A stretch of DNA of 64,000 bases from an uncultured Pelagibacteraceae bacterium (GTDB lineage Bacteria > Pseudomonadota > Alphaproteobacteria > Pelagibacterales > Pelagibacteraceae), in NCBI GenBank assembly GCA_902625715.1, contig CACOCP010000001.1:1-64000 (forward strand). Direction: 5' to 3'. Made by a program: the position numbers and the translations under genes. Under the pieces are notes generated by a model. That model saw only the letters and a list, made by a program, of their open reading frames with translations. It had not been told where the DNA came from and did not search any database. Positions 1 through 64,000 of this stretch are shown piece by piece (within the stretch, counting starts at the first letter, position 1; each line of letters begins with the position of its first letter).

Positions 1-183
1 CTTGATAAAAATTTTGATGACGATCAAAAAATAATCGAAATTTTCAATGAAATCATTCGAGACCTGAAAAATTATGAATTAGAGCTTAGGATTGCAGATT
101 TAGAATCGAAATTTTCAAAGGATCTTAGTGAAACAACTTTCAACGAGCTAAAAGAGTTGAAAAAACAGCAAAAAATCAACTAA
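1..183 (+). CDS. dnaG: Probable DNA primase, C-terminal fragment (partial at 5' end)
   Basis: The open frame enters from the left edge and ends with TAA at 181-183, giving the last 60 residues of a protein. The fragment is highly charged and helical, with many Lys, Glu and Asp and no membrane segment. This fits the DnaB-binding C-terminal region of DnaG, but that region is poorly conserved, so the sequence alone is weak. The main support is position: dnaG lies directly upstream of rpoD in many proteobacteria. The gap to rpoD is 65 bases, so the two may be cotranscribed. Another helical protein cannot be excluded. Confidence 0.55.
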   Translation, partial: LDKNFDDDQKIIEIFNEIIRDLKNYELELRIADLESKFSKDLSETTFNELKELKKQQKIN

Positions 184-248
184 ATACTTAAAAAATCGCA
201 TAGATTTTTCCTAAATCTGCATTATATAGACCTTCCTAACTTTATATT

Positions 249-2087
249 GTGGAACGAATAATTACTAAATCATTTGCTAGACTAATGGGTCGAGGGATCC
301 ACAGGGGCTTCATCACTCATGAAGAATTAAATAAATCTCTTGGAAAAAGAAATCTTTCCAATGAAAATTTAGAACAAGCTTTTATCCATATTCTAAATGA
401 AAGCATAGTATTAGTAGAAAAAAAATCAGATTACAAAGTTCTCAAAAAGAAAGACTCGAGCTCTAAAGAAGAAGGAAAGACTATTGAGAAAAGTGACGAT
501 CCTATAAGAATGTATCTTAGAGAAATGGGAGGTGTAGAACTCTTATCTAGAGAGGGAGAGATAGCAATAGCAAAAAGAATCGAAGCGGGAAAAGATGTAA
601 TGCTTAATGCGCTTTCACAAAGCCCAATTACAGCTCAGCAATTTTTTGAGTGGAACACAAAATTACAAAATGATGAAATCTTAGTTAGAGAAATTATAGA
701 TATAGATACTAATTATATGGAGGATGAAGACACAGGTCAGAGCGCAAAACAAAAAAAATCAGACACAGGTAACGAAGAAGGCGAAGAACAGAATACAAAT
801 TCAAACGATGATGATGATGAATTCAATCCTACTTTAGCTGCTATGGAAACAGAAATAAAACCAAAAGTATTGCAAACCGTCCATAATTTAACCAAAGAAT
901 ATAATAAGCTTATAAAATATCAAAAAGAAAAACTTGATTGTGTTTTAAATTCGCAAGTTTTTTCAACTTCGAAAGAAAAAAATTATAAAAAAATTGTTGA
1001 TGATATTTTAGAGAACATAAAATCACTTCAATTATCACCATCAGTATTAGAGGAACTAGTGCAAAAACATTATGCAGAAAATAAAAAAATTATTTCTCTT
1101 GAAGGAAATCTTCTGAGACTCGCAATTGACGCTAAAATTAGTAGGGATGAATTTATAAAATTTTATATTGGGAATGAAATAAACCCAAATCTTAAAAGCT
1201 TTTTAGATACAAACGAAGTATGGAAAAAATTCTTCCAAAAAAATAAAGATGAATTTAGAAATATCAGAGAAAGACTTATTGAAATTAGTCATAAGCTTGG
1301 AATTTCTGTCACAGATTTTAAAAAATTAGTCAGTAGAGTACAAAAGGGAGAAAAAGAATCTAGAATTGCAAAAAAAGAAATGGTTGAAGCAAACCTAAGA
1401 TTGGTTATTTCGATTGCAAAGAAATATACCAATAGAGGTTTGCAGTTTTTAGATCTTATTCAAGAAGGAAATATAGGTTTAATGAAAGCAGTCGATAAAT
1501 TTGAATATAGAAGAGGTTACAAGTTTTCAACCTATGCAACTTGGTGGATAAGACAAGCAATTACAAGATCAATTGCAGATCAAGCGAGAACAATTAGAAT
1601 TCCAGTTCATATGATTGAGACAATTAACAAAATAGTAAGGACACAAAGATTGATTTTAAGCGAATTTGGAAGAGAAGCTACACCTGAGGAGTTGGCTAAA
1701 AAGTTGAGAATGCCATTAGAAAAAGTGAGAAAAGTCCTTAAAATTTCTAAAGAACCAGTATCATTAGAAAAACCAGTTGGAGACGAAGAGGATAGTAGTT
1801 TAGGGGATTTCATTGAAGATACAAAAGCTCTAGCTCCATTAGAACAAGCGATAAAATCTAACTTAAGTGAAGCAACTACAAAAATTTTATCAACTTTAAC
1901 ACCAAGAGAAGAAAGAGTTTTAAGAATGAGGTTTGGTGTTGGAATGAATACTGATCATACTTTAGAAGAGGTAGGATTGCAGTTTTCAGTTACAAGAGAA
2001 AGAATTAGACAGATTGAGGCAAAAGCACTAAGAAAGTTGAAACACCCAAGTAGATCTAAACAATTAAAAAGTTTCTTAGAAAGCTAA
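249..2087 (+). CDS. rpoD: RNA polymerase primary sigma factor RpoD (sigma-70)
   Basis: Housekeeping sigma factor that directs RNA polymerase core to -35/-10 promoters. The 612-residue product has an N-terminal region 1.1-like segment, region 1.2 beginning at [11 protein letters not shown] near residue 85, and an acidic low-complexity insert around residues 165-195. The conserved region 2 spans about 377-455 and includes [19 protein letters not shown] and [10 protein letters not shown]. The region 4 helix-turn-helix lies near residues 570-600 ([16 protein letters not shown]). The chosen start is GTG at 249, the first start that keeps the whole N-terminal region. Length is normal for an alphaproteobacterial RpoD. 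A tRNA gene begins 3 bases after the stop. Confidence 0.97.
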
Positions 2088-2089
2088 TT

Positions 2090-2164
2090 GGGCCGTTAGC
2101 TCAATAGTAGAGTACTGCATTGACATTGCAGGGGTAGTTGGAGCGTAACCAACACGGCCCACCA
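2090..2164 (+). tRNA. tRNA-Val (GAC) with non-canonical D and T loops
   Basis: A full cloverleaf can be drawn by eye. The acceptor stem is 2090-2096 with 2154-2160 (7 of 7 pairs). The D stem is 2099-2102 with 2110-2113. The anticodon stem is 2115-2119 with 2127-2131, and loop 2120-2126 (TTGACAT) gives anticodon GAC. The T stem is 2137-2141 with 2149-2153 (5 of 5 pairs), and ACCA is encoded at 2161-2164. The D loop is AATAGTA, without the invariant GG, and the T loop is AGCGTAA instead of TTCRANY. Both halves of the D-loop/T-loop contact are therefore missing while every stem is intact. Valine identity is inferred from the anticodon only. Confidence 0.8.
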
Positions 2165-2182
2165 TTTCTTATTTATCTTTAA

Positions 2183-2209
2183 TTGATAACTTAAAAAAAA
2201 TGGTATAAT
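2183..2209 (+). promoter_or_regulatory. Candidate sigma-70 promoter for the tRNA-CAT gene
   Basis: A perfect TATAAT lies at 2204-2209 in the gap between the two tRNA genes. A TTGATA at 2183-2188 could serve as the -35 box, but the spacer is short at 15 bases. Transcription would start near 2216, giving a leader of about 10 bases before the mature tRNA at 2227. Placement is by inspection only. Confidence 0.45.
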
Positions 2210-2226
2210 TAGTCATTTCATTTAAA

Positions 2227-2303
2227 GGGCCTGTAGCTCAGTTGGTTAGAGCAGTACACTCATAATGTATTGGTCCCAGGTTCGAGTCCTGGCGGGCCCA
2301 CCA
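2227..2303 (+). tRNA. tRNA with CAT anticodon (Ile2-lysidine type or elongator Met)
   Basis: A canonical 77-base tRNA. The acceptor stem is 2227-2233 with 2293-2299 and the D loop carries the usual GG. The anticodon stem is 2254-2258 with 2266-2270, loop CTCATAA giving anticodon CAT. The T loop is TTCGAGT, and ACCA is encoded at 2300-2303. A paired first base (G1-C72) and the absence of three G-C pairs in the anticodon stem rule out initiator tRNA. The GGGCC acceptor start resembles tRNA-Ile2, whose C34 is modified to lysidine by TilS, more than elongator Met, but I cannot settle this by eye. Confidence 0.93.
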
Positions 2304-2383
2304 TTTAAAGTTTAAATACAACTTAGAGTTTTAAATTACTTTCTTTAATAACTTTTTTAAATTTATTATTCTTTAAATAAATT

Positions 2384-2839
2384 ATGAATATAAAAATAAA
2401 AGTACTTCCTAAATATGCTTATTTAATATCTTCTGCTATTGCATTTATTTTCTTTAGTTTCTTTACTTACAAAGCTTTTGTTGCATATTTTATTCATAAA
2501 GAACTTTATGGTGATGGAATGGATGTATTAGTATCTCTTAGAGCCGCACTTGCTGGAATAATGTTTTTATTAATTATTCTTTTTTTTCAGTTTATAAAAA
2601 TAAAAGATCTTCAAAGTCAGCGTACAATATTGCGAGGTATATTTATTGGATGGTCAAGTTTATTTATAATATTGATTATATTAAATGCCAACTTAGTTTA
2701 TTTTATTTCTTTAAGTGGAATAGCTGCTTTTATAAATTTAATATCATTATTTAGCCTTGTAGATTTAATTAAAGAAGAGAGAAATACACTGACTGATAAA
2801 GAAATATATCTTTTACAAAAGCTTGCAAATAAAAAATGA
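2384..2839 (+). CDS. Small integral membrane protein, function unknown
   Basis: I do not recognise a family. The 151-residue product is hydrophobic with four likely membrane segments, at about residues 11-35, 50-72, 82-102 and 105-128. The C-terminal tail is charged (KEERNTLTDKEIYLLQKL) and probably cytoplasmic. It follows the tRNA pair by 80 bases, and its stop at 2839 directly abuts the stop of the convergent mlaC. No catalytic motif is visible. Coding status is supported by length, base composition like its neighbours and a regular membrane topology. Confidence 0.75.
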   Translation: MNIKIKVLPKYAYLISSAIAFIFFSFFTYKAFVAYFIHKELYGDGMDVLVSLRAALAGIMFLLIILFFQFIKIKDLQSQRTILRGIFIGWSSLFIILIILNANLVYFISLSGIAAFINLISLFSLVDLIKEERNTLTDKEIYLLQKLANKK

Positions 2840-3430
2840 TTATTTGATTATAAATTCCTCTAAAACTTTAAATAAAGAATTAATATCTCCATTATTATTT
2901 TGAATTATTGAGTTAAACTCTTCTTTTTGGGTTCTTGCTAAACTTAATCCTTCTACCATTAAATCTCTAATTAAGGGTTTCTCCGGATTTTTTGTATAAA
3001 TTCTCCAATCAATTTTTACCTCTGGCCTTCCTTTGCTTGCCTCAAGCACACTATTAACTATTGTATATTTATCACTTACTTTTTTTTCTGAGACTACATT
3101 AATTTTTGGATCTGTATAATCTACTAAACGGCTAGAGAAACTTTTTAGAAAATAGCTCTTAAATAATTTTTGATATTTTGACTTATCTTCCTCTGAAATT
3201 GACTTTCTATGTTTGCCAAGTGTGTACATGCCTATTCCATTAATATCTACACTTCTTTCGGCAATATCATTTAGTTTAATGATTTTAGATTCAACTGGAT
3301 CATCGCTAGATAATACCATGGAAGCTTGATCAACAATTTCCTTAATTAAATCACTCGGATTTTTGGCATATGTGGGCTTTGATATGAATAAAGAAATAAA
3401 GATTATAGATATTATTTTAATAAAATTCAT
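2840..3430 (-). CDS. mlaC: MlaC/Ttg2D-family periplasmic phospholipid-binding protein
   Basis: MlaC shuttles phospholipids across the periplasm between the outer-membrane MlaA complex and the inner-membrane MlaFEDB ABC transporter. The 196-residue product begins with a signal peptide (about residues 1-22, ending TYA). It then shows the family pattern: a helical first half, GMYTLGKHR near residue 66, KLFKSYFLKSFSSRL, and the beta-rich VDWRIY-like stretch (here KIDWRIY) followed by IRDLMVEGLSLARTQKEEFNSII. Length is typical. It lies 6 bases downstream of mlaA on the same strand, so the pair is an operon; mlaFED is not in this window. Confidence 0.9.
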   Translation of the reverse strand: MNFIKIISIIFISLFISKPTYAKNPSDLIKEIVDQASMVLSSDDPVESKIIKLNDIAERSVDINGIGMYTLGKHRKSISEEDKSKYQKLFKSYFLKSFSSRLVDYTDPKINVVSEKKVSDKYTIVNSVLEASKGRPEVKIDWRIYTKNPEKPLIRDLMVEGLSLARTQKEEFNSIIQNNNGDINSLFKVLEEFIIK

Positions 3431-3436
3431 CAGCTA

Positions 3437-4234
3437 TTACTGGGTGTCAACCTCTTCCCAATCATCATCACTCAATGTTTCAGTAATTTCATCCAGATTT
3501 TGAATTTTTTTTCGTCTATCTTGTAAGTATAAACTTCTTACAGAGGAATAAAGATCTAATGAAGTTCTCTCCAAACTATCGAAAGACTCTAAATTTTTGG
3601 CTCTGAAATCAACACCACCCATAACTCTACTTAAATAATAATCTGCTTCATTAAAATATTGAGTATCATTAGCTATTGTAACGTTGTACCATGCATCACC
3701 TCCCATAATGTTAGCAACCGAACCTAAAGAGTCTCTTACAGTTGTGGGACCTAATACTGGCAAAACAAAATAACATCCTTCACCTACACCCCATGTGCCA
3801 AGAGTTTGACCATAATCTTCTTTTTCTCTTTTTTCTAAACCGTAATAAGATGCAACATCAAATAAACCACCAATTCCTAATGTCGTATTAATAACAAACC
3901 TTAATGTGTTCACTCCTGCATCTTTAATTTGACCTTGCAAAATATTATTTGGAATTGTTACTACATTAGTTAAATTTCCAAGAGCATTACTCGCTCCAGA
4001 TCTTACAGGCTGAGGAAGTTTTCTATATCCAGTTGCTAATGGTTTAAATATTACTTTATCTAAACCTTGGTTGAATGCAAAAATACCACGATTAACTTTT
4101 TCGAAACAATCATTAATTTCTCCTGAACCAGATTTATTTTCTATTTCAAGACTTCCATCAGAACCAGCATGAGCAATCGAGAACAATATATTACACAAAA
4201 AGATTAATATTATGATTTTAAGGTGCTTTTTCAT
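3437..4234 (-). CDS. mlaA: MlaA (VacJ) family outer-membrane lipid asymmetry protein, apparently without a lipobox
   Basis: MlaA sits in the outer membrane with porins and removes phospholipids from the outer leaflet, passing them to MlaC. The 265-residue product has the family motifs DCFEKVNRGIFAFNQGLD near residue 42, LGNLTNVVTIPNNILQGQ, RFVINTTLGIGGLFDVA, DYGQTLGTWGVGEGCYFVLPVLGPTTVRD and DSLGSVA. The N-terminus is a hydrophobic signal ending SIAHA-GSDG, with no cysteine at the cleavage point. Family members are normally lipoproteins, so this one may be processed by signal peptidase I. It is followed by mlaC. Its 5' end overlaps any long version of the divergent amidase gene. Confidence 0.9.
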   Translation of the reverse strand: MKKHLKIIILIFLCNILFSIAHAGSDGSLEIENKSGSGEINDCFEKVNRGIFAFNQGLDKVIFKPLATGYRKLPQPVRSGASNALGNLTNVVTIPNNILQGQIKDAGVNTLRFVINTTLGIGGLFDVASYYGLEKREKEDYGQTLGTWGVGEGCYFVLPVLGPTTVRDSLGSVANIMGGDAWYNVTIANDTQYFNEADYYLSRVMGGVDFRAKNLESFDSLERTSLDLYSSVRSLYLQDRRKKIQNLDEITETLSDDDWEEVDTQ

Positions 4235-4309
4235 AAAACGATTTATATTATAACTTCAGATTATATAAAGATTAAATTGTTTAAATTTATGCCAAATATT
4301 GTTGAAAAA

Positions 4310-5014
4310 ATGACTATAAACTACTCCCCAAACTTTGATTTAAAGAAAAGAAAAAAATCAAAAATTAAATATTTAATATTTCATTACACAGGAATGAGGA
4401 GTGATAAATTTGCAATTAAAAGACTGACCAACATAAACTCAAAGGTGAGCTGTCATTATTACATCGATCAAAAAGGTCGAATTATTCAAATGGTACCCGA
4501 TTTGTATGTTGCTTGGCATGCAGGTAAATCATTTTGGAAAAATGATAAAAATTTAAATGAAAGTTCTATTGGTATAGAGATTTCAAATCCAGGCCATGAT
4601 CATAAGTACAAAAAATTTAGCAAAAAACAAATTGTAAACTTAATTAAATTATCAAAAAAATTAATTAAAAACTATTCAATTAAAAATCAAAATATTTTAG
4701 GACATTCTGATATAGCTCCATTAAGAAAAAAAGATCCTGGTGAATATTTTCCTTGGGATTACTTATACAAAAAAAATATAGGAATTTGGCACAAATATAA
4801 AAAAAATAAAGAAGATCAATTTAAGATAATTAAATTTAAAATATTAGAAAAAAATTTTTTTTCAAATTTGAAAAAATTTGGATATTCAATTGTATTTAAA
4901 AACAATTTAGAAAAAAAAAAATTGATTAAAGTATTTCAAATGAGGTTCAGACCTGAAAGAGTAAGTGGCATTTTGGATATTGAAACCTTTAATATCTCAA
5001 AAACCCTTAAATAG
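4310..5014 (+). CDS. N-acetylmuramoyl-L-alanine amidase (AmpD/AmiD type, amidase_2)
   Basis: Zinc amidase that cleaves the bond between N-acetylmuramic acid and L-alanine in peptidoglycan or its fragments. Motifs of the family are IFHYTG (first zinc His), SCHYYIDQKGRIIQMVPD, AWHAGKS, SIGIEISNPGHD, and NILGHSDIAPLRKKDPGEYFPW with the later His and Asp. I chose ATG 4310 (MTINYSPNF), because longer starts at 4289 and 4223 add an unrelated leader, and 4223 would overlap mlaA on the other strand. No signal peptide is visible, so a cytoplasmic recycling role like AmpD is likely. The C-terminal part contains an 11-base A run at 4911-4921. Confidence 0.88.
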   Translation: MTINYSPNFDLKKRKKSKIKYLIFHYTGMRSDKFAIKRLTNINSKVSCHYYIDQKGRIIQMVPDLYVAWHAGKSFWKNDKNLNESSIGIEISNPGHDHKYKKFSKKQIVNLIKLSKKLIKNYSIKNQNILGHSDIAPLRKKDPGEYFPWDYLYKKNIGIWHKYKKNKEDQFKIIKFKILEKNFFSNLKKFGYSIVFKNNLEKKKLIKVFQMRFRPERVSGILDIETFNISKTLK

Positions 5015-5030
5015 CTTACATTTAAAATTA

Positions 5031-5058
5031 TTGAAAAATTTTTAAAAATTAATATTTT
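5031..5058 (+). promoter_or_regulatory. Candidate promoter of rnpB
   Basis: TTGAAA at 5031-5036 and TATTTT at 5053-5058 are separated by 16 bases, placing the transcription start near 5062-5065, where the paired 5' end of RNase P RNA begins. The region is AT-rich, so the assignment rests on spacing and position. Confidence 0.5.
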
Positions 5059-5061
5059 CCC

Positions 5062-5422
5062 ACTGCCAGATAAATGACTTATCACTTTAAAAAATTAAAG
5101 AGGAAAGTCCGGGCTCTACAAAGACACAGTGCCAGTTAACGACTGGCGGGGGAGACCCCAGGGATAGTGCCACAGAAAATAAACCGCCTTATCAAGGCAA
5201 GGGTGAAAAGGTGTGGTAAGAGCACACCGGCTAAGTTGGTAACAGCTAGCGCATGGAAAACCCCACTGAGAGCAAGACTGAGTAGAGATGACATTGTTAG
5301 AAATAACTAAAAGCAGTCTTTGGCTAGTCATCAGGGTTAGTTGCTTGAGCTTTAAAGTGATTTAAAGCCTAGATAAATGATAAGTTTTAACGACAGAACC
5401 CGGCTTATAGTTTATCTGGCAA
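5062..5422 (+). ncRNA. rnpB: RNase P RNA component (M1 RNA, bacterial type A)
   Basis: Catalytic RNA that matures the 5' ends of tRNAs. The universally conserved block GAGGAAAGTCCGGGCTC lies at about 5100-5116, and the matching 3' block CAGAACCCGGCTTATAG at about 5394-5410. The outer P1 helix is visible: 5065-5074 pairs with 5411-5420 over 10 bases. Internal conserved elements such as the GCCACAGAAA-type segment are present, and the total of about 360 bases is normal. It fills most of the gap between the amidase gene and mraZ. Confidence 0.96.
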
Positions 5423-5489
5423 TAATTATTTCAATCTAAAAATAGTATTTATTAAAGTCTTGTATGAGATTTTCATGGTTTATTTTCTA

Positions 5490-5518
5490 TTGAAAATAGT
5501 ATTAAAAACCCATAATAT
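5490..5518 (+). promoter_or_regulatory. Candidate sigma-70 promoter of the dcw cluster (PmraZ)
   Basis: TTGAAA at 5490-5495 and TAATAT at 5513-5518 are separated by exactly 17 bases. Transcription would start near 5525, about 35 bases before the mraZ start at 5561. The -10 box sits between the first and second of three CCCA repeats, so a protein bound to them would block or modulate polymerase. Confidence 0.65.
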
Positions 5519-5532
5519 CCCATATATTCCCA
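5509..5532 (+). promoter_or_regulatory. Putative MraZ operator: three CCCA repeats at 10-bp spacing
   Basis: CCCA occurs at 5509-5512, 5519-5522 and 5529-5532, exactly one helical turn apart; on the minus strand these read TGGG. In E. coli, MraZ represses its own operon by binding three TGGGN repeats separated by 5-base spacers, the same 10-bp period. Here the repeats are in the opposite orientation relative to mraZ and overlap the -10 box and start point. The match in number, spacing and place is seen directly; binding by this MraZ is inferred. Confidence 0.6.
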
Positions 5533-5560
5533 AATATGGAATTATTAAAATTATATAAAA

Positions 5561-6016
5561 ATGTTTCTATCTACTTACGAAAACAAACTAGACAAAAAAG
5601 GGAGAGTTTCTGTGCCTGCTCCTTTTAGATCATATTTGTCAAATCTTGGGTATAATGGAATAGTTTGTTTCCCATCTTTCAATCATTCATCAATCGAGGC
5701 TTGGCCACAAGATAGAATAGAAAAAATATCAAATGCAATAGATTCATTAGATCCCTTTGAAGAAAAAAAGGATTATTTTGCAACATCAATTTTATCAGAA
5801 AGTATAAATCTACAATTTGATAGTGAAGGCCGTATTGCACTAACAAAAAAATTACTAAAACATTCGAAAATTAGAAACAGCATACTTTTCGTTGGTCAAG
5901 GAAAAACATTTCAAATATGGGAACCAACTTCTTTTGAAAAATTTAGGGTAAACGCTAGAAAAAAATCAAACATAAATAGAAACAGCCTTAAATGGGAAAA
6001 AAAACTTAATAACTAA
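5561..6016 (+). CDS. mraZ: Transcriptional regulator MraZ
   Basis: DNA-binding protein of the AbrB-like fold that opens the division and cell-wall cluster and, in E. coli, represses it. The 151-residue product has the two tandem MraZ half-domains: the first starts FLSTYENKLDKKGRVSVPAPFR (residue 2 on), and the second contains INLQFDSEGRIALTKKLL near residue 85. The middle has the family FVGQGKTFQIWEP element. Length matches the family. It is 12 bases ahead of ftsZ and is preceded by a candidate promoter and operator. Confidence 0.95.
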   Translation: MFLSTYENKLDKKGRVSVPAPFRSYLSNLGYNGIVCFPSFNHSSIEAWPQDRIEKISNAIDSLDPFEEKKDYFATSILSESINLQFDSEGRIALTKKLLKHSKIRNSILFVGQGKTFQIWEPTSFEKFRVNARKKSNINRNSLKWEKKLNN

Positions 6017-6027
6017 AAGGGGGATAA

Positions 6028-7455
6028 ATGACAATAAATTTTAAAACACCAGACATAAAAGAGCTAAAACCAAGAATATTAGTTCTTGGAGTTGGAGGAG
6101 CTGGAGGAAACGCAATTAACGGGATGATTGAATCTGGTCTTCAAGGCGTTGAATTTATTGCTGTTAATACAGATGCACAAGATTTAAGACTAAGTAAAGC
6201 TCAAGCAAAAATACAAATGGGTTTAAACCTCACAAAAGGTTTAGGAGCAGGTGCAAAGTTAGATATAGGTGAAGCATCAGCTGATGAATCTTTAAATGAA
6301 ATTATAAATGTATTGCAAGGTTCAAACATGGTTTTCATAACTGCAGGAATGGGTGGTGGAACTGGAACTGGAGCTGCACATGTAATTGCAAGAGCTGCAA
6401 AAGAATTAAATATTTTAACAGTAGGCGTAGTTACTCTTCCTTTTTTATATGAAGGTCCATCAAGAATGAGAAAAGCTCAACAAGGTTTAGAAGAACTAAG
6501 AAAACATGTTGATACAATAATTGTAGTTCCAAACCAAAACTTGTTTAAAATTGCAAGCGAGCAAACTACTTTCGAAGAGTCTTTTGAGCTATCGAATGAT
6601 GTTTTGTTACATGGGGTTCAAAGTATTACAGATCTAATGGTCAGACCGGGTTTAATAAATTTAGACTTTGCAGATGTCGAGACAGTTATGAGTTCAATGG
6701 GTAAAGCAATGATGGGTACTGGTCAAGCGGAGGGCGAAGGTAGAGCGGTAAAAGCTGCTGAAATGGCAATTAATAATCCCCTAATTGATGATTACACATT
6801 AAAAGGTGCAAAAGGTTTACTTGTTAACATAACTGGAGGAAAAGATTTAAAACTGTTTGAGGTAGACGAAGCTGTGAACAAAGTAAGAGCTGAAGTTGAT
6901 CCAGAGGCAGAACTTATTATTGGAGCAATTACAGATGAAAATTTAGATGGACTAATGAGAGTATCAATTGTTGCAACATCACTTGATGGTCAACAACCTG
7001 AACCAAAATCAGTCATCAATATGGTACACAGAATACAAAATAGAAATCCTGGTTATACAGATTTTTCTAATACAGGTTCATCTCAATCATTTACATTTTC
7101 AAATCCAACTAATTCAATAATTACTAATGGAGCAAATGCGCTTAAAATTGAAGAAGATATAAAAAGTGAAAGTTTAAATGTTAGTTCAAATGAGATGGAA
7201 ACTTATCAAGAAAATTCTAGTGAAAAAGAGACTTTTGAAAGTCAAGAGGTAAAAAACAGTTCAAATACATTGGAGAATGATTTTTCATCAAATGGTCTTG
7301 AGAATTTTAAATTTAATGAAGAAGAAACTCCTGAACTTTTTAATTCTGATACTGATACGATGAATGAAGAAAGTTCAACTAAATCAGAGGGAGATCAAAT
7401 TTCCGAAGAAGATGATCTAGAAATACCAGCATTTTTGAGAAGACAAAAAAATTAA
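6028..7455 (+). CDS. ftsZ: Cell division protein FtsZ
   Basis: Tubulin-like GTPase that polymerises into the division ring. The 475-residue product has the GTP-binding core from about residue 14 ([19 protein letters not shown]), the tubulin signature [11 protein letters not shown] near residue 110, and the T7 loop [11 protein letters not shown] near residue 210. An acidic unstructured linker covers about 335-460, and the C-terminal tail EIPAFLRRQ binds FtsA and other partners. A strong ribosome site (GGGGG at 6019-6023) precedes the ATG. It lies between mraZ and rsmH, not after ftsA as in the usual dcw order. Confidence 0.98.
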
Positions 7456-7473
7456 TGTTCTTCAAAAAAATAA

Positions 7474-8475
7474 ATGAATGCCACCATAAATCTGGAAAAA
7501 AATCATTTTCCAGTTTTGCTAAATGAATTAATTAGCATTATTTCCCCTCTTTATGGTGGCACATTTATAGATTGCACCTTAGGTCAAGGTGGATATTCAA
7601 AAGAAATATTAAAAACAAAATCAAATAAAGTAATTGCTTTAGATAGAGATCCGGACGTTTTGCAGATTGCAAAAAAAATAGAAAATCAGAATAAAAATCG
7701 ATTTAACTTTTTTAATAGTAAATTTTCTGAAATTGATAAATTAAATATTAAAGATAATGATCTTAAAGCTGTGATATTTGATTTAGGTTACTCTTTAAAT
7801 CAGATTTTAGATTTTAAAAAAGGGTTATCGTTTCAAAGCACTGGAAAATTAGATATGAGATTGGGTTTAAATCAGTTTTCATGTGATGATGTAATTTCAA
7901 ATATTTCTGAAAAGAGTTTAAATAAAATTTTTAAAATATTTGGTGAGGAAAAAAACTCAAAATTGATTGCAAGAAGAATAGTTCAAAATAGAAATAAAAA
8001 TAAACTAAAGACTGAAGATTTAGTCAATATTATTGCAGAAATTAAAAAGTATAAGTTTTCTAGAACAAATCCATCAACAAAAATTTTTCAAGCATTACGT
8101 ATTTATATTAATAAAGAGATAAGTGAATTGATTAATGGATTAATATATTCATTCAAGATTCTACCAGTTGGAGGTATGATTGTTGTAGTAACTTTTCATT
8201 CAATAGAAGATAAAATTGTAAAATTTTTTTTTAAAAATTATTCTGACAAAAAAAATTCCTCACGATATGCACCAAATGTAATAAAAAATAATTGTTTAAA
8301 ATTAAAAAATAATAAACCAATTGTTCCTAGTAATGACGAAATAAAGATTAATCCTGCATCAAGATCAGCAAAACTTAGATACGCTATTAAAACTGATGAA
8401 AATGATAATTTTAATGAATTGCATGAAAAATTTAATTACTTAATTGAGACTGAGAATTTAAGTTATAATTCATGA
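7474..8475 (+). CDS. rsmH: 16S rRNA (cytosine-1402-N4)-methyltransferase RsmH (MraW)
   Basis: SAM-dependent enzyme that methylates N4 of C1402 in the 30S decoding centre. The 333-residue product has the typical start HFPVLLNELI near residue 11, the SAM-binding loop FIDCTLGQGGYSKEIL, the ALDRDPDVL acidic element, VIFDLGYSLNQIL, TGKLDMRL, and the C-terminal TFHSIEDKIVKFFFK and NPASRSAKLRYA motifs. Length is normal. The stop overlaps the ftsL start as ATGA (8472-8475), which implies coupled translation. Confidence 0.96.
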   Translation: MNATINLEKNHFPVLLNELISIISPLYGGTFIDCTLGQGGYSKEILKTKSNKVIALDRDPDVLQIAKKIENQNKNRFNFFNSKFSEIDKLNIKDNDLKAVIFDLGYSLNQILDFKKGLSFQSTGKLDMRLGLNQFSCDDVISNISEKSLNKIFKIFGEEKNSKLIARRIVQNRNKNKLKTEDLVNIIAEIKKYKFSRTNPSTKIFQALRIYINKEISELINGLIYSFKILPVGGMIVVVTFHSIEDKIVKFFFKNYSDKKNSSRYAPNVIKNNCLKLKNNKPIVPSNDEIKINPASRSAKLRYAIKTDENDNFNELHEKFNYLIETENLSYNS

Positions 8476-8759
8476 GAAAATTAATTTTTTTAATCCCTGT
8501 TATTTTTTTAATATTGGCAACAACTTTAACTAAAAACTCAACAAAGCAACTAGATAAAAAAATATTTGAAACAAAAGAAAATATAAGAGCCTTAGAAAAT
8601 CGGCTAGAGCTGGTACTTTTAGATTATAATTTTCTCACTTCTCCAAAAAAATTAATGGAATATCAAACAAAATTTTTTGAAAATAACCTAATTCAATTAA
8701 AAATTAGCAACATTAAAAATTTAGAAGATTTAAATAATAAGATAATAAACAATGAGTGA
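8472..8759 (+). CDS. ftsL: FtsL-like cell division protein
   Basis: FtsL is a small bitopic membrane protein that joins FtsB and FtsQ in the divisome and activates FtsWI. The 95-residue product has one membrane segment at about residues 3-20, followed by a heptad-like charged helix (residues 25-60) with LDKKIFETKENIRALENRLELVLLDYNFLTSP, matching the coiled coil and the conserved L.Y..L element of the family. Sequence identity to FtsL is always low, so the call relies on topology and its position between rsmH and ftsI. It overlaps both neighbours. Confidence 0.8.
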   Translation: MRKLIFLIPVIFLILATTLTKNSTKQLDKKIFETKENIRALENRLELVLLDYNFLTSPKKLMEYQTKFFENNLIQLKISNIKNLEDLNNKIINNE

Positions 8760-10365
8760 ATTTAAGTTTGTTGAAAAGAAATCAAATTTAAAAATCTCCT
8801 TTGAGAGAATTGCTTTTATATTTTTTATTTTTTTTATTATTTCCTTGTTGTTTTCAGCTAAAATTTTATTTCTTAGTTATAATGATCTGCCTGAACAAAA
8901 AATTATAAAAAAAAAAGAAAATTTCAGATCTAGTATTATTGATAGAGAAGGTGATATTTTGGCTAAATCAGTAAGAATAACTAACTTAGGAATAGATCCA
9001 AAGTTAGTTGTCGATAAAAAAAAATTATTATTATCTCTAAAATTATTATTTCCTAATAAAGACTTCAAAGATCAAATAAATGGAAAAAAATTTTTTTATG
9101 TAAAAAAAAAAATATCACCAGAAAAATTAGAAGCAGTTTTAAAATTAGGAGAAAAGGCATTTAGATTAGAAGAAAAAATTGCAAGGGTGTATCCAAACGG
9201 AGAATTATTTAGCCATATTATTGGTCAAATAGATAATGATAATAATGGTATATCTGGATTAGAAAAAAGTTTTGATTATGAGTTAAGGTCTTCAAAGGAG
9301 GCTTTAAAACTTACTGTTGATAAAGAACTGCAATACTTAATTAGAGAAGAGCTGGCAAAGGCTGAAGATATTTTCAAAAACGTTGGAAGTGCAGCAATAT
9401 TAATGAATATTCATAATGGAGAAATACTATCAATGATTTCTCTTCCAGATTTTGATTTAAACAAAAGAAAAAATCTTGAGGATTTAAAATATATAAATAG
9501 AGCAACGAAGGGAGTTTATGAACTTGGATCAGTTTTTAAAACATTCACTTTAGCTGCTGGAATAAATTATGATGTAGTTAGCCCAGAAACGGAATTTACC
9601 AATCTAAAAAAAAAAATTACTTGTAATAAAAATTCTATAGAGGAGTATGACAATAAAATTCCTTCAAATTTAACCGCAGAAGAAATTTTAATAAGATCTG
9701 GAAATATAGGATCAGTTCGCATCGCCCAAAAGGTAGGAATAGATAATTTTGAGGATTTTTTAGTAAAAATTGGAATATTAAACCAACTTACATTTGATAC
9801 GGATGAAATTGGAACTACACAAATTGGAAAATGGGGTAAATGTAAACTTGCTACAGTTGCATTTGGACATGGTATAGCTACTACACTTTTACAACTCACA
9901 AAAGGTTACTCAATTGTTACTAATGGTGGATACGAAATAAATCCGACATTGATTAAAAAAAAATATGAAAACGATAAAATAAGATTAATCAATCAAGATG
10001 TTTCAAATCTTATTAATCCAATATTAAGAAAAATAGTATCAACAAAAGAGGGAACAGCTGGATTTGCAAATGTAGCTGGGTTTGAAGTTGGAGGAAAAAC
10101 AGGTACTGCTGATCAACCAGCAGATGGGGAATATTCAAAAAAAAAAATAAATACTTTTGCTTCTGTTTTCCCTGCCTCAGATCCAAAGTTTGCTTTAGTG
10201 GTAATGTTAGATGAACCAAAACCAAATAAAGAGTTTGTTTATAATTATAGAGATGGAAGACAACCTTATAAAGGAAATTGGAGAAACACCGCTGGATGGA
10301 CTACCGTTTGGGTTACAGGTCAAATAATTGATAAAATTGGGCCAATTTTAGCCACAAAATATTAA
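8752..10365 (+). CDS. ftsI: Septal peptidoglycan transpeptidase FtsI (PBP3)
   Basis: Class B penicillin-binding protein that crosslinks septal peptidoglycan together with FtsW. The 537-residue product has one N-terminal membrane segment (about residues 18-40), the dimerisation/pedestal domain, and the transpeptidase domain. The active-site motifs are SVFK with the catalytic Ser near residue 260, SGN near 315 and KTGTA near 449. It overlaps ftsL by 8 bases and is 8 bases ahead of the murE-murF fusion. Two 11-base A runs lie in the coding region (9102-9112 and 9606-9616). Confidence 0.96.
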   Translation: MSEFKFVEKKSNLKISFERIAFIFFIFFIISLLFSAKILFLSYNDLPEQKIIKKKENFRSSIIDREGDILAKSVRITNLGIDPKLVVDKKKLLLSLKLLFPNKDFKDQINGKKFFYVKKKISPEKLEAVLKLGEKAFRLEEKIARVYPNGELFSHIIGQIDNDNNGISGLEKSFDYELRSSKEALKLTVDKELQYLIREELAKAEDIFKNVGSAAILMNIHNGEILSMISLPDFDLNKRKNLEDLKYINRATKGVYELGSVFKTFTLAAGINYDVVSPETEFTNLKKKITCNKNSIEEYDNKIPSNLTAEEILIRSGNIGSVRIAQKVGIDNFEDFLVKIGILNQLTFDTDEIGTTQIGKWGKCKLATVAFGHGIATTLLQLTKGYSIVTNGGYEINPTLIKKKYENDKIRLINQDVSNLINPILRKIVSTKEGTAGFANVAGFEVGGKTGTADQPADGEYSKKKINTFASVFPASDPKFALVVMLDEPKPNKEFVYNYRDGRQPYKGNWRNTAGWTTVWVTGQIIDKIGPILATKY

Positions 10366-10373
10366 GAGCGTAA

Positions 10374-13196
10374 ATGATGTTACTTAAAGATTATCTTCCA
10401 AATATAAATAAAAAATTTAAAAATTTAAATTTCTCAGGCTTAGCATTTAATTCGAAAGAGGTAAAAAAAAATTACATATTTATTGCAATTAAAGGAGATA
10501 GGTTTGATGGAAACAATTATATAAATGATGCAATCAAAAATGGCGCAAAAATTATTATTTCTTCAAAATTTAAAGATCAAATTAAAAATAATATTATTTA
10601 TTTAAAACAAAAAAATCCAAGACAAATTTTGTCTCATTTGTCTTCACAAATTTTTAAAAAAAAACCACAAAATCTAATTGCTGTTACAGGTACTAATGGA
10701 AAAACTTCAATTGCAAATTTTTATTATCAAATTTTAAAAAAAAACAAAAAAAAGGTAGCATCTTTCGGTACCCTTGGAATTAGCGGAAAGAAAAAAATCG
10801 AAAACACATCAAATACTACTTTTGATCCAATAAAAATTGGAAAGAATTTAAATTATTTAGAAAAAAAAAAAATTAATAATGTGATATTAGAAGCATCAAG
10901 TCATGGGTTAAAACAACATCGGCTTGATGGATTAAAATTTGACGTTGGAATATTTACAAATCTAAGCAGAGATCATTTAGATTATCACAAAACCTTAAAA
11001 GATTATTTAAATGCAAAATTAATTTTGTTTAAGAAATTGATGAAAAAAGGATCTTTTGCGATTTTTGATGAAGACATAAAATATGCAAAAATTTTAAAAA
11101 ATATTTGTAAAAAAAATAAAATTAAAAAATTTACAATTGGAGAATTAAATGGCGACTTATTAATTGAAAAATATTCTATCATTGATAACAAACAAGAATT
11201 AACATTTTCATTTAATAAAAAAAAATATAATTTAAAAACTCAATTGATTGGCAAGATCCAAATTAAAAATCTTTTAATGTCAATTCTAGCCGCACATAAA
11301 AGTAATATAAAATTGGATAATATTCTTAAATCTGTAGAAAATATTAAAGCTGTACCAGGTCGTTTTGAAGAAATTGGGAATTTTAAAAATAATTCAATAG
11401 CTATTTTAGATTATGCTCACACACCTGATGCTCTTAAGACCTGTGTTTTAAACATTAAAGAGCAGTTTAAACATCGAAAAGTAAATTTAGTTTTTGGTTG
11501 CGGGGGAGATAGGGATAAACCAAAGAGATCAATTATGGGCAAAATTGCTAATGATTTGTGTGATAAAATATATTTAACTGACGACAATCCTAGAACAGAA
11601 AGTCCAAAAAAAATAAGAAACAATATCAAAGGTAAGATTTTAAAATCAAAATTAGTTGAAATTCCTTCAAGAAAAAAAGCAATTGAAAAGGCAATAAAAG
11701 ATTTAAGATCTGATGAGATATTGATTGTGGCAGGGAAAGGTCACGAAAATTACCAAGAATACAAAACTAAGAAATTTTTTTCAGATAAAGCTTGTATGAT
11801 TGATGCTATTCATAAAAAAAATAAAAAATTATCTAAGAATTTAAAGGTAAATATCATTAATGAATACTTAAATATAAAAATTAATAATAACTTTTTAATT
11901 AATAAAGCATCTATTAATTCAAAAGATATAAAAAAAAATAATATTTTTTTTGGTATTAAAGGAAAGAATATTGATGGAAACAAGTTTGCCGATGAAGCTC
12001 TTAAGAAAAAAGCATCTATTTGTATATTAGAAAAAAATTATTCAAAAAAAAATCCAAGAAAAATATTTGTAAAAGATACACTTAAAACTTTTTCAAATTT
12101 ATCATGTATAATACGCAAATCATTAGGAACACCCATTGTCGCAATTACAGGATCTGCTGGTAAAACTTCTTTAAAAGAACTAATTGGTCAGAGTCTTAAT
12201 ACTTTAATACCAACTTCATATTCAAAAAAATCATTCAACAATCAATATGGAGTTCCATTGTCGTTATTTAATATTGATATGAAGCATAAAATTGGAGTAT
12301 TTGAAATTGGAATGGATAAGAAAGGTGAAATTCAAAAGTTGTCTAATTTAATCCGACCAGATATTGGAGTAATAACAAATATATCTTATGCTCATATTAA
12401 AAACTTTAATTCAATTAAGGGAATTGCAGAAGCAAAAGCCGAAATTATAAAAAATATCACTAGTGGAGGTAGGATCATTTTAAATGCAGATGATGTTTTT
12501 TATAATTTTTTTAAAGAGAGGGCATTAAATAGAGGATTAAAGATAATTTCATTTAGTATTAAAAATAAATCAGATTTTCAATTTATAGATAATAAAAAAA
12601 ATAGAATAAAAAAAATTCTTGAAATAAAATCAAATAATAAAAAATATAAATTTAAAATAAATAAAGATTTATATAATTATAAGCTTAATTTAGCAGCAGC
12701 CATTGCAGTGATTTCAAATTTCGTAAAAATCGATAAATTAAATAACAATATATTCAAGGATTACATTCATCCATCAGGCAGAGGTAACCTAAAAAAAATT
12801 AAAATTAAAAAAAAGACAATCCAATTAATTGATGAAAGCTATAATTCAAACCCATTATCACTGAAATTTTCTATTGAAAAATTTGATAAAATTCAAACAC
12901 GAAATGCTAAATATTTGCTGCTCGGAGATATGTTAGAGCTTGGTAAATTTTCAAAAAAATTGCACTCTGATATTGCAAGTAATATTAATAAAACTCAAAT
13001 ATCCAAAGTATATGTCTATGGCAAAGATATCATTTATACTTTCAACAAATTAAGAACACAAAAGAAAGGCAAAATCTTTAAATCTAATAGTCAAATATTA
13101 AGATTTATAAATAATGAAATTAATAATAATGATTATCTTATGGTGAAAGGATCAAATTCAACTGGATTAAACGAAATAATAAAAAAATTAAATTAA
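10374..13196 (+). CDS. murEF: Fused MurE-MurF: UDP-MurNAc-tripeptide synthetase / D-Ala-D-Ala adding ligase
   Basis: A single 940-residue frame joins two consecutive Mur ligases. Residues 1 to about 478 are MurE: P-loop VTGTNGKTS near 106, and DDNPR at 403-407, the signature for meso-diaminopimelate addition. Residues about 485-940 are MurF: its own N-terminal substrate domain (SINSKDIKKNNIFFGIKG), P-loop ITGSAGKTSLKE near 592, NNQYGVPLSL, and the C-terminal DESYNSNPLSLKFSIE. No stop or new start with a ribosome site separates the halves. The product should perform two sequential cytoplasmic steps in muropeptide synthesis. A 12-base A run sits at 10861-10872 in the MurE half. Confidence 0.96.
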   Translation: MMLLKDYLPNINKKFKNLNFSGLAFNSKEVKKNYIFIAIKGDRFDGNNYINDAIKNGAKIIISSKFKDQIKNNIIYLKQKNPRQILSHLSSQIFKKKPQNLIAVTGTNGKTSIANFYYQILKKNKKKVASFGTLGISGKKKIENTSNTTFDPIKIGKNLNYLEKKKINNVILEASSHGLKQHRLDGLKFDVGIFTNLSRDHLDYHKTLKDYLNAKLILFKKLMKKGSFAIFDEDIKYAKILKNICKKNKIKKFTIGELNGDLLIEKYSIIDNKQELTFSFNKKKYNLKTQLIGKIQIKNLLMSILAAHKSNIKLDNILKSVENIKAVPGRFEEIGNFKNNSIAILDYAHTPDALKTCVLNIKEQFKHRKVNLVFGCGGDRDKPKRSIMGKIANDLCDKIYLTDDNPRTESPKKIRNNIKGKILKSKLVEIPSRKKAIEKAIKDLRSDEILIVAGKGHENYQEYKTKKFFSDKACMIDAIHKKNKKLSKNLKVNIINEYLNIKINNNFLINKASINSKDIKKNNIFFGIKGKNIDGNKFADEALKKKASICILEKNYSKKNPRKIFVKDTLKTFSNLSCIIRKSLGTPIVAITGSAGKTSLKELIGQSLNTLIPTSYSKKSFNNQYGVPLSLFNIDMKHKIGVFEIGMDKKGEIQKLSNLIRPDIGVITNISYAHIKNFNSIKGIAEAKAEIIKNITSGGRIILNADDVFYNFFKERALNRGLKIISFSIKNKSDFQFIDNKKNRIKKILEIKSNNKKYKFKINKDLYNYKLNLAAAIAVISNFVKIDKLNNNIFKDYIHPSGRGNLKKIKIKKKTIQLIDESYNSNPLSLKFSIEKFDKIQTRNAKYLLLGDMLELGKFSKKLHSDIASNINKTQISKVYVYGKDIIYTFNKLRTQKKGKIFKSNSQILRFINNEINNNDYLMVKGSNSTGLNEIIKKLN

Positions 13197-13199
13197 TTT

Positions 13200-14285
13200 A
13201 TGCTTTATATTTTATTTTCAAATTTAGTTGATACTTTTAGTTTTTTTAATGTCTTTAAATATCTGACTGTCCGAACAGGATTATCAATGTTTACAGCGAT
13301 GATAGTAGTATTTATAGCTGGTGGACCATTTATAAGATATTTCTCATCAAAAAAAATACACAATCCGATCCGAGATGATGGACCAGATGAACATATAGTA
13401 AAAAAAATTGGAACACCTACAATGGGAGGGTTATTAATATTGTTTGGTGTTTTTTCGGGTGTCCTTTTGTGGGGAGATTTATCAAATCCTTATAATTGGT
13501 TTCTTATTTATATTGCTGGTACTTTTGGACTGTTAGGTGCCTATGATGATTACAAAAAAATAAAATTTAACAACTCAAGTGGCGTTTCTTCTAAATTTAA
13601 AATTTCTATTCAGATATTTTTAGCAGTTGTTGGGATATTAATTTTATATTATTCAGGTGTATCAGATGAAATAGAAAATCTATATTTTCCATTTTTAAAA
13701 AATTTAGTTATTAATTTAGGCTGGTTTTTTATACCATTTTATATTTTTGTACTTGTAGGCTCATCTAATGCTGTGAACTTAACCGATGGTTTAGATGGCT
13801 TAGCAACAGTTCCAGTGATACTTGTAGCCTCATGCTTTGCTTTGATAAGCTATGTTTCTGGAAATATGGTTTTTTCAGGTTATTTGCAAATTCCTTACAT
13901 AGAGGGTGTTGGAGAGGCCTCAATATTTTGTGGCGCAATAATAGGAGCGTGCCTCGGTTTTCTTTGGTTTAATGCACCACCTGCAAAAATTTTTATGGGT
14001 GACACTGGGTCACTTTCTTTAGGCGGGTCATTAGGGGCTGTTGGAATAATAACAAAACACGAAATTGTTTTAGCTATTACAGGTGGTTTGTTTGTTTTGG
14101 AGGCTATATCAGTAATTGTGCAAGTTATTTCATTTAAATTGACTGGAAAAAGAATTTTTAGAATGGCTCCAATACATCATCATTTTGAGAAAAAAGGATG
14201 GCCAGAGTCAACTGTTGTAATTAGATTTTGGATTATATCTATAATTTTAGCATTAATTGGAATTGCAACCCTAAAATTAAGATAA
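13200..14285 (+). CDS. mraY: Phospho-N-acetylmuramoyl-pentapeptide transferase MraY
   Basis: Integral membrane enzyme that transfers phospho-MurNAc-pentapeptide to undecaprenyl phosphate, forming lipid I. The 361-residue product has about ten membrane segments and the family motifs GTPTMGG near residue 75, GAYDDYKK near 113, NLTDGLDGLA near 193, NAPPAKIFMGDTGSLSLG near 260 and APIHHHFEKKGWPE near 322. Length is typical. It starts 3 bases after the murEF stop, and its stop shares one base with the murD start. Confidence 0.97.
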   Translation: MLYILFSNLVDTFSFFNVFKYLTVRTGLSMFTAMIVVFIAGGPFIRYFSSKKIHNPIRDDGPDEHIVKKIGTPTMGGLLILFGVFSGVLLWGDLSNPYNWFLIYIAGTFGLLGAYDDYKKIKFNNSSGVSSKFKISIQIFLAVVGILILYYSGVSDEIENLYFPFLKNLVINLGWFFIPFYIFVLVGSSNAVNLTDGLDGLATVPVILVASCFALISYVSGNMVFSGYLQIPYIEGVGEASIFCGAIIGACLGFLWFNAPPAKIFMGDTGSLSLGGSLGAVGIITKHEIVLAITGGLFVLEAISVIVQVISFKLTGKRIFRMAPIHHHFEKKGWPESTVVIRFWIISIILALIGIATLKLR

Positions 14286-15583
14286 TGATATTAAAAGAAA
14301 ATTTTTTTTTTAAAAAAAAAATTTTAATTTATGGATTAGGAAAATCTGGAAGTGCTTGTTTTGACTTTTTAAATAGAAATAATAACCTCTTAGTTTTTGA
14401 TGATAATTTTTCTATAAAAAATAAAAAATATATTAATTACTTTTTTTCTCCAGATAGAATAAAAAAAATAAATTTTGATTATATTTTTTTAAGCCCTGGA
14501 ATTGATATAAATAACTGTGTTTTATCTAAGTTTTTAAAAAAAAATAAAAATAAAATAATTAGTGAATTAGATATTTTTTATAAAACATATCCAAAATTAA
14601 ATAAAATTACAATTACAGGAACAAATGGAAAATCAACTACATCTAAATTAATTTACGAAGTTTTAAAATACCATAAAAAAGATGTTAGATTAGTGGGAAA
14701 TATTGGAAATCCAATTTTAAAAGAAAAAAATTTAAAAAAAAACACAATTTTTGTTATTGAGGCTTCATCCTATCAAATCGACTACAGTAAATATTTTGAA
14801 ACTAATATAGCTCTAATTTTGAATATAGCCCCTGATCATTTAGAAAGACATAAAACTTTTCAAAATTATATAAATGCTAAATTAAAATTAATAAAAAAAC
14901 AGAGCAAAAAATCAATTGCGCTTATCGAACAAAATAATAGACTAATTAGAGATATTTTGAAATCGCAAAAGGTTAAATCTAAAATAAAATATGTAGACTT
15001 TAAAGAATATAACAGCTTTTATAAAAAAATAAATAATAATTATTTTAAAAATTTATCAAATATAAAAAATTTATCATTTGTTTTAAAGCTTTCTAATATC
15101 TTAAAACTTGATAAATCAAAAATTTTAAAAGTAGTAAATAGTTTCAAAGGATTAAATTATAGACAACAGATTGTTTATAATAAAAAAAAATTTTTGATAA
15201 TTAATGACTCAAAATCAACATCATTTTCATCAACAGTGCCATTGTTACAATCATACGAAAATATCTATTGGATTTTAGGCGGTTTAGCAAAGAAGGGTGA
15301 TAAACTAAATTTAAATAAAAAATATTTTAAGAAAATAAAAGCTTATGTCTATGGAACTAACAAAGCATTTTTTTTAAATGTATTGAAAAATAAATGCAGA
15401 TTGTATTCATCAAAAAATCTAAAGGATATTCTTTCTAAATTATTTTTAGATATTAAAAAAAATAAAAATGGAAAAAAAACTATTTTATTCAGCCCTGCAG
15501 CAGCTTCATTTGATCAGTTTAAAAATTTTGAGGAAAGAGGAAGATATTTTAATCAACTGCTTAAAAAATATATAAATGCATAG
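14285..15583 (+). CDS. murD: UDP-N-acetylmuramoylalanine--D-glutamate ligase MurD
   Basis: Adds D-glutamate to UDP-MurNAc-L-alanine in the cytoplasm. The frame is open from 14228, but the ATG at 14285 is preferred because it overlaps the mraY stop by one base (TAATG) and starts just before the Rossmann-like domain (ILIYGLGKSG). This gives 432 residues, normal for MurD. The P-loop ITGTNGKSTTS is near residue 110, followed by SSYQIDY and NIAPDHLERH, and the C-terminal domain has SKSTS and LFSPAAASFDQF. Codons 5-14 lie inside a perfect A/T palindrome (14298-14325). Confidence 0.95.
   Translation: MILKENFFFKKKILIYGLGKSGSACFDFLNRNNNLLVFDDNFSIKNKKYINYFFSPDRIKKINFDYIFLSPGIDINNCVLSKFLKKNKNKIISELDIFYKTYPKLNKITITGTNGKSTTSKLIYEVLKYHKKDVRLVGNIGNPILKEKNLKKNTIFVIEASSYQIDYSKYFETNIALILNIAPDHLERHKTFQNYINAKLKLIKKQSKKSIALIEQNNRLIRDILKSQKVKSKIKYVDFKEYNSFYKKINNNYFKNLSNIKNLSFVLKLSNILKLDKSKILKVVNSFKGLNYRQQIVYNKKKFLIINDSKSTSFSSTVPLLQSYENIYWILGGLAKKGDKLNLNKKYFKKIKAYVYGTNKAFFLNVLKNKCRLYSSKNLKDILSKLFLDIKKNKNGKKTILFSPAAASFDQFKNFEERGRYFNQLLKKYINA
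14298..14325. repeat. 28-bp perfect palindrome of homopolymer runs (A4-T10-A10-T4) at the 5' end of murD
   Basis: The stretch reads four A, ten T, ten A, four T, so it is exactly self-complementary. It encodes Asn-Phe-Phe-Phe-Lys-Lys-Lys-Ile within the first 15 codons of murD, 13 bases after the start codon. In RNA the U10 and A10 runs could pair into a hairpin; in DNA the run is likely curved and prone to polymerase slippage. Confidence 0.9.
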
Positions 15584-16688
15584 ATTTTTTGAAAATTTTT
15601 ATGATTGGTGGAAGAACATAGATAAATTTATCCTTTTTCTTATTTCAGTTTTATTTTTTTTAGGTCTTTTCTTCTCTTTAGTATCGACATCTTTAATTGC
15701 TTCTGACAAACTTGATACGAACTCATATTACTTTTTTATCAAACACTTAATATTTATTGGGTTGGGAGCTTCAATACTATTTTTTCTCTCAATTTTAAAA
15801 GAAGATATCTTGATTAAAATCTCATTAATTCTTTTTTTTATCACACTAGTGTTTCTTTTAATGGTTCCATTTGTGGGTATAGAAGTAAAAGGATCAAAAA
15901 GATGGCTTGATTTAGGGGTTTTACCACGCTTTCAACCTATAGAATTGTTAAAACCATACTTTATAGTTTTTGTCTCAATTATGCTCTGTTTAAATAAAAA
16001 TATTTTTTACAAATATTTATTAAGTGGCATTGTTCTTTTGCCAGTTATACTTCTTTTAATCTCACAGCCCGATCTTGGCCAGACGTTATTAATTACCATG
16101 GTATGGTTAACACTAATATTTGTTTCAGGAATAAACATATATTTATTCTTTTTGTTTTTTATTTTTACAATATCAATATCAACATATTTAATATTTTTTG
16201 TATCAAAGTTTGAATACATAAAAATAAGACTTTTATCTTTTTTAAATACTAGTAGTGGAAATAATTACCAAGCGGATCGAGCAAGTGATGCAATTTCTGG
16301 TGGAGGATTTTTTGGTAGAGGGATCGGTGAAGGAACATTAAATTCAAAAGTTCCTGAAGCGCACACGGATTATATAATCTCTGTTATATCAGAAGAGTTT
16401 GGAGCTATTATTGTAATTTTGATAATGATTTTATATTTAGTCTTCTCTTATAATGTGATCAAAAAAATTAATAATTCTATTTCAGAAAAAAATAAATTAA
16501 TATTAATTGGATGTGTAACATTGATATTGTTGCAAACATTTGTACATGTTGGAGTAAATATTAGATTGTTGCCTACTACTGGTATGACTCTGCCATTTTT
16601 AAGTTATGGTGGCTCATCTATAATTAGTACAGCTTTAGTTTCAGGTATAATACTTAACTTAACAAAAAGAAGATTGTCAGAAGTATGA
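15576..16688 (+). CDS. ftsW: SEDS peptidoglycan glycosyltransferase FtsW
   Basis: Membrane glycosyltransferase that polymerises septal glycan strands from lipid II in partnership with FtsI. The 370-residue product has about ten membrane segments and the SEDS motifs GSKRWLDLGVLPRFQPIELLKPYFI near residue 107, ISQPDLGQTLLI near 161, and GGGFFGRGIGEG, PEAHTDYIISVISEEFG and LPFLSYGGSSIIS toward the C-terminus. RodA is the main alternative, but the dcw location supports FtsW. It overlaps murD by 8 bases and murG by 4. Confidence 0.95.
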   Translation: MHRFFENFYDWWKNIDKFILFLISVLFFLGLFFSLVSTSLIASDKLDTNSYYFFIKHLIFIGLGASILFFLSILKEDILIKISLILFFITLVFLLMVPFVGIEVKGSKRWLDLGVLPRFQPIELLKPYFIVFVSIMLCLNKNIFYKYLLSGIVLLPVILLLISQPDLGQTLLITMVWLTLIFVSGINIYLFFLFFIFTISISTYLIFFVSKFEYIKIRLLSFLNTSSGNNYQADRASDAISGGGFFGRGIGEGTLNSKVPEAHTDYIISVISEEFGAIIVILIMILYLVFSYNVIKKINNSISEKNKLILIGCVTLILLQTFVHVGVNIRLLPTTGMTLPFLSYGGSSIISTALVSGIILNLTKRRLSEV

Positions 16689-17749
16689 AAAAAATTTTAA
16701 TCGTAACGGGTGGCTCAGGTGGCCATGTAATACCCGCTCTTACAATTTTTGATCATTTAAAAAATAATTTTGATGCTCGTATAGCCACAGATGAAAGGGG
16801 TACTAAATTTATAAATAAACAAGATTACGAATATAATTTAATAAAAGTACCAAATTTATTTAGTAATATTTGGTCTCTACCATTTAAATTATTTAAATTT
16901 ATTTATGTAATGTTCGAGTCATATAATTACTTAAAAAAAAATAATATAAGCAAAATTATAAGCACAGGTGGGTATATGTCCTTTCCATTTTGCTTTGCAT
17001 CTTTATTTTTAAATTGTGAGATTTTTTTATTTGAACCAAATAGTGTGATTGGACGGTCAAATAAATATATGATTAAAATTGCAAAAAAGATTTTATGTTA
17101 CGATAAAAACTTGAAATTATTTCCCAAAAAATATTTTGGTAAAATTGCATTGATTGCTCCAATTTTGAGAAAACAAATTTATGAAGCAGAAAAAAATCCT
17201 CAGCATTTACAAAAAAAAGTTATTAAAATTTTAATAGTTGGAGGAAGTCAAGGATCTATTTTTTTTGATAAACAAATAACAAAATACATTTTGGAGTTAT
17301 CAAAAGAACTAAACATTGCAGTTAAGCAACAAGTTTTAAATATAAATGAAAGAAAAAGAATTAATGATTATTATGAAAAATCTAATTTTAAATATGATTT
17401 ATTTGATTTTGATGAAAATCTTCATACAAAAATTAATGATATAGATATCGCAATCACAAGATCAGGTGCTTCTGCAATTGCAGAATTAGCACATTTAAAC
17501 ATACCTTTTTTAGCAATACCTTTCCCATTTGCTAAAGATAATCATCAATTTTATAACGCCAAGGTATACGAGGAAAATAATTGTTGTTGGTTAATAAAAC
17601 AAAACGATCTTAACAGCATAAATTTTATAAATTTATTTAAAGATAAGAAAGATCATGAAGAAAAAAAAAATAATTTATCAAAAATTACTAACCAAAACAG
17701 CTGGAATAATGTAAATAAAAAATTGATAGACCTTATCAATGAAAATTAA
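16685..17749 (+). CDS. murG: UDP-GlcNAc:lipid I N-acetylglucosaminyltransferase MurG
   Basis: Peripheral membrane GT28 enzyme that adds GlcNAc to lipid I, giving lipid II. The 354-residue product has the glycine-rich first loop TGGSGGHVIPAL at residues 8-19, GGYMSFPFCFA near 98, the second glycine loop GGSQGS near 185, and the UDP-GlcNAc-binding SGASAIAELAHLNIPFLAIPFPFAKDNHQFYNA near 258-290. Length is typical. The start overlaps the ftsW stop (ATGA), and the end overlaps murC by 11 bases. Confidence 0.96.
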   Translation: MKKILIVTGGSGGHVIPALTIFDHLKNNFDARIATDERGTKFINKQDYEYNLIKVPNLFSNIWSLPFKLFKFIYVMFESYNYLKKNNISKIISTGGYMSFPFCFASLFLNCEIFLFEPNSVIGRSNKYMIKIAKKILCYDKNLKLFPKKYFGKIALIAPILRKQIYEAEKNPQHLQKKVIKILIVGGSQGSIFFDKQITKYILELSKELNIAVKQQVLNINERKRINDYYEKSNFKYDLFDFDENLHTKINDIDIAITRSGASAIAELAHLNIPFLAIPFPFAKDNHQFYNAKVYEENNCCWLIKQNDLNSINFINLFKDKKDHEEKKNNLSKITNQNSWNNVNKKLIDLINEN

Positions 17750-19118
17750 TTTAGGAAAAAGAGAGCTAATTCACTTTATTGGAATAGGCGGAATAGGTAT
17801 GAGTGGCTTGGCTTTAATAATGAACGGTCTTGGTTTCAGAGTTCAAGGTAGTGATATTTCAGAAAATAAGAATATTGATAGATTAAAACAAAAAAAAATA
17901 CCAATCTTCTTAAATCATACCAAAAAAAATTTAAAAAATAGTACTGTTCTTGTAATTTCAACAGCAATAAAAAAGAATAATCCTGAATTAGTTCAAGCAA
18001 AAAAATTAAAGTTACCAATATATACAAGAGGAGAAATGCTTGGTCATATTGTTTCTTTAATGAAAAATATTGTAGTCACAGGATCTCATGGAAAAACAAC
18101 TACAACATCATTACTGTCTAGTATTTTTGGAAGCGCTAAATTGGATCCAACCATAATTAATGGAGGAGTTTTAAATTCATTTGGTAACTCAGCTAAACTT
18201 GGAAAAAGTAATTGGTGCTTAATCGAGTCTGATGAGTCTGATGGAAGCTTTTTAAAAATACCTTTTACATATTCTATAATTACAAATATTGATGCCGAAC
18301 ACCTGGATTTTTATAAATCTCTTGAAAATTTGAAAAAAAATTTTTCAAGCTTTATAGAAAAAACTCCCTCACTAGGGAAAACCTTTTTATGTATTGATGA
18401 TAAAAATATTAAAGAAGTAATCAAGAAAACAAACAATAAAAATTTTTATACATATGGATTATCAAAGGATGCAAACTTTAATATAACAAATACTTTACAA
18501 AAAGAAAAATACTCTGAATTTAATTTAAAAATAAAAATACCTGGCAGTAAAAAAAAAATAAAAAAAATAAAGATACCATTGATTGGTATGCATAATATCA
18601 AAAATGCTGCTTCATGTGCTGCTGTTGCTTTTTTAATTGGGATAAATGATAAGACTATCAAAGAAGGTCTAAAAAATTTTAAAGGGGTGCAAAGAAGATT
18701 TAATTTTCTTTTTAAAAAAAATAATGCATTATTTTTTGATGATTATGCTCACCATCCAACAGAAATATCTTCTGTACTAGAGGGAGTAAAAGAAGTTTAT
18801 AAGAAAAAGGAAATTATATGCATATTTCAGCCACACAGAATATCTAGAGTAAAAAACCTTAAATTTGAATTTTCTAGATCCTTTAAAAAAGCAGATACCG
18901 TAATTCTTTGTCCAATATATAAAGCAAGTGAAAATATTAAACTCGGTTTTGCATATGAAAAATTCGCAAAATTAATAATTAAAAATTCAAATGTTAGTCT
19001 TATTAAAATTGAGAATGAAGATAGTCTAAAAAAATTAATTAAACAAACGGGCTATGGTGAAAAAATTTATATAGGAATGGGCGCTGGAAGTATTTCTAAT
19101 TGGATGAGGAATTTATAA
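17739..19118 (+). CDS. murC: UDP-N-acetylmuramate--L-alanine ligase MurC
   Basis: Adds the first amino acid, L-alanine, to UDP-MurNAc. The 459-residue product has the N-terminal HFIGIGGIGMSGLA loop near residue 13, the ATP P-loop VTGSHGKTTTTS near 111, the central ESDESDGSFL and NIDAEHLDFY motifs, and DDYAHHPTEI near 334, the MurC hallmark. Length is normal. It overlaps murG by 11 bases and ends 9 bases before murB. Confidence 0.97.
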   Translation: MKINLGKRELIHFIGIGGIGMSGLALIMNGLGFRVQGSDISENKNIDRLKQKKIPIFLNHTKKNLKNSTVLVISTAIKKNNPELVQAKKLKLPIYTRGEMLGHIVSLMKNIVVTGSHGKTTTTSLLSSIFGSAKLDPTIINGGVLNSFGNSAKLGKSNWCLIESDESDGSFLKIPFTYSIITNIDAEHLDFYKSLENLKKNFSSFIEKTPSLGKTFLCIDDKNIKEVIKKTNNKNFYTYGLSKDANFNITNTLQKEKYSEFNLKIKIPGSKKKIKKIKIPLIGMHNIKNAASCAAVAFLIGINDKTIKEGLKNFKGVQRRFNFLFKKNNALFFDDYAHHPTEISSVLEGVKEVYKKKEIICIFQPHRISRVKNLKFEFSRSFKKADTVILCPIYKASENIKLGFAYEKFAKLIIKNSNVSLIKIENEDSLKKLIKQTGYGEKIYIGMGAGSISNWMRNL

Positions 19119-19127
19119 AATAAATTA

Positions 19128-20033
19128 ATGCAAATTGATGACTTAAAAAAACTGCCAATTAATGATGATGAGCTTTATTTTGATTATGATTTAAAAAAAT
19201 TGAATTGGTTTAATATTGGAGGAAAAACAAAAGTTTTTTTTAAGGCAAAATCTCTAACTGGATTAGTAAATTTTTTAAAGACCTTCAAAAAAAGAGGAAA
19301 AATATTCGTTTTAGGGGCAGGCTCAAATGTATTGATTTCAGATGATGATTTCAATGGAGTGGTCATTAAGCTCGGTAAAAATTTTCAAAATCTCTCAATT
19401 TTGAACGAAAACTTAGTGATAGCTGGATGCGGAATATCTCAAAAAAGATTATCTGAATTTTCTAAAGAAAATAGTTTAACAGGAATGGAATTCATGTCCT
19501 GTATCCCTGGTTCAGTTGGAGGTGGAATTAGAATGAACTCTGGATGTTTTGATAATGAATTCAAAGATGTATTAGTTTCTGTTCAATGTATTGATTTTGA
19601 TGGATCAGTAAAAATGATAAATAAAAATAATATCAAATTTAAGTATAGAGGTTCTGATTTATCAAAAGATCTAATTTTTCTAAGCGCGACGTTTGAAGGA
19701 AAAAAAACTGAGCAAAATAAAATTTTACAAACGATGGAACAAATGAAAAATAGTAAAGAAAAAGCTCAACCTACTAAAATTAAAACTGGAGGAAGCACAT
19801 TCAAAAATCCCATAGATCAAACTTCAAAAAAAGTTTGGGAGTTAATAAATGAGTCAGTGCCAAATTCTTTAAGTTTTGGAGATGCAATTATATCAGAAAA
19901 ACATATGAATTTTTTTGTAAATAAGAAAGATGCAAGCTTTAAAGATATGAAAAAATTAATTTTTACAGTTCAAGAAAAAGTTCAGAAAAAAACTGGTATT
20001 AATATCAATCCAGAAATAATTATTGTGGAATGA
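19128..20033 (+). CDS. murB: UDP-N-acetylenolpyruvoylglucosamine reductase MurB
   Basis: FAD- and NADPH-dependent enzyme that reduces the enolpyruvyl group to make UDP-MurNAc. The 301-residue product shows NIGGKTKVFF near residue 29, the FAD loop LGAGSNVLISD near 62, GMEFMSCIPGSVGGGIRMNSGC near 119, FKYRGSDL, and GGSTFKNP near 221 with the Ser proton donor, ending with NPEIIIVE. Its length and architecture fit a type II MurB, as expected in alphaproteobacteria. The stop overlaps ddl by 4 bases. Confidence 0.96.
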   Translation: MQIDDLKKLPINDDELYFDYDLKKLNWFNIGGKTKVFFKAKSLTGLVNFLKTFKKRGKIFVLGAGSNVLISDDDFNGVVIKLGKNFQNLSILNENLVIAGCGISQKRLSEFSKENSLTGMEFMSCIPGSVGGGIRMNSGCFDNEFKDVLVSVQCIDFDGSVKMINKNNIKFKYRGSDLSKDLIFLSATFEGKKTEQNKILQTMEQMKNSKEKAQPTKIKTGGSTFKNPIDQTSKKVWELINESVPNSLSFGDAIISEKHMNFFVNKKDASFKDMKKLIFTVQEKVQKKTGININPEIIIVE

Positions 20034-20950
20034 AGAAAAAAATTTTAATTATCGCAGGCGGTTATTCAAATGAAAGAGAAATAAGTATAAAAACTGCAAG
20101 AAGTGTTTACTTAGAATTAAAAAAAAATAAAAAATACATAATAGATGTTGCGGAACCTGACGGAAATTTTGTAAAAAAAATAAATACTTTTAAACCTGAT
20201 ATAGCTTTTAATTTACTTCACGGAAGATACGGAGAGGATGGCTATATACAGGCAATACTAGAATCTCAAAAGATTAATTATACACACTCTGGCGTATTAT
20301 CCTCATCTTTAGCTATAGACAAAGAAATTTCAAAAGAAATATATATTAAAAATAACATTCTTACTCCTAAGTATATTAAATTTAAATTTAGAGATTTTAA
20401 TGAAAAAAAAATTATTCAAGAAGTTGACAAAAAACTTAAATTTCCTGTTGTAATTAAACCAATTAATGAAGGATCAAGTGTAAGTGTTTATATATGTAAA
20501 AAAAATAATTTCCTAAATAATTTGAAAAAATTGAAACATTATGATGAAATATTAATTGAAAAATTTATTCCAGGTAGAGAAATACAGGTAGCTATTCTTG
20601 GAAATGAAAAATTAGGTGCAATTGAACTTAAGCCAAAAAGAATGTTTTATGATTATGAAGCAAAATATAATCCAAAAGCAAAAACAGAACATATAATACC
20701 TGTAAACATAAGTAAAAAAAATTACGACGAAGTTACATCTATAGCTTTAAAAGCACATAAATTATTAAAATGTAGAGGTGTAACCAGGTCAGATTTTAGA
20801 TTTAATGGAAATAAATTCTACCTCTTGGAGACTAATACTCAACCAGGAATGACAGCTTTATCGTTAGTTCCAGAAATAGCTAAATATAGAAATATATCAT
20901 TTGCACAATTAATAAATAAAATTTTATTAGATGCGTCTATCAATAAATAA
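20030..20950 (+). CDS. ddl: D-alanine--D-alanine ligase
   Basis: ATP-grasp enzyme that makes the D-Ala-D-Ala dipeptide used by the MurF half of the upstream fusion. The 306-residue product has GGYSNEREIS near residue 10, FNLLHGRYGEDGYIQ near 63, HSGVLSSSLAIDKEISK, FPVVIKPINEGSSVSVY, EKFIPGREIQVAIL, and the metal-binding FYLLETNTQPGMT near 265. Length is typical of DdlB. It overlaps murB by 4 bases and ftsQ by 20. Confidence 0.96.
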   Translation: MKKKILIIAGGYSNEREISIKTARSVYLELKKNKKYIIDVAEPDGNFVKKINTFKPDIAFNLLHGRYGEDGYIQAILESQKINYTHSGVLSSSLAIDKEISKEIYIKNNILTPKYIKFKFRDFNEKKIIQEVDKKLKFPVVIKPINEGSSVSVYICKKNNFLNNLKKLKHYDEILIEKFIPGREIQVAILGNEKLGAIELKPKRMFYDYEAKYNPKAKTEHIIPVNISKKNYDEVTSIALKAHKLLKCRGVTRSDFRFNGNKFYLLETNTQPGMTALSLVPEIAKYRNISFAQLINKILLDASINK

Positions 20951-21620
20951 AAAAAAAATTTATTTTTATTTATTTGTATTCTTATTTCTAAATACAATTT
21001 TTAATTTTAAACAAATAAATAAATTTTCAAATATATTTAAATTAAATGAGATCAGTATAAATGGATTGAATTTAAATGAGGAGTATTCTTTAAGAAGTGA
21101 TTTAGAATTATTTAAAAATCAAAATATTTTTTTAATTAACAACAATCACATGTATTCGATTTTAGATAATTTAAAACAGATAGAAACTTTTAAAATTAAG
21201 AAAATTTTTCCGTCAAAATTAAATATAGATATCAAAAAAACTAGTTATGTAGGCAAAACCATGAAAAATGGCAGAGTGTATCTTATAGGAAATAACAAAA
21301 AATTTATTGAACAAAAAAAAATTAATATTCAACCAAATGTTCCTTTTGTATTTGGTAATTTTTCGATCGAAGAATTTTTAATTTTACAAAATAATTTAAA
21401 AGATAATAGTTTTTACTTAGATGAAATTAAAAGTTATTATTATTTTAAAAGTAGTAGATGGGATTTAAATAAAGAAGATAATATCACAATTAAATTACCA
21501 TTTTCTAATTATGAGCAATCTTTAAAACAATATAAAATTTTAGAGGATGAAGGCAAAATCTACAAAAATAGTATTGTTGATTTGAGAGTTCCTAAAAAAA
21601 TTATTATCAGCTATAAATGA
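20931..21620 (+). CDS. ftsQ: Cell division protein FtsQ (POTRA domain)
   Basis: Bitopic inner-membrane protein that links early and late divisome proteins. The 229-residue product has a short basic N-terminus, one membrane segment at about residues 8-25, then a periplasmic POTRA-like region (FKLNEISINGLNLNEEYSLRSDL) and the beta domain with IKKIFPSKLNIDIKKTSYVGKT and DLRVPKKIIISYK. Sequence is diverged, and the call is aided by its place between ddl and ftsA. The 5' end overlaps ddl by 20 bases and contains a 10-base A run (20949-20958). Confidence 0.88.
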   Translation: MRLSINKKKIYFYLFVFLFLNTIFNFKQINKFSNIFKLNEISINGLNLNEEYSLRSDLELFKNQNIFLINNNHMYSILDNLKQIETFKIKKIFPSKLNIDIKKTSYVGKTMKNGRVYLIGNNKKFIEQKKINIQPNVPFVFGNFSIEEFLILQNNLKDNSFYLDEIKSYYYFKSSRWDLNKEDNITIKLPFSNYEQSLKQYKILEDEGKIYKNSIVDLRVPKKIIISYK

Positions 21621-21627
21621 AGTAAAC

Positions 21628-22791
21628 ATGGATACAGTAATTGATCTTGGCTCTTCAAAAGTAAAAATTACAACATTTGATCAAACAAAAAAAATTATTT
21701 CTCATTTATCAGAAAAAATCAATAATAAAGAAAACTTTGAAGAAATATCAAGTATAATAAAAAAATTAATAAAGAATTCAGAAAAAGAAATTTCCAATCA
21801 TATAGATAATATTAATTTATTGTTTGATGACTCTAATATTTTTACAATAGATATATCGATAAAAAAAAGAATTGATCACATCAAATTACCAAATGACCTT
21901 AAGACTGAAGTATGTCGAGAATGTACTCAAATTATAAATAGCTGCTATAAAGATAAAAAAATAATTCAATCTTTTATAAGCTGTATTAAAGTAGATAAAA
22001 TAGAATTAAAAAAAATACCAAATGATCTTAAAGATCATTCGGATATTATTTTTGAATTAAAATTTTTGTGTATATCTATTGAATATTATTCTCATTTAAA
22101 AAATATTTTTTCTAAAAATAATTTAGAAATTAAAAATACTTTTTGTTCTAGTGTTGTAAGGTCTTTCAATTATGTGAATAATTTTAAAAATGAAAAATTT
22201 ATCGCATTTTTAGATATTGGTTTTTTAAGAAGCTCTCTAACTTTATTCAAAGATGGCAGTTTACATGTATTTAAAAATATACCTGTAGGCGGACAAAGTA
22301 TTACAAAAGATATTTCTTATATAATGAAAATCGACCTAAAAGACTCTGAGGAGATTAAATATCTTTTTAATAAATCAGAAACAGATTTTTCTTATTCTAA
22401 CGAAATAAAACAAAAAGAAGATAACTTAGCAAAAAAATTAATTACAAAAAAAATATCAATAGATTTATTGAAAAAAGTTATTTTAGCTCGTGTTGAAGAA
22501 ATTTTTAATTTGTCATTTGAAGATGTTAAAATTTCAGAAACTATAGATAAAGATGAGATTTTGTTAGTTTTGATAGGTGGTGGAGCTAAATTGTTTGATA
22601 AAAATTCTTTTAACTTTGAAAGTTCTAATAATTTCAAGGACATAATTTTTTATGATGAAACAGATAAAGAAATTTGCAAATCAGGTTTAGAGTATGCTTT
22701 AAAATACAACCTAGAAAAAGCAAATTTCATTAAAAATATTAAAAATAAAGGAATTTTTGAGAAATTTTTTAATTTTTTCCAAAAAATATAG
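21628..22791 (+). CDS. ftsA: Cell division protein FtsA
   Basis: Actin-like ATPase that tethers FtsZ to the membrane. The 387-residue product has the phosphate-1 motif VIDLGSSKVKITTF at residue 4, the 1C-domain region, phosphate-2 IAFLDIGFLRSSLTLF near residue 191, GGQSITKDISY near 220, and the adenosine loop LVLIGGGAKLFD near 313. The C-terminal helix KGIFEKFFNFFQKI is amphipathic, as needed for membrane targeting. It is short and diverged compared with most FtsA proteins. ftsZ is not downstream; lpxC follows after 62 bases. Confidence 0.9.
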   Translation: MDTVIDLGSSKVKITTFDQTKKIISHLSEKINNKENFEEISSIIKKLIKNSEKEISNHIDNINLLFDDSNIFTIDISIKKRIDHIKLPNDLKTEVCRECTQIINSCYKDKKIIQSFISCIKVDKIELKKIPNDLKDHSDIIFELKFLCISIEYYSHLKNIFSKNNLEIKNTFCSSVVRSFNYVNNFKNEKFIAFLDIGFLRSSLTLFKDGSLHVFKNIPVGGQSITKDISYIMKIDLKDSEEIKYLFNKSETDFSYSNEIKQKEDNLAKKLITKKISIDLLKKVILARVEEIFNLSFEDVKISETIDKDEILLVLIGGGAKLFDKNSFNFESSNNFKDIIFYDETDKEICKSGLEYALKYNLEKANFIKNIKNKGIFEKFFNFFQKI

Positions 22792-22853
22792 TTGTATTTT
22801 GTTGTAATAATACTTGTATGTTTAATTAATCTACCATTTATTATAAGTCTTGA

Positions 22854-23774
22854 GTGTCTTTACTAACTCAAAAAACTTTAAACAAAAAATTCTCATTCAG
22901 CGGAATAGGTGTTCATACTGGTGCTAAAGTTAATATGAATGTTTTACCTGCTTCAGCAAATACTGGTATAGTTTTCAAGAGAACTGATTTTAAAAATAAC
23001 AACTTAATTATACCTAATTACAATAATGTAATAGATGCAACGCTGTGCACTACGGTATCAAACCAATATAATGTAAAGGTTTCAACCATTGAGCATTTGA
23101 TGGGAGCATTTTATGGCTTGGGAGTTGATAATGCTATTGTTGAATTAGATTCTCAAGAGGTCCCAATAATTGATGGTTCAGCAAAAAAATTCGTAGAATT
23201 AATTTTAGAAACTGGTCTTAAAAATTATAACGATCCAATTAAGATAATAAAAATTGAAAATAAGGTGGAGCTTAAAGAAGGAAATAAATCAATTTCAATT
23301 GATAAATCAAATGTTACTTCAGAAATTGATTTTGAAATTAAATATGAAAATCCAATTATACAAACTCAAAGAAATAAAGTAAGTTTATTTGAGGACGATC
23401 TTAATGATGTTTTTAACTCAAGAACTTTTTGCCTTTATGAAGATTTAAAAAAATTAGACGAACTTGGGCTAGGTAAGGGTGGCAGTTTAGATAATGCAGT
23501 AGTTGTAAAAGATAATTCTATCTTAAATAAAGAGGGACTTAGAAATAATTTAGAGTTTGTTAATCATAAAATTCTTGATTGTATGGGTGATCTTTACTTG
23601 TCTGGTTATAGAATAATCGGATCAGTCAAATGTTCTCAAGGAGGTCATAGCTTAACAAATAAATTATTGAGAAAATTATTCGCAGATAAAAAAAATTATT
23701 CTTTGATTGAAATTAAAGGAAAAAGCCTTCCACATTCGTTTGCTGACAGAAGTCAATTAAGATCAATTGCTTAA
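22854..23774 (+). CDS. lpxC: UDP-3-O-acyl-N-acetylglucosamine deacetylase LpxC
   Basis: Zinc deacetylase that commits UDP-acyl-GlcNAc to lipid A synthesis. The 306-residue product starts QKTLNKKFSFSGIGVHTG and has the zinc motif STIEHLMGAFYGLGVDNA near residue 77, SRTFCLYEDLK, GLGKGGSLDNAVV, NHKILDCMGDLYL near 240 and HSLTNKLL near 262. The start is GTG. Length is normal. The 62-base gap after ftsA is large for this cluster, so a separate promoter is possible. Presence of lpxC implies a lipopolysaccharide outer membrane. Confidence 0.97.
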   Translation: MSLLTQKTLNKKFSFSGIGVHTGAKVNMNVLPASANTGIVFKRTDFKNNNLIIPNYNNVIDATLCTTVSNQYNVKVSTIEHLMGAFYGLGVDNAIVELDSQEVPIIDGSAKKFVELILETGLKNYNDPIKIIKIENKVELKEGNKSISIDKSNVTSEIDFEIKYENPIIQTQRNKVSLFEDDLNDVFNSRTFCLYEDLKKLDELGLGKGGSLDNAVVVKDNSILNKEGLRNNLEFVNHKILDCMGDLYLSGYRIIGSVKCSQGGHSLTNKLLRKLFADKKNYSLIEIKGKSLPHSFADRSQLRSIA

Positions 23775-23811
23775 TAATTAGAAATTTTCATAAATTCTGC
23801 TAAATTTTCGA

Positions 23812-24651
23812 ATGCTTTTATTTTACAAAATTGTAATTTTAATATTTTTTCTAAACCTTAATTCTTGCACCAAAAAAGATGAAAAAATTTCAATAGTAGA
23901 GGAAAAGAGTCTAGAGATGCAAATGATCGATGCTTATAACTCAGGACTAGAGGAACTGGAAAAAAATGATGTAATTTATGCAGCTAAGAAATTTAATGAA
24001 GCAGAACTCCTTTACCCTCAATCTATCTGGGCTCCAAGAGCAGCATTAATGGCTGCCTATGCCTATTTTTCTCAACTATATTATGATGACACAATTTTAG
24101 AATTAGAAAAATTTTTACAAAAATATAAAAACCATCCTAGAAGAGATTATGCTTATTACATGCTAGCTTTAAGTCACTACAATTTAATAATTGATGAAAC
24201 TAAAGATTTAGAAGAAATACTTAAAGCTAAACAATATTTTAAAATTATTATTAAAAATTATCCAAATACTGAATTCGCAATAGACTCTGAATTTAAACTT
24301 GAACTTATAGAAGAAATACTTGCTTCAAAAGAAATGTATCTTGCAAGATATTATGTAGATAGAGAAAAATGGATACCTGCAATCAACAGGTTTAAAACAG
24401 TAATTAATAATTACGAAACTACAATATATGTTGAGGAGGCTCTTCATAGATTGGTTGAATTACACTATAAGTTAGGTTTAGTAGATGAGTCTAAAAAATA
24501 TGCCTCTTTATTAGGTTATAATTACCAATCGAGTGAATGGTATGAGGAAAGTTATAAAATTTTAAATAAGAACTATGTTAAAACAGCAAAAAAAGTAGAC
24601 CCAGAAAAAGAGCAGTCAATATTGCAAAAATTTAAAGATCTACTTAAATAA
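23812..24651 (+). CDS. bamD: Outer-membrane assembly lipoprotein BamD
   Basis: Essential lipoprotein partner of BamA in beta-barrel insertion. The 279-residue product begins with a lipoprotein signal with the lipobox LNSC (Cys near residue 19), followed by TPR-type repeats from residue 37 on: AYNSGLEELEKNDVIYAAKKFNEAELLYPQS, AYAYFSQLYYDDTILELEKFLQKY and DYAYYMLALSHY. Length and repeat layout match BamD/ComL. It follows lpxC by 37 bases and precedes ligA by 9, on the same strand. Confidence 0.93.
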   Translation: MLLFYKIVILIFFLNLNSCTKKDEKISIVEEKSLEMQMIDAYNSGLEELEKNDVIYAAKKFNEAELLYPQSIWAPRAALMAAYAYFSQLYYDDTILELEKFLQKYKNHPRRDYAYYMLALSHYNLIIDETKDLEEILKAKQYFKIIIKNYPNTEFAIDSEFKLELIEEILASKEMYLARYYVDREKWIPAINRFKTVINNYETTIYVEEALHRLVELHYKLGLVDESKKYASLLGYNYQSSEWYEESYKILNKNYVKTAKKVDPEKEQSILQKFKDLLK

Positions 24652-28342
<3,691 letters not shown>

Positions 28343-28353
<11 letters not shown>

Positions 28354-30373
28354 TTAATTTTTTTTGATATCTCAGCCAGCCAGGACTTCTTATTGGTTCA
28401 TCAAATTCTATGTCTTGGTTAAATTCAAAATCATCCTCGTTTTCATCAATAAAATTGTTATTTTTTTTTAAATTTTCATCTGGCAACTCATCAATAAACC
28501 TTGATGACATGCTATCAATCCAATCACCCTGATAAAATCTGTTCATAGAAAACGATATTTTCGCTATTTTTTTTGCTCTGGTTATCCCCACATAAGCCAG
28601 TCTTCTTTCCTCTTCCAAACCATTTTCACCTTTCTCTTCTATGCTTTTTTGATGAGGAAATAGACCTTCCTCCCATCCTGGTAAAAATACAACATCAAAT
28701 TCTAAACCTTTTGAAGCGTGCATGGTCATAAGGTTTACTTTTTCAGTTTCCCAATCTTGATCCAAGGATGTTGCAAGAGCAACATGTTCTAAGAAACTTT
28801 CAAGATTATCAAATTCTTTCATTGCATTTAATAATTCCTTTATATTTTCTAATCTATTTTCATTTTCTAGGTCTTTTTTGTTTTTTAACATTTCACTGTA
28901 TCCAGATTCATCCAAAACAAGTTGCAAAAGCTTATTATGATTTATTTTGTTTTTTAAGTCCTCTCTCCACTTTTGTAAAAGATTTAACAATGAATTTAAT
29001 CCTAATTTAGTTTTTGGTTTTATTTTGTTTTCTTCAATAAGTTTTCTTGCTGCATTTTCCAAAGTAGTTTTATTTATTTTTGCATGCTCATTGATTAATT
29101 TGATTGTTGTATCTCCAATTGACCTCTTAGGAACATTAATTATTCTTTCAAAAGATAAGTCATCAAAAGGTTGGTGAATTACTTTTAAATATGCAACACA
29201 ATCTTTAATTTCAGCTCTTTCATAAAATTTAATACCCCCAACAATTCTATAAGGAAGTCCTATTTTTAAAAATCTTTCTTCAAATTCTCTAGTTTGAAAT
29301 ATAGCTCTAACTAAAATTGCTACTTCATTAAGAGAAAACTTTTTTTTAAGTCTCTCGATTTCTGCGCCAACTTCAGTTGCTTCATCTTTAACATTTCTAA
29401 AACAACTTAAACTTACCAATTCTCCATCATCATGATTAGTGAATAAAGTCTTTCCTACTCGATTTTGATTATTTTCAATTAATCTAGATGCAACACTTAA
29501 AATATTTTGTGTTGATCTATAATTCTTTTCCAATCTAATAACCTTTGTATTTTCATAAACTTTATCAAATTCTAGAAAGTTTTTTATTTCTGCACCTCTC
29601 CAACTGTAAATTGATTGGTCATCATCTCCAACACAACAAATATTTTTATTATGACCTGATAAATGTCTTAACCATTCACTCTGAATAAAATTGGTATCTT
29701 GATATTCATCAACTAAAATATATTTAAATTTCTTAGAATATAACTCAGCAATATCGGTATATTTTTCAAATATTTTTACCGTATGCAAAATCAAATCACT
29801 AAAATCTGCTGAATTTAAATTTATTAATTTTTCTTGGTAAATTTTGTAAATACTTAAAAAATTTCTCTCTAAAGGATCTTTTCTTTTCAGAATAACATCT
29901 TGAGGATAAAAACCTTTATTTTTCCATTTATCAATAATTGCCAGAATGAACTTTGGTGATATTTTTTTTATATCTACATTCTCTGCTTTACATATATTTT
30001 TAATAAGTCTTACCTGATCATCTTGGTCTATAATTGAAAAATTACTTTTGAGTCCAACAGCATCAGCGTGTTTTCTAAGAAGTTTTGCACTAATTGAATG
30101 AAAGGTTCCAAGCCACGGTAATCCTGTAGCATCTTTCCTGAGTAATTTAGACACTCTTAATTGCATTTCTTTTGCAGCTTTATTTGTAAAGGTGACAGCT
30201 AAAATTTGGTTTGGAAATGCTTTATTTTTTTTTATTATATGTGCAATTCTTGAAGTAAGAACTTTAGTTTTACCAGATCCAGCGCCGGCTACTATCAAAA
30301 GAGGACCATCTAAACATTCTACCGCTTCTCTCTGATTTTCGTTTAAATTGCTTAAATATTCTGAATTTAACAT
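28343..30373 (-). CDS. uvrD: UvrD/PcrA-type superfamily 1 DNA helicase
   Basis: ATP-dependent 3'-5' helicase used in nucleotide excision and mismatch repair. The 676-residue product starts at LNENQREAVECLDGPLLIVAGAGSGKTKVLTSRI (Q motif and Walker A, residues 14-41). It continues with motif Ia VTFTNKAAKEM, motif II DEYQDTN, motif III CCVGDDDQSIYSWRGA, motif IV LEKNYRST, motif V NLMTMHASKGLEFDVVFLPGWEEGLFPH and motif VI RRLAYVGITRAK. Length fits UvrD/PcrA rather than Rep or AddA. It is in an operon with pepP. UvrD and PcrA cannot be separated by motifs alone. Confidence 0.94.
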
Positions 30374-30407
30374 CTAATTTTTTATAGTATAAGCCATATT
30401 AAATTTT

Positions 30408-31775
30408 ATGAGGAAAAGAAAAAAAATAGACTCTTCCACAATTGTTTTGTCATCAGTTATTGTAGTTTTTACAATAATTATATTTTTATCATTACCAGTT
30501 TTTTTTAATTATAAAAGTATACAAAATGAAATAGAAAATAAATTTTTTTCAGATTTTAAGATTAATCTAAAAATTTTGGATAATATTTCTTTCAGAGTTC
30601 TTCCAAGACCACATTTATTGATTAAAAAGGCGAATCTCGATTTTAATTTGGAAGATGAAAAATCTACTATTGCAGAGGTAGAAAACTTAAAACTTTTTAT
30701 CCCAAGTAACAATATTTATTCTAGAAAAAACATAATTATTACTGACATAAAGTTTCAAAATATTAATTTAAATCTTAAATTAAGTGATATTAAAGATATT
30801 AGAAACCATCTTTATTATAAAATTAATAAACCAATTAATATTTCAAACATAAAGATATTTCTTAATGATAGTAAAAATAATGTAATTTTAATTGCACCTA
30901 TTAAAAAGGTTATTTACCAGATAAATGAAAATTTTTCAGCAAAGGAACTTAAATTAAAAGGATCTATATTTGATATTGAATTTAAATCTAATTGGAAAAG
31001 AAATTACAACGAACCCAAATCATCTTTAAATGAATTAAATTTTAAAAACCCAAATATATACATAAAAAATTTATTTAAATATGAAAATAAAAAAGAATTT
31101 AATGGCAGTAGTTCAATTGATTTTTTGAATGAAAATATATCATTTAATTATGACTATAAAGACGCTATAATTAAAATAGATTCACCAGAAAAAAAAAATA
31201 ATCAAAAAATTAAATTCAACTCAGTAATTGAACTCAACCCATTTTATTTAGATGGAGAAATAATATTTGAAGAAAAAAAAATAGGTTTTATTACTGATTA
31301 CATATTAAATTTAATTTCCAATGCTGATAAAAAATTATTAGAAAATTTAAATGGAGAATTGAAACTATCTTTATCAAATTTAGACAGTAAAATTTTAAGC
31401 AACGGAAAAATTTCACTACTCATCAATGAGGGACAAATTAAAACCTCAAACTCGTTTTTTGAGATGAATAAAGTAGGTATAATTAAATCTTCTTATAATT
31501 ATCTGATTAAAGAAGGTGAGCTTTTTTTTGAGACTAAAAATGTTCTTAATATTAACAATCACAAGGAATTATCTCGAAAATTTCAACTTAATTTTAACAA
31601 AGTTAAGAATATTGATAAAGTATATTTTGATTTTATTAGAAATATAGACACAGGGGATATGTTTTTATCAAATATATTTATTAATGATAAAAACTCTCAA
31701 AATCTATTAGAGGAAATAATCAAAACAAATAATATGTTAGTCCTTAAATCTACTTTGAGAGATATTTTAGACTAA
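30408..31775 (+). CDS. AsmA-like envelope protein
   Basis: The 455-residue product has an N-terminal membrane anchor (about residues 14-34) followed by the start of an AsmA-type periplasmic region: SIQNEIENKFFSDFKINLKILDNISFRVLPRPHLLIKKANL. AsmA-like proteins are bridge-like lipid transport or outer-membrane assembly factors. The rest is Lys- and Asn-rich and beta-strand-like, with weak similarity only. It is divergent from the helicase gene (34-base gap) and convergent with fumC, sharing the 4-base stop overlap CTAA at 31772-31775. The family is likely; the precise substrate is unknown. Confidence 0.75.
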   Translation: MRKRKKIDSSTIVLSSVIVVFTIIIFLSLPVFFNYKSIQNEIENKFFSDFKINLKILDNISFRVLPRPHLLIKKANLDFNLEDEKSTIAEVENLKLFIPSNNIYSRKNIIITDIKFQNINLNLKLSDIKDIRNHLYYKINKPINISNIKIFLNDSKNNVILIAPIKKVIYQINENFSAKELKLKGSIFDIEFKSNWKRNYNEPKSSLNELNFKNPNIYIKNLFKYENKKEFNGSSSIDFLNENISFNYDYKDAIIKIDSPEKKNNQKIKFNSVIELNPFYLDGEIIFEEKKIGFITDYILNLISNADKKLLENLNGELKLSLSNLDSKILSNGKISLLINEGQIKTSNSFFEMNKVGIIKSSYNYLIKEGELFFETKNVLNINNHKELSRKFQLNFNKVKNIDKVYFDFIRNIDTGDMFLSNIFINDKNSQNLLEEIIKTNNMLVLKSTLRDILD

Positions 31776-33160
31776 CTTGGTTTGGTCATTAGAGAAGGAT
31801 TTACAATATGATCATATTCCTTTTCATTAATAAGTCCTGTTTTCAATGTCTCGTATTTAAGTTTTGTTCTGTTCTTTAAAGCTTTTTTGGCAATTTTAGC
31901 AGCATTATCGTATCCGATCTTTGGGGCGAGTGCCGTTACAAGCATTAAAGAGTTTTCTAAATTTTCTTTAATTTTTAATTTATCTGCTTTAATTCCATTC
32001 ACGCAAAATAAACTAAAGTTTTTTACGCTGTCTGCAATAAGATCAATAGACTGAAGAATATTGTGAGCAATTAAAGGTTTAAAAACGTTTAGTTCAAAAT
32101 GTCCATGAGAACCAGCAACTGTAATTCCTGTATGATTTCCTATAACTTTAGCACATACCATTGTTACAGCTTCGCATTGAGTAGGATTTACTTTACCAGG
32201 CATAATTGATGAGCCAGGCTCATTTTCTGGCAAAATTAATTCACCATAACCTGCTCTTGGTCCTGAACCTAAAAATCTTATATCGTTGGAAATTTTCATC
32301 AAAGCGACCGCACAGGTATTTAAAGCTCCTGAAAAATTAACAATAGCATCGTGCGCGGCAAGTTCAGAAAATTTATTTGGTGCAGTTTTAAATTTGATCT
32401 TACAAAATTTTCCTATCTCTTTTACTATTTTTTTATCAAAGTTTTTTTTCGTATTTATTCCTGTTCCAACCGCAGTTCCACCTTGCGCTAAAAAAAGTAT
32501 ATCATTTAGACAATATTTTATTCTATCTAAACTCTTTTTGATTTGTTCATGGTATCCAGAAAATTCCTGGCCCAAAGTAAGTGGAGTTGCATCTTGAAGA
32601 TGTGTTCTTCCAATTTTAACAATTTTCTTAAATTCAATGGACTTTCTCCTTAGAGATTTTTCTAAAATTTTTAAGTTTGGAATTAACTTTCCAATTGTTT
32701 GTTTTGCTATTGAAATATGCATAGCAGTAGGAAAAACATCATTTGTAGATTGCGATTTATTTACATGATCATTTGGGTGAACAGGTTTTTTTGATCCTTT
32801 TTTACCTTTAAGAATTTGAATTGCTCTATTAGCAATAACCTCGTTTACATTCATATTTGTTTGAGTTCCAGATCCTGTTTGCCAGACTTTTAAAGGAAAA
32901 TTTTCATTTAATTTTCCAGCAATAACCTCATTTGAGGCTTTAATTATTGCATTGGCTACTTTACTTGAGATTAATTTATCTTTTTTATGAACTATTGCAG
33001 CAGATCTTTTAATTATTGCTATTGATTTAATTATAGACAGATCAACTAGTATCTTTCCTATATTAAAGTACTTATTTGATCTTTGAGTAGATGCCCCCCA
33101 ATACTTATTATCAGGTACATTTATTGATCCAATGCTATCGAATTCTTTTCTAGTTTTCAT
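31772..33160 (-). CDS. fumC: Fumarate hydratase class II
   Basis: Iron-independent TCA-cycle enzyme that interconverts fumarate and malate. The 462-residue product has KYWGASTQRS near residue 19, WQTGSGTQTNMNVNEVIANRA near 103, HPNDHVNKSQSTNDVFPTAMH near 138 and GRTHLQDATPLTLGQEFSGY near 187. The fumarase/aspartase signature GSSIMPGKVNPTQCEA lies near residue 320, with the catalytic Ser. Length is typical. Aspartase is the main alternative, but the SQSTNDVFPTA and GRTHLQDATP context fits fumarase. Confidence 0.96.
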   Translation of the reverse strand: MKTRKEFDSIGSINVPDNKYWGASTQRSNKYFNIGKILVDLSIIKSIAIIKRSAAIVHKKDKLISSKVANAIIKASNEVIAGKLNENFPLKVWQTGSGTQTNMNVNEVIANRAIQILKGKKGSKKPVHPNDHVNKSQSTNDVFPTAMHISIAKQTIGKLIPNLKILEKSLRRKSIEFKKIVKIGRTHLQDATPLTLGQEFSGYHEQIKKSLDRIKYCLNDILFLAQGGTAVGTGINTKKNFDKKIVKEIGKFCKIKFKTAPNKFSELAAHDAIVNFSGALNTCAVALMKISNDIRFLGSGPRAGYGELILPENEPGSSIMPGKVNPTQCEAVTMVCAKVIGNHTGITVAGSHGHFELNVFKPLIAHNILQSIDLIADSVKNFSLFCVNGIKADKLKIKENLENSLMLVTALAPKIGYDNAAKIAKKALKNRTKLKYETLKTGLINEKEYDHIVNPSLMTKPS

Positions 33161-33221
33161 TTAATTGAATAAAATTTCAAATTATTTATATACTAGAATT
33201 TAATAATCTTACAGGAGTAAA

Positions 33222-33593
33222 ATGACAAACTTTCAAAAAGTAAAAACATTTATGCAAACATTTGGTCAGGAAGTAAAATCAAAACCTTCTTTTAGTTCAG
33301 AAAAAATAAATGATTTAAGATATAATTTAATTAGAGAGGAACTAGATGAATTAAAGCAAGCAATGGACGATAAGGATCTATTAGAAGTTGCTGATGCTCT
33401 TACTGACATACTTTATGTGACTTATGGGGCAGGCATAGCCTTTGGGATTGATTTAGACAAATGTTTTGAAGAAGTTCAAAACTCTAATATGAGCAAATTA
33501 GGAGTTGATGGAAAACCAATTTATAATGAAGCTGGAAAAGTAATGAAGGGACCTAATTATTTTAAACCAGATTTGTCAAAATTTGTTAAATAA
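33222..33593 (+). CDS. MazG-like nucleotide pyrophosphohydrolase
   Basis: Small all-alpha NTP pyrophosphatase of the MazG/PRA-PH superfamily, probably hydrolysing non-canonical or excess nucleotides. The 123-residue product has the metal-binding pattern REELDELKQAMDDKDLLEVADALTDILYVTYG near residues 44-75, with the paired EE..E and E..D motifs. A single domain is present, unlike the double domain of E. coli MazG. A ribosome site (AGGAG) precedes the ATG. Its last 8 bases overlap the convergent ygfZ gene. The substrate is unknown; phosphoribosyl-ATP pyrophosphatase is less likely outside a his operon. Confidence 0.85.
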   Translation: MTNFQKVKTFMQTFGQEVKSKPSFSSEKINDLRYNLIREELDELKQAMDDKDLLEVADALTDILYVTYGAGIAFGIDLDKCFEEVQNSNMSKLGVDGKPIYNEAGKVMKGPNYFKPDLSKFVK

Positions 33594-34476
33594 TACTTAA
33601 CCATTGGGGTTTTTTAAATAGGACTTTAGCATTTTCGCAGTTAAGCTCCTTATCAAATTCAAATTCCTTTTCCTTTATTTTTATTAGTGCAAAAGGTTTA
33701 CTATTATTAATTAAAACTTTCCCAATTTCAGTATTATTTACTTTAAGAACTCCAATATCTATATTTCCTTCTAAAAGCTTAAAAGGAAGTATTCTTTTAC
33801 TCAATTTATTTTTATGTTTAATTCTAGCTGTGTTTTCCTGTCCAACATAACAACCTTTCTTAAAATCTATTCCATTTAATTCCTCAAAATTACATTCAAT
33901 ACCGAATAATTTATTTTGTAGCTCTTTTGTATCTGTTTGCGGAACTCCTAGAGAATGACTTAAGTTATAATATTCATCAACATTTGATGATTGTAAATTT
34001 AATTTTTTTAAAGAAAGATATAACTTTTCAAGATTAATAATTAGTCTAGCACCCAATTCAGTATGTCTCGGATCTAATAATATAGTGTCCTCTCTAAATT
34101 TTGTTGTATATCCATTTTGATCTTTAGAGTTTTCTAACTCTAGAAATTTATCTTTATGAAGTGCTGCCACAACAAATTCATTGCTGAGATTCAAAATATC
34201 GATTTTAGATCTTAGTTTATATAATGTTAATTGCTTATACAGCTCATCTATAATTTTTTTTTCACAATCTAAAAAATAACCTGACTTATGCTTCACAACT
34301 ATAAAGTCATATAAGTATTTTCCTTGAGGACTTAACAAAGCAGCAAAACATGAATTGTTTTCTGATACTGCATTAATATCATTTGTGATAATGTTTTGAA
34401 GAAATTCTTTTACATCATCTCCGCTTACATAAAGTAAACCTCTATCCTCTAAAATATACACATTATTTTTTTTCAT
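33586..34476 (-). CDS. ygfZ: Folate-binding Fe-S cluster assembly factor YgfZ
   Basis: Tetrahydrofolate-dependent protein that supports synthesis or repair of certain 4Fe-4S enzymes. It is related to GcvT but carries the diagnostic motif KGCYVGQENTAR near residue 205. The frame is open to 34536, but that longer start would overlap the divergent dihydroorotase-like gene; the ATG at 34476 (MKKNNVYILEDRG) gives 296 residues and begins at the conserved N-terminal strand with DVKEFLQNIITND. The last 8 bases overlap the convergent MazG-like gene. Confidence 0.9.
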   Translation of the reverse strand: MKKNNVYILEDRGLLYVSGDDVKEFLQNIITNDINAVSENNSCFAALLSPQGKYLYDFIVVKHKSGYFLDCEKKIIDELYKQLTLYKLRSKIDILNLSNEFVVAALHKDKFLELENSKDQNGYTTKFREDTILLDPRHTELGARLIINLEKLYLSLKKLNLQSSNVDEYYNLSHSLGVPQTDTKELQNKLFGIECNFEELNGIDFKKGCYVGQENTARIKHKNKLSKRILPFKLLEGNIDIGVLKVNNTEIGKVLINNSKPFALIKIKEKEFEFDKELNCENAKVLFKKPQWLSII

Positions 34477-34519
34477 AATTGATTGATCTAATATATTAAT
34501 ATAATAACTTTTTTGAAAA

Positions 34520-35830
34520 ATGTTAGATTTAATCATAAAAAATGGATCCTGCTATATAGATGGAAATCTTACTAAAACAGATATTGGTATATCAAACAGT
34601 AAAATTTCTTATATTGGAAATCTTGAAAATGAAAAAAGTAAAGAAATTTATAATGCAAACAACTTAATTGTTTTGCCAGGATGTTTAGATACCCAAGTTC
34701 ATTTTAGAGAGCCAGGATCAACAGATACTGAAGATCTTCACTCAGGAAGTAGAGCAGCAATTATGGGAGGTATTACGGGTGTATTTGAAATGCCAAACAC
34801 AAATCCACCAACTTCAAATAAAAAAGAATTTCAAAGAAAATTGGATCTTGCAAAAAATAGAATGTACTGCAACTATGCTTTTTATTTTGGTGCAACCGCC
34901 GATAATGCTGATGATTTAGCAAGTTTAAAAACATTAGTAGGATGTTGTGGGATAAAATTATTTGCAGGATCTTCAACTGGAAATTTATTAGTTGCTGAGG
35001 AAGATGACATTGATAAGGTTTTTCAAAATAGTTCTAAAGTTGTCGCGGTTCATTCTGAAGATGAAGCAATATTAAATACAAATAAAAAACTTATTAAAAT
35101 TGGGGACGTTCACACTCATCCAGTATGGAGAAGCGTGGAATGTGCATTATCGTCAACGAGAAAAATTGTAAGAATTGCTGAAAGATATAACAAAAAGGCA
35201 CACATTCTTCATATTACAACTAAAGAGGAAATAGATTTTTTATCTCAACACAAAGGGAATATTACATTTGAAATTACGCCACAACATTTAACGCTTTACG
35301 CTCCTGACTGTTATGACAAACTTGGTACTTATGCTCAAATGAACCCTCCTCTAAGAGATAAATCACATTACGACAGATTATGGTATGGGGTTAGAAATAA
35401 TTTTAATGACACCATTGGATCCGACCACGCTCCACATCTAAAAACAAACAAAAATAAAGAATATCCAAACTCACCATCAGGAATGCCAGGTGTACAAACA
35501 TTGTTACCTGTGATGCTAAATCATGTAAATGATGGAAAATTATCCTTAAATCAACTCATGAATCTTTTATGCGAAAATCCAGTAAAAATTTTTGGAATTC
35601 AAAATAAAGGTTTTATTAGAAAAGATTATGACGCCGATTTTACAATTGTTGATATGAACAAAATAATTGAAATACAAAATGAAAAAATTGAGAGTAAATG
35701 TGGTTGGTCACCATTTAATGGATACAAATTTAAAGGAACACCTGTTGCAACAATTATTAATGGAAAAATTAAAATGAAAGATGGCAGTATAATTGGTGAT
35801 CCTGAGGGAGTTCCTATAAGATTTGAATAA
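34520..35830 (+). CDS. pyrC: Dihydroorotase-like amidohydrolase with Gln in the first metal motif
   Basis: Amidohydrolase of the class I dihydroorotase type, which cyclises carbamoyl-aspartate in pyrimidine synthesis. The 436-residue product has HFREPGSTDTEDL near residue 61, GIKLFAGSSTG with the probable carboxylated Lys, HSEDE, HILHITT, NPPLRDKSHYD and GSDHAPHLKT with the catalytic Asp. The usual DxHxH is D57-T-Q59-V-H61: the first His is Gln. Such Gln forms exist in this superfamily, and I cannot tell whether the enzyme is a true dihydroorotase or a related hydantoinase-like hydrolase. Confidence 0.82.
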   Translation: MLDLIIKNGSCYIDGNLTKTDIGISNSKISYIGNLENEKSKEIYNANNLIVLPGCLDTQVHFREPGSTDTEDLHSGSRAAIMGGITGVFEMPNTNPPTSNKKEFQRKLDLAKNRMYCNYAFYFGATADNADDLASLKTLVGCCGIKLFAGSSTGNLLVAEEDDIDKVFQNSSKVVAVHSEDEAILNTNKKLIKIGDVHTHPVWRSVECALSSTRKIVRIAERYNKKAHILHITTKEEIDFLSQHKGNITFEITPQHLTLYAPDCYDKLGTYAQMNPPLRDKSHYDRLWYGVRNNFNDTIGSDHAPHLKTNKNKEYPNSPSGMPGVQTLLPVMLNHVNDGKLSLNQLMNLLCENPVKIFGIQNKGFIRKDYDADFTIVDMNKIIEIQNEKIESKCGWSPFNGYKFKGTPVATIINGKIKMKDGSIIGDPEGVPIRFE

Positions 35831-35832
35831 AA

Positions 35833-36087
35833 GTGAAACGATTTCTTAAAATAGTCTTTCTTTTATTTTTAACACTTTTTTCAATAGCTGGAGTAAGCGA
35901 TAAGCAAAGAACTATAATTGATAATCAAATATTTTTAATAAAAGAGGGAATGATATCGAAAGAGAAAGTTTTCAAAAAAGCAAAAAAGTTTGACGATACT
36001 GGAGTTTTTGGAATTGGATCTGATGAAATGACTGAAGACGAATTTGAGGAATACTTAAAATCAAAAATATTTACAATTCATGATTAA
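35833..36087 (+). CDS. Small predicted secreted protein, unknown function
   Basis: I do not recognise a family. The 84-residue product (GTG start) has a hydrophobic N-terminus, about residues 4-20, that looks like a signal peptide, followed by a charged helical region with KEGMISKEKVFKKAKKFDDTGVFGIGSDEMTEDEFEEYLKS. It lies 2 bases after the dihydroorotase-like gene and is probably cotranscribed with it. It is convergent with the pilin gene, whose stop is one base away. Confidence 0.65.
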   Translation: MKRFLKIVFLLFLTLFSIAGVSDKQRTIIDNQIFLIKEGMISKEKVFKKAKKFDDTGVFGIGSDEMTEDEFEEYLKSKIFTIHD

Positions 36088-36088
36088 G

Positions 36089-36571
36089 TCAGTAATCCAA
36101 AAATATTACTTTTGAAATAAAATTTGACTGAACATCATCATAATTTACTGTTATTGTTATCCTGTCAGATACATAACCTCCAACACATACAAAGCCTTTT
36201 TCACAATTTTTAGCGCTTCCTTCTTTTGAACCTGCTAACGTATTGTCGTAAATATTTTTCCAACCATTTACATTATTAAAATGACTTATAACTGATTTTG
36301 TCAAATTTTTTGTAGTTGAGCTACCAGGATTTAATACTCTCGAACATTGATCAAAAGATTGGCTGTTATTTAAGTAAAACTTTTGTCCAGTATTGCACTT
36401 TTGAAATTCTGACAATAGAAACTTTACTGATAGTTCATATCTGCTGATAAGAGCATTTTTTTTAGCTCCAGATGTATATCCACTATAAGCAACAACTCCT
36501 ACAGCCGCTAATATTCCAATAATTGCTACAACAACTAATAATTCAATTAATGTAAAACCTTTGTCTTTCAT
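36089..36571 (-). CDS. Type IV pilin-like protein (orphan)
   Basis: Major or minor pilin subunit. The 160-residue product has a short basic leader and the prepilin peptidase site G-FTLIELLVVVAIIGILAAVGVVAYSGY (cleavage after Gly5, methylated Phe, Glu at +5), the hallmark of type IVa pilins. The mature C-terminal domain has four Cys, including an NCEKGFVCVG pair near the end, suited to a disulfide loop. No pilus assembly gene is present in the window. It is 10 bases downstream of the SMR transporter gene and on the same strand, so it may be the last gene of a prpE-SMR-pilin unit. Confidence 0.9.
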   Translation of the reverse strand: MKDKGFTLIELLVVVAIIGILAAVGVVAYSGYTSGAKKNALISRYELSVKFLLSEFQKCNTGQKFYLNNSQSFDQCSRVLNPGSSTTKNLTKSVISHFNNVNGWKNIYDNTLAGSKEGSAKNCEKGFVCVGGYVSDRITITVNYDDVQSNFISKVIFLDY

Positions 36572-36581
36572 TATATTGAAA

Positions 36582-36914
36582 TTAAATTGTTTTAGTTGAA
36601 TAGATATTTACAAGTGTAACACCTATCACAATTAGAAACATACCGATTATTGCCTGCCAACTTAATGTTTGTTTAAAAAAAATATATCCCAATACTGCAA
36701 TTGTAAAAATTCCCAAACCACTCCATGTCCCATAAACTATTGCAATTGGTAATTTATCTACAACAAATGTAAGCAAATAAAAAGCTGATAAGTAAAAAAT
36801 TGCTAAAAAGACTGTTGGAGTTATCTTGGTAAAGTTTTGAGTAACAGGCAGCAACATTGTTCCACAGACTTCACAAATAATAGCTCCTACTAAAAAAAGA
36901 TATGTTTTGATCAC
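36582..36914 (-). CDS. Small multidrug resistance (SMR) family transporter
   Basis: Four-helix inner-membrane proton-coupled exporter of cationic compounds or guanidinium. The 110-residue product has the SMR layout: TM1 with the essential Glu in AIICEVCGTMLLP (near residue 14), TM2 and TM3 around FYLLTFVVDKLPIAIVYGTWSGLGIFTIAVLGYIFF, and TM4 with IIGMFLIVIGVTLVNIYS. The YGTWSG signature fits EmrE/QacE. The start shares one base with the end of prpE. Confidence 0.93.
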   Translation of the reverse strand: MIKTYLFLVGAIICEVCGTMLLPVTQNFTKITPTVFLAIFYLSAFYLLTFVVDKLPIAIVYGTWSGLGIFTIAVLGYIFFKQTLSWQAIIGMFLIVIGVTLVNIYSTKTI

Positions 36915-38809
36915 TAACTCAAAATTTTATTTTCTATTAAACTTTCTTTAATTTCATCAAGAATTGCAGGATCATCAATAGTCGCTGGCATTTTATAATC
37001 CTCTTTATCAGCAATTTTTCTCATAGTGCCTCTTAAAACCTTGCCAGACCTTGTTTTTGGCAATCTTTTTACAACAATAGCAATTTTAAACGCAGCAACT
37101 GGGCCAACTTTATCTCTTACTAATTGAATACATTCTTTTGAAATAGTCTCATTATCTTTTGTAACCCCAGCTTTCAAAGCAATTAATCCTACTGGTAATT
37201 GGCCTTTTAGTTGATCTTTAATTCCTATAACTGCGCATTCAGCAACAGATTGATGCTCAGATAATACTTCTTCAATTGCACCTGTTGATAACCTATGTCC
37301 TGCAACATTAATAATGTCATCAGTTCTAGACATGATCCAAATATATCCATCCTCATCAATGTGGCCAGCATCATAAGTTTGATAGTAACCTTTATAATTA
37401 CTCATATAATTTTCCTCATATCTTTTATCTGCATTCCATAAAGTTGGAAAAGTTCCTGGAGGGAGCGGAAGTTTAACTACAATATCTCCCATTTCATTTG
37501 GTTTTGCAATTGTCTGATCAGGTTTTATAATTTTTACATCATACCCAGGCACCGCTTTACAAGCTGAGCCGTATTTAGTTTTTTGCATTTCTATTCCTGT
37601 ACAATTTGAACTAATTGCCCAACTAGTTTCAGTTTGCCACCAATGATCAATTACTGGAACTTTTAATAAATTCTCCGCCCATTTAATTGTATCTGGATCT
37701 GCTCTTTCTCCAGCTAGGAAAAGCGATTCGAAAGAGCTTAAATCATATTTTGAAAAAAACTTTCCATCTGGATCTTCTTTTTTAATCGCTCTAAATGCTG
37801 TTGGAGCTGTAAACAAAGATTTAATTTTGTGTTCGGATATTACTCTCCAAAAAACACCAGCATCAGGAGTGCCAACGGGTTTACCTTCAAACAGTACAGT
37901 GGTACATCCTTTAAAAAGTGGAGCATACACAATATAAGAGTGACCAACAATCCAACCAATATCACTTGCTGACCACCAAACATCATCTTCATTGATGTTA
38001 TAAATATTTTTCATTGTCCATTTTAAAGCAACGATATGCCCACCAATATCCCTAACTATTCCTTTTGGAACACCAGTAGTACCTGATGTATATAAAATAT
38101 AAGCATACTCATTTGCACCCATCTCAACACAATCTTTATCTTTGGCGTTTGATAACGCCTCATCCCAACTAATCTCTAAAGGAGCGTTAAGTTTTACTTC
38201 ATGGTCTTTTCTTTGAAATAAAATTAGTTTTTTAATTTTATGTTTTGCTAACTTTAAAGCTTCATCAACTAATGGTCTGTACTCTACAGTTCTTCCAGGT
38301 TCAAAACCACACGATGCAGTAATTAATAAATTTGCCTGACTATCATCAATTCTACTAGCAAGTTCGTTTGAAGCAAATCCACCAAAAACAACTGAATGGA
38401 TAGCTCCAATTCTTCCACAAGCAAGCATAGCAATTACAGCTTCTGGTATCATTGGCATGTAAATTATAACTCTGTCTCCTTTTTTAACTCCTTGATTATC
38501 AAGAGCGCCTGCAAATTTTGATACTTTGTCTTTAAGTTCGTTATAAGTGAACTTTGCTTTGTTCCCGGTTATGGGGCTATCATAAATTAATGCTGTCTTA
38601 TCTCCTTTTCCATTATCAATGTGAAGATCAAGTGCATTGTAGCAGGTGTTTGTTGTTCCATCCTCAAACCATTTATAGAAAGGAGATTTAGAGTTGTTTA
38701 AAATTTTTGTTGGTTTTTTGAACCAAAATACATCTTCTGCAACCTCACCCCAAAATTCCTCAGGATTTTTTATAGATTGATTATAAATTGCACTTAAATC
38801 TTTTTTCAC
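36914..38809 (-). CDS. prpE: Propionyl-CoA synthetase (PrpE-type, AMP-forming acyl-CoA synthetase)
   Basis: Activates propionate, or acetate, to the CoA thioester through an acyl-adenylate. The 631-residue product begins with the PrpE-type N-terminus (NPEEFWGEVAEDVFWFKKP, then GTTNTCYNALDLH). It carries the AMP-binding loop YTSGTTGVPKG near residue 240, WWSASDIGWIVGHSYIVYAPL, HWWQTETSW and the C-terminal RSGKVLRGTMR, whose Lys near 588 is the usual acetylation and catalytic site. Length is typical. It is divergent from the rhodopsin gene over a 214-base gap. Acetyl-CoA synthetase is the alternative. Confidence 0.92.
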   Translation of the reverse strand: MKKDLSAIYNQSIKNPEEFWGEVAEDVFWFKKPTKILNNSKSPFYKWFEDGTTNTCYNALDLHIDNGKGDKTALIYDSPITGNKAKFTYNELKDKVSKFAGALDNQGVKKGDRVIIYMPMIPEAVIAMLACGRIGAIHSVVFGGFASNELASRIDDSQANLLITASCGFEPGRTVEYRPLVDEALKLAKHKIKKLILFQRKDHEVKLNAPLEISWDEALSNAKDKDCVEMGANEYAYILYTSGTTGVPKGIVRDIGGHIVALKWTMKNIYNINEDDVWWSASDIGWIVGHSYIVYAPLFKGCTTVLFEGKPVGTPDAGVFWRVISEHKIKSLFTAPTAFRAIKKEDPDGKFFSKYDLSSFESLFLAGERADPDTIKWAENLLKVPVIDHWWQTETSWAISSNCTGIEMQKTKYGSACKAVPGYDVKIIKPDQTIAKPNEMGDIVVKLPLPPGTFPTLWNADKRYEENYMSNYKGYYQTYDAGHIDEDGYIWIMSRTDDIINVAGHRLSTGAIEEVLSEHQSVAECAVIGIKDQLKGQLPVGLIALKAGVTKDNETISKECIQLVRDKVGPVAAFKIAIVVKRLPKTRSGKVLRGTMRKIADKEDYKMPATIDDPAILDEIKESLIENKILS

Positions 38810-39023
38810 AGTGATTTGTTTAAAAGTGTCATTTTATTGATATTTTACGCGTTTGGTTGTATTTAATTTTAAAAAGTTAGTAAAATCAACACTTTTTAGA
38901 GGTCAAAAAGTCTTCTATTAACCCCCTATATTTGCTATGTAGCCCTAACTTTGGAAAGACTTTCGAGTCGGACCGTAGTTTAAATTTAAACTAAAAAAAA
39001 AACTAACTGAGAGGGAGTTTTTT
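38810..39023. promoter_or_regulatory. Divergent prpE / proteorhodopsin intergenic region
   Basis: This 214-base gap is one of the longer non-coding stretches. It contains AT-rich candidate -10 elements (for example TATGTA preceded by TGC at 38936-38941), a short TTCG-looped hairpin near 38958-38969, a 16-bp palindrome at 38977-38992, a 10-base A run (38993-39002), and a strong ribosome site GAGGGAG at 39011-39017, 6 bases before the rhodopsin ATG. The start points are not resolved by eye. Confidence 0.5.
38977..38992. repeat. Perfect 16-bp palindrome in the proteorhodopsin leader
   Basis: AGTTTAAATTTAAACT is exactly self-complementary and lies 32 bases upstream of the rhodopsin start codon. 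It is followed, not preceded, by an A run, so it is not a terminator for the minus-strand gene. It could be a dimeric regulator site or a leader hairpin. Confidence 0.7.
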
Positions 39024-39794
39024 ATGAAAAAACTTAAATTGTTTGCTCTTGCAACTGTAGCTTTCTTAGGCTTTTCAGGTGCAGCAAACGCAGAAACAGT
39101 CCTTCTAGCATCTGACGACTTCGTTGGGATATCTTTTTGGATAATCGCAATGGGAATGGCAGCTGCAACTGTATTCTTCTTCATGGAAAGAGGAACAGTG
39201 CATCCTGGCTGGAAAACGTCAGTAACTGTAGCTGGACTAGTAACTGGTGTAGCATTCGTGCATTACATGTACATGAGAGAAGTATGGGTAATGACTGGAG
39301 ACTCACCAACTGTGTACAGATATATTGACTGGTTAATTACTGTACCATTACAGATGATAGAATTTTACTTAATTCTAGCAGCAGTAAGAAAAATCCCAGG
39401 AGCTATCTTCTGGAGATTGCTAATTGGTTCACTAGTTATGTTAATTGGTGGATACATGGGAGAAGCAGGTTACATCAATGCTATGCTTGGTTTCATTATC
39501 GGTATGGCTGGATGGATCTACATCTTATATGAAGTATTCTCAGGTGAGGCTGGTAAATTAGCAGCTAAATCTGGTAATAAGCCATTAGCTACTGCATGGG
39601 GCGCTATGAGAATGATCGTAACAGTAGGTTGGGCAATTTACCCACTAGGATATGTTTTTGGATATCTAGTAGGTGGAGTAGACGCTAACTCACTAAACGT
39701 GATTTACAACTTAGCTGACTTCATAAACAAAATTGCATTTGGACTAGTAATCTGGTCTGCTGCAGTTTCACAAAGTGGAGCTAGAGCAAAATAA
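39024..39794 (+). CDS. Proteorhodopsin, predicted blue-absorbing light-driven proton pump
   Basis: Seven-helix retinal protein that pumps protons outward in light. The 256-residue product has a signal peptide (cleaved near residue 23, ANA-ET). Conserved residues are visible: His80 and the proton acceptor Asp102 (in RYIDWLITVP), the donor Glu113, and the retinal Lys236 in ADFINKIAFG. The tuning position is Gln110 (VPLQMIEF), which gives blue absorption in characterised proteorhodopsins; Leu gives green. Phe, Tyr, Asp and Asn use C-ending codons more than in neighbouring genes, a sign of high expression. A strong terminator follows. Confidence 0.98.
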   Translation: MKKLKLFALATVAFLGFSGAANAETVLLASDDFVGISFWIIAMGMAAATVFFFMERGTVHPGWKTSVTVAGLVTGVAFVHYMYMREVWVMTGDSPTVYRYIDWLITVPLQMIEFYLILAAVRKIPGAIFWRLLIGSLVMLIGGYMGEAGYINAMLGFIIGMAGWIYILYEVFSGEAGKLAAKSGNKPLATAWGAMRMIVTVGWAIYPLGYVFGYLVGGVDANSLNVIYNLADFINKIAFGLVIWSAAVSQSGARAK

Positions 39795-39820
39795 TAGCTT
39801 AAAGCTTTTAAAAATAATAG

Positions 39821-39856
39821 GGGCGGGTATGTTTTACATACTTGCCCTTTTTTTTT
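39821..39856 (+). terminator. Rho-independent terminator after proteorhodopsin
   Basis: An 11-bp stem (39821-39831 with 39837-39847, two G-T pairs) encloses a 5-base loop TTTTA and is followed by nine T (39848-39856). This is the strongest hairpin in the region. It separates rhodopsin transcripts from the ferredoxin gene that starts 20 bases later, so it may act as a partial attenuator. Confidence 0.9.
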
Positions 39857-39875
39857 GCATAATTATATAAATATT

Positions 39876-40196
39876 ATGGCTAAAGTAACTTACATCGAGC
39901 ATAGTGGTCAAAAACATGAAATAGAAGTTGCAAACGGTTTGACCGTAATGGAAGGTGCTGTTCAAAACGATATTCCAGGAATTGATGCTGATTGTGGTGG
40001 CGGAATGGCGTGTGCAACTTGCCATGTTTATGTAAAGGATGATTGGTTTTCTAAATTACCAGAGAAAGAAAATGGCGAAGATGATATGTTAGATCAAGCT
40101 TATCAACCAAACTCATCAAGCAGGCTAAGTTGTCAAATAATTATATCCGAAGATTTAAATGGATTAGTTGTTCATTTACCGGAGAAACAAGTTTAA
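39876..40196 (+). CDS. 2Fe-2S ferredoxin (adrenodoxin/ISC type)
   Basis: Small electron carrier. The 106-residue product has an ISC-type cluster motif [14 protein letters not shown] near residues 42-55, with a further Cys in RLSCQI near 88, giving the four cluster ligands. The frame is open upstream into the terminator, but the ATG at 39876 ([11 protein letters not shown]) is the sensible start. The stop overlaps the reductase start by one base, so the two form a redox pair. Rhodopsin lies immediately upstream. Confidence 0.94.
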
Positions 40197-41212
40197 TGAT
40201 TAATACAGATGTTGTTATTATAGGTGCAGGTCCAACAGGGCTATTTTGTGCTCATCAGTTGGGTATCATTGGACTTAAATGTGAGATTGTAGATAATCTT
40301 GATAAAATAGGTGGACAGTGTATTGAACTTTATCCAGATAAACCAATTTATGATATTCCAGCCATACCAGAATGTACTGGAGAAGAGTTAACTAATAATT
40401 TAATTGAACAGATTAAACCGTTTAACTTCAATTTTCATTTAAGTGAAAGAGTTCAAGAAATTAAAAATATTGATGAAAAATGGTTTTTGAAAACTACAAA
40501 TGGTAAAGAGTTTTTAGCTCCAAATATTGTGATTGCTGCAGGAGTTGGATCTTTTGAACCTAGAAAATTTCCAACAAATAGCGCCGATAAATTTGATGGT
40601 GATACAGTTTTATATTCTATTAAAGACAAAACTATTTTTAAAGACAAATCCGTAGTAATATTTGGAGGAGGAGATAGTGCATTAGATTGGGCAATAGAGT
40701 TATCTAAAAACTCAAACGTAACTTTAGTTCACAGAAGAGATGAGTTCAGAGGAGCGCAAGCAAGTGTTGATAAAGTAAAAGAACTTCAAGAAAAAAACAA
40801 AATAAGTGTTCTAACAAAGTGTTCTATAAAAGAAGTTAAAGGTAATGGAAAATTAGAAAGTGTAGAAATTAAAGACGAAGAAGGTAATTCAAAAGATATA
40901 AAAGCAGACTATGTGCTAGGTTTTTTTGGATTAATCATGCAACTCGGTCCAATATTAGAATGGGGTCTAAATATAGATAAAAAATTAATTCCTGTTAATA
41001 CAGAAAATTTTGAGACAAATAAAAAAGGAATATTTGCAATAGGAGATATTTGCTCCTATCCAGGTAAACTAAAATTGATTTTATCAGGATTTCACGAAGG
41101 TGCTCTTGCTGCGAGAGGGTGTTTCAAATATGCAAAACCAAATGAAAAATATAGGTTCGAATTCACTACTTCATCTAAAACTGTTAAAGGAAGATTAGGT
41201 GTAAAAGAGTGA
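40196..41212 (+). CDS. Ferredoxin--NADP reductase, thioredoxin-reductase-like (YumC type)
   Basis: Flavoprotein that moves electrons between NAD(P)H and ferredoxin. The ATG at 40196 overlaps the ferredoxin stop (TAATG) and gives 338 residues. The FAD loop VVIIGAGPTGLFCAHQLG is at residue 5, GGQCIELYPDKPIYDIPA follows, the NADPH-binding loop VVIFGGGDSALDWAIEL is near 153, and the FAD-closing AIGDICSYPGKLKLILSGFHEGALAA is near 280. The redox CxxC of thioredoxin reductase is absent, which separates this FNR type from TrxB. The partner is presumably the upstream ferredoxin. Confidence 0.93.
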   Translation: MINTDVVIIGAGPTGLFCAHQLGIIGLKCEIVDNLDKIGGQCIELYPDKPIYDIPAIPECTGEELTNNLIEQIKPFNFNFHLSERVQEIKNIDEKWFLKTTNGKEFLAPNIVIAAGVGSFEPRKFPTNSADKFDGDTVLYSIKDKTIFKDKSVVIFGGGDSALDWAIELSKNSNVTLVHRRDEFRGAQASVDKVKELQEKNKISVLTKCSIKEVKGNGKLESVEIKDEEGNSKDIKADYVLGFFGLIMQLGPILEWGLNIDKKLIPVNTENFETNKKGIFAIGDICSYPGKLKLILSGFHEGALAARGCFKYAKPNEKYRFEFTTSSKTVKGRLGVKE

Positions 41213-41835
41213 TCGAACTTTTTTCAGCTGATACTCCTAATGGAAAAAAAGTTAGTATCATGCTCGAAGAGATTGGTTTCAAATATCAAGTTACTAATAT
41301 TTCTTTGTCAGCTAAAGAGCAACTTTCTGCTAAGTTTAAAAAAATAAGCCCTTTTGGAAAAATTCCAGTTATCAAAGATCACGATAATAATGAGACTGTA
41401 TTTGAAAGCGGCGCAATACTGATTTACTTAGCTGAAAAAAGCAAAAAATTTTACGATGAACAAGCTAGATTAAAAATAAATCAGTGGTTAATGGCTCAGA
41501 TGGGTTTAATTGGGCCCATGATTGGTCAACACCACCAATTTCATCATTATAATCCTGGAAAAAGCGATTTTGGAGAAAAAAGATATTTTGAAATCTCCAA
41601 AAGAATTTATAAAGATTTGGATGATAGATTGTCTGATAGCAAATATTTAGCTTCTGACAATTATACTATTGCAGATATTGCTACATGGCCATGGATTGCA
41701 AGACATGACTGGCATGACATAGGTCTAAAAAATTATAAATACTTATGTAATTGGTATGAAACTATTGCAATAAGGCCTGCAGTAATAAAAGGATATAAAT
41801 TTATGAATAAAGAGACTGAGATTCCTAAGCCTTAA
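41209..41835 (+). CDS. Glutathione S-transferase family protein (YfcG/Ure2-like)
   Basis: The 208-residue product starts with GTG overlapping the reductase stop. The thioredoxin-like N-terminal domain has ELFSADTPNGKKVSIMLEEIGFKYQ, the cis-Pro segment GKIPVIKD near residue 51 and ESGAILIYLAE, the glutathione-gamma-Glu site, near 66. The C-terminal helical domain has YTIADIATWPWIARH near 150. The TPNG motif resembles YfcG-type disulfide reductases. It ends the ferredoxin-FNR-GST unit and shares the 4-base stop overlap TTAA with dksA. Confidence 0.92.
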   Translation: MIELFSADTPNGKKVSIMLEEIGFKYQVTNISLSAKEQLSAKFKKISPFGKIPVIKDHDNNETVFESGAILIYLAEKSKKFYDEQARLKINQWLMAQMGLIGPMIGQHHQFHHYNPGKSDFGEKRYFEISKRIYKDLDDRLSDSKYLASDNYTIADIATWPWIARHDWHDIGLKNYKYLCNWYETIAIRPAVIKGYKFMNKETEIPKP

Positions 41836-42281
41836 TCGTCAGCATAAACTTTTTCATCTTTTTCATGCTTTTCTTGTGCAGCTATACATAAAGTTGCAAC
41901 TGGTCTTGCCATTAATCTTTTTAAACCAATTGGTTCTCCTGTATCTTCACAAAAACCATATGTTCCATCTTGTATTTTTTTAAGAGCTCCATCAATTTTT
42001 GTTATAAGTTTGATTTGTCTATTAATTGCTCTCATTTCTACATTCTTTTCTGTATAAGAACTCGCTTGATCAACTATATCTGCTGATGCACTGTTATCAT
42101 CCATAGATGCTTGTGCAATTGCCTCATTATTTGATCTTTTGAGATCTTTCTTCCATTCATTTAATTTCAATTTAAAATACGCTAAATGCTTAGCACACAT
42201 ATATTTTTCAGTTTCTTTTGGAACGTAAGTTTTAGAGATCTTTACCATACTTAGTTTTTTGAATTTGGTGAATATATTCAT
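41832..42281 (-). CDS. dksA: DksA-type RNA polymerase-binding transcription factor, two-cysteine form
   Basis: Binds the RNA polymerase secondary channel and, with ppGpp, adjusts transcription in starvation. The 149-residue product has a long coiled coil with the tip pattern D68..D71.A73, matching the E. coli DxxDxA motif, and a C-terminal finger. Only Cys111 and Cys132 remain; the second Cys of each CxxC is Thr114 and Ala135, so zinc binding is unlikely. Two-Cys forms such as DksA2 are known. A shorter start at Met12 (42248) is also possible. Confidence 0.92.
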   Translation of the reverse strand: MNIFTKFKKLSMVKISKTYVPKETEKYMCAKHLAYFKLKLNEWKKDLKRSNNEAIAQASMDDNSASADIVDQASSYTEKNVEMRAINRQIKLITKIDGALKKIQDGTYGFCEDTGEPIGLKRLMARPVATLCIAAQEKHEKDEKVYADD

Positions 42282-42327
42282 GAATATTGGGGTGTCAAGG
42301 AAGGTTTAATTGTATAGATTGTAAAAA

Positions 42328-43722
42328 ATGGCTTTAAATAAAAAGAATTTAAATAATTTATTTTACATATTTATTACATCCCATCTAATAATTTGGACAC
42401 TCGTACCAACGTTTACAAATCATAATCTCCCATTAGATACTATTGAACATTTGGCATGGGGAAGTAATTTAGATTGGGGTTTTGATAAACATCCACCTCT
42501 AGTGGCTGTATTTCTTGAATTTTTTTATCAAATGTTTGGTCCACAAGATTGGGCGTATTATTTTCTAAGTCAAATTTTTGTAATTATAAGTTTTTTTATT
42601 ATTTATAAATTTTCTATTGAAATATTTGATAATAAAATTTTAGGTTTTTTTTCTGTTTTAATAATAGAGTCGATTTTTTTTTACAATTTTACCACCCCAG
42701 AATTTAATGTAAATGTTTGCCAATTACCTTTTTGGTCATTGACCGTTTATTATTCTTGGAAAATATACAAAAATAATAAAATAAATTTTGTTGATTGCCT
42801 TTTGGTTGGATTGTTTGCTGGTTTTGGCTTTCTTTCAAAATACCTTTTTATATATCTATTAATTTCAATAGATCTTCTATTTATTTATTTAATTTTTATT
42901 AAAAAACAAAAGAAGTTTGATTTTAAATATCTGATTACTATTGAAGCTTTTATAATTATTCTAATTCCACATTTAATTTGGTTATTTAATAATGACTATG
43001 TCACTATAAAGTATGGTTTATCAAGGACGGGCGTTGAAGAAGCAAGCATGATAGATCATTTAAAATATCCAATTTTTTTTGTAGTTAAGCAAGTAGCGAT
43101 TTTAATACCATTTTTTGTCTTATTATGGACTTTAGTAAAAAAAATTAAATTTAAACTAAATTTTAAAGATAAGAAGCTTATTTTTTTATTAGCGATTAAT
43201 TTAATTCCAATTTGTTTAATGATAGTTTCATCTTTGATTTTAGGATCCAAAATAAGAACAATGTGGATGACGCCTTTTTATTTATTTTGGGGTGTTTTGT
43301 TTATTTATATTTTTCAATCTCAAATTAATTTTAAAAAAATAAATATTTTTTTGATATCATTTTTATTTCTATTCTTTTTATCTCCAGCTTTATATGGATA
43401 TGTTTCTTTATCAAAAGACAATAAAAGAACAGACTATCCAGGTAAAGAGATTGCAGAATTAGTAGAGAGAAGATGGGGAAAAAACTTTATGAATGAAATT
43501 AAATATGTAGTTGGAGATGAATGGCATGCAGGAAATTTATCTTATCACATTTCCTCAAGACCTGTTTGGTATGAAACAATTAAAGGGAAAACTCATGAAC
43601 TCGATCCGGATGGTGGAATAATTTATACGGGTAACGCAGATATTTTAAAAGAAATATGTCCGGGTGATTTTGGTAAAATTAAAAAACAAGGTTTTTGTAT
43701 GATAGGTGTAAAAAATAGATGA
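42328..43722 (+). CDS. PMT/ArnT-type membrane glycosyltransferase (GT39/GT83-like)
   Basis: The 464-residue product has about ten membrane segments and the first-loop motif DTIEHLAWGSNLDWGFDKHPPLVAVFLEFFY, with the acidic residue and KHPPL typical of the PMT_2 family, which transfer sugars from polyprenyl phosphate to lipid A or protein. The C-terminal soluble part ends near FCMIGVKNR. Its stop overlaps the start of the GT2 gene (ATGA), so the two form a donor synthase/transferase pair. The sugar and acceptor are unknown. Confidence 0.85.
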   Translation: MALNKKNLNNLFYIFITSHLIIWTLVPTFTNHNLPLDTIEHLAWGSNLDWGFDKHPPLVAVFLEFFYQMFGPQDWAYYFLSQIFVIISFFIIYKFSIEIFDNKILGFFSVLIIESIFFYNFTTPEFNVNVCQLPFWSLTVYYSWKIYKNNKINFVDCLLVGLFAGFGFLSKYLFIYLLISIDLLFIYLIFIKKQKKFDFKYLITIEAFIIILIPHLIWLFNNDYVTIKYGLSRTGVEEASMIDHLKYPIFFVVKQVAILIPFFVLLWTLVKKIKFKLNFKDKKLIFLLAINLIPICLMIVSSLILGSKIRTMWMTPFYLFWGVLFIYIFQSQINFKKINIFLISFLFLFFLSPALYGYVSLSKDNKRTDYPGKEIAELVERRWGKNFMNEIKYVVGDEWHAGNLSYHISSRPVWYETIKGKTHELDPDGGIIYTGNADILKEICPGDFGKIKKQGFCMIGVKNR

Positions 43723-44591
43723 AAAAAATTTTTATTTTAATTCCTATTTATAATGATTATGAATCTGTCTCTAAACTTATTAAAGAAATAAATTTTTGCA
43801 TCAAAGATCTTGAAGCAGAATTTTCAATAATAGTTATTAATGATGCATCAAGTAACCAGCAAAATACAAAGCTAGAAAATATAGATTGTTTAAAAAATAT
43901 TAAAATTGTTAATATGAAAGAGAATAGAGGACATGCAAGGTGTATTGCAACTGGCTTAAAATATATTCATGAAAAACTGGATTATGACTATATTATTCCA
44001 ATGGATGGTGATGGAGAAGATAGACCTGAAGAAATAATAGAGTTCACAAATCAAATTAAAAAATTTACAAATAAGGCTATAGTGGGAAAAAGAGTAAAGA
44101 GAACAGAAAAATTAATATTCAAAATTTGTTATGAATTACATAAACTCATCACTTTCACTTTTACTGGAAAGTCAATTAAGTTTGGAAATTTCACATGTCT
44201 TCCAAAATCAACAGTCGAAAAAATGATCAATGAAAAAGCAACCTGGAACAGTTTTTCTGGATCACTGACTAAAGTTGAAAATGATTTAATAGAAATACCA
44301 TCAACAAGAGGCACAAGATATTTTGGACCATCTAAAATGAGTTTTTTCAATTTAATAAAACATTCACTTTCAATAATTAGCGTTTTTAGAAGAACAGTTT
44401 TAATTCGATCTGCTTTATTTATTATTGTTTACATACTTTTAATTAAGAGCAATGCCTCAATTTTAACCTCAATGCCACTTTTGTTGTTATTGATTATGAT
44501 CTATTCGGTCTCTAGCTTAGCCTTAAGAGAAAATATGGACGAATTTGATCAGGCTTTATCGAATATTGATAATATTGATACGGCTAAATAA
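43719..44591 (+). CDS. GT2 glycosyltransferase (polyprenyl-phosphate sugar synthase type)
   Basis: The 290-residue product has a GT-A domain starting FILIPIYNDYESVSKLI, with VINDASS near residue 40 and the metal motif PMDGDGEDRPEEI near 93. Two C-terminal membrane helices follow near 225-270. This layout resembles GtrB, ArnC and DPM1-like enzymes that load a sugar on undecaprenyl phosphate. The upstream PMT-type transferase is the likely user of its product. No sugar can be assigned. Confidence 0.88.
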   Translation: MKKIFILIPIYNDYESVSKLIKEINFCIKDLEAEFSIIVINDASSNQQNTKLENIDCLKNIKIVNMKENRGHARCIATGLKYIHEKLDYDYIIPMDGDGEDRPEEIIEFTNQIKKFTNKAIVGKRVKRTEKLIFKICYELHKLITFTFTGKSIKFGNFTCLPKSTVEKMINEKATWNSFSGSLTKVENDLIEIPSTRGTRYFGPSKMSFFNLIKHSLSIISVFRRTVLIRSALFIIVYILLIKSNASILTSMPLLLLLIMIYSVSSLALRENMDEFDQALSNIDNIDTAK

Positions 44592-44634
44592 AAAATATTT
44601 ATCCCTAATTTTTATATGATAGTGCCATTAGCAT

Positions 44635-45912
44635 TTATATCCTTATTTTTGGTAAGGAATAAAAATCGGCAGTATCTATTTTAGAAGAATACTGTCTTCT
44701 CATATTCCATTTTTTATGAACACCAGCACTTGCAAGACTTAGAGTTGCTCTACCATATCTATAATTTGTATTATCCATAGATCGCATTAGACTATTAATC
44801 TTTTCATCCTTTTCAGATGAGAACAAATTCTTCTTACTATCTGCATTTGACAATCCTGTAAGCATTACACCTGCTTTTTGATAACGATAACCGTTTTTAA
44901 ATATACTTTCTAAGCTTGCAACAGCAGTTTTAACTGTTTCAATACTATTGTTTGTTGCAATTGGAAAATCAACCGTCTTTGAGTTTGAATAATATCCAAA
45001 GTTTCTTTGAAAAGGACTAGTTCTAACAAATACTGTAATTGCTTTTGCAACTAAAGACTCTGATCTAATTTTTTCAGATGCATTTAAACAATAATTTGCA
45101 ACAGCTTCTTTTAATTCTTGGAAAGTCTCAATCCTTTTTCCAAAGGATCTTGATACAACACAACTTTTTCTTTTAGTTTGAGTAGTTTCGATATCAATAC
45201 AAGGAACTCCTCTAAGTTCCATTGCAGTCCTTGAACTTAAAACATTTGAACTTTTTTTTATCCATGTATTTGATTTATTTTTGAGTTGTTTTGCATTGTA
45301 AATTCCATTTTTTTGATAAAATTTTGTAAGTTGTCTACCAACACCCCAAACATCATTAATTTCAACTTTCTCTAAGATTGGATCTAGATTTTCAATACCT
45401 ATTAAACTTGTAACACCTGACTGTTTTTTCTTTGCAATATGATTTGCAACTTTGCTCAACGTTTTTGTTTTAGCAATTCCAATACTAGTTGGAATTCCAG
45501 TCCATTTTAAAACTGTTTGCCTGATTTCTCTTCCTACACTTTCAACCTCTATATCTGTATAATTTGATAAATCCATGAATGCCTCATCAATTGAATAAAC
45601 CTCAATATCAGAGTTAAATCTTTTAAGGGTTCTCATTACCCTTCTAGATAAATCTCCATATAATGAATAATTTGATGAAAATACTTCTACTTTATTTCTC
45701 AAAATAATATCTCTTGCTTTAAAATAAGGTTCACCCATTTTAATCCCCAAAGCTTTTGCTTCGTTAGATCTTGAAATAATACAACCATCATTGTTAGATA
45801 AAACAACAACAGGTTTTTTTCTAATTCTTGGATTAAATAATCTTTCACAAGATACATAGAAAGAATTACAATCAACTAATGCTATTTTTTTAGAATACTG
45901 AGTGGATGACAT
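44635..45912 (-). CDS. umuC: Y-family DNA polymerase V catalytic subunit UmuC
   Basis: Error-prone translesion polymerase acting with processed UmuD. The 425-residue product has the Y-family motifs ALVDCNSFYVSCERLFNP near residue 11, VVVLSNNDGCIISRSNEAK near 36, VYSIDEAFMDLS near 101, SIGIAKTKTLSKVANHIAKK near 142 and DVWGVGRQLTKFY. The UmuC-type C-terminal region follows. Length is typical (E. coli 422). It overlaps umuD by 23 bases and shares its promoter. Confidence 0.97.
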   Translation of the reverse strand: MSSTQYSKKIALVDCNSFYVSCERLFNPRIRKKPVVVLSNNDGCIISRSNEAKALGIKMGEPYFKARDIILRNKVEVFSSNYSLYGDLSRRVMRTLKRFNSDIEVYSIDEAFMDLSNYTDIEVESVGREIRQTVLKWTGIPTSIGIAKTKTLSKVANHIAKKKQSGVTSLIGIENLDPILEKVEINDVWGVGRQLTKFYQKNGIYNAKQLKNKSNTWIKKSSNVLSSRTAMELRGVPCIDIETTQTKRKSCVVSRSFGKRIETFQELKEAVANYCLNASEKIRSESLVAKAITVFVRTSPFQRNFGYYSNSKTVDFPIATNNSIETVKTAVASLESIFKNGYRYQKAGVMLTGLSNADSKKNLFSSEKDEKINSLMRSMDNTNYRYGRATLSLASAGVHKKWNMRRQYSSKIDTADFYSLPKIRI

Positions 45913-46285
45913 AAGTTACTACTCCCCATATAAAAACATCTTGTTCTTCATCAATTAAAATTCTGTCTGTAAATTCTTTAGATCCAGATGTTAGAAATTT
46001 TTTATCTCTCTCTTGAACTAAAGTTTTAACAACAAGTTCGTCATGAACATTTGCGATAACAGTTGAAAAGTTTTTTGGTGTTAAGCTTTTATCAACAACT
46101 AATAAATCTCCATCGTTTATCCCAACGCCCACCATAGATTTTCCCTGAACTCTAATGATGAAAGTTGCTGGAACATTTTTGATCAAATGCACATTTAAAT
46201 CGATATCTTCCTCGATATAGTCTGTTGCAGGCGATGGAAAACCCGCGCCAGCCTTATGTAAATAGTAAGGTACAGTTAGCTTCAT
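45890..46285 (-). CDS. umuD: UmuD, self-cleaving S24 peptidase subunit of DNA polymerase V
   Basis: RecA filaments trigger self-cleavage to UmuD', which activates UmuC. The 131-residue product has the cleavage region AGAGFPSPATDY (predicted cut Ala14-Gly15, equivalent to Cys24-Gly25 in E. coli), followed by IDLN, as in E. coli. The catalytic Ser50 lies in QGKSMVG and Lys87 in ELVVKTL. The N-terminal arm is about 10 residues shorter than in E. coli. LexA shares the fold, but no helix-turn-helix is present and umuC follows, so UmuD is secure. A promoter and SOS box lie directly upstream. Confidence 0.96.
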   Translation of the reverse strand: MKLTVPYYLHKAGAGFPSPATDYIEEDIDLNVHLIKNVPATFIIRVQGKSMVGVGINDGDLLVVDKSLTPKNFSTVIANVHDELVVKTLVQERDKKFLTSGSKEFTDRILIDEEQDVFIWGVVTYVIHSVF

Positions 46286-46289
46286 AAAT

Positions 46290-46304
46290 GTTCTTATTTT
46301 GTTC
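46290..46304 (-). promoter_or_regulatory. Alphaproteobacterial LexA (SOS) box of umuDC
   Basis: The plus strand reads GTTC, seven bases, GTTC (46290-46293 and 46301-46304), exactly the GTTC-N7-GTTC / GAAC-N7-GAAC direct-repeat operator known for LexA in alphaproteobacteria. It covers the predicted umuD transcription start and ends 5 bases before the umuD ATG, a standard repressor position. Confidence 0.82.
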
Positions 46305-46307
46305 TAA

Positions 46308-46336
46308 TTAATACATAAGTTTCAGAATAGTGTCAA
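46308..46336 (-). promoter_or_regulatory. Promoter of umuDC
   Basis: Reading the minus strand, a consensus TTGACA (46336-46331) is followed after 17 bases by TATTAA (46313-46308). Transcription would begin near 46301, within the LexA box. This is the best -35/-10 pair I found in the window. Confidence 0.75.
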
Positions 46337-46360
46337 ATAGGTTGTATTTTGAGTCTGGAA

Positions 46361-46382
46361 GTGAATCAAAAGTGAATCAAAA
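46361..46382. repeat. 11-bp tandem direct repeat between umuD and the first GFA gene
   Basis: GTGAATCAAAA occurs twice without interruption (46361-46371 and 46372-46382). One unit is about one helical turn. It lies upstream of both divergent genes, 25 bases beyond the umuD -35 box and 70 bases before the GFA gene at 46452. It could be a regulator site. Confidence 0.7.
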
Positions 46383-46451
46383 CAAGAACATTCAAACTAT
46401 ATTTTGTATGGTTGTGGAAAACTTTAACAACAAGTAGTTTATCAAAACAAA

Positions 46452-46925
46452 ATGGAAAGTTTTAAAACATTAAAAGGCAGTTGTTGTTGTGGGAAAGTAA
46501 CATATCAAATCAAAGACAAACCTATCATAACTCAAGCTTGTCACTGTAAAGATTGTAAAAAATCAACAGGATCATCATTTGTAATTCACACAATGGTATT
46601 TGAAGATGACTTTAGAGTTGATGGCAATGTTTCATCTACTGAACTGCCTACAGGAAGTGGTAAAGGAATGAGAGCTTACTTTTGTGTAATTTGTGGTGTT
46701 TACGTTTACTGTCAATACAATATTTCATCTGGTAAGGGTGGAAGGATTGCTGTTAGAACAGCTACTTTAGAAAACCCCATTACTCCTGATGCACATATTT
46801 TTGTTAAAGACAAAGACCCTTGGATTGATATAGTTAATAAGAATATTTGTTATGATGCAATGTATGACAGGGATAAAACTTGGTCTGAGGAAAGTTTAAA
46901 AAGATTAAAAGAAAAAATGAATTAA
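46452..46925 (+). CDS. GFA-family (Mss4-like fold) zinc protein, copy 1
   Basis: Member of the GFA/CENP-V family, named after glutathione-dependent formaldehyde-activating enzyme; most members have no proven function. The 157-residue product has the zinc-binding Cys clusters GSCCCGKVTYQI near residue 9, CHCKDCKKSTGSSF near 30 and CVICGVYVY near 76. It is the most divergent of three tandem copies and has a longer C-terminus. It opens the plus-strand run opposite umuDC. Confidence 0.88.
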   Translation: MESFKTLKGSCCCGKVTYQIKDKPIITQACHCKDCKKSTGSSFVIHTMVFEDDFRVDGNVSSTELPTGSGKGMRAYFCVICGVYVYCQYNISSGKGGRIAVRTATLENPITPDAHIFVKDKDPWIDIVNKNICYDAMYDRDKTWSEESLKRLKEKMN

Positions 46926-46930
46926 TAAAA

Positions 46931-47308
46931 ATGTTGTCTTTAAAAAAATTAACATGTCATTGTGGAGCAGTAGAAATACAGGTTAATCTTAATGATGACA
47001 TTGATAAACTTAAAAGATGCAATTGTTCAATGTGTAAAAGAAAAGGAACTATGGTCGCAACAATCGAAAAAAAAGATTTAAAGGTTATTAAAGGAGAAAA
47101 TAAAATTAAAGTTTATCAATTCAATACAAAAGTTGCTAAGCACCATTTTTGCTCAGAATGCGGAATTCAAACACATAATCAAAGAAGAAGTGATCCTAAT
47201 ACTTATGGTATAAATATGGGTTGCATAGACGATATAGAGGCGAATGAATTATTTAAATTTAAAACATTTATTAATGATGGTCAAAATCATATAAAGGATA
47301 GGAAATAA
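46931..47308 (+). CDS. GFA-family zinc protein, copy 2
   Basis: The 125-residue product has CHCGAVEIQV near residue 9, RCNCSMCKRKG near 29 and HHFCSECGIQTHNQRRSDPNTYGINMGCIDDIE near 71-103, the zinc ligands and family core. It is clearly similar along its length to the next gene (shared FCSECGI.TH, GCIDDI, NDGQNH), so the two are a tandem duplicate. Five bases separate it from copy 1. Function unproven. Confidence 0.88.
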   Translation: MLSLKKLTCHCGAVEIQVNLNDDIDKLKRCNCSMCKRKGTMVATIEKKDLKVIKGENKIKVYQFNTKVAKHHFCSECGIQTHNQRRSDPNTYGINMGCIDDIEANELFKFKTFINDGQNHIKDRK

Positions 47309-47309
47309 A

Positions 47310-47678
47310 ATGAAAAAATTAATATGTCATTGTGGTGAAGTTGAACTTGAAATTAAAGAGTCTGAGGGAGCGCTAAATAAATTTTTAAGATGTAATTGCA
47401 CACTTTGTAAAAAGAAGGGTTACATAATGACCTTTGCTCCTATAACAGATGTAAAAATTACAAAGGGTGAAGATAAACTTAAACTTTATCAATATCACAC
47501 TAAAGTAGCAGAGCATTATTTTTGCTCAGAGTGTGGAATTTACACACATCACAAAATGAGAAGTAGACCAGATACATTTGGATTAAATGTTGGATGTATC
47601 GACGACATTGATCAGTTTAAATTAGAAAATGTCGGTTTGAATGATGGTCAAAACCATCCAATGGACCAAAAAAAATAA
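47310..47678 (+). CDS. GFA-family zinc protein, copy 3
   Basis: The 122-residue product has ICHCGEVELEI near residue 5, RCNCTLCKKKG near 28 and HYFCSECGIYTHHKMRSRPDTFGLNVGCIDDID near 69-101. It begins one base after the stop of copy 2 and matches it in length, spacing of Cys pairs and C-terminal NDGQNH motif. The pair probably arose by recent duplication and then diverged. The substrate is unknown. Confidence 0.88.
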   Translation: MKKLICHCGEVELEIKESEGALNKFLRCNCTLCKKKGYIMTFAPITDVKITKGEDKLKLYQYHTKVAEHYFCSECGIYTHHKMRSRPDTFGLNVGCIDDIDQFKLENVGLNDGQNHPMDQKK

Positions 47679-47683
47679 ATTTA

Positions 47684-48613
47684 ATGAACACCGTAAGTGA
47701 TTGTTTTGATAAGGTAAAAACTGATTGTTTTAAATTTATAAAATCTCAAGAAACATCGAAAGAAAAATTTAAAGGAAAAGAAAAGATGTTAAAATCTTTC
47801 TTAATTCCTGCTTGTTTTTGGATAACATCAAAAACTAAAAGCAAAAATCCTTTTTTTTTAGGGTTAGTGGGTGGACAAGGAACAGGTAAAACAACAACTA
47901 GTTCAATATTAGAAATAATATTAAAAAAATACTTCAAATTGAATGTCTTTAAGATCTCAATCGATGATTTTTATAAAACAAGAGAAGAAAGATTAAAACT
48001 TTCAAAAAAAATTCATCCTTTATTGATGACAAGAGGTGTGCCAGGTACCCATGATATAAATATTATGTTAGATTTTTTTAAAAGATCAAAAAGTAGAAAA
48101 TTTAAAGCTTTTAAGTTACCAAAGTTCAATAAAGCTATTGATAACAGATATAAAAAAAATCAATGGTATAGTTTAAAAAAAAGACCAGATGTAATTATAT
48201 TTGAGGGCTGGTGTGTTGGTGCAAAAGCAGAGAAAGATAGTACCTTAAAAAAAAGTATAAATTCTATGGAAAAATCAAAAGATACAAAGTTGATATGGAG
48301 AAAATATGTAAATAATGAATTGAAATCAAAATATAAAAAATTATATGACCAATTGGATTGCTTAATATATTTAAAAGCTCAAAGTTTTTCCTTGCTTCAA
48401 AAATGGAGACTAATCCAAGAAAAAAAATTATGGTTAAAGAATAAGAATAAGAAAACTAAAAATAAAATTATGACAAAAGATGATGTACTAAGTTTTATGC
48501 AAACCTATCAAAGAGTAACTCAAAATATGTTTAAATTTGCTCCGAAATATGCATCAATCATTTTTAATTTAAATAGTGATCATCAAATAAAATCTGCAAT
48601 ATACAAAAAATAA
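47684..48613 (+). CDS. Probable D-glycerate 3-kinase (GLYK family P-loop kinase)
   Basis: P-loop kinase resembling plant-type glycerate 3-kinase, which returns glycerate to 3-phosphoglycerate. The 309-residue product has Walker A VGGQGTGKTTTSSI near residue 64, ISIDDFYKTREERLKLS near 92, HPLLMTRGVPGTHDINIM near 110, FKLPKFNKAIDNR and the Walker B-like DVIIFEGWCVGAKA near 170. These motifs fit GLYK better than uridine kinase or pantothenate kinase. It starts 5 bases after the GFA run and abuts the TolC-family gene. Confidence 0.82.
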   Translation: MNTVSDCFDKVKTDCFKFIKSQETSKEKFKGKEKMLKSFLIPACFWITSKTKSKNPFFLGLVGGQGTGKTTTSSILEIILKKYFKLNVFKISIDDFYKTREERLKLSKKIHPLLMTRGVPGTHDINIMLDFFKRSKSRKFKAFKLPKFNKAIDNRYKKNQWYSLKKRPDVIIFEGWCVGAKAEKDSTLKKSINSMEKSKDTKLIWRKYVNNELKSKYKKLYDQLDCLIYLKAQSFSLLQKWRLIQEKKLWLKNKNKKTKNKIMTKDDVLSFMQTYQRVTQNMFKFAPKYASIIFNLNSDHQIKSAIYKK

Positions 48614-49906
48614 ATGAAAAAAATTTCTCTATCGTTTCTAATTTTTTTATTATTATATAATACTGCAAATGCTGTAAGTTTGTATCAAGCATTAAATGAT
48701 ACTTATAAAAATAATACCCAATTAAATGCAGAAAGAGAAAACATAAATGCTGCTGAGGAAGATATTAATATATCCCAAGCAGATTATATGCCTTCAATTT
48801 CTCTTAGCGGATCAAAAAGTTTTGAAAATACCAATGAGATAACAACTCAAAGTGGAACTGATACAAGTATTGATGACGTAAACCCCTTAAGTTCATCAAT
48901 TAAATTGGAGCAAAAATTGTTTGATCAAGGAAGAGATTTTAATCATCAAAAGAATATTGTTGGGCTTGAACTTGCAAAAGCAAGACTTATAAAAAAAGAA
49001 CAAGAAATTTTATATAGTGCAATAGATGCATTTACCGGACTTATTCTTGCAAGGGAAAAACTAAATATCAACAGACGAAATTTAAATTTGCTTATAAGAC
49101 AAGTAGAAACTGACAAAGTAAGACTGGATAGAGGACAAATTACTATTACGGATTTATCACAATCAGAATCTTCATTAGCAGGAGCTCAAGCACAATTTAC
49201 ACAATCAAAAAGCGATCTTTTAATCAGTAAACTAAACTATGAAAATATTATTGGAAATATTGATGACCCCAGTAAATTAAAAAAATCTTCAAATTCAATT
49301 GTTAAAATTCCTGAAAATTTATCAAAAGCAGTTTCACTTTCGAAAGAAAATAACCCAGATATAAAAATTGCAGAACTAGAATTAATTCAATCAGAAAAGG
49401 ATATAGAGATTTCAAAATCAGATTTGAGCCCAACAGCAAGTTTATCTTTAGAAAGATCTTATAATTATGATCTTAGCACTACTTATGACGAAAGAGAAAA
49501 GGATGTTTTAAAAGCAACTGTTAGTTGGCCGTTTTATTCAGGTGGAAAAAAACGTTCTAAAGTTAAAAAAGACTCAAATTTAAATTATAGAAAAAGATTA
49601 TTACTGGAAGACACAATTAAAACTAATGAAACAAATGTTGCAAGTGCATGGTCAAGTTTAGAGGCCTCTAAAGGATTTTTAAATTCTGTTCGAGCACAAG
49701 TAAGAGCAGCTAATATAGCATTTGAGGGAATATCTGCTGAATATGAAAGAGGCTCTAGAACAACATTAGACGTAATCCAGTCTAATTCTCTACTTCTATC
49801 TGCCCAAATATCTTTAGCTAATTCAGAGAGAAATTATCTTCTTTCTCAATATAGCCTTCTTAAAGCTGCTGGGCTTTTAAACAAAAAGTATCTAAATCTT
49901 AAATAA
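48614..49906 (+). CDS. tolC: TolC-family outer-membrane efflux protein
   Basis: Outer-membrane channel for type I secretion or efflux pumps. The 430-residue product has a signal peptide (about residues 1-20, ending ANA) and two repeated OEP halves: SLYQALNDTYKNNTQLNAERENI at the first, and SKAVSLSKENNPDIKIAELELIQSEKDIEISKSDLSPTASLSLE at the second, the usual TolC duplication. Long helices with few Cys follow. Length matches TolC (about 430-490). No inner-membrane or adaptor partner is adjacent. It starts directly after the kinase stop. Confidence 0.93.
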   Translation: MKKISLSFLIFLLLYNTANAVSLYQALNDTYKNNTQLNAERENINAAEEDINISQADYMPSISLSGSKSFENTNEITTQSGTDTSIDDVNPLSSSIKLEQKLFDQGRDFNHQKNIVGLELAKARLIKKEQEILYSAIDAFTGLILAREKLNINRRNLNLLIRQVETDKVRLDRGQITITDLSQSESSLAGAQAQFTQSKSDLLISKLNYENIIGNIDDPSKLKKSSNSIVKIPENLSKAVSLSKENNPDIKIAELELIQSEKDIEISKSDLSPTASLSLERSYNYDLSTTYDEREKDVLKATVSWPFYSGGKKRSKVKKDSNLNYRKRLLLEDTIKTNETNVASAWSSLEASKGFLNSVRAQVRAANIAFEGISAEYERGSRTTLDVIQSNSLLLSAQISLANSERNYLLSQYSLLKAAGLLNKKYLNLK

Positions 49907-49947
49907 TCAGCCTTTTTAAAGATTTATAATTTATATATTGCCAATGA

Positions 49948-49962
49948 GAACAAAATGTGTAC
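49948..49962 (+). promoter_or_regulatory. Possible degenerate LexA box upstream of recA
   Basis: GAAC, seven bases, GTAC is one mismatch from the GAAC-N7-GAAC alphaproteobacterial SOS box found intact at umuD. It lies 50 bases upstream of the recA start, between a possible -35 TTGCCA (49938-49943) and -10 TACATT (49960-49965). Weak evidence on its own; supported by recA being a usual LexA target. Confidence 0.4.
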
Positions 49963-50011
49963 ATTTGTTTTATGATTCGACTGTTAAAAAACGTAAAAAA
50001 AGAGGCAAAAA

Positions 50012-51133
50012 ATGACGAAAAATAACCTAAAAGTGGTGAAATCCACAAAAGATAAAGAATTGGAAAATAAAGAAAAAAATAAAGCATTAGACGCAGCAAT
50101 TAGCCAAATTACAGATAACTTTGGAAAAGGCTCTGTAATGAGACTTGGCGAACAAAAGGCTATGGATGTTGAGTCTATTTCAACAGGATCTTTAAGCTTA
50201 GATCTTGCGCTTGGAATTGGTGGACTTCCAAAAGGAAGAATTATTGAAATTTATGGACCAGAGTCTTCTGGAAAAACAACATTAGCATTACAAGTAGTTG
50301 CTGAAGCACAAAAAACTGGTGGTATTTGTGGATTTGTAGATGCAGAGCATGCACTAGATCCAGTTTATGCAAAGAAACTAGGTGTAAACACAGAGGAATT
50401 ATTAATTTCTCAACCTGATACTGGTGAACAAGCTTTAGAAATTACTGATACATTAATTAAATCTGGCTCAATGTCAGTTCTTGTTGTCGACTCTGTTGCT
50501 GCATTAACTCCAAGAGCAGAAATAGAAGGAGATATGGGTGATACTCACGTTGGTCTTCAAGCAAGATTAATGTCTCAAGCATTAAGAAAATTAACTGGTT
50601 CAATTTCCAGAACTAACACGATGGTTATATTTATTAACCAAATTAGAATGAAAATCGGTGTTATGTTTGGAAGCCCAGAAACTACATCAGGTGGTAATTC
50701 TTTAAAATTCTATTCATCAGTTAGAATGGATATTAGAAGAATTGGAGCTATCAAAGATAAAGATAATATCATTGGAAATACAACAAGAGTTAAAGTGGTT
50801 AAGAATAAAGTTGCACCACCTTTTAAAGTTGTTGAGTTTGATTTGATGTATGGAAAAGGAATTAGTAAAGTAGGGGAACTAATCGATCTAGGTGCCAAGG
50901 CAGATATCGTTGAAAAGTCTGGCGCCTGGTACGCTTACAAAGGTGAGAAGATTGGCCAAGGTAGAGAAAACGCTAAAGTTTACCTTGAACAAAATCCAAC
51001 AGCTGCTGCTGAAATTGAAATGGCAATTAGAGAAAAAGCTGGTGTTATTTCAAAGAAAATCGAAGGCAATCCTTTGAACGATGACAAAGTAGAAGCAGAA
51101 ACAAAAGAAGAAGTTCCTACTAAAAAAAATTAG
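50012..51133 (+). CDS. recA: Recombinase RecA
   Basis: Strand-exchange ATPase and co-protease that triggers cleavage of LexA and UmuD. The 373-residue product has the N-terminal [25 protein letters not shown] near residue 23, Walker [12 protein letters not shown] near 80, the Walker B region [12 protein letters not shown], loop L1 [22 protein letters not shown], and [31 protein letters not shown] (L2). The acidic C-terminal tail is present. A ribosome site (AGAGG) precedes the ATG, and a strong terminator follows. Confidence 0.98.
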
Positions 51134-51153
51134 CAGAATAACTTTTAGTTATT

Positions 51154-51182
51154 AAAAAGGCGCTTGAAAGAGCGCCTTTTTT
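51154..51182 (+). terminator. Rho-independent terminator after recA
   Basis: A perfect 11-bp stem (51154-51164 with 51171-51181) encloses a 6-base loop TGAAAG and runs into a T tract. It is GC-rich at the loop end (GGCGCT/AGCGCC), unusual in this AT-rich DNA, and separates recA from alaS. Confidence 0.92.
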
Positions 51183-51231
51183 CCCTTCCAAGGTGTAGAC
51201 AACATTCAAAAATGCTGTATTTTAAAAAAAT

Positions 51232-53895
51232 ATGGCAAAAACCTTAAACGAGATCAGAACTACATTCCTAGATTATTTTGAGAAAAATGATCACAAGATA
51301 GTTGAGTCTTCAAACTTAGTACCAAACAACGATCCTACCTTGATGTTTGCAAACTCAGGAATGGTTCAGTTTAAAAATGTTTTCACAGGTTTAGAAAAAA
51401 GAGATTATCAAAGGGCAACTACCTCTCAGAAATGTGTGAGAGCAGGAGGTAAACATAATGATTTAGAAAATGTTGGTTACACGCCAAGACACCACACATT
51501 TTTCGAAATGCTTGGTAATTTTTCTTTTGGCGACTATTTTAAAGAAAGAGCAATTGAACTTGCATGGAATTTAATCACTAAAGATTTTGGATTAGATAAA
51601 GATAGACTTTACGTTACTGTTTTTCATGAAGATGACGAAGCCTTCAATTTTTGGAAGAAAATTGCGGGTTTTAGCGATGATAAAATAATAAGGATTGCAA
51701 CATCCGACAACTTTTGGTCGATGGGAGAAACGGGTCCATGTGGTCCTTGTTCAGAGATTTTTTATGATCATGGGGATCATTTATACGGTGGCCTTCCTGG
51801 AACCAAAGAAGAGGATGGGGATAGATTTATTGAAATTTGGAACTTGGTCTTTATGCAATTTGAACAAGTTTCAAAAGATAAGCGAATTAATTTACCAAAA
51901 CCATCTGTTGATACAGGAATGGGCCTAGAGAGGATAGCAGCTTTACTTCAAGGCACACATGATAATTACGAAACAGATCATTTTAAAAAATTAATAAGCT
52001 CAATATCTGAATTTACAAAAGTTAAACAAGATGAAAAAAATTTATCAAGTTTTAGAGTAATTGCTGATCACTTAAGGGCTAGCTCATTTCTTCTTGCTGA
52101 AGGAGTATTGCCATCAAATGAAGGTAGAGGATATGTTCTTAGAAGAATTATGAGAAGAGGGATGAGACACTCACATTTATTAGGATCAAAAGAGCCTGTG
52201 TTTAATAAAATTTTTGACTTATTAAAAGATGAGATGAAAGGAAACTATCCTGAATTAGAAAGATCAGAAAATTTAATTAAAGAAACTCTTAAAATGGAAG
52301 AAGAAAAGTTTTTAATTTTGCTAGATAGAGGAATTAAAATTTTAAATGACGAGATTTCGAAAATTGAAAAGGTTTTACCAGGTAAAGTAGCATTTAAATT
52401 GTATGATACATATGGATTTCCATTAGATTTGACGCAAGATATTTTAAAAAATAAATCTTTAACTGTTGACCAAAATAAATTTGATGAATTAATGAAAAAA
52501 AGTAAAGAACTTGCTAAGAAAAATTGGAAAGGTTCTGGAGATACTTCTGAAGAAGAAATATGGTTTAGTATAAAAGATAAAATTGGTCCAACCGAGTTTC
52601 TTGGATATGAGTTTAATCATTCAGAGGGCGTTGTATTATCAATCATTAAAAATAATGAAGAAGTTAAAAATATTTCTGCTGGTGAAGAGGGTATAATTAT
52701 TACAAATCAAACACCATTTTATGGAGAATCAGGTGGACAGGTAGGCGATCGTGGCACTATAGTGTCAGGAAATTCTATTTTTGAAGTTAATGATACCCAG
52801 AAAAAACTTGGTGATTTATTTGTTCATTATGGCACTTTAAAATTAGGAGATATTAAGATTACCGATGTTGTAGAAATGAAGATAGATGTTGAAAGACGGG
52901 ATAACTTGAAAGCTTATCATTCTGCAACACATCTATTACATGAGTCATTAAGAAGAACTTTGGGCAAACATGTTATGCAAAAAGGTTCTTTAGTTGCACC
53001 AGACAGATTAAGATTTGATTTTAGCCATATGAAGCCAATAAGCGAAAGTGAGTTAGAAATTATAGATAAATTAGTCAATGAATATGTGCAAAATAAAACT
53101 GAAGTAACAACAAGAATAATGACACCAAAAGCTGCTATTGAAAAAGGTGCTTTGGCTTTTTTTGGTGAAAAATATGGAGATGAAGTAAGAGTGGTGTCTA
53201 TGGGTGAGGAAAATAGCTCATATTTTTCTACTGAATTATGTGGAGGCACTCATGTAAAAAACACAGGCGATATTGGAACTTTTAAAACTATTAGCCAATC
53301 GTCAATTGCAGCAGGCGTTAGAAGAGTAGAGGCTTTAAGAGACAAACAGTTAGATGATTATTTAAAAAACAAACAAAAATTATCTGATCTAACAGCTGAA
53401 AAGGATGAGCAATCTATTAAAGAAATCTCAGAACAAATTATTAAAGCAGGAGGTAAACCAGATTTAAGTAGTAAAGATCCAAAAAGTTTAATTAAGGATC
53501 TTTCTAAACAACTTGAACTTCTTAGTGTTAAGTCAATACTGGAGGATAAAAATAAAAATATAATAAAAGATGAAAAAATACAGGGCGTAAAAATAAGATT
53601 ACAAAAGGTTGATGGATTGCCACCAAAAGATTTGAGAAAATTAGTTGATAATGGAAAAAAAGAATTAGCAGAAGGTATTGTAATTGTATTTGCTAACAAG
53701 GACGAAAAAGTAGGGTTGGCAGTTGGTATTACAGACAGTCTGATTGAAAAATATGATGCTGTAAAATTTGCAAAATTGGGTTCTGAAATAATTGGTGGAA
53801 AAGGTGGTGGGGGAAGAAAAGATTTTGCTCAAGCCGGTGGTAGCGATGCTAGTAAAATTAATGAAGCTATAGGTAAATTAAAAGAACTAATTTAG
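51232..53895 (+). CDS. alaS: Alanine--tRNA ligase
   Basis: Class II synthetase that charges and proofreads tRNA-Ala. The 887-residue product begins EIRTTFLDYFEKNDHKIVESSNLVPNNDPTLMFANSGMVQFK, with motif 2 near CVRAGGKHNDLENVG and motif 3 near DTGMGLERIA. The editing domain zinc site has HSATHLLHESLRR and CGGTHVKNTGDIG near residue 670, and a C-terminal oligomerisation domain with GGKGGGGRKDFAQAGG ends the protein. Length is typical. It shares the 4-base stop overlap TTAG with the convergent GT9-like gene. Confidence 0.97.
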   Translation: MAKTLNEIRTTFLDYFEKNDHKIVESSNLVPNNDPTLMFANSGMVQFKNVFTGLEKRDYQRATTSQKCVRAGGKHNDLENVGYTPRHHTFFEMLGNFSFGDYFKERAIELAWNLITKDFGLDKDRLYVTVFHEDDEAFNFWKKIAGFSDDKIIRIATSDNFWSMGETGPCGPCSEIFYDHGDHLYGGLPGTKEEDGDRFIEIWNLVFMQFEQVSKDKRINLPKPSVDTGMGLERIAALLQGTHDNYETDHFKKLISSISEFTKVKQDEKNLSSFRVIADHLRASSFLLAEGVLPSNEGRGYVLRRIMRRGMRHSHLLGSKEPVFNKIFDLLKDEMKGNYPELERSENLIKETLKMEEEKFLILLDRGIKILNDEISKIEKVLPGKVAFKLYDTYGFPLDLTQDILKNKSLTVDQNKFDELMKKSKELAKKNWKGSGDTSEEEIWFSIKDKIGPTEFLGYEFNHSEGVVLSIIKNNEEVKNISAGEEGIIITNQTPFYGESGGQVGDRGTIVSGNSIFEVNDTQKKLGDLFVHYGTLKLGDIKITDVVEMKIDVERRDNLKAYHSATHLLHESLRRTLGKHVMQKGSLVAPDRLRFDFSHMKPISESELEIIDKLVNEYVQNKTEVTTRIMTPKAAIEKGALAFFGEKYGDEVRVVSMGEENSSYFSTELCGGTHVKNTGDIGTFKTISQSSIAAGVRRVEALRDKQLDDYLKNKQKLSDLTAEKDEQSIKEISEQIIKAGGKPDLSSKDPKSLIKDLSKQLELLSVKSILEDKNKNIIKDEKIQGVKIRLQKVDGLPPKDLRKLVDNGKKELAEGIVIVFANKDEKVGLAVGITDSLIEKYDAVKFAKLGSEIIGGKGGGGRKDFAQAGGSDASKINEAIGKLKELI

Positions 53896-54875
53896 TTTTT
53901 TTCAATAAACTCAATTATTTTTTCACTAGATAATTTATCTATAGAAGTACTTTTTAAACTACAATCATAGATAACACTATTGTCATTCAAAGGTTGAAAT
54001 TTTTTTGATGAATTATTGTAGAAGATATAATTTTTATTATCTGAAAAAGATAGCATATGTGAAATACCATTATCAATAGTTATATTAAATTTGGTTAAGG
54101 ACCCAAGAGCTGTAACAAGCATAGGTTTCTTGAATTCTGCATTCGATTGATGTTCTGGAAAATAAGCTTTTTTTACATTTTTCTTTATTTTTGAAATTAA
54201 TTCTTGAAATTTATCCTCAATAAAAAAAGTAGGAATGAATTTATCTGAATAATAATTAGCAACCTTAATAATTTCATCATAATTTATTTCTTTAATTCTT
54301 GTTGGATGGCCTGCTGTAATTGAAAAACCAATATAATTTTCATCAGGAATTAATTTTTTTGCTTCGTTAATAAAAGTATTTGGAATAGAAATTTTATAAC
54401 TTGGTTTTGTGTTTAATTTTTTTATTTTATTAAAATAATCAATTATTCTATTTACAAAAATTTCTCTCTTTCTCATGAATGTAATAGGCTTACTCATCAA
54501 ATAGTTTAAGCATGGAGAAACATAGTATTTATGGGGTATTTTTCTATAAATTAAAGTATTTTTAAATCTTGTCTGATTATCAATTATTAAGTCAAATTCA
54601 TCAAATTCAAAATTTTTAATAACATCTTTGGATACTTTCATATGATGATCTCTAAACCCAAAATGTTCTGGAAAACTTTTAACAGTAATTAAATTATCAG
54701 GCTTATACTCTTGAAGTTTTGTATCAAACCAAAAATTTCCTAAATCAGTTGAAAAATAAAAAAGTTTTTTAGGTTTAAGGTTGTCGTTTATATAATTGAG
54801 CGTTGGTATGGAAGTGAGCGCATCACCTATACCACCGCCAGTGTTAATAAATAGAATATTATTTAATTTATCCAA
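53892..54875 (-). CDS. GT9-like (heptosyltransferase-fold) glycosyltransferase
   Basis: The 327-residue product has an N-terminal ILFINTGGGIGDALTSIPTLNYI that resembles the GxGD nucleotide-sugar loop of heptosyltransferase-type GT9 enzymes, and a late NITIDNGISHMLSF segment like the conserved DTGP.H site. The middle is diverged and Lys-rich. This suggests a soluble GT-B transferase for envelope sugars, but the sugar is not determinable. It is one base downstream of icd on the same strand. Confidence 0.65.
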   Translation of the reverse strand: MDKLNNILFINTGGGIGDALTSIPTLNYINDNLKPKKLFYFSTDLGNFWFDTKLQEYKPDNLITVKSFPEHFGFRDHHMKVSKDVIKNFEFDEFDLIIDNQTRFKNTLIYRKIPHKYYVSPCLNYLMSKPITFMRKREIFVNRIIDYFNKIKKLNTKPSYKISIPNTFINEAKKLIPDENYIGFSITAGHPTRIKEINYDEIIKVANYYSDKFIPTFFIEDKFQELISKIKKNVKKAYFPEHQSNAEFKKPMLVTALGSLTKFNITIDNGISHMLSFSDNKNYIFYNNSSKKFQPLNDNSVIYDCSLKSTSIDKLSSEKIIEFIEKN

Positions 54876-56090
54876 TTAATTTAGTTTTTTTTCTAAATTT
54901 GATTTTATTACTTCTAAAAACTGATTTGTAGTTAAGTATTTATTTGAAGGACCAATTAATATGGCTAAATCTTTAGTCATATGGCCTTCTTCTACAGCAT
55001 CAATACACACCACCTCTAAACTTTGAGCAAATTTAATAAGCTCTTCATTATTATCTAATTTTCCTCTGTGAGCTAGTCCTCTAGTCCATGCAAAAATTGA
55101 GGCAATTGGATTTGTTGAAGTTTCTTTTCCTTGCTGGTGCATTCTATAATGACGAGTGACTGTTCCGTGTGCAGCTTCTGCTTCCATAGTTTTTCCATCA
55201 GGTGCTAAAAGCACACTTGTCATAAGTCCTAGAGATCCATATCCTTGTGCAACAGTATCAGATTGAACATCGCCATCATAATTTTTACAAGCCCAAATAT
55301 ATTTACCACTCCATTTCATTGCGCAAGCAACCATGTCATCGATTAATCTATGTTCATAAATAATATGGTTTTTTTCAAACTCAGATTTAAACTCATGCTC
55401 GTAAACTTTCTGAAAAATATCTTTAAATCTTCCATCATATTTTTTTAAAATTGTATTTTTCGTTGATAAATAAACAGGCCATTTTTTAATTAATCCATAA
55501 TTGAAACAAGACCTAGCAAAATCTTCTATCGATTTATCTAAATTATACATTGAAAGTGCAATTCCTGGACCTGGAAAATTGAATACTTCATATTTTTTTT
55601 CATCACTACCATCCTCTGCTGTCCATTTGACTTCAAGCTTACCTTTGCCAGGTACTACAAAATCTGTTGCTCTATATTGATCCCCGAAAGCATGTCTTCC
55701 TATAATTAATGGATCAGTCCAAGATGGAACTAGCTTTGGAATATTTTTACAAATAATTGGTTCTCTAAAAACTGTTCCTCCAATAATATTTCTTATAGTC
55801 CCATTTGGAGATCTCCACATTTTTTTGAGACTAAATTCTTTAACTCTTGCTTCATCTGGAGTTATTGTTGCGCACTTTATTCCAACACCATTTTTTTTAA
55901 TTGCATTTGCACAATCAATAGTTATTTGATCATCCGTATCATCTCTACTTTTCATACCGAGGTCGTAATATTCAATTTCTAAATCAAGATAGGGGAGAAT
56001 TAATTTATTCTTGATAAACTCCCAGATCACTCTTGTCATTTCATCACCATCCAATTCAACAACTGGATTTTTTACCTTTATTTTACTCAT
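54876..56090 (-). CDS. icd: NADP-dependent isocitrate dehydrogenase (dimeric, type II)
   Basis: TCA-cycle enzyme converting isocitrate to 2-oxoglutarate. The 404-residue product has the eukaryote-like IDH pattern: [20 protein letters not shown] at residue 8, [10 protein letters not shown] near 42, [23 protein letters not shown] near 90, [24 protein letters not shown] near 268, and [35 protein letters not shown] near 303. The RHYR region binds the NADP phosphate. Length fits type II homodimers rather than E. coli Icd. The GT9-like gene follows directly. Confidence 0.96.
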
Positions 56091-56170
56091 TTTTTTGATG
56101 TATCTTATTAATTGAATTTCTGCATTTTATATACATATTAATCAAAATTTATCAATTAATCGAGTTAGCT

Positions 56171-56818
56171 ATGTTTGAGAAAATATTCCCAAAAATTCAT
56201 AACGAAGGTTACAAATTTATTGTAATTTTCGTCTTTGCAACAATAGTATTGTATTTCATTCATGGATTTTTAGGTTTTGTTGGTTTAGTTTTATCTATCT
56301 GGTGTTATTATTTTTTCAGAGATCCAGAGAGAATTTCAATTGGTGATGAAGATTATCTTACAAGTCCAGCTGATGGAGTTGTTCTTCAAGTTTTTGAGAC
56401 TAATGGTCCAAAAGAACTTGGTTTAGAAGATAGAAAATTTACCAAAGTAAGCATATTTATGAATGTATTTGACTGCCATGTTAATAGAATTCCGTGTTCA
56501 GGAAAAATTACAGAAATTTTGTATAAACCTGGAAAGTTTATTAATGCGTCTTTAGATAAAGCAAGTGAAGATAACGAGAGAAATTACTACAAATTAAACA
56601 ATAAATTTGGTGAAGATATTATTGTAGTTCAAATAGCAGGTTTAGTTGCAAGAAGAATTGTAACAGAAACCTCAGTAGATCAAGATCTCAAACAGGGTGA
56701 TAGAATAGGAATGATTAGATTTGGAAGTAGAGCTGATTTATATTTTGAAAATTATAAACCTTTAGTCAAAGTCGATCAAAAAATGATAGCAGGTGAAACT
56801 TTAATAGCCAAAAGGTAG
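56171..56818 (+). CDS. psd: Phosphatidylserine decarboxylase proenzyme (short form)
   Basis: Makes phosphatidylethanolamine from phosphatidylserine through a pyruvoyl group formed by self-cleavage. The 215-residue product has one or two N-terminal membrane helices, YYFFRDPER near residue 44, SPADGVV, FMNVFDCHVNRIPCSGKI near 96, and the cleavage site IRFGSRADLYF near 180, in which Ser becomes the pyruvoyl group. This is the short Psd-A type. It is one base ahead of pssA, so the two steps to phosphatidylethanolamine are adjacent. Confidence 0.96.
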   Translation: MFEKIFPKIHNEGYKFIVIFVFATIVLYFIHGFLGFVGLVLSIWCYYFFRDPERISIGDEDYLTSPADGVVLQVFETNGPKELGLEDRKFTKVSIFMNVFDCHVNRIPCSGKITEILYKPGKFINASLDKASEDNERNYYKLNNKFGEDIIVVQIAGLVARRIVTETSVDQDLKQGDRIGMIRFGSRADLYFENYKPLVKVDQKMIAGETLIAKR

Positions 56819-56819
56819 C

Positions 56820-57620
56820 ATGGAACAATCAAAAGAAAATTTAAAGTTAGTATCGAATAAAAATTCGAGAATAATATTACCTAATATTTTAACACTATTT
56901 GGTGTTTGTATTGGTTTAAGTTCTATTAAATTTGCTTTTGATGGGAATTTTGAACTAGCAATTATTGCTGTAATTGTTGCAGGAATTATTGATGGCTTAG
57001 ATGGCAGAATTGCAAGACTGATAAAAGCTACATCAAAAGTTGGAAAAGAACTTGATAGTTTGACTGATGTAATAAGCTTTGGCGTTGCACCTGCTTTTAT
57101 AATGTATTTTTGGTCATTAGTTGAAATTGGTAGGTTAGGTTGGTTGGTTGCATTAATTTATGTTGTCTGTGTAGTATTAAGGTTAGCAAGATTTAATGTT
57201 TCATCCAGTGAAGAACCATCATGGAAAGATAATTTTTTTGTTGGTATACCATCTCCTGCAGGCGGGATTTTAGTTTTAATGCCCTTAATTTACAGTTTAA
57301 GTGAATTTCAAATATTTAATCCTAACTACCAAATTTTAGTACCATCACTATTTATTATAATTTCAATTCTATTAATTAGTAAAATTCCAACCTACTCATT
57401 AAAAAAAATTGTAGTTCCTAGGAATACTACGATTTTTCTTTTATTTTCTGTTATACTATTTTTTGGTCTCTTATTTATTTATACTTTTAATACAATTGTA
57501 ATTGCAGGAACAGTTTATTTATTACTTATCCCGGTAAGTGCGTTTCATTTCTATTCTATTTTAAAAAGTAAGAAAATTGAGGAAATTGAAGATATTGAAC
57601 ATCATGAAGATGTTTTGTAA
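56820..57620 (+). CDS. pssA: CDP-diacylglycerol--serine O-phosphatidyltransferase PssA
   Basis: Membrane enzyme joining serine to CDP-diacylglycerol. The 266-residue product has several membrane helices and the CDP-alcohol phosphotransferase motif DG-x2-AR-x8-G-x3-D-x3-D, seen as DGRIAR ... GKELDSLTD near residues 61-83. Length is typical of the alphaproteobacterial form. It follows psd by one base and precedes rlmE by 10 bases. Confidence 0.96.
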   Translation: MEQSKENLKLVSNKNSRIILPNILTLFGVCIGLSSIKFAFDGNFELAIIAVIVAGIIDGLDGRIARLIKATSKVGKELDSLTDVISFGVAPAFIMYFWSLVEIGRLGWLVALIYVVCVVLRLARFNVSSSEEPSWKDNFFVGIPSPAGGILVLMPLIYSLSEFQIFNPNYQILVPSLFIIISILLISKIPTYSLKKIVVPRNTTIFLLFSVILFFGLLFIYTFNTIVIAGTVYLLLIPVSAFHFYSILKSKKIEEIEDIEHHEDVL

Positions 57621-57630
57621 TAAAAATTAA

Positions 57631-58242
57631 TTGAAAAAAAATAAAATCTCAAAAAATTGGATAATTAAGCAAAAAAGAGATATCTACGTAAGACAATCAA
57701 AACTAGAAGGTTATCGTTCTAGAGCAGTTTATAAACTTCAAGAGATACAAGCAAAGTTTAAAGTAATTAATAATGGCATGTCCATAGTTGATCTTGGAGC
57801 TGCGCCTGGAAGTTGGAGTGAGTTTATTTCTAGAAAATTCAAAAATATAAAGCTAGTCGCAATTGATCTTAAAGAATTAGACAAAATTGAAAATGTTACC
57901 CTTATAAAAGGTGATTTTACAGATGAGATCACTCAAAAAAAAATTGAAAAGAATTTTGATGAAAAAATCGACTTAGTTGTTTCTGATATGGCGGTAAATA
58001 CCACCGGCAATAAAAATGTAGACTCACTTGTAACAGGCGAGTTAAGCATTGAGGCCATGAATTTTTCATTTAAAATTTTAAAAAAAAGTGGCATTTTTGT
58101 CTCAAAAATCTTTATGGGGTCAAGTTTTAATGAAATTGTTGATAGTGCCAAGAAGAATTTTAAAGAATTTCATGTTTATAAACCTTCCTCAAGCAGAAAA
58201 GAGTCTAAAGAAAATTTTATAATCTGTAAAAATTTAAGGTAG
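57631..58242 (+). CDS. rlmE: 23S rRNA (uridine-2552-2'-O)-methyltransferase RlmE (FtsJ/RrmJ)
   Basis: Methylates U2552 in the ribosomal A loop. The 203-residue product has YRSRAVYKLQEIQAKF near residue 28, the SAM loop VDLGAAPGSWSEF near 52, IDLKELDKIENV, VVSDMAVNTTGNKN near 110, and KIFMGSSF near 153, with the K-D-K-E catalytic set plausible. The start codon is TTG at 57631, since no ATG or GTG gives a full N-terminus. Confidence 0.94.
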   Translation: MKKNKISKNWIIKQKRDIYVRQSKLEGYRSRAVYKLQEIQAKFKVINNGMSIVDLGAAPGSWSEFISRKFKNIKLVAIDLKELDKIENVTLIKGDFTDEITQKKIEKNFDEKIDLVVSDMAVNTTGNKNVDSLVTGELSIEAMNFSFKILKKSGIFVSKIFMGSSFNEIVDSAKKNFKEFHVYKPSSSRKESKENFIICKNLR

Positions 58243-58280
58243 TCACCTTTTAATTTTTAAAGAATCGTTTATACAAGGAC

Positions 58281-59345
58281 ATGGAAATCATTAAAGAAGC
58301 ACTCACATTTGATGACGTAACTTTAGCACCTAATTATTCACAGGTGCTGCCATCAGAGGTTAATACATCAACCAATCTATCAAAAAATTTATCTCTAAAG
58401 GTACCTTTGTTAACATCTGCCATGGACACAGTTACAGAATCTAAAATGGCAATTGCGATTGCCGAACTTGGAGGTATTGGAGTTATACACAGAAATTTGA
58501 CCATCGAACAACAAATTTCAGAGATAAGAAAAGTTAAATCAAAAAAATTTCTTGTCGGAGCAGCTGTTGGAGCTAGTCCACGGGAACATTTAAGAGCACA
58601 AAAAATTTTAAAAGAAAATTTAGATTTAATAGTTGTTGATACTGCACACGCACACACAAAAAAAGTGGGAAACATAATTAAAAAAATTAAAAAACTAAAA
58701 CCTAAAAAAACTACTTTATGTGCAGGAAATGTTGCAACCGCTGAAGCTGCAAAATACCTAATTAAATTAGGTGTAGATATTATTAAAGTAGGTATTGGTC
58801 CAGGATCAATTTGTACAACAAGGTTAGTAGCTGGAATTGGTGTCCCCCAACTAAGTGCTATTTTAAGTGTTAAAAAAGGAATGGGAAAAAGTAAATGCAC
58901 TCTTATTGCTGATGGTGGAATAAAATTTTCAGGAGACATTGCTAAAGCTTTAGCAGCTGGTGCTGATGCTGTTATGATTGGATCTTTATTTGCAGGAACT
59001 GATCAAGCTCCAGGTAAAATTATAAAAAGGAGTGGAAAATTATTTAAAAGCTTTAGGGGAATGGGTTCTATTGGTGCAATGAATAAAGGATCAGCCGACA
59101 GATATTTTCAAACTAAGCAAAAAGATACCTCGAAATATGTTGCTGAAGGAGTTGAGGCATTTGTAAAATATAAAGGATCAGTAAATAAAATAATTTATCA
59201 ATTAGTTGGAGGGCTAAAGTCATCCATGGGATACCTTGGATCACCTAGAGTTGTAGATTTAAGAAAAAAACCTAAATTTGTAAAGATAACCAAAGCTGGA
59301 TTTTATGAAAGTATGGTACATAATATAGACGAATTAAAAAAATGA
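58281..59345 (+). CDS. guaB: IMP dehydrogenase lacking the CBS (Bateman) domains
   Basis: Oxidises IMP to XMP, the committed step to GMP. The 354-residue product is about 130 residues shorter than usual. The catalytic barrel is complete: TFDDVTLAPNYS at residue 9, TSAMDTVTESKMAIAIAELGGIGVIH, catalytic Cys178 in GIGPGSICTTR, GADAVMIGSLFAGTDQAPG and FRGMGSIGAMNKGSADRY. After QQISEIRKVKSKK (about residue 89) it passes directly to LVGAAVG, exactly where the two CBS domains normally sit. The loss is clean and in frame. Confidence 0.96.
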   Translation: MEIIKEALTFDDVTLAPNYSQVLPSEVNTSTNLSKNLSLKVPLLTSAMDTVTESKMAIAIAELGGIGVIHRNLTIEQQISEIRKVKSKKFLVGAAVGASPREHLRAQKILKENLDLIVVDTAHAHTKKVGNIIKKIKKLKPKKTTLCAGNVATAEAAKYLIKLGVDIIKVGIGPGSICTTRLVAGIGVPQLSAILSVKKGMGKSKCTLIADGGIKFSGDIAKALAAGADAVMIGSLFAGTDQAPGKIIKRSGKLFKSFRGMGSIGAMNKGSADRYFQTKQKDTSKYVAEGVEAFVKYKGSVNKIIYQLVGGLKSSMGYLGSPRVVDLRKKPKFVKITKAGFYESMVHNIDELKK

Positions 59346-59776
59346 TTTTAAAAATATTCACTTTTTGTATATTTATACTTGGTCTAAGCTCAATAACTAA
59401 TGCAAGCGAAAATAATTTTTACGACAAAGGTAAGAAATTATTTGATGAAGGAAAATATGAAGAATCAAAATTTCAGTTTGAAAGAAGCATTGTATACAAT
59501 CCAAAACATTCAAATTCTTATCTTTATTTAGGAAAAATTTTTAAAATAGAAAAAAATTCCAGAGAGGAAGAAAAAAACATTAATACTGCACTGTTATTAG
59601 ATCCAAAAAATGAGGAGGCAATGTATATTTTAATTGATCTAGAATTAGAAAGGTCAAATTTTTCAAAAGTTCAAGATTTAAAAAAAGATTTTAAGAAAAT
59701 CTGTAATACATTGTGTGAAAAATTAACTTTTATAGATACAAGACTTAAAGATTTCGAAAAAAAAGATGCTTCTTGA
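59342..59776 (+). CDS. Small secreted TPR-repeat protein between guaB and guaA
   Basis: The 144-residue product has a signal peptide (about residues 1-21, ending NAS) followed by tetratricopeptide-like repeats: [44 protein letters not shown] and [44 protein letters not shown] pair lies near the C-terminus. It overlaps guaB by 4 bases and guaA by 11, so it is translated within the purine operon although it is probably periplasmic. The function is unknown. Confidence 0.85.
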
Positions 59777-61328
59777 GAACAGTCTTAAGAAAATCTTGAT
59801 TATAGATTTTGGTTCACAGTTTACTCAACTAATAGCAAGAAAAGTCAGAGAACTTGGGGTTTATTGTGAAATTATCAGCCATCACAAATCAAATAATATT
59901 AAACTTTTAGATAAAAATATTAGTGGGCTTATATTGTCTGGAGGGCCTTTAAATGTTTATCAAAGTAAAAAGGTAAAATTTAATAAGAATTTACTGAATT
60001 TTAATATTCCAGTACTTGGAATATGTTTTGGTCATCAAATAATATCAAAAGAGCTAGGTGGCAAGGTCAACCAATCAAAATCAAGAGAATTTGGTTTAGC
60101 AAAAGTTAAAAAAATAAGAGAGAGTGAACTTACAAAAAATTTTTTTACAAAAAAAGAAAATAATGTCTGGATGAGTCACGCAGATGAGGTTACCAAATTA
60201 CCAAAAGATTTTAAGGTAATAGGAAAAACAAATAATGCAAAATTTTGTATAGTTGAAAACTCGAAGAAAAAATTATTTGGTATTCAGTTTCATCCGGAAG
60301 TAACTCATACAAATAGAGGAAAAATCATCTTAAGAAATTTTGTATTTAAAATTTGTAAAATTAAAAGAAATTGGTCCTCTAAAGATCAAAAATTAAAACT
60401 TATTAATCAAGTTAAAACTCAAGTCGGTAATTCAAAAGTTATTTGTGCACTTTCGGGCGGTGTAGATAGCAGTGTTGTTGCAAAATTATTATCGAATGCA
60501 ATTGGTAAACGACTAACTTGTATATTTGTAAATACAGGACTTTTAAGAAAAGATGAGGAAAAGCAAGTTGTTCATACATTTAAAAAACGTTTTAAAATTA
60601 ATTTAGTTTATGTGAATGCTGAAAAACAATTTTTAAATAAATTAAAAAATATTACAGATCCTGAAAAGAAAAGAAAAATAATTGGGAATTTATTTATTAA
60701 AATTTTTGATGATTACGCAAAAAAAATCAAAAATGTTCAGTTTTTAGCTCAAGGAACTTTATACCCAGACTTAATTGAGAGTAAATCTGTAACTGGAAGT
60801 CAAACATCAAAAATTAAATCCCATCATAATGTTGGAGGACTACCAAAAAAAATGAATTTAAAATTAGTGGAGCCTTTAAAATATTTATTTAAGGATGAGG
60901 TTAGAAAATTAGGACTAGAGCTTGGATTAGATAAAGAGATTATATCAAGACATCCTTTTCCAGGTCCTGGTTTAGCTATTAGAATCCCAGGAAATATAAC
61001 AAAAGAAAAAATCAAAATTTTAAAAGAAGCCGATCATATTTTTATAGATGGATTGAAAAAAAATAACCTTTACCATAAAATTTGGCAAGCCTATGCTGCT
61101 TTGCTACCTGTAAAAACTGTTGGAGTGATGGGTGACAATCGAACATATGAATATTTGTGCTTGTTAAGAGCAATAACATCAGAAGATGGTATGACTGCAG
61201 ATTTTTTTAAATTTGAAAAATCTTTTTTACAGAACATTTCTAACCAGATAGTAAATAATATCAGAGGAATTAATCGGGTAGTATATGATGTCACTTCTAA
61301 ACCACCTAGCACCATTGAATTAGAATAA
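59766..61328 (+). CDS. guaA: GMP synthase (glutamine-hydrolysing)
   Basis: Converts XMP to GMP using glutamine and ATP. The 520-residue product has a class I amidotransferase domain ([25 protein letters not shown], nucleophile in [16 protein letters not shown]). The ATP pyrophosphatase domain has the PP-loop [12 protein letters not shown] near residue 231, and the C-terminal dimerisation domain has [15 protein letters not shown] and [11 protein letters not shown]. Length is typical. It completes the IMP to GMP pair with guaB. Confidence 0.98.
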
Positions 61329-61399
61329 TAAGAATGTATTAATTAATGACACAATATGTGCATAATACTTTATTAAATTATTATATCTAAAGAAACTAA

Positions 61400-62176
61400 A
61401 TGTTCGATAAAGTTAAAAAAATAAAACAAAAAAAAAATAAGACAAAAATTGTTTGTCTAACAGCATATTCAAAAAATATTGCAGAAGAAGTAGATAAATT
61501 TACAGATCTTATTTTAGTCGGAGATTCGCTTGGATCGGTTCTTTATAATTACAAGTCAACCAGACAAGTCTCACTTGAAAAAATGATTGAACACTCAAAA
61601 AGTGTTAGATTAGGTGTTTCTAAAAGTCTGATGATTGTAGATATGCCATATAATACTTATAGAAATAAAGCTGAAGCTTTAAAAAACTGTAAAAGAGTAA
61701 TGAAACAAACAAAATGCGATGGAGTAAAATTAGAAGGTGGACTTAGAATTAAGAAAATAATTAAACATTTAATTAAAAACAAAATACCTGTTTTAGGCCA
61801 TCTTGGTATAACCCCTCAAACAGTTAGGGGAAAATTTAAATCAAAAGGAAAGTCTGCACGTGAAAGAAATCGTCTTTTAAGTGATGCTGTGCTTTTAGAA
61901 AAATCTGGAGCATTTGCAATAGTTCTTGAATGTGTAAAGAGTGATTTATCAAAAGATATTACTAGAAAAATTTCAATCCCGACAATTGGAATAGGATCAT
62001 CTAATAATTGTGATGGCCAAATTTTAGTCACTGATGATATTTTAGGACTAACTCAATCGAAAATAAAATTTGTTAAAAAATATATTGATTTAAGACGTTA
62101 TATACGAGAAGGAATTAAGAAATTTACAAAAGAAGTTAAAAGCAAAAAATATCCTAGTAAAAAATATTCTTATTAA
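61400..62176 (+). CDS. panB: 3-methyl-2-oxobutanoate hydroxymethyltransferase PanB
   Basis: First committed step of pantothenate synthesis: adds a hydroxymethyl group from methylenetetrahydrofolate to 2-oxoisovalerate. The 258-residue product has LTAYSKNIAEEVDKFTDLILVGDSLGSVLYNY near residue 21, DMPYNTYRNKAEALKNCKRV, KLEGGLRI, PVLGHLGITPQTV, the catalytic Glu in IVLECVKSDLSKDIT, and GIGSSNNCDGQILVTDDILGL. Length is typical. It shares the 4-base stop overlap TTAA (62173-62176) with the convergent TerC-family gene. panC is not in the window. Confidence 0.96.
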   Translation: MFDKVKKIKQKKNKTKIVCLTAYSKNIAEEVDKFTDLILVGDSLGSVLYNYKSTRQVSLEKMIEHSKSVRLGVSKSLMIVDMPYNTYRNKAEALKNCKRVMKQTKCDGVKLEGGLRIKKIIKHLIKNKIPVLGHLGITPQTVRGKFKSKGKSARERNRLLSDAVLLEKSGAFAIVLECVKSDLSKDITRKISIPTIGIGSSNNCDGQILVTDDILGLTQSKIKFVKKYIDLRRYIREGIKKFTKEVKSKKYPSKKYSY

Positions 62177-62784
62177 AAATACTGCTTAAATTTCTCATTT
62201 ATATTTATTATCTCTAAATCTACCATTCCACCAATTATTAATTGAATGGCTACTAGCAAAATAAACCCTAGACCTACATAGGCAATCCATAAATGTTTTT
62301 GAATATAATTTGCTAAGTATGTCGCTAGAGCACCAGTTAATACTACTGATAAAACTAATCCAAATATCATAAATCCAAAGTTACCTTTTGAGGCTCCAAC
62401 GACACCAATAACGTTATCAAAGCTAATTGTAATATCAGCAAATAGAACTTTGTAGATACTTTTAATAAATGAAGGTTCCATTGATTTCTTTTTTGGTGAT
62501 TTAACTTTTTGAATTTCAAATAAATCTTTTCTTAAATCATTTACAATCCAAATTAGAAGTAAACCTCCTAAAATTTTGATAAAATAGAATTTAAAAAGGT
62601 ATGTAGCAAATATTGCAAAAACCACTTTAAAAACAAGCGCACCGACCACACCCCAAAAGATAATTTTTTTTCTGTTTTTGGGAACAAAGTTTGCAGCAAT
62701 TAATCCAATTATAATTGCATTATCTGCAGCTAAAATTATATCAATAAAGATTATTTGTAATAATATTAAGGATTGCTCTATCAA
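62173..62784 (-). CDS. TerC/YjbE-family integral membrane protein
   Basis: The 203-residue product has about six membrane helices and the two acidic DN motifs of the family, FIDIILAADNAIIIGLIAANF at residue 14 and FADITISFDNVIGVVGASKG near 113, in the paired helices thought to form a metal path. TerC/Alx/YjbE proteins are associated with manganese export or with metal loading of exported enzymes. A basic loop (RKDLFEIQKVKSPKKK) joins the halves. No riboswitch-like structure could be seen upstream. Confidence 0.88.
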   Translation of the reverse strand: MIEQSLILLQIIFIDIILAADNAIIIGLIAANFVPKNRKKIIFWGVVGALVFKVVFAIFATYLFKFYFIKILGGLLLIWIVNDLRKDLFEIQKVKSPKKKSMEPSFIKSIYKVLFADITISFDNVIGVVGASKGNFGFMIFGLVLSVVLTGALATYLANYIQKHLWIAYVGLGFILLVAIQLIIGGMVDLEIININEKFKQYF

Positions 62785-62899
62785 TTTAAAATTTTTACTT
62801 TTTTATGAGTATAAAATACAATTTATAAAAAAATTCAATTATTATGCTAATTAAAATTTTTTCTGTATTGCTTCAGTTATATTATCTGTAAAAGGTTTG

Positions 62900-63382
62900 T
62901 TAATACTTGGATTTTTCACCTGCTATAACAGCTTTAAGTTGATCATATTCTTCACAACCGCAACCTTTTAAAACCTCAAGTCTTTCCACAGCAAGGTTAT
63001 GTCTATTTGTTGCAACATATAATTCACCTAAATATTCGTTTATACCTTTATGTTTTGGATCAATAGCTAAACCTTGAAGGTAATATTTTTCACCGTTCTT
63101 AAAATCTCCCAGCTTTCTTGTTGTAAAACCTAAATAGTTTAGAGTGTCGGCTTTATTTGGTTTATTTTTATTTGACATCACTAAAAATTTTAAAGCTCTC
63201 TCATATCTTTTCTTTGCTTTATCTACTTTTCCATCTATTTCATACTTTTTTGCAGCTTTTATAAGTTTTACTGCTTTATCATAACTGGATTTAGTATCTG
63301 AGCTTGATGATGAGGAACCTGCAGCAAATGAATTGCTTGATAATCCCATAGTTAACAAAAGAACAACAAAAATTTTTTTCAT
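62900..63382 (-). CDS. Secreted TPR-repeat protein with C-terminal Cys-Gly-Cys motif
   Basis: The 160-residue product has a signal peptide (about residues 1-20, ending FAA), a serine-rich linker (GSSSSSSDTKSS), and TPR repeats: AVKLIKAAKKYEIDGKVDKAKKRYERALKF, ADTLNYLGFTTRKLGDFKNGEKYYLQGLAIDPKH and GINEYLGELYVATNRHNLAVERLEVL. It ends with KGCGCEEYDQLKAVI, a possible metal or disulfide site. It overlaps the pxpA stop by 4 bases, so the two are cotranscribed. The function is unknown. Confidence 0.85.
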   Translation of the reverse strand: MKKIFVVLLLTMGLSSNSFAAGSSSSSSDTKSSYDKAVKLIKAAKKYEIDGKVDKAKKRYERALKFLVMSNKNKPNKADTLNYLGFTTRKLGDFKNGEKYYLQGLAIDPKHKGINEYLGELYVATNRHNLAVERLEVLKGCGCEEYDQLKAVIAGEKSKY

Positions 63383-64000
63383 TTTTTAAATTTCTCCATT
63401 TTATTTAATGCTTTTAGTTCAAGACCATTTTCCAACAAGTTTCTCTTGATTAACCTTGCTGTATCTAATGAACTAAGATTATCACCATGTATGCACACAG
63501 AGTCTATTTCGCAAGGTATCTGCTTCCCACTGTGACAATTAAGTGACTGATTTTTTACCATGTTTAATACATGTTTTTTAGCTTCCTCAGGGTCGGTAAT
63601 AAGAGCATAAGATTTTTTTCTAGAAACTAAGTTTCCATCATCTTCATAGTTACGATCAGCGAAAATTTCACATGCAATGTTCATATTTAATTTTTTTGCA
63701 GCTATTTCCATTTTCGAACCAGTTGGAACTAAATAAATAATATCATCACCAATTTCATGAATAGCTTTTGCAAGAGTGATTGCTAAATCTAAATCTTCAC
63801 ATGCCATATTATTTAATGCACCGTGTGGTTTAATATGCGTAACTATTTCTCCATGATCTGATGCAATTTTTTGTAAAATCTCATATTGATCTAATATTAA
63901 TTTTCTTATTTCATTAGATGATAAATTCATTCTTTTTCTTCCAAAATTTTCTGGATCATTAAAGGATGGGTGGGCACCAATACTTACATTATTTCTTTTT
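63379..64000 (-). CDS. pxpA: 5-oxoprolinase subunit A (LamB/YcsF family), partial at the window edge
   Basis: PxpA works with PxpB and PxpC in ATP-dependent opening of 5-oxoproline to glutamate. An internal ATG at 63930 could be mistaken for the start, but the frame continues open to the right edge, and the extra codons read NVSIGAHPSFNDPENFGRK, the conserved YcsF motif GAHPS.PD..GFGRR. The gene is therefore truncated by the window, with about 207 residues visible. Other family motifs are VTHIKPHGALNNMA, EIFADRNYEDDGNLVSRKK and DSVCIHGDN. It is followed by the TPR gene. Confidence 0.92.
   Translation of the reverse strand, partial: KRNNVSIGAHPSFNDPENFGRKRMNLSSNEIRKLILDQYEILQKIASDHGEIVTHIKPHGALNNMACEDLDLAITLAKAIHEIGDDIIYLVPTGSKMEIAAKKLNMNIACEIFADRNYEDDGNLVSRKKSYALITDPEEAKKHVLNMVKNQSLNCHSGKQIPCEIDSVCIHGDNLSSLDTARLIKRNLLENGLELKALNKMEKFKK

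Follow-up and report, generated by a model that had tools for sequence, protein, structure and literature searches.

An inverted array of probable MraZ boxes embedded in the promoter of the mraZ–ftsZ operon of SAR11 bacteria

SAR11 bacteria contain few transcription factors and we know of no easy genetics for these organisms. How they might set the level of FtsZ is a question raised by the start of the dcw cluster in a stretch of 64,000 nucleotides from an uncultured Pelagibacteraceae bacterium (contig CACOCP010000001.1, positions 1 to 64,000, in the following termed the window), where a first-pass annotation of the DNA had proposed that three CCCA words ahead of mraZ form an operator by which MraZ controls its own promoter and with it ftsZ. 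Autoregulation of dcw via MraZ boxes is a known kind of system, and among the matches listed in our literature search we found no account of the control of FtsZ supply in SAR11. We thus became interested in whether the array in the window is an operator of this kind and in how it relates to the genes that follow.

The promoter region in question is preceded by rnpB, which encodes the RNA of RNase P (5066–5423, + strand; Rfam RF00010, 292.3 bits) and is separated by 137 bases with a GC content of 18% (5424–5560) from mraZ (5561–6016, + strand), whose ATG at position 5561 was read from the sequence. The latter encodes a protein of 151 amino acids with two MraZ domains carrying DxxGR motifs (PF02381, 71.5 bits at a cut-off of 23) and it is followed on the same strand by ftsZ as second gene of the operon (6028–7455; PF00091 and PF12327), by rsmH, also termed mraW (7474–8475; PF01795, 264.4 bits), and by the remaining dcw cluster up to lpxC (8472–23774), as defined by open reading frames and profile matches. 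Within this cluster, MurEF, MraY, MurC, MurB, Ddl and LpxC score above the curated NCBIfam cut-offs, FtsW and FtsA are the best match though below the NCBIfam cut-off, FtsI is a penicillin-binding protein assigned from matches below cut-off, and FtsL, FtsQ, MurD and MurG were named from gene order only. MurE and MurF are fused in a single open reading frame of 940 amino acids (10374–13196), which exceeds the cut-offs of both TIGR01085 and TIGR01143 and stays below the cut-off of the bifunctional model NF008896. In SAR11, rnpB and ftsZ (5066–7455 in the window) are neighbours on the same strand, with mraZ and the putative operator in between. The ratio of ftsZ transcripts to RNase P RNA serves as an index of growth and changes between day and night in Pelagibacterales, as described in a 2026 study whose accessible portions do not mention mraZ (PMC13349992).

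Just upstream of mraZ, the annotated promoter TTGAAA-N17-TAATAT is present on the + strand, with an off-consensus –35 element at 5490–5495, which was read from the sequence and is also placed by the profile of promoters from the same genus described below, and a –10 element at 5513–5518, 17 bases apart. The same pair was recovered in a promoter scan with 9/12 matches. Such promoter-like hexamer pairs are common, with five found between positions 4500 and 6500 compared to 9.5 expected in shuffled sequences, and the promoter alone thus proves nothing. Unlike the hexamer pair, the triple CCCA is a significant part of the site. Its words, which correspond to TGGG on the opposite strand, are found on the + strand at 5509–5512 (box 1), 5519–5522 (box 2) and 5529–5532 (box 3) and are supported by the sequence, by shuffles and by a scan of genomes of the same genus. 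Their starts at 5509, 5519 and 5529 define a period of exactly 10 bp (CCCA-N6-CCCA-N6-CCCA), in full agreement with the spacing that had been claimed. The pattern matches once in the 64-kb window and in none of 100 dinucleotide shuffles, with about 1.4e-4 matches per window expected for independent bases. No other copies of CCCA and not a single TGGG are found between 5424 and 5560. TAATAT makes up the entire 6-bp spacer between boxes 1 and 2, both of which abut the –10 element, and box 3 is located at, or a few bases past, the expected start of transcription as inferred from the hexamers. The initial description of words covering –10 and +1 thus does not hold for the –10 element, which is flanked instead, and for +1 it has to be adjusted to a box located a few bases past the expected position.

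The resemblance of this arrangement to known MraZ sites is pronounced but not complete. Like these, the window contains at least three direct repeats with a TGGG core, their period is exactly 10 bp, and they are located in the putative promoter of mraZ, with the gene directly downstream. It does not show the layout found in E. coli and Burkholderia cenocepacia, with the repeat core on the coding strand (TGGG in the former) downstream of the –10 element, which characterizes the examples known so far but is not part of a formal definition of a MraZ operator. In E. coli K-12, three TGGG words with starts separated by 10 bp are found on the coding strand, the first of them 43 nucleotides before the ATG of mraZ, and the comparison to E. 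coli made by the first-pass annotation therefore holds at the level of the sequence. MraZ boxes at this promoter are said to have been described by Eraso and colleagues in 2014.

Binding of MraZ to the repeats before E. coli mraZ has been reported (PMC7761207, PMC8475190; here and in the following, statements on studied MraZ systems refer to the accessible portions of the cited papers). SAR11 shares with E. coli the box word, the number of three copies, the period of 10 bp and the location at the beginning of the dcw cluster, immediately upstream of mraZ. The two differ in the strand carrying TGGG, which is the coding strand in E. coli and the opposite strand in SAR11, in the location of the site, which is downstream of the –10 element in E. 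coli (PMC7761207) while the boxes flank it in SAR11, and in the second gene, which is rsmH in the former and ftsZ in the latter. For B. cenocepacia, a fragment that carries 7-nucleotide repeats separated by 3-nucleotide spacers is shifted by purified MraZ, and the sequence was used to assign the exact site within it. These repeats share the period of 10 bp with SAR11 and overlap the dcw start site but, unlike the SAR11 array, there are four of them, located downstream of the –10 element and containing a GTG core (PMC7761207). Similarly, the site (AAAGTGKN3)3 in the mraZ promoter of Mollicutes consists of three repeats with a period of 10 bp, and the motif is unique in the chromosome of Mycoplasma genitalium, as is the SAR11 array in genomes of its genus, although the core is AAAGTG and the genes are arranged as mraZ-mraW-MG_223-ftsZ (PMC5282649, PMC8475190).

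The proposal of an operator had been made dependent on the conservation of the repeats in close relatives, and there it was supported. An exact triple is present in a single copy in each of 80 of the 101 genomes of the same genus, in which the reversed control pattern has no match. We detected mraZ in 81 of these genomes, and in 80 of the 81 loci the triple is located 19–51 bases upstream of the mraZ start on the strand of the gene and nowhere else in the 101 genomes. The sole mraZ-positive genome without a triple (G068) contains a contig that begins within the gene, with residue 7 of MraZ encoded at base 3. Among named SAR11 contigs, for which the best 80 were taken from at least 536 relatives and probably overlap with the set of 101 genomes, 79 contain the triple once and the exception starts 35 bases before mraZ with two boxes still visible.

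The promoter itself shows a related pattern of conservation. The sequence TTGAC is found near the –35 site in 79 of the 80 genus promoters, at a distance from box 1 of exactly 19 bases in 78 cases and of 18 bases in one. In a profile of the genus promoters, for which the 80 sequences were cut to 60 at less than 80% identity, the five positions of TTGAC contain 1.2–3.2 bits, positions 46–110 bases upstream of box 1 a mean of 0.06 bits, and the spacer between boxes 1 and 2 is nearly restricted to A and T. Since the promoters of the profile were picked by the exact CCCA pattern, the conservation of the CCCA columns is defined by the count of 80 in 81 loci and not by the profile. The –35 element TTGAAA of the window is found at the equivalent place in five of the 79 named contigs, which are those of its nearest relatives, and nearly all other SAR11 mraZ promoters contain TTGAC, which suggests a weaker basal promoter in the lineage of the window. 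In the leader, a GG located 29–30 bases downstream of the box 1 start (5538–5539 in the window) has its two positions kept in 46 and 49 of the 60 promoters; either base pairing with box 3 in the RNA or a contribution to a ribosome site is conceivable.

The 20 genomes of the genus in which mraZ was not detected do not contain the array either. As 19 of them (G001, G002, G006, G035, G046, G056, G078, G086 and others) also show no match for ftsZ, they are unusable as natural knock-outs and reflect missing assembly. One of the genomes without mraZ and ftsZ is estimated to be 97% complete, and the start of the dcw cluster seems to drop out of such assemblies as a whole.

Conservation of the array extends beyond the genus. 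Its presence in other genera of the Pelagibacteraceae was analyzed in 46 upstream regions fetched from 68 mraZ-positive genomes and covering twelve readable genera. Every region contains all three boxes, and none deviates by more than one mismatch: 23 of the arrays are exact and 23, from four genera, contain ACCA as box 1. TTGAC was not found in one of the 46 regions. Across the family, the –35 element is located 17, 18, 19 or 21 bases from box 1, while the period of the boxes remains constant at 10 bp. This sliding of the –35 element relative to boxes of fixed period argues for the array as an independent unit distinct from the promoter consensus. In the sister family, for which 20 upstream regions were fetched from 40 mraZ-positive genomes, at least three consecutive exact boxes are found in 19 regions, with five boxes in 12, four in five and three in two of them, two boxes are found in the remaining region, and 10 bp is the only period between 6 and 15 that reaches three copies.

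The same words are also found in Alphaproteobacteria outside the order, where we fetched 88 loci from 158 mraZ-positive genomes and dropped six of them with unrecognized start motif. Coding-strand CCCA words at a period of 10 bp are present in at least three copies in 49 and in at least two copies in 68 of the remaining 82 upstream regions, with the 14 regions that contain fewer than two boxes being defined by a scoring of exact words only. None of the 82 reaches three copies at any other period between 6 and 15, a mean of 0.000 of 82 reaches three after shuffling of the bases, and a single one contains three coding-strand TGGG words. The commonest spacer words in these arrays are of the form TGnTAT, representing the –10 region, and TTGACn, representing the –35 region, is also found as spacer, so that parts of the promoter are threaded between the boxes. 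The picture differs outside the class, where 22 of 31 loci (30 plus E. coli) were readable and nine were dropped due to an unrecognized start motif. Here, coding-strand TGGG is found in three copies in three loci and in two or more copies in ten (E. coli K-12 included), three CCCA words are found in none and two in two loci, and 12 loci contain neither a TGGG nor a CCCA array. Judged from these upstream regions, the strand of the array thus differs between Alphaproteobacteria and the other sampled loci with a visible array. The inversion relative to the gene noted in the first-pass annotation is therefore real, but it is neither special to this genome nor to SAR11, since it is usual in the sampled Alphaproteobacteria. 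As the array in these organisms overlies the promoter and is placed on the other strand, results from E. coli are not transferable unchanged.

We have also investigated how specific the pattern is with respect to the gene. In the genome containing the window, two-box sites elsewhere are at background, with six matches compared to five for the reversed control, and a search for a regulon beyond the operator by means of such sites did not find anything above this level. A genome-wide count by hand within the class found the triple in 117 of the 160 genomes matching TIGR00242 and in 11 of the 30 that do not match it, which shows that the pattern alone is unspecific in large genomes of the class. 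The 30 TIGR00242-negative genomes (20 listed and 10 obtained by elimination) include 28 that are also negative for PF02381. At least one of the 11 carriers of a triple in this group, G393, does have mraZ, where a five-box array led us to an open reading frame (L293, 2070–2624, G393:C36) that was confirmed as MraZ by PF02381 and for which the TIGR00242 search had no match. The array thus helps to locate mraZ, in this one example where the gene was not reported by the TIGR00242 search. A different case is provided by G397, a reduced genome of the class (0.8 Mb, 98% complete) with no mraZ detected by TIGR00242 or PF02381, which retains CCCATTGACGCCCA and one further phased CCCA ahead of an rsmH identified by Pfam. 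In this array (L294, 1690–2130, G397:C4, minus strand), three phased CCCA words surround TTGACG and the following box position contains TTTC. Its persistence without mraZ is not predicted by simple co-loss and may either reflect a recent loss of the gene or a second role of the CCCA words in this genome. A clean co-loss of array and mraZ was thus not shown in the class, where of the 28 genomes negative for both models only G397 had its arrays inspected (L294, L295).

Next to the array, the order of the genes behind it distinguishes the Pelagibacterales. To define this order, we asked which of ftsZ or rsmH comes first downstream of mraZ. It is ftsZ in 30 of 30 genus loci (from a total of 81), in all 80 named contigs, a set chosen as best among at least 536 relatives, in 26 of 26 loci of other genera of the family and in 16 of 16 loci of the sister family, with a usual gap of about 15 bases between the matches of mraZ and ftsZ in the genus and named sets. 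Outside the order it is rsmH in 57 of 59 loci, including 26 of 28 in the class and 31 of 31 outside the class, and neither of the two genes was found downstream of mraZ in the other two loci of the class. The assignment of ftsZ as second gene is thus valid for the window and for each of the loci read within the order. Within dcw clusters, ftsZ is normally located between ftsA and lpxC. In the window, ftsA (21628–22791) is followed by lpxC (22854–23774) with no ftsZ in between, and the genome containing the window (1.16 Mb, 88% complete) shows a single Tubulin/FtsZ match, which places the only ftsZ of the order behind the promoter that heads the dcw cluster. Five contigs of the sister family (L408, L409, L412, L413 and L414) terminate within ftsZ, about 1.2 kb downstream of mraZ. 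The complete ftsZ in L402 encodes a C-terminal linker with EPEPITEPEM-type repeats, and such repeats may break assemblies.

The protein encoded behind the promoter carries the hallmarks of MraZ. In the window it matches PF02381 twice, with 38 and 35.2 bits both exceeding the cut-off of 23, and TIGR00242 with 71.9 bits, which is below the curated cut-off of 98.35. Since the latter value is reached by none of 190 genomes of the class, it leaves out the sampled alphaproteobacterial MraZ proteins in general. Residues D11, G14, R15, D87, G90 and R91 are invariant in an alignment of six SAR11 MraZ sequences with E. coli MraZ, and the protein aligns with the solved MraZ structures 1n0e, 9qlr, 9qlg and 9sx6 over residues 1–133 to 1–135 of 151, with E-values of 1.9e-7 to 4.3e-7 in phmmer. 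A structure predicted from 23 SAR11 sequences showed a mean pLDDT of 42.8 and was set aside.

In light of these findings, we consider it highly probable that the array is the MraZ operator of the dcw operon in SAR11, inverted and embedded in the promoter, through which mraZ and ftsZ would be autorepressed. We infer the binding of MraZ and the sign of its effect from E. coli, Burkholderia and Mycoplasma. With one helical turn between them, all boxes are placed on the same face of the DNA. MraZ, as an oligomeric ring, would bind the three boxes via neighbouring subunits from one side of the helix, and in this state it would exclude RNA polymerase from the –10 region. Such exclusion would lower the expression of mraZ and ftsZ together, along with that of the genes further downstream, and thereby create negative feedback in which FtsZ is the first passenger.

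Other explanations have to be weighed against this operator. Chance repeats in AT-rich intergenic DNA can be rejected with virtual certainty, as the triple is absent from all 100 shuffles and present in 80 of 101 genus genomes, always before mraZ, and we found nothing in favour of such an origin. The CCCA words could also be intrinsic parts of the promoter, acting as spacer end, discriminator and initial transcribed sequence, or parts of the leader, with no regulator involved. They do coincide with such parts, the GG in the leader is conserved as well and the mraZ-less G397 keeps three CCCA words; nevertheless we regard this explanation as very unlikely in view of a –35 element that shifts by up to 4 bp relative to boxes whose period stays at 10 bp, the up to five boxes found in the sister family, and the confinement of the triple to mraZ in 101 genomes, which indicates that other promoters do not need it. 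It is equally hard to attribute the array to another alphaproteobacterial factor such as NtrX, CtrA or GcrA. NtrX was described to bind upstream of mraZ in Rhodobacter sphaeroides via a repeat given as GCAn9TGC (PMC7240162, accessible portions), but this repeat is absent from the region 5424–5560. The array is found solely before mraZ in the genus, and the same words with the same period precede mraZ in E. coli, leaving a highly improbable role for such factors. Also absent from the region 5424–5560 are TTAAn7TTAA, GANTC and TTATnCACA, which we take to be the words for CtrA, CcrM and DnaA.

A further explanation retains MraZ as the bound protein and assigns it the role of an activator or of a switch that depends on context. 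As inverted strand and a position over the –10 region are unlike the studied sites, the sign of the regulation could indeed differ. The boxes deviate in strand and position from E. coli and from the sampled loci of the phylum outside the class, they occupy a more upstream position with respect to the promoter than those of E. coli, and MraZ has been described as activator in mycoplasmas (PMC7761207). Conversely, boxes that abut the –10 element and extend past +1 would be expected to block the polymerase, and the deletion of mraZ in M. genitalium raised the transcripts of ftsZ (log2 +2.34) and mraW (log2 +3.02; PMC8475190). We thus consider activation unlikely, though still worth retaining since the opposite strand would allow for a different sign of control.

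Returning to autorepression as the preferred reading, the gene order of the Pelagibacterales might have a further consequence. It is conceivable, though we hold this view with some reserve, that ftsZ has moved in this order from its site at the end of the dcw cluster to the position behind mraZ and that the inverted operator interleaved with the promoter, the single one retained by MraZ in the entire genome, acts as a dedicated MraZ-FtsZ feedback device, which would set the level of FtsZ and with it division. If true, one regulator, one site and one operon would set division in a highly abundant group of ocean bacteria. For SAR11 this defines a concrete and testable circuit consisting of one regulator and one operator, with FtsZ as first target. 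In the literature searched, which mostly did not extend to subscription papers, we did not find a description of the inverted strand, of the threading of –35 and –10 elements between the boxes or of the mraZ-ftsZ order in Pelagibacterales.

The region behind the array shows additional variation in some sister genera. There, a AAGGAGGG-like ribosome site and an ATG directly after box 3 open a reading frame that overlaps the start of mraZ, in 11 of 12 checked loci (L085, L086, L087, L089, L090, L091, L093, L094, L095, L097 and L384). A longer MraZ start in some of these genera was considered and rejected, as the upstream ATG is out of frame. The frame contains 43–45 codons in the ten loci in which its end is present and encodes similar peptides, and such a leader peptide could be coupled to the translation of mraZ. 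In nine MraZ proteins of sister genera, the glycine of the first DxKGR motif is replaced, with the sequence reading LDKKWRV, LDKKRRV or LDKKMRV (L085, L087, L089, L090, L091, L093, L095, L097 and L101), and the array in front of these genes is intact.
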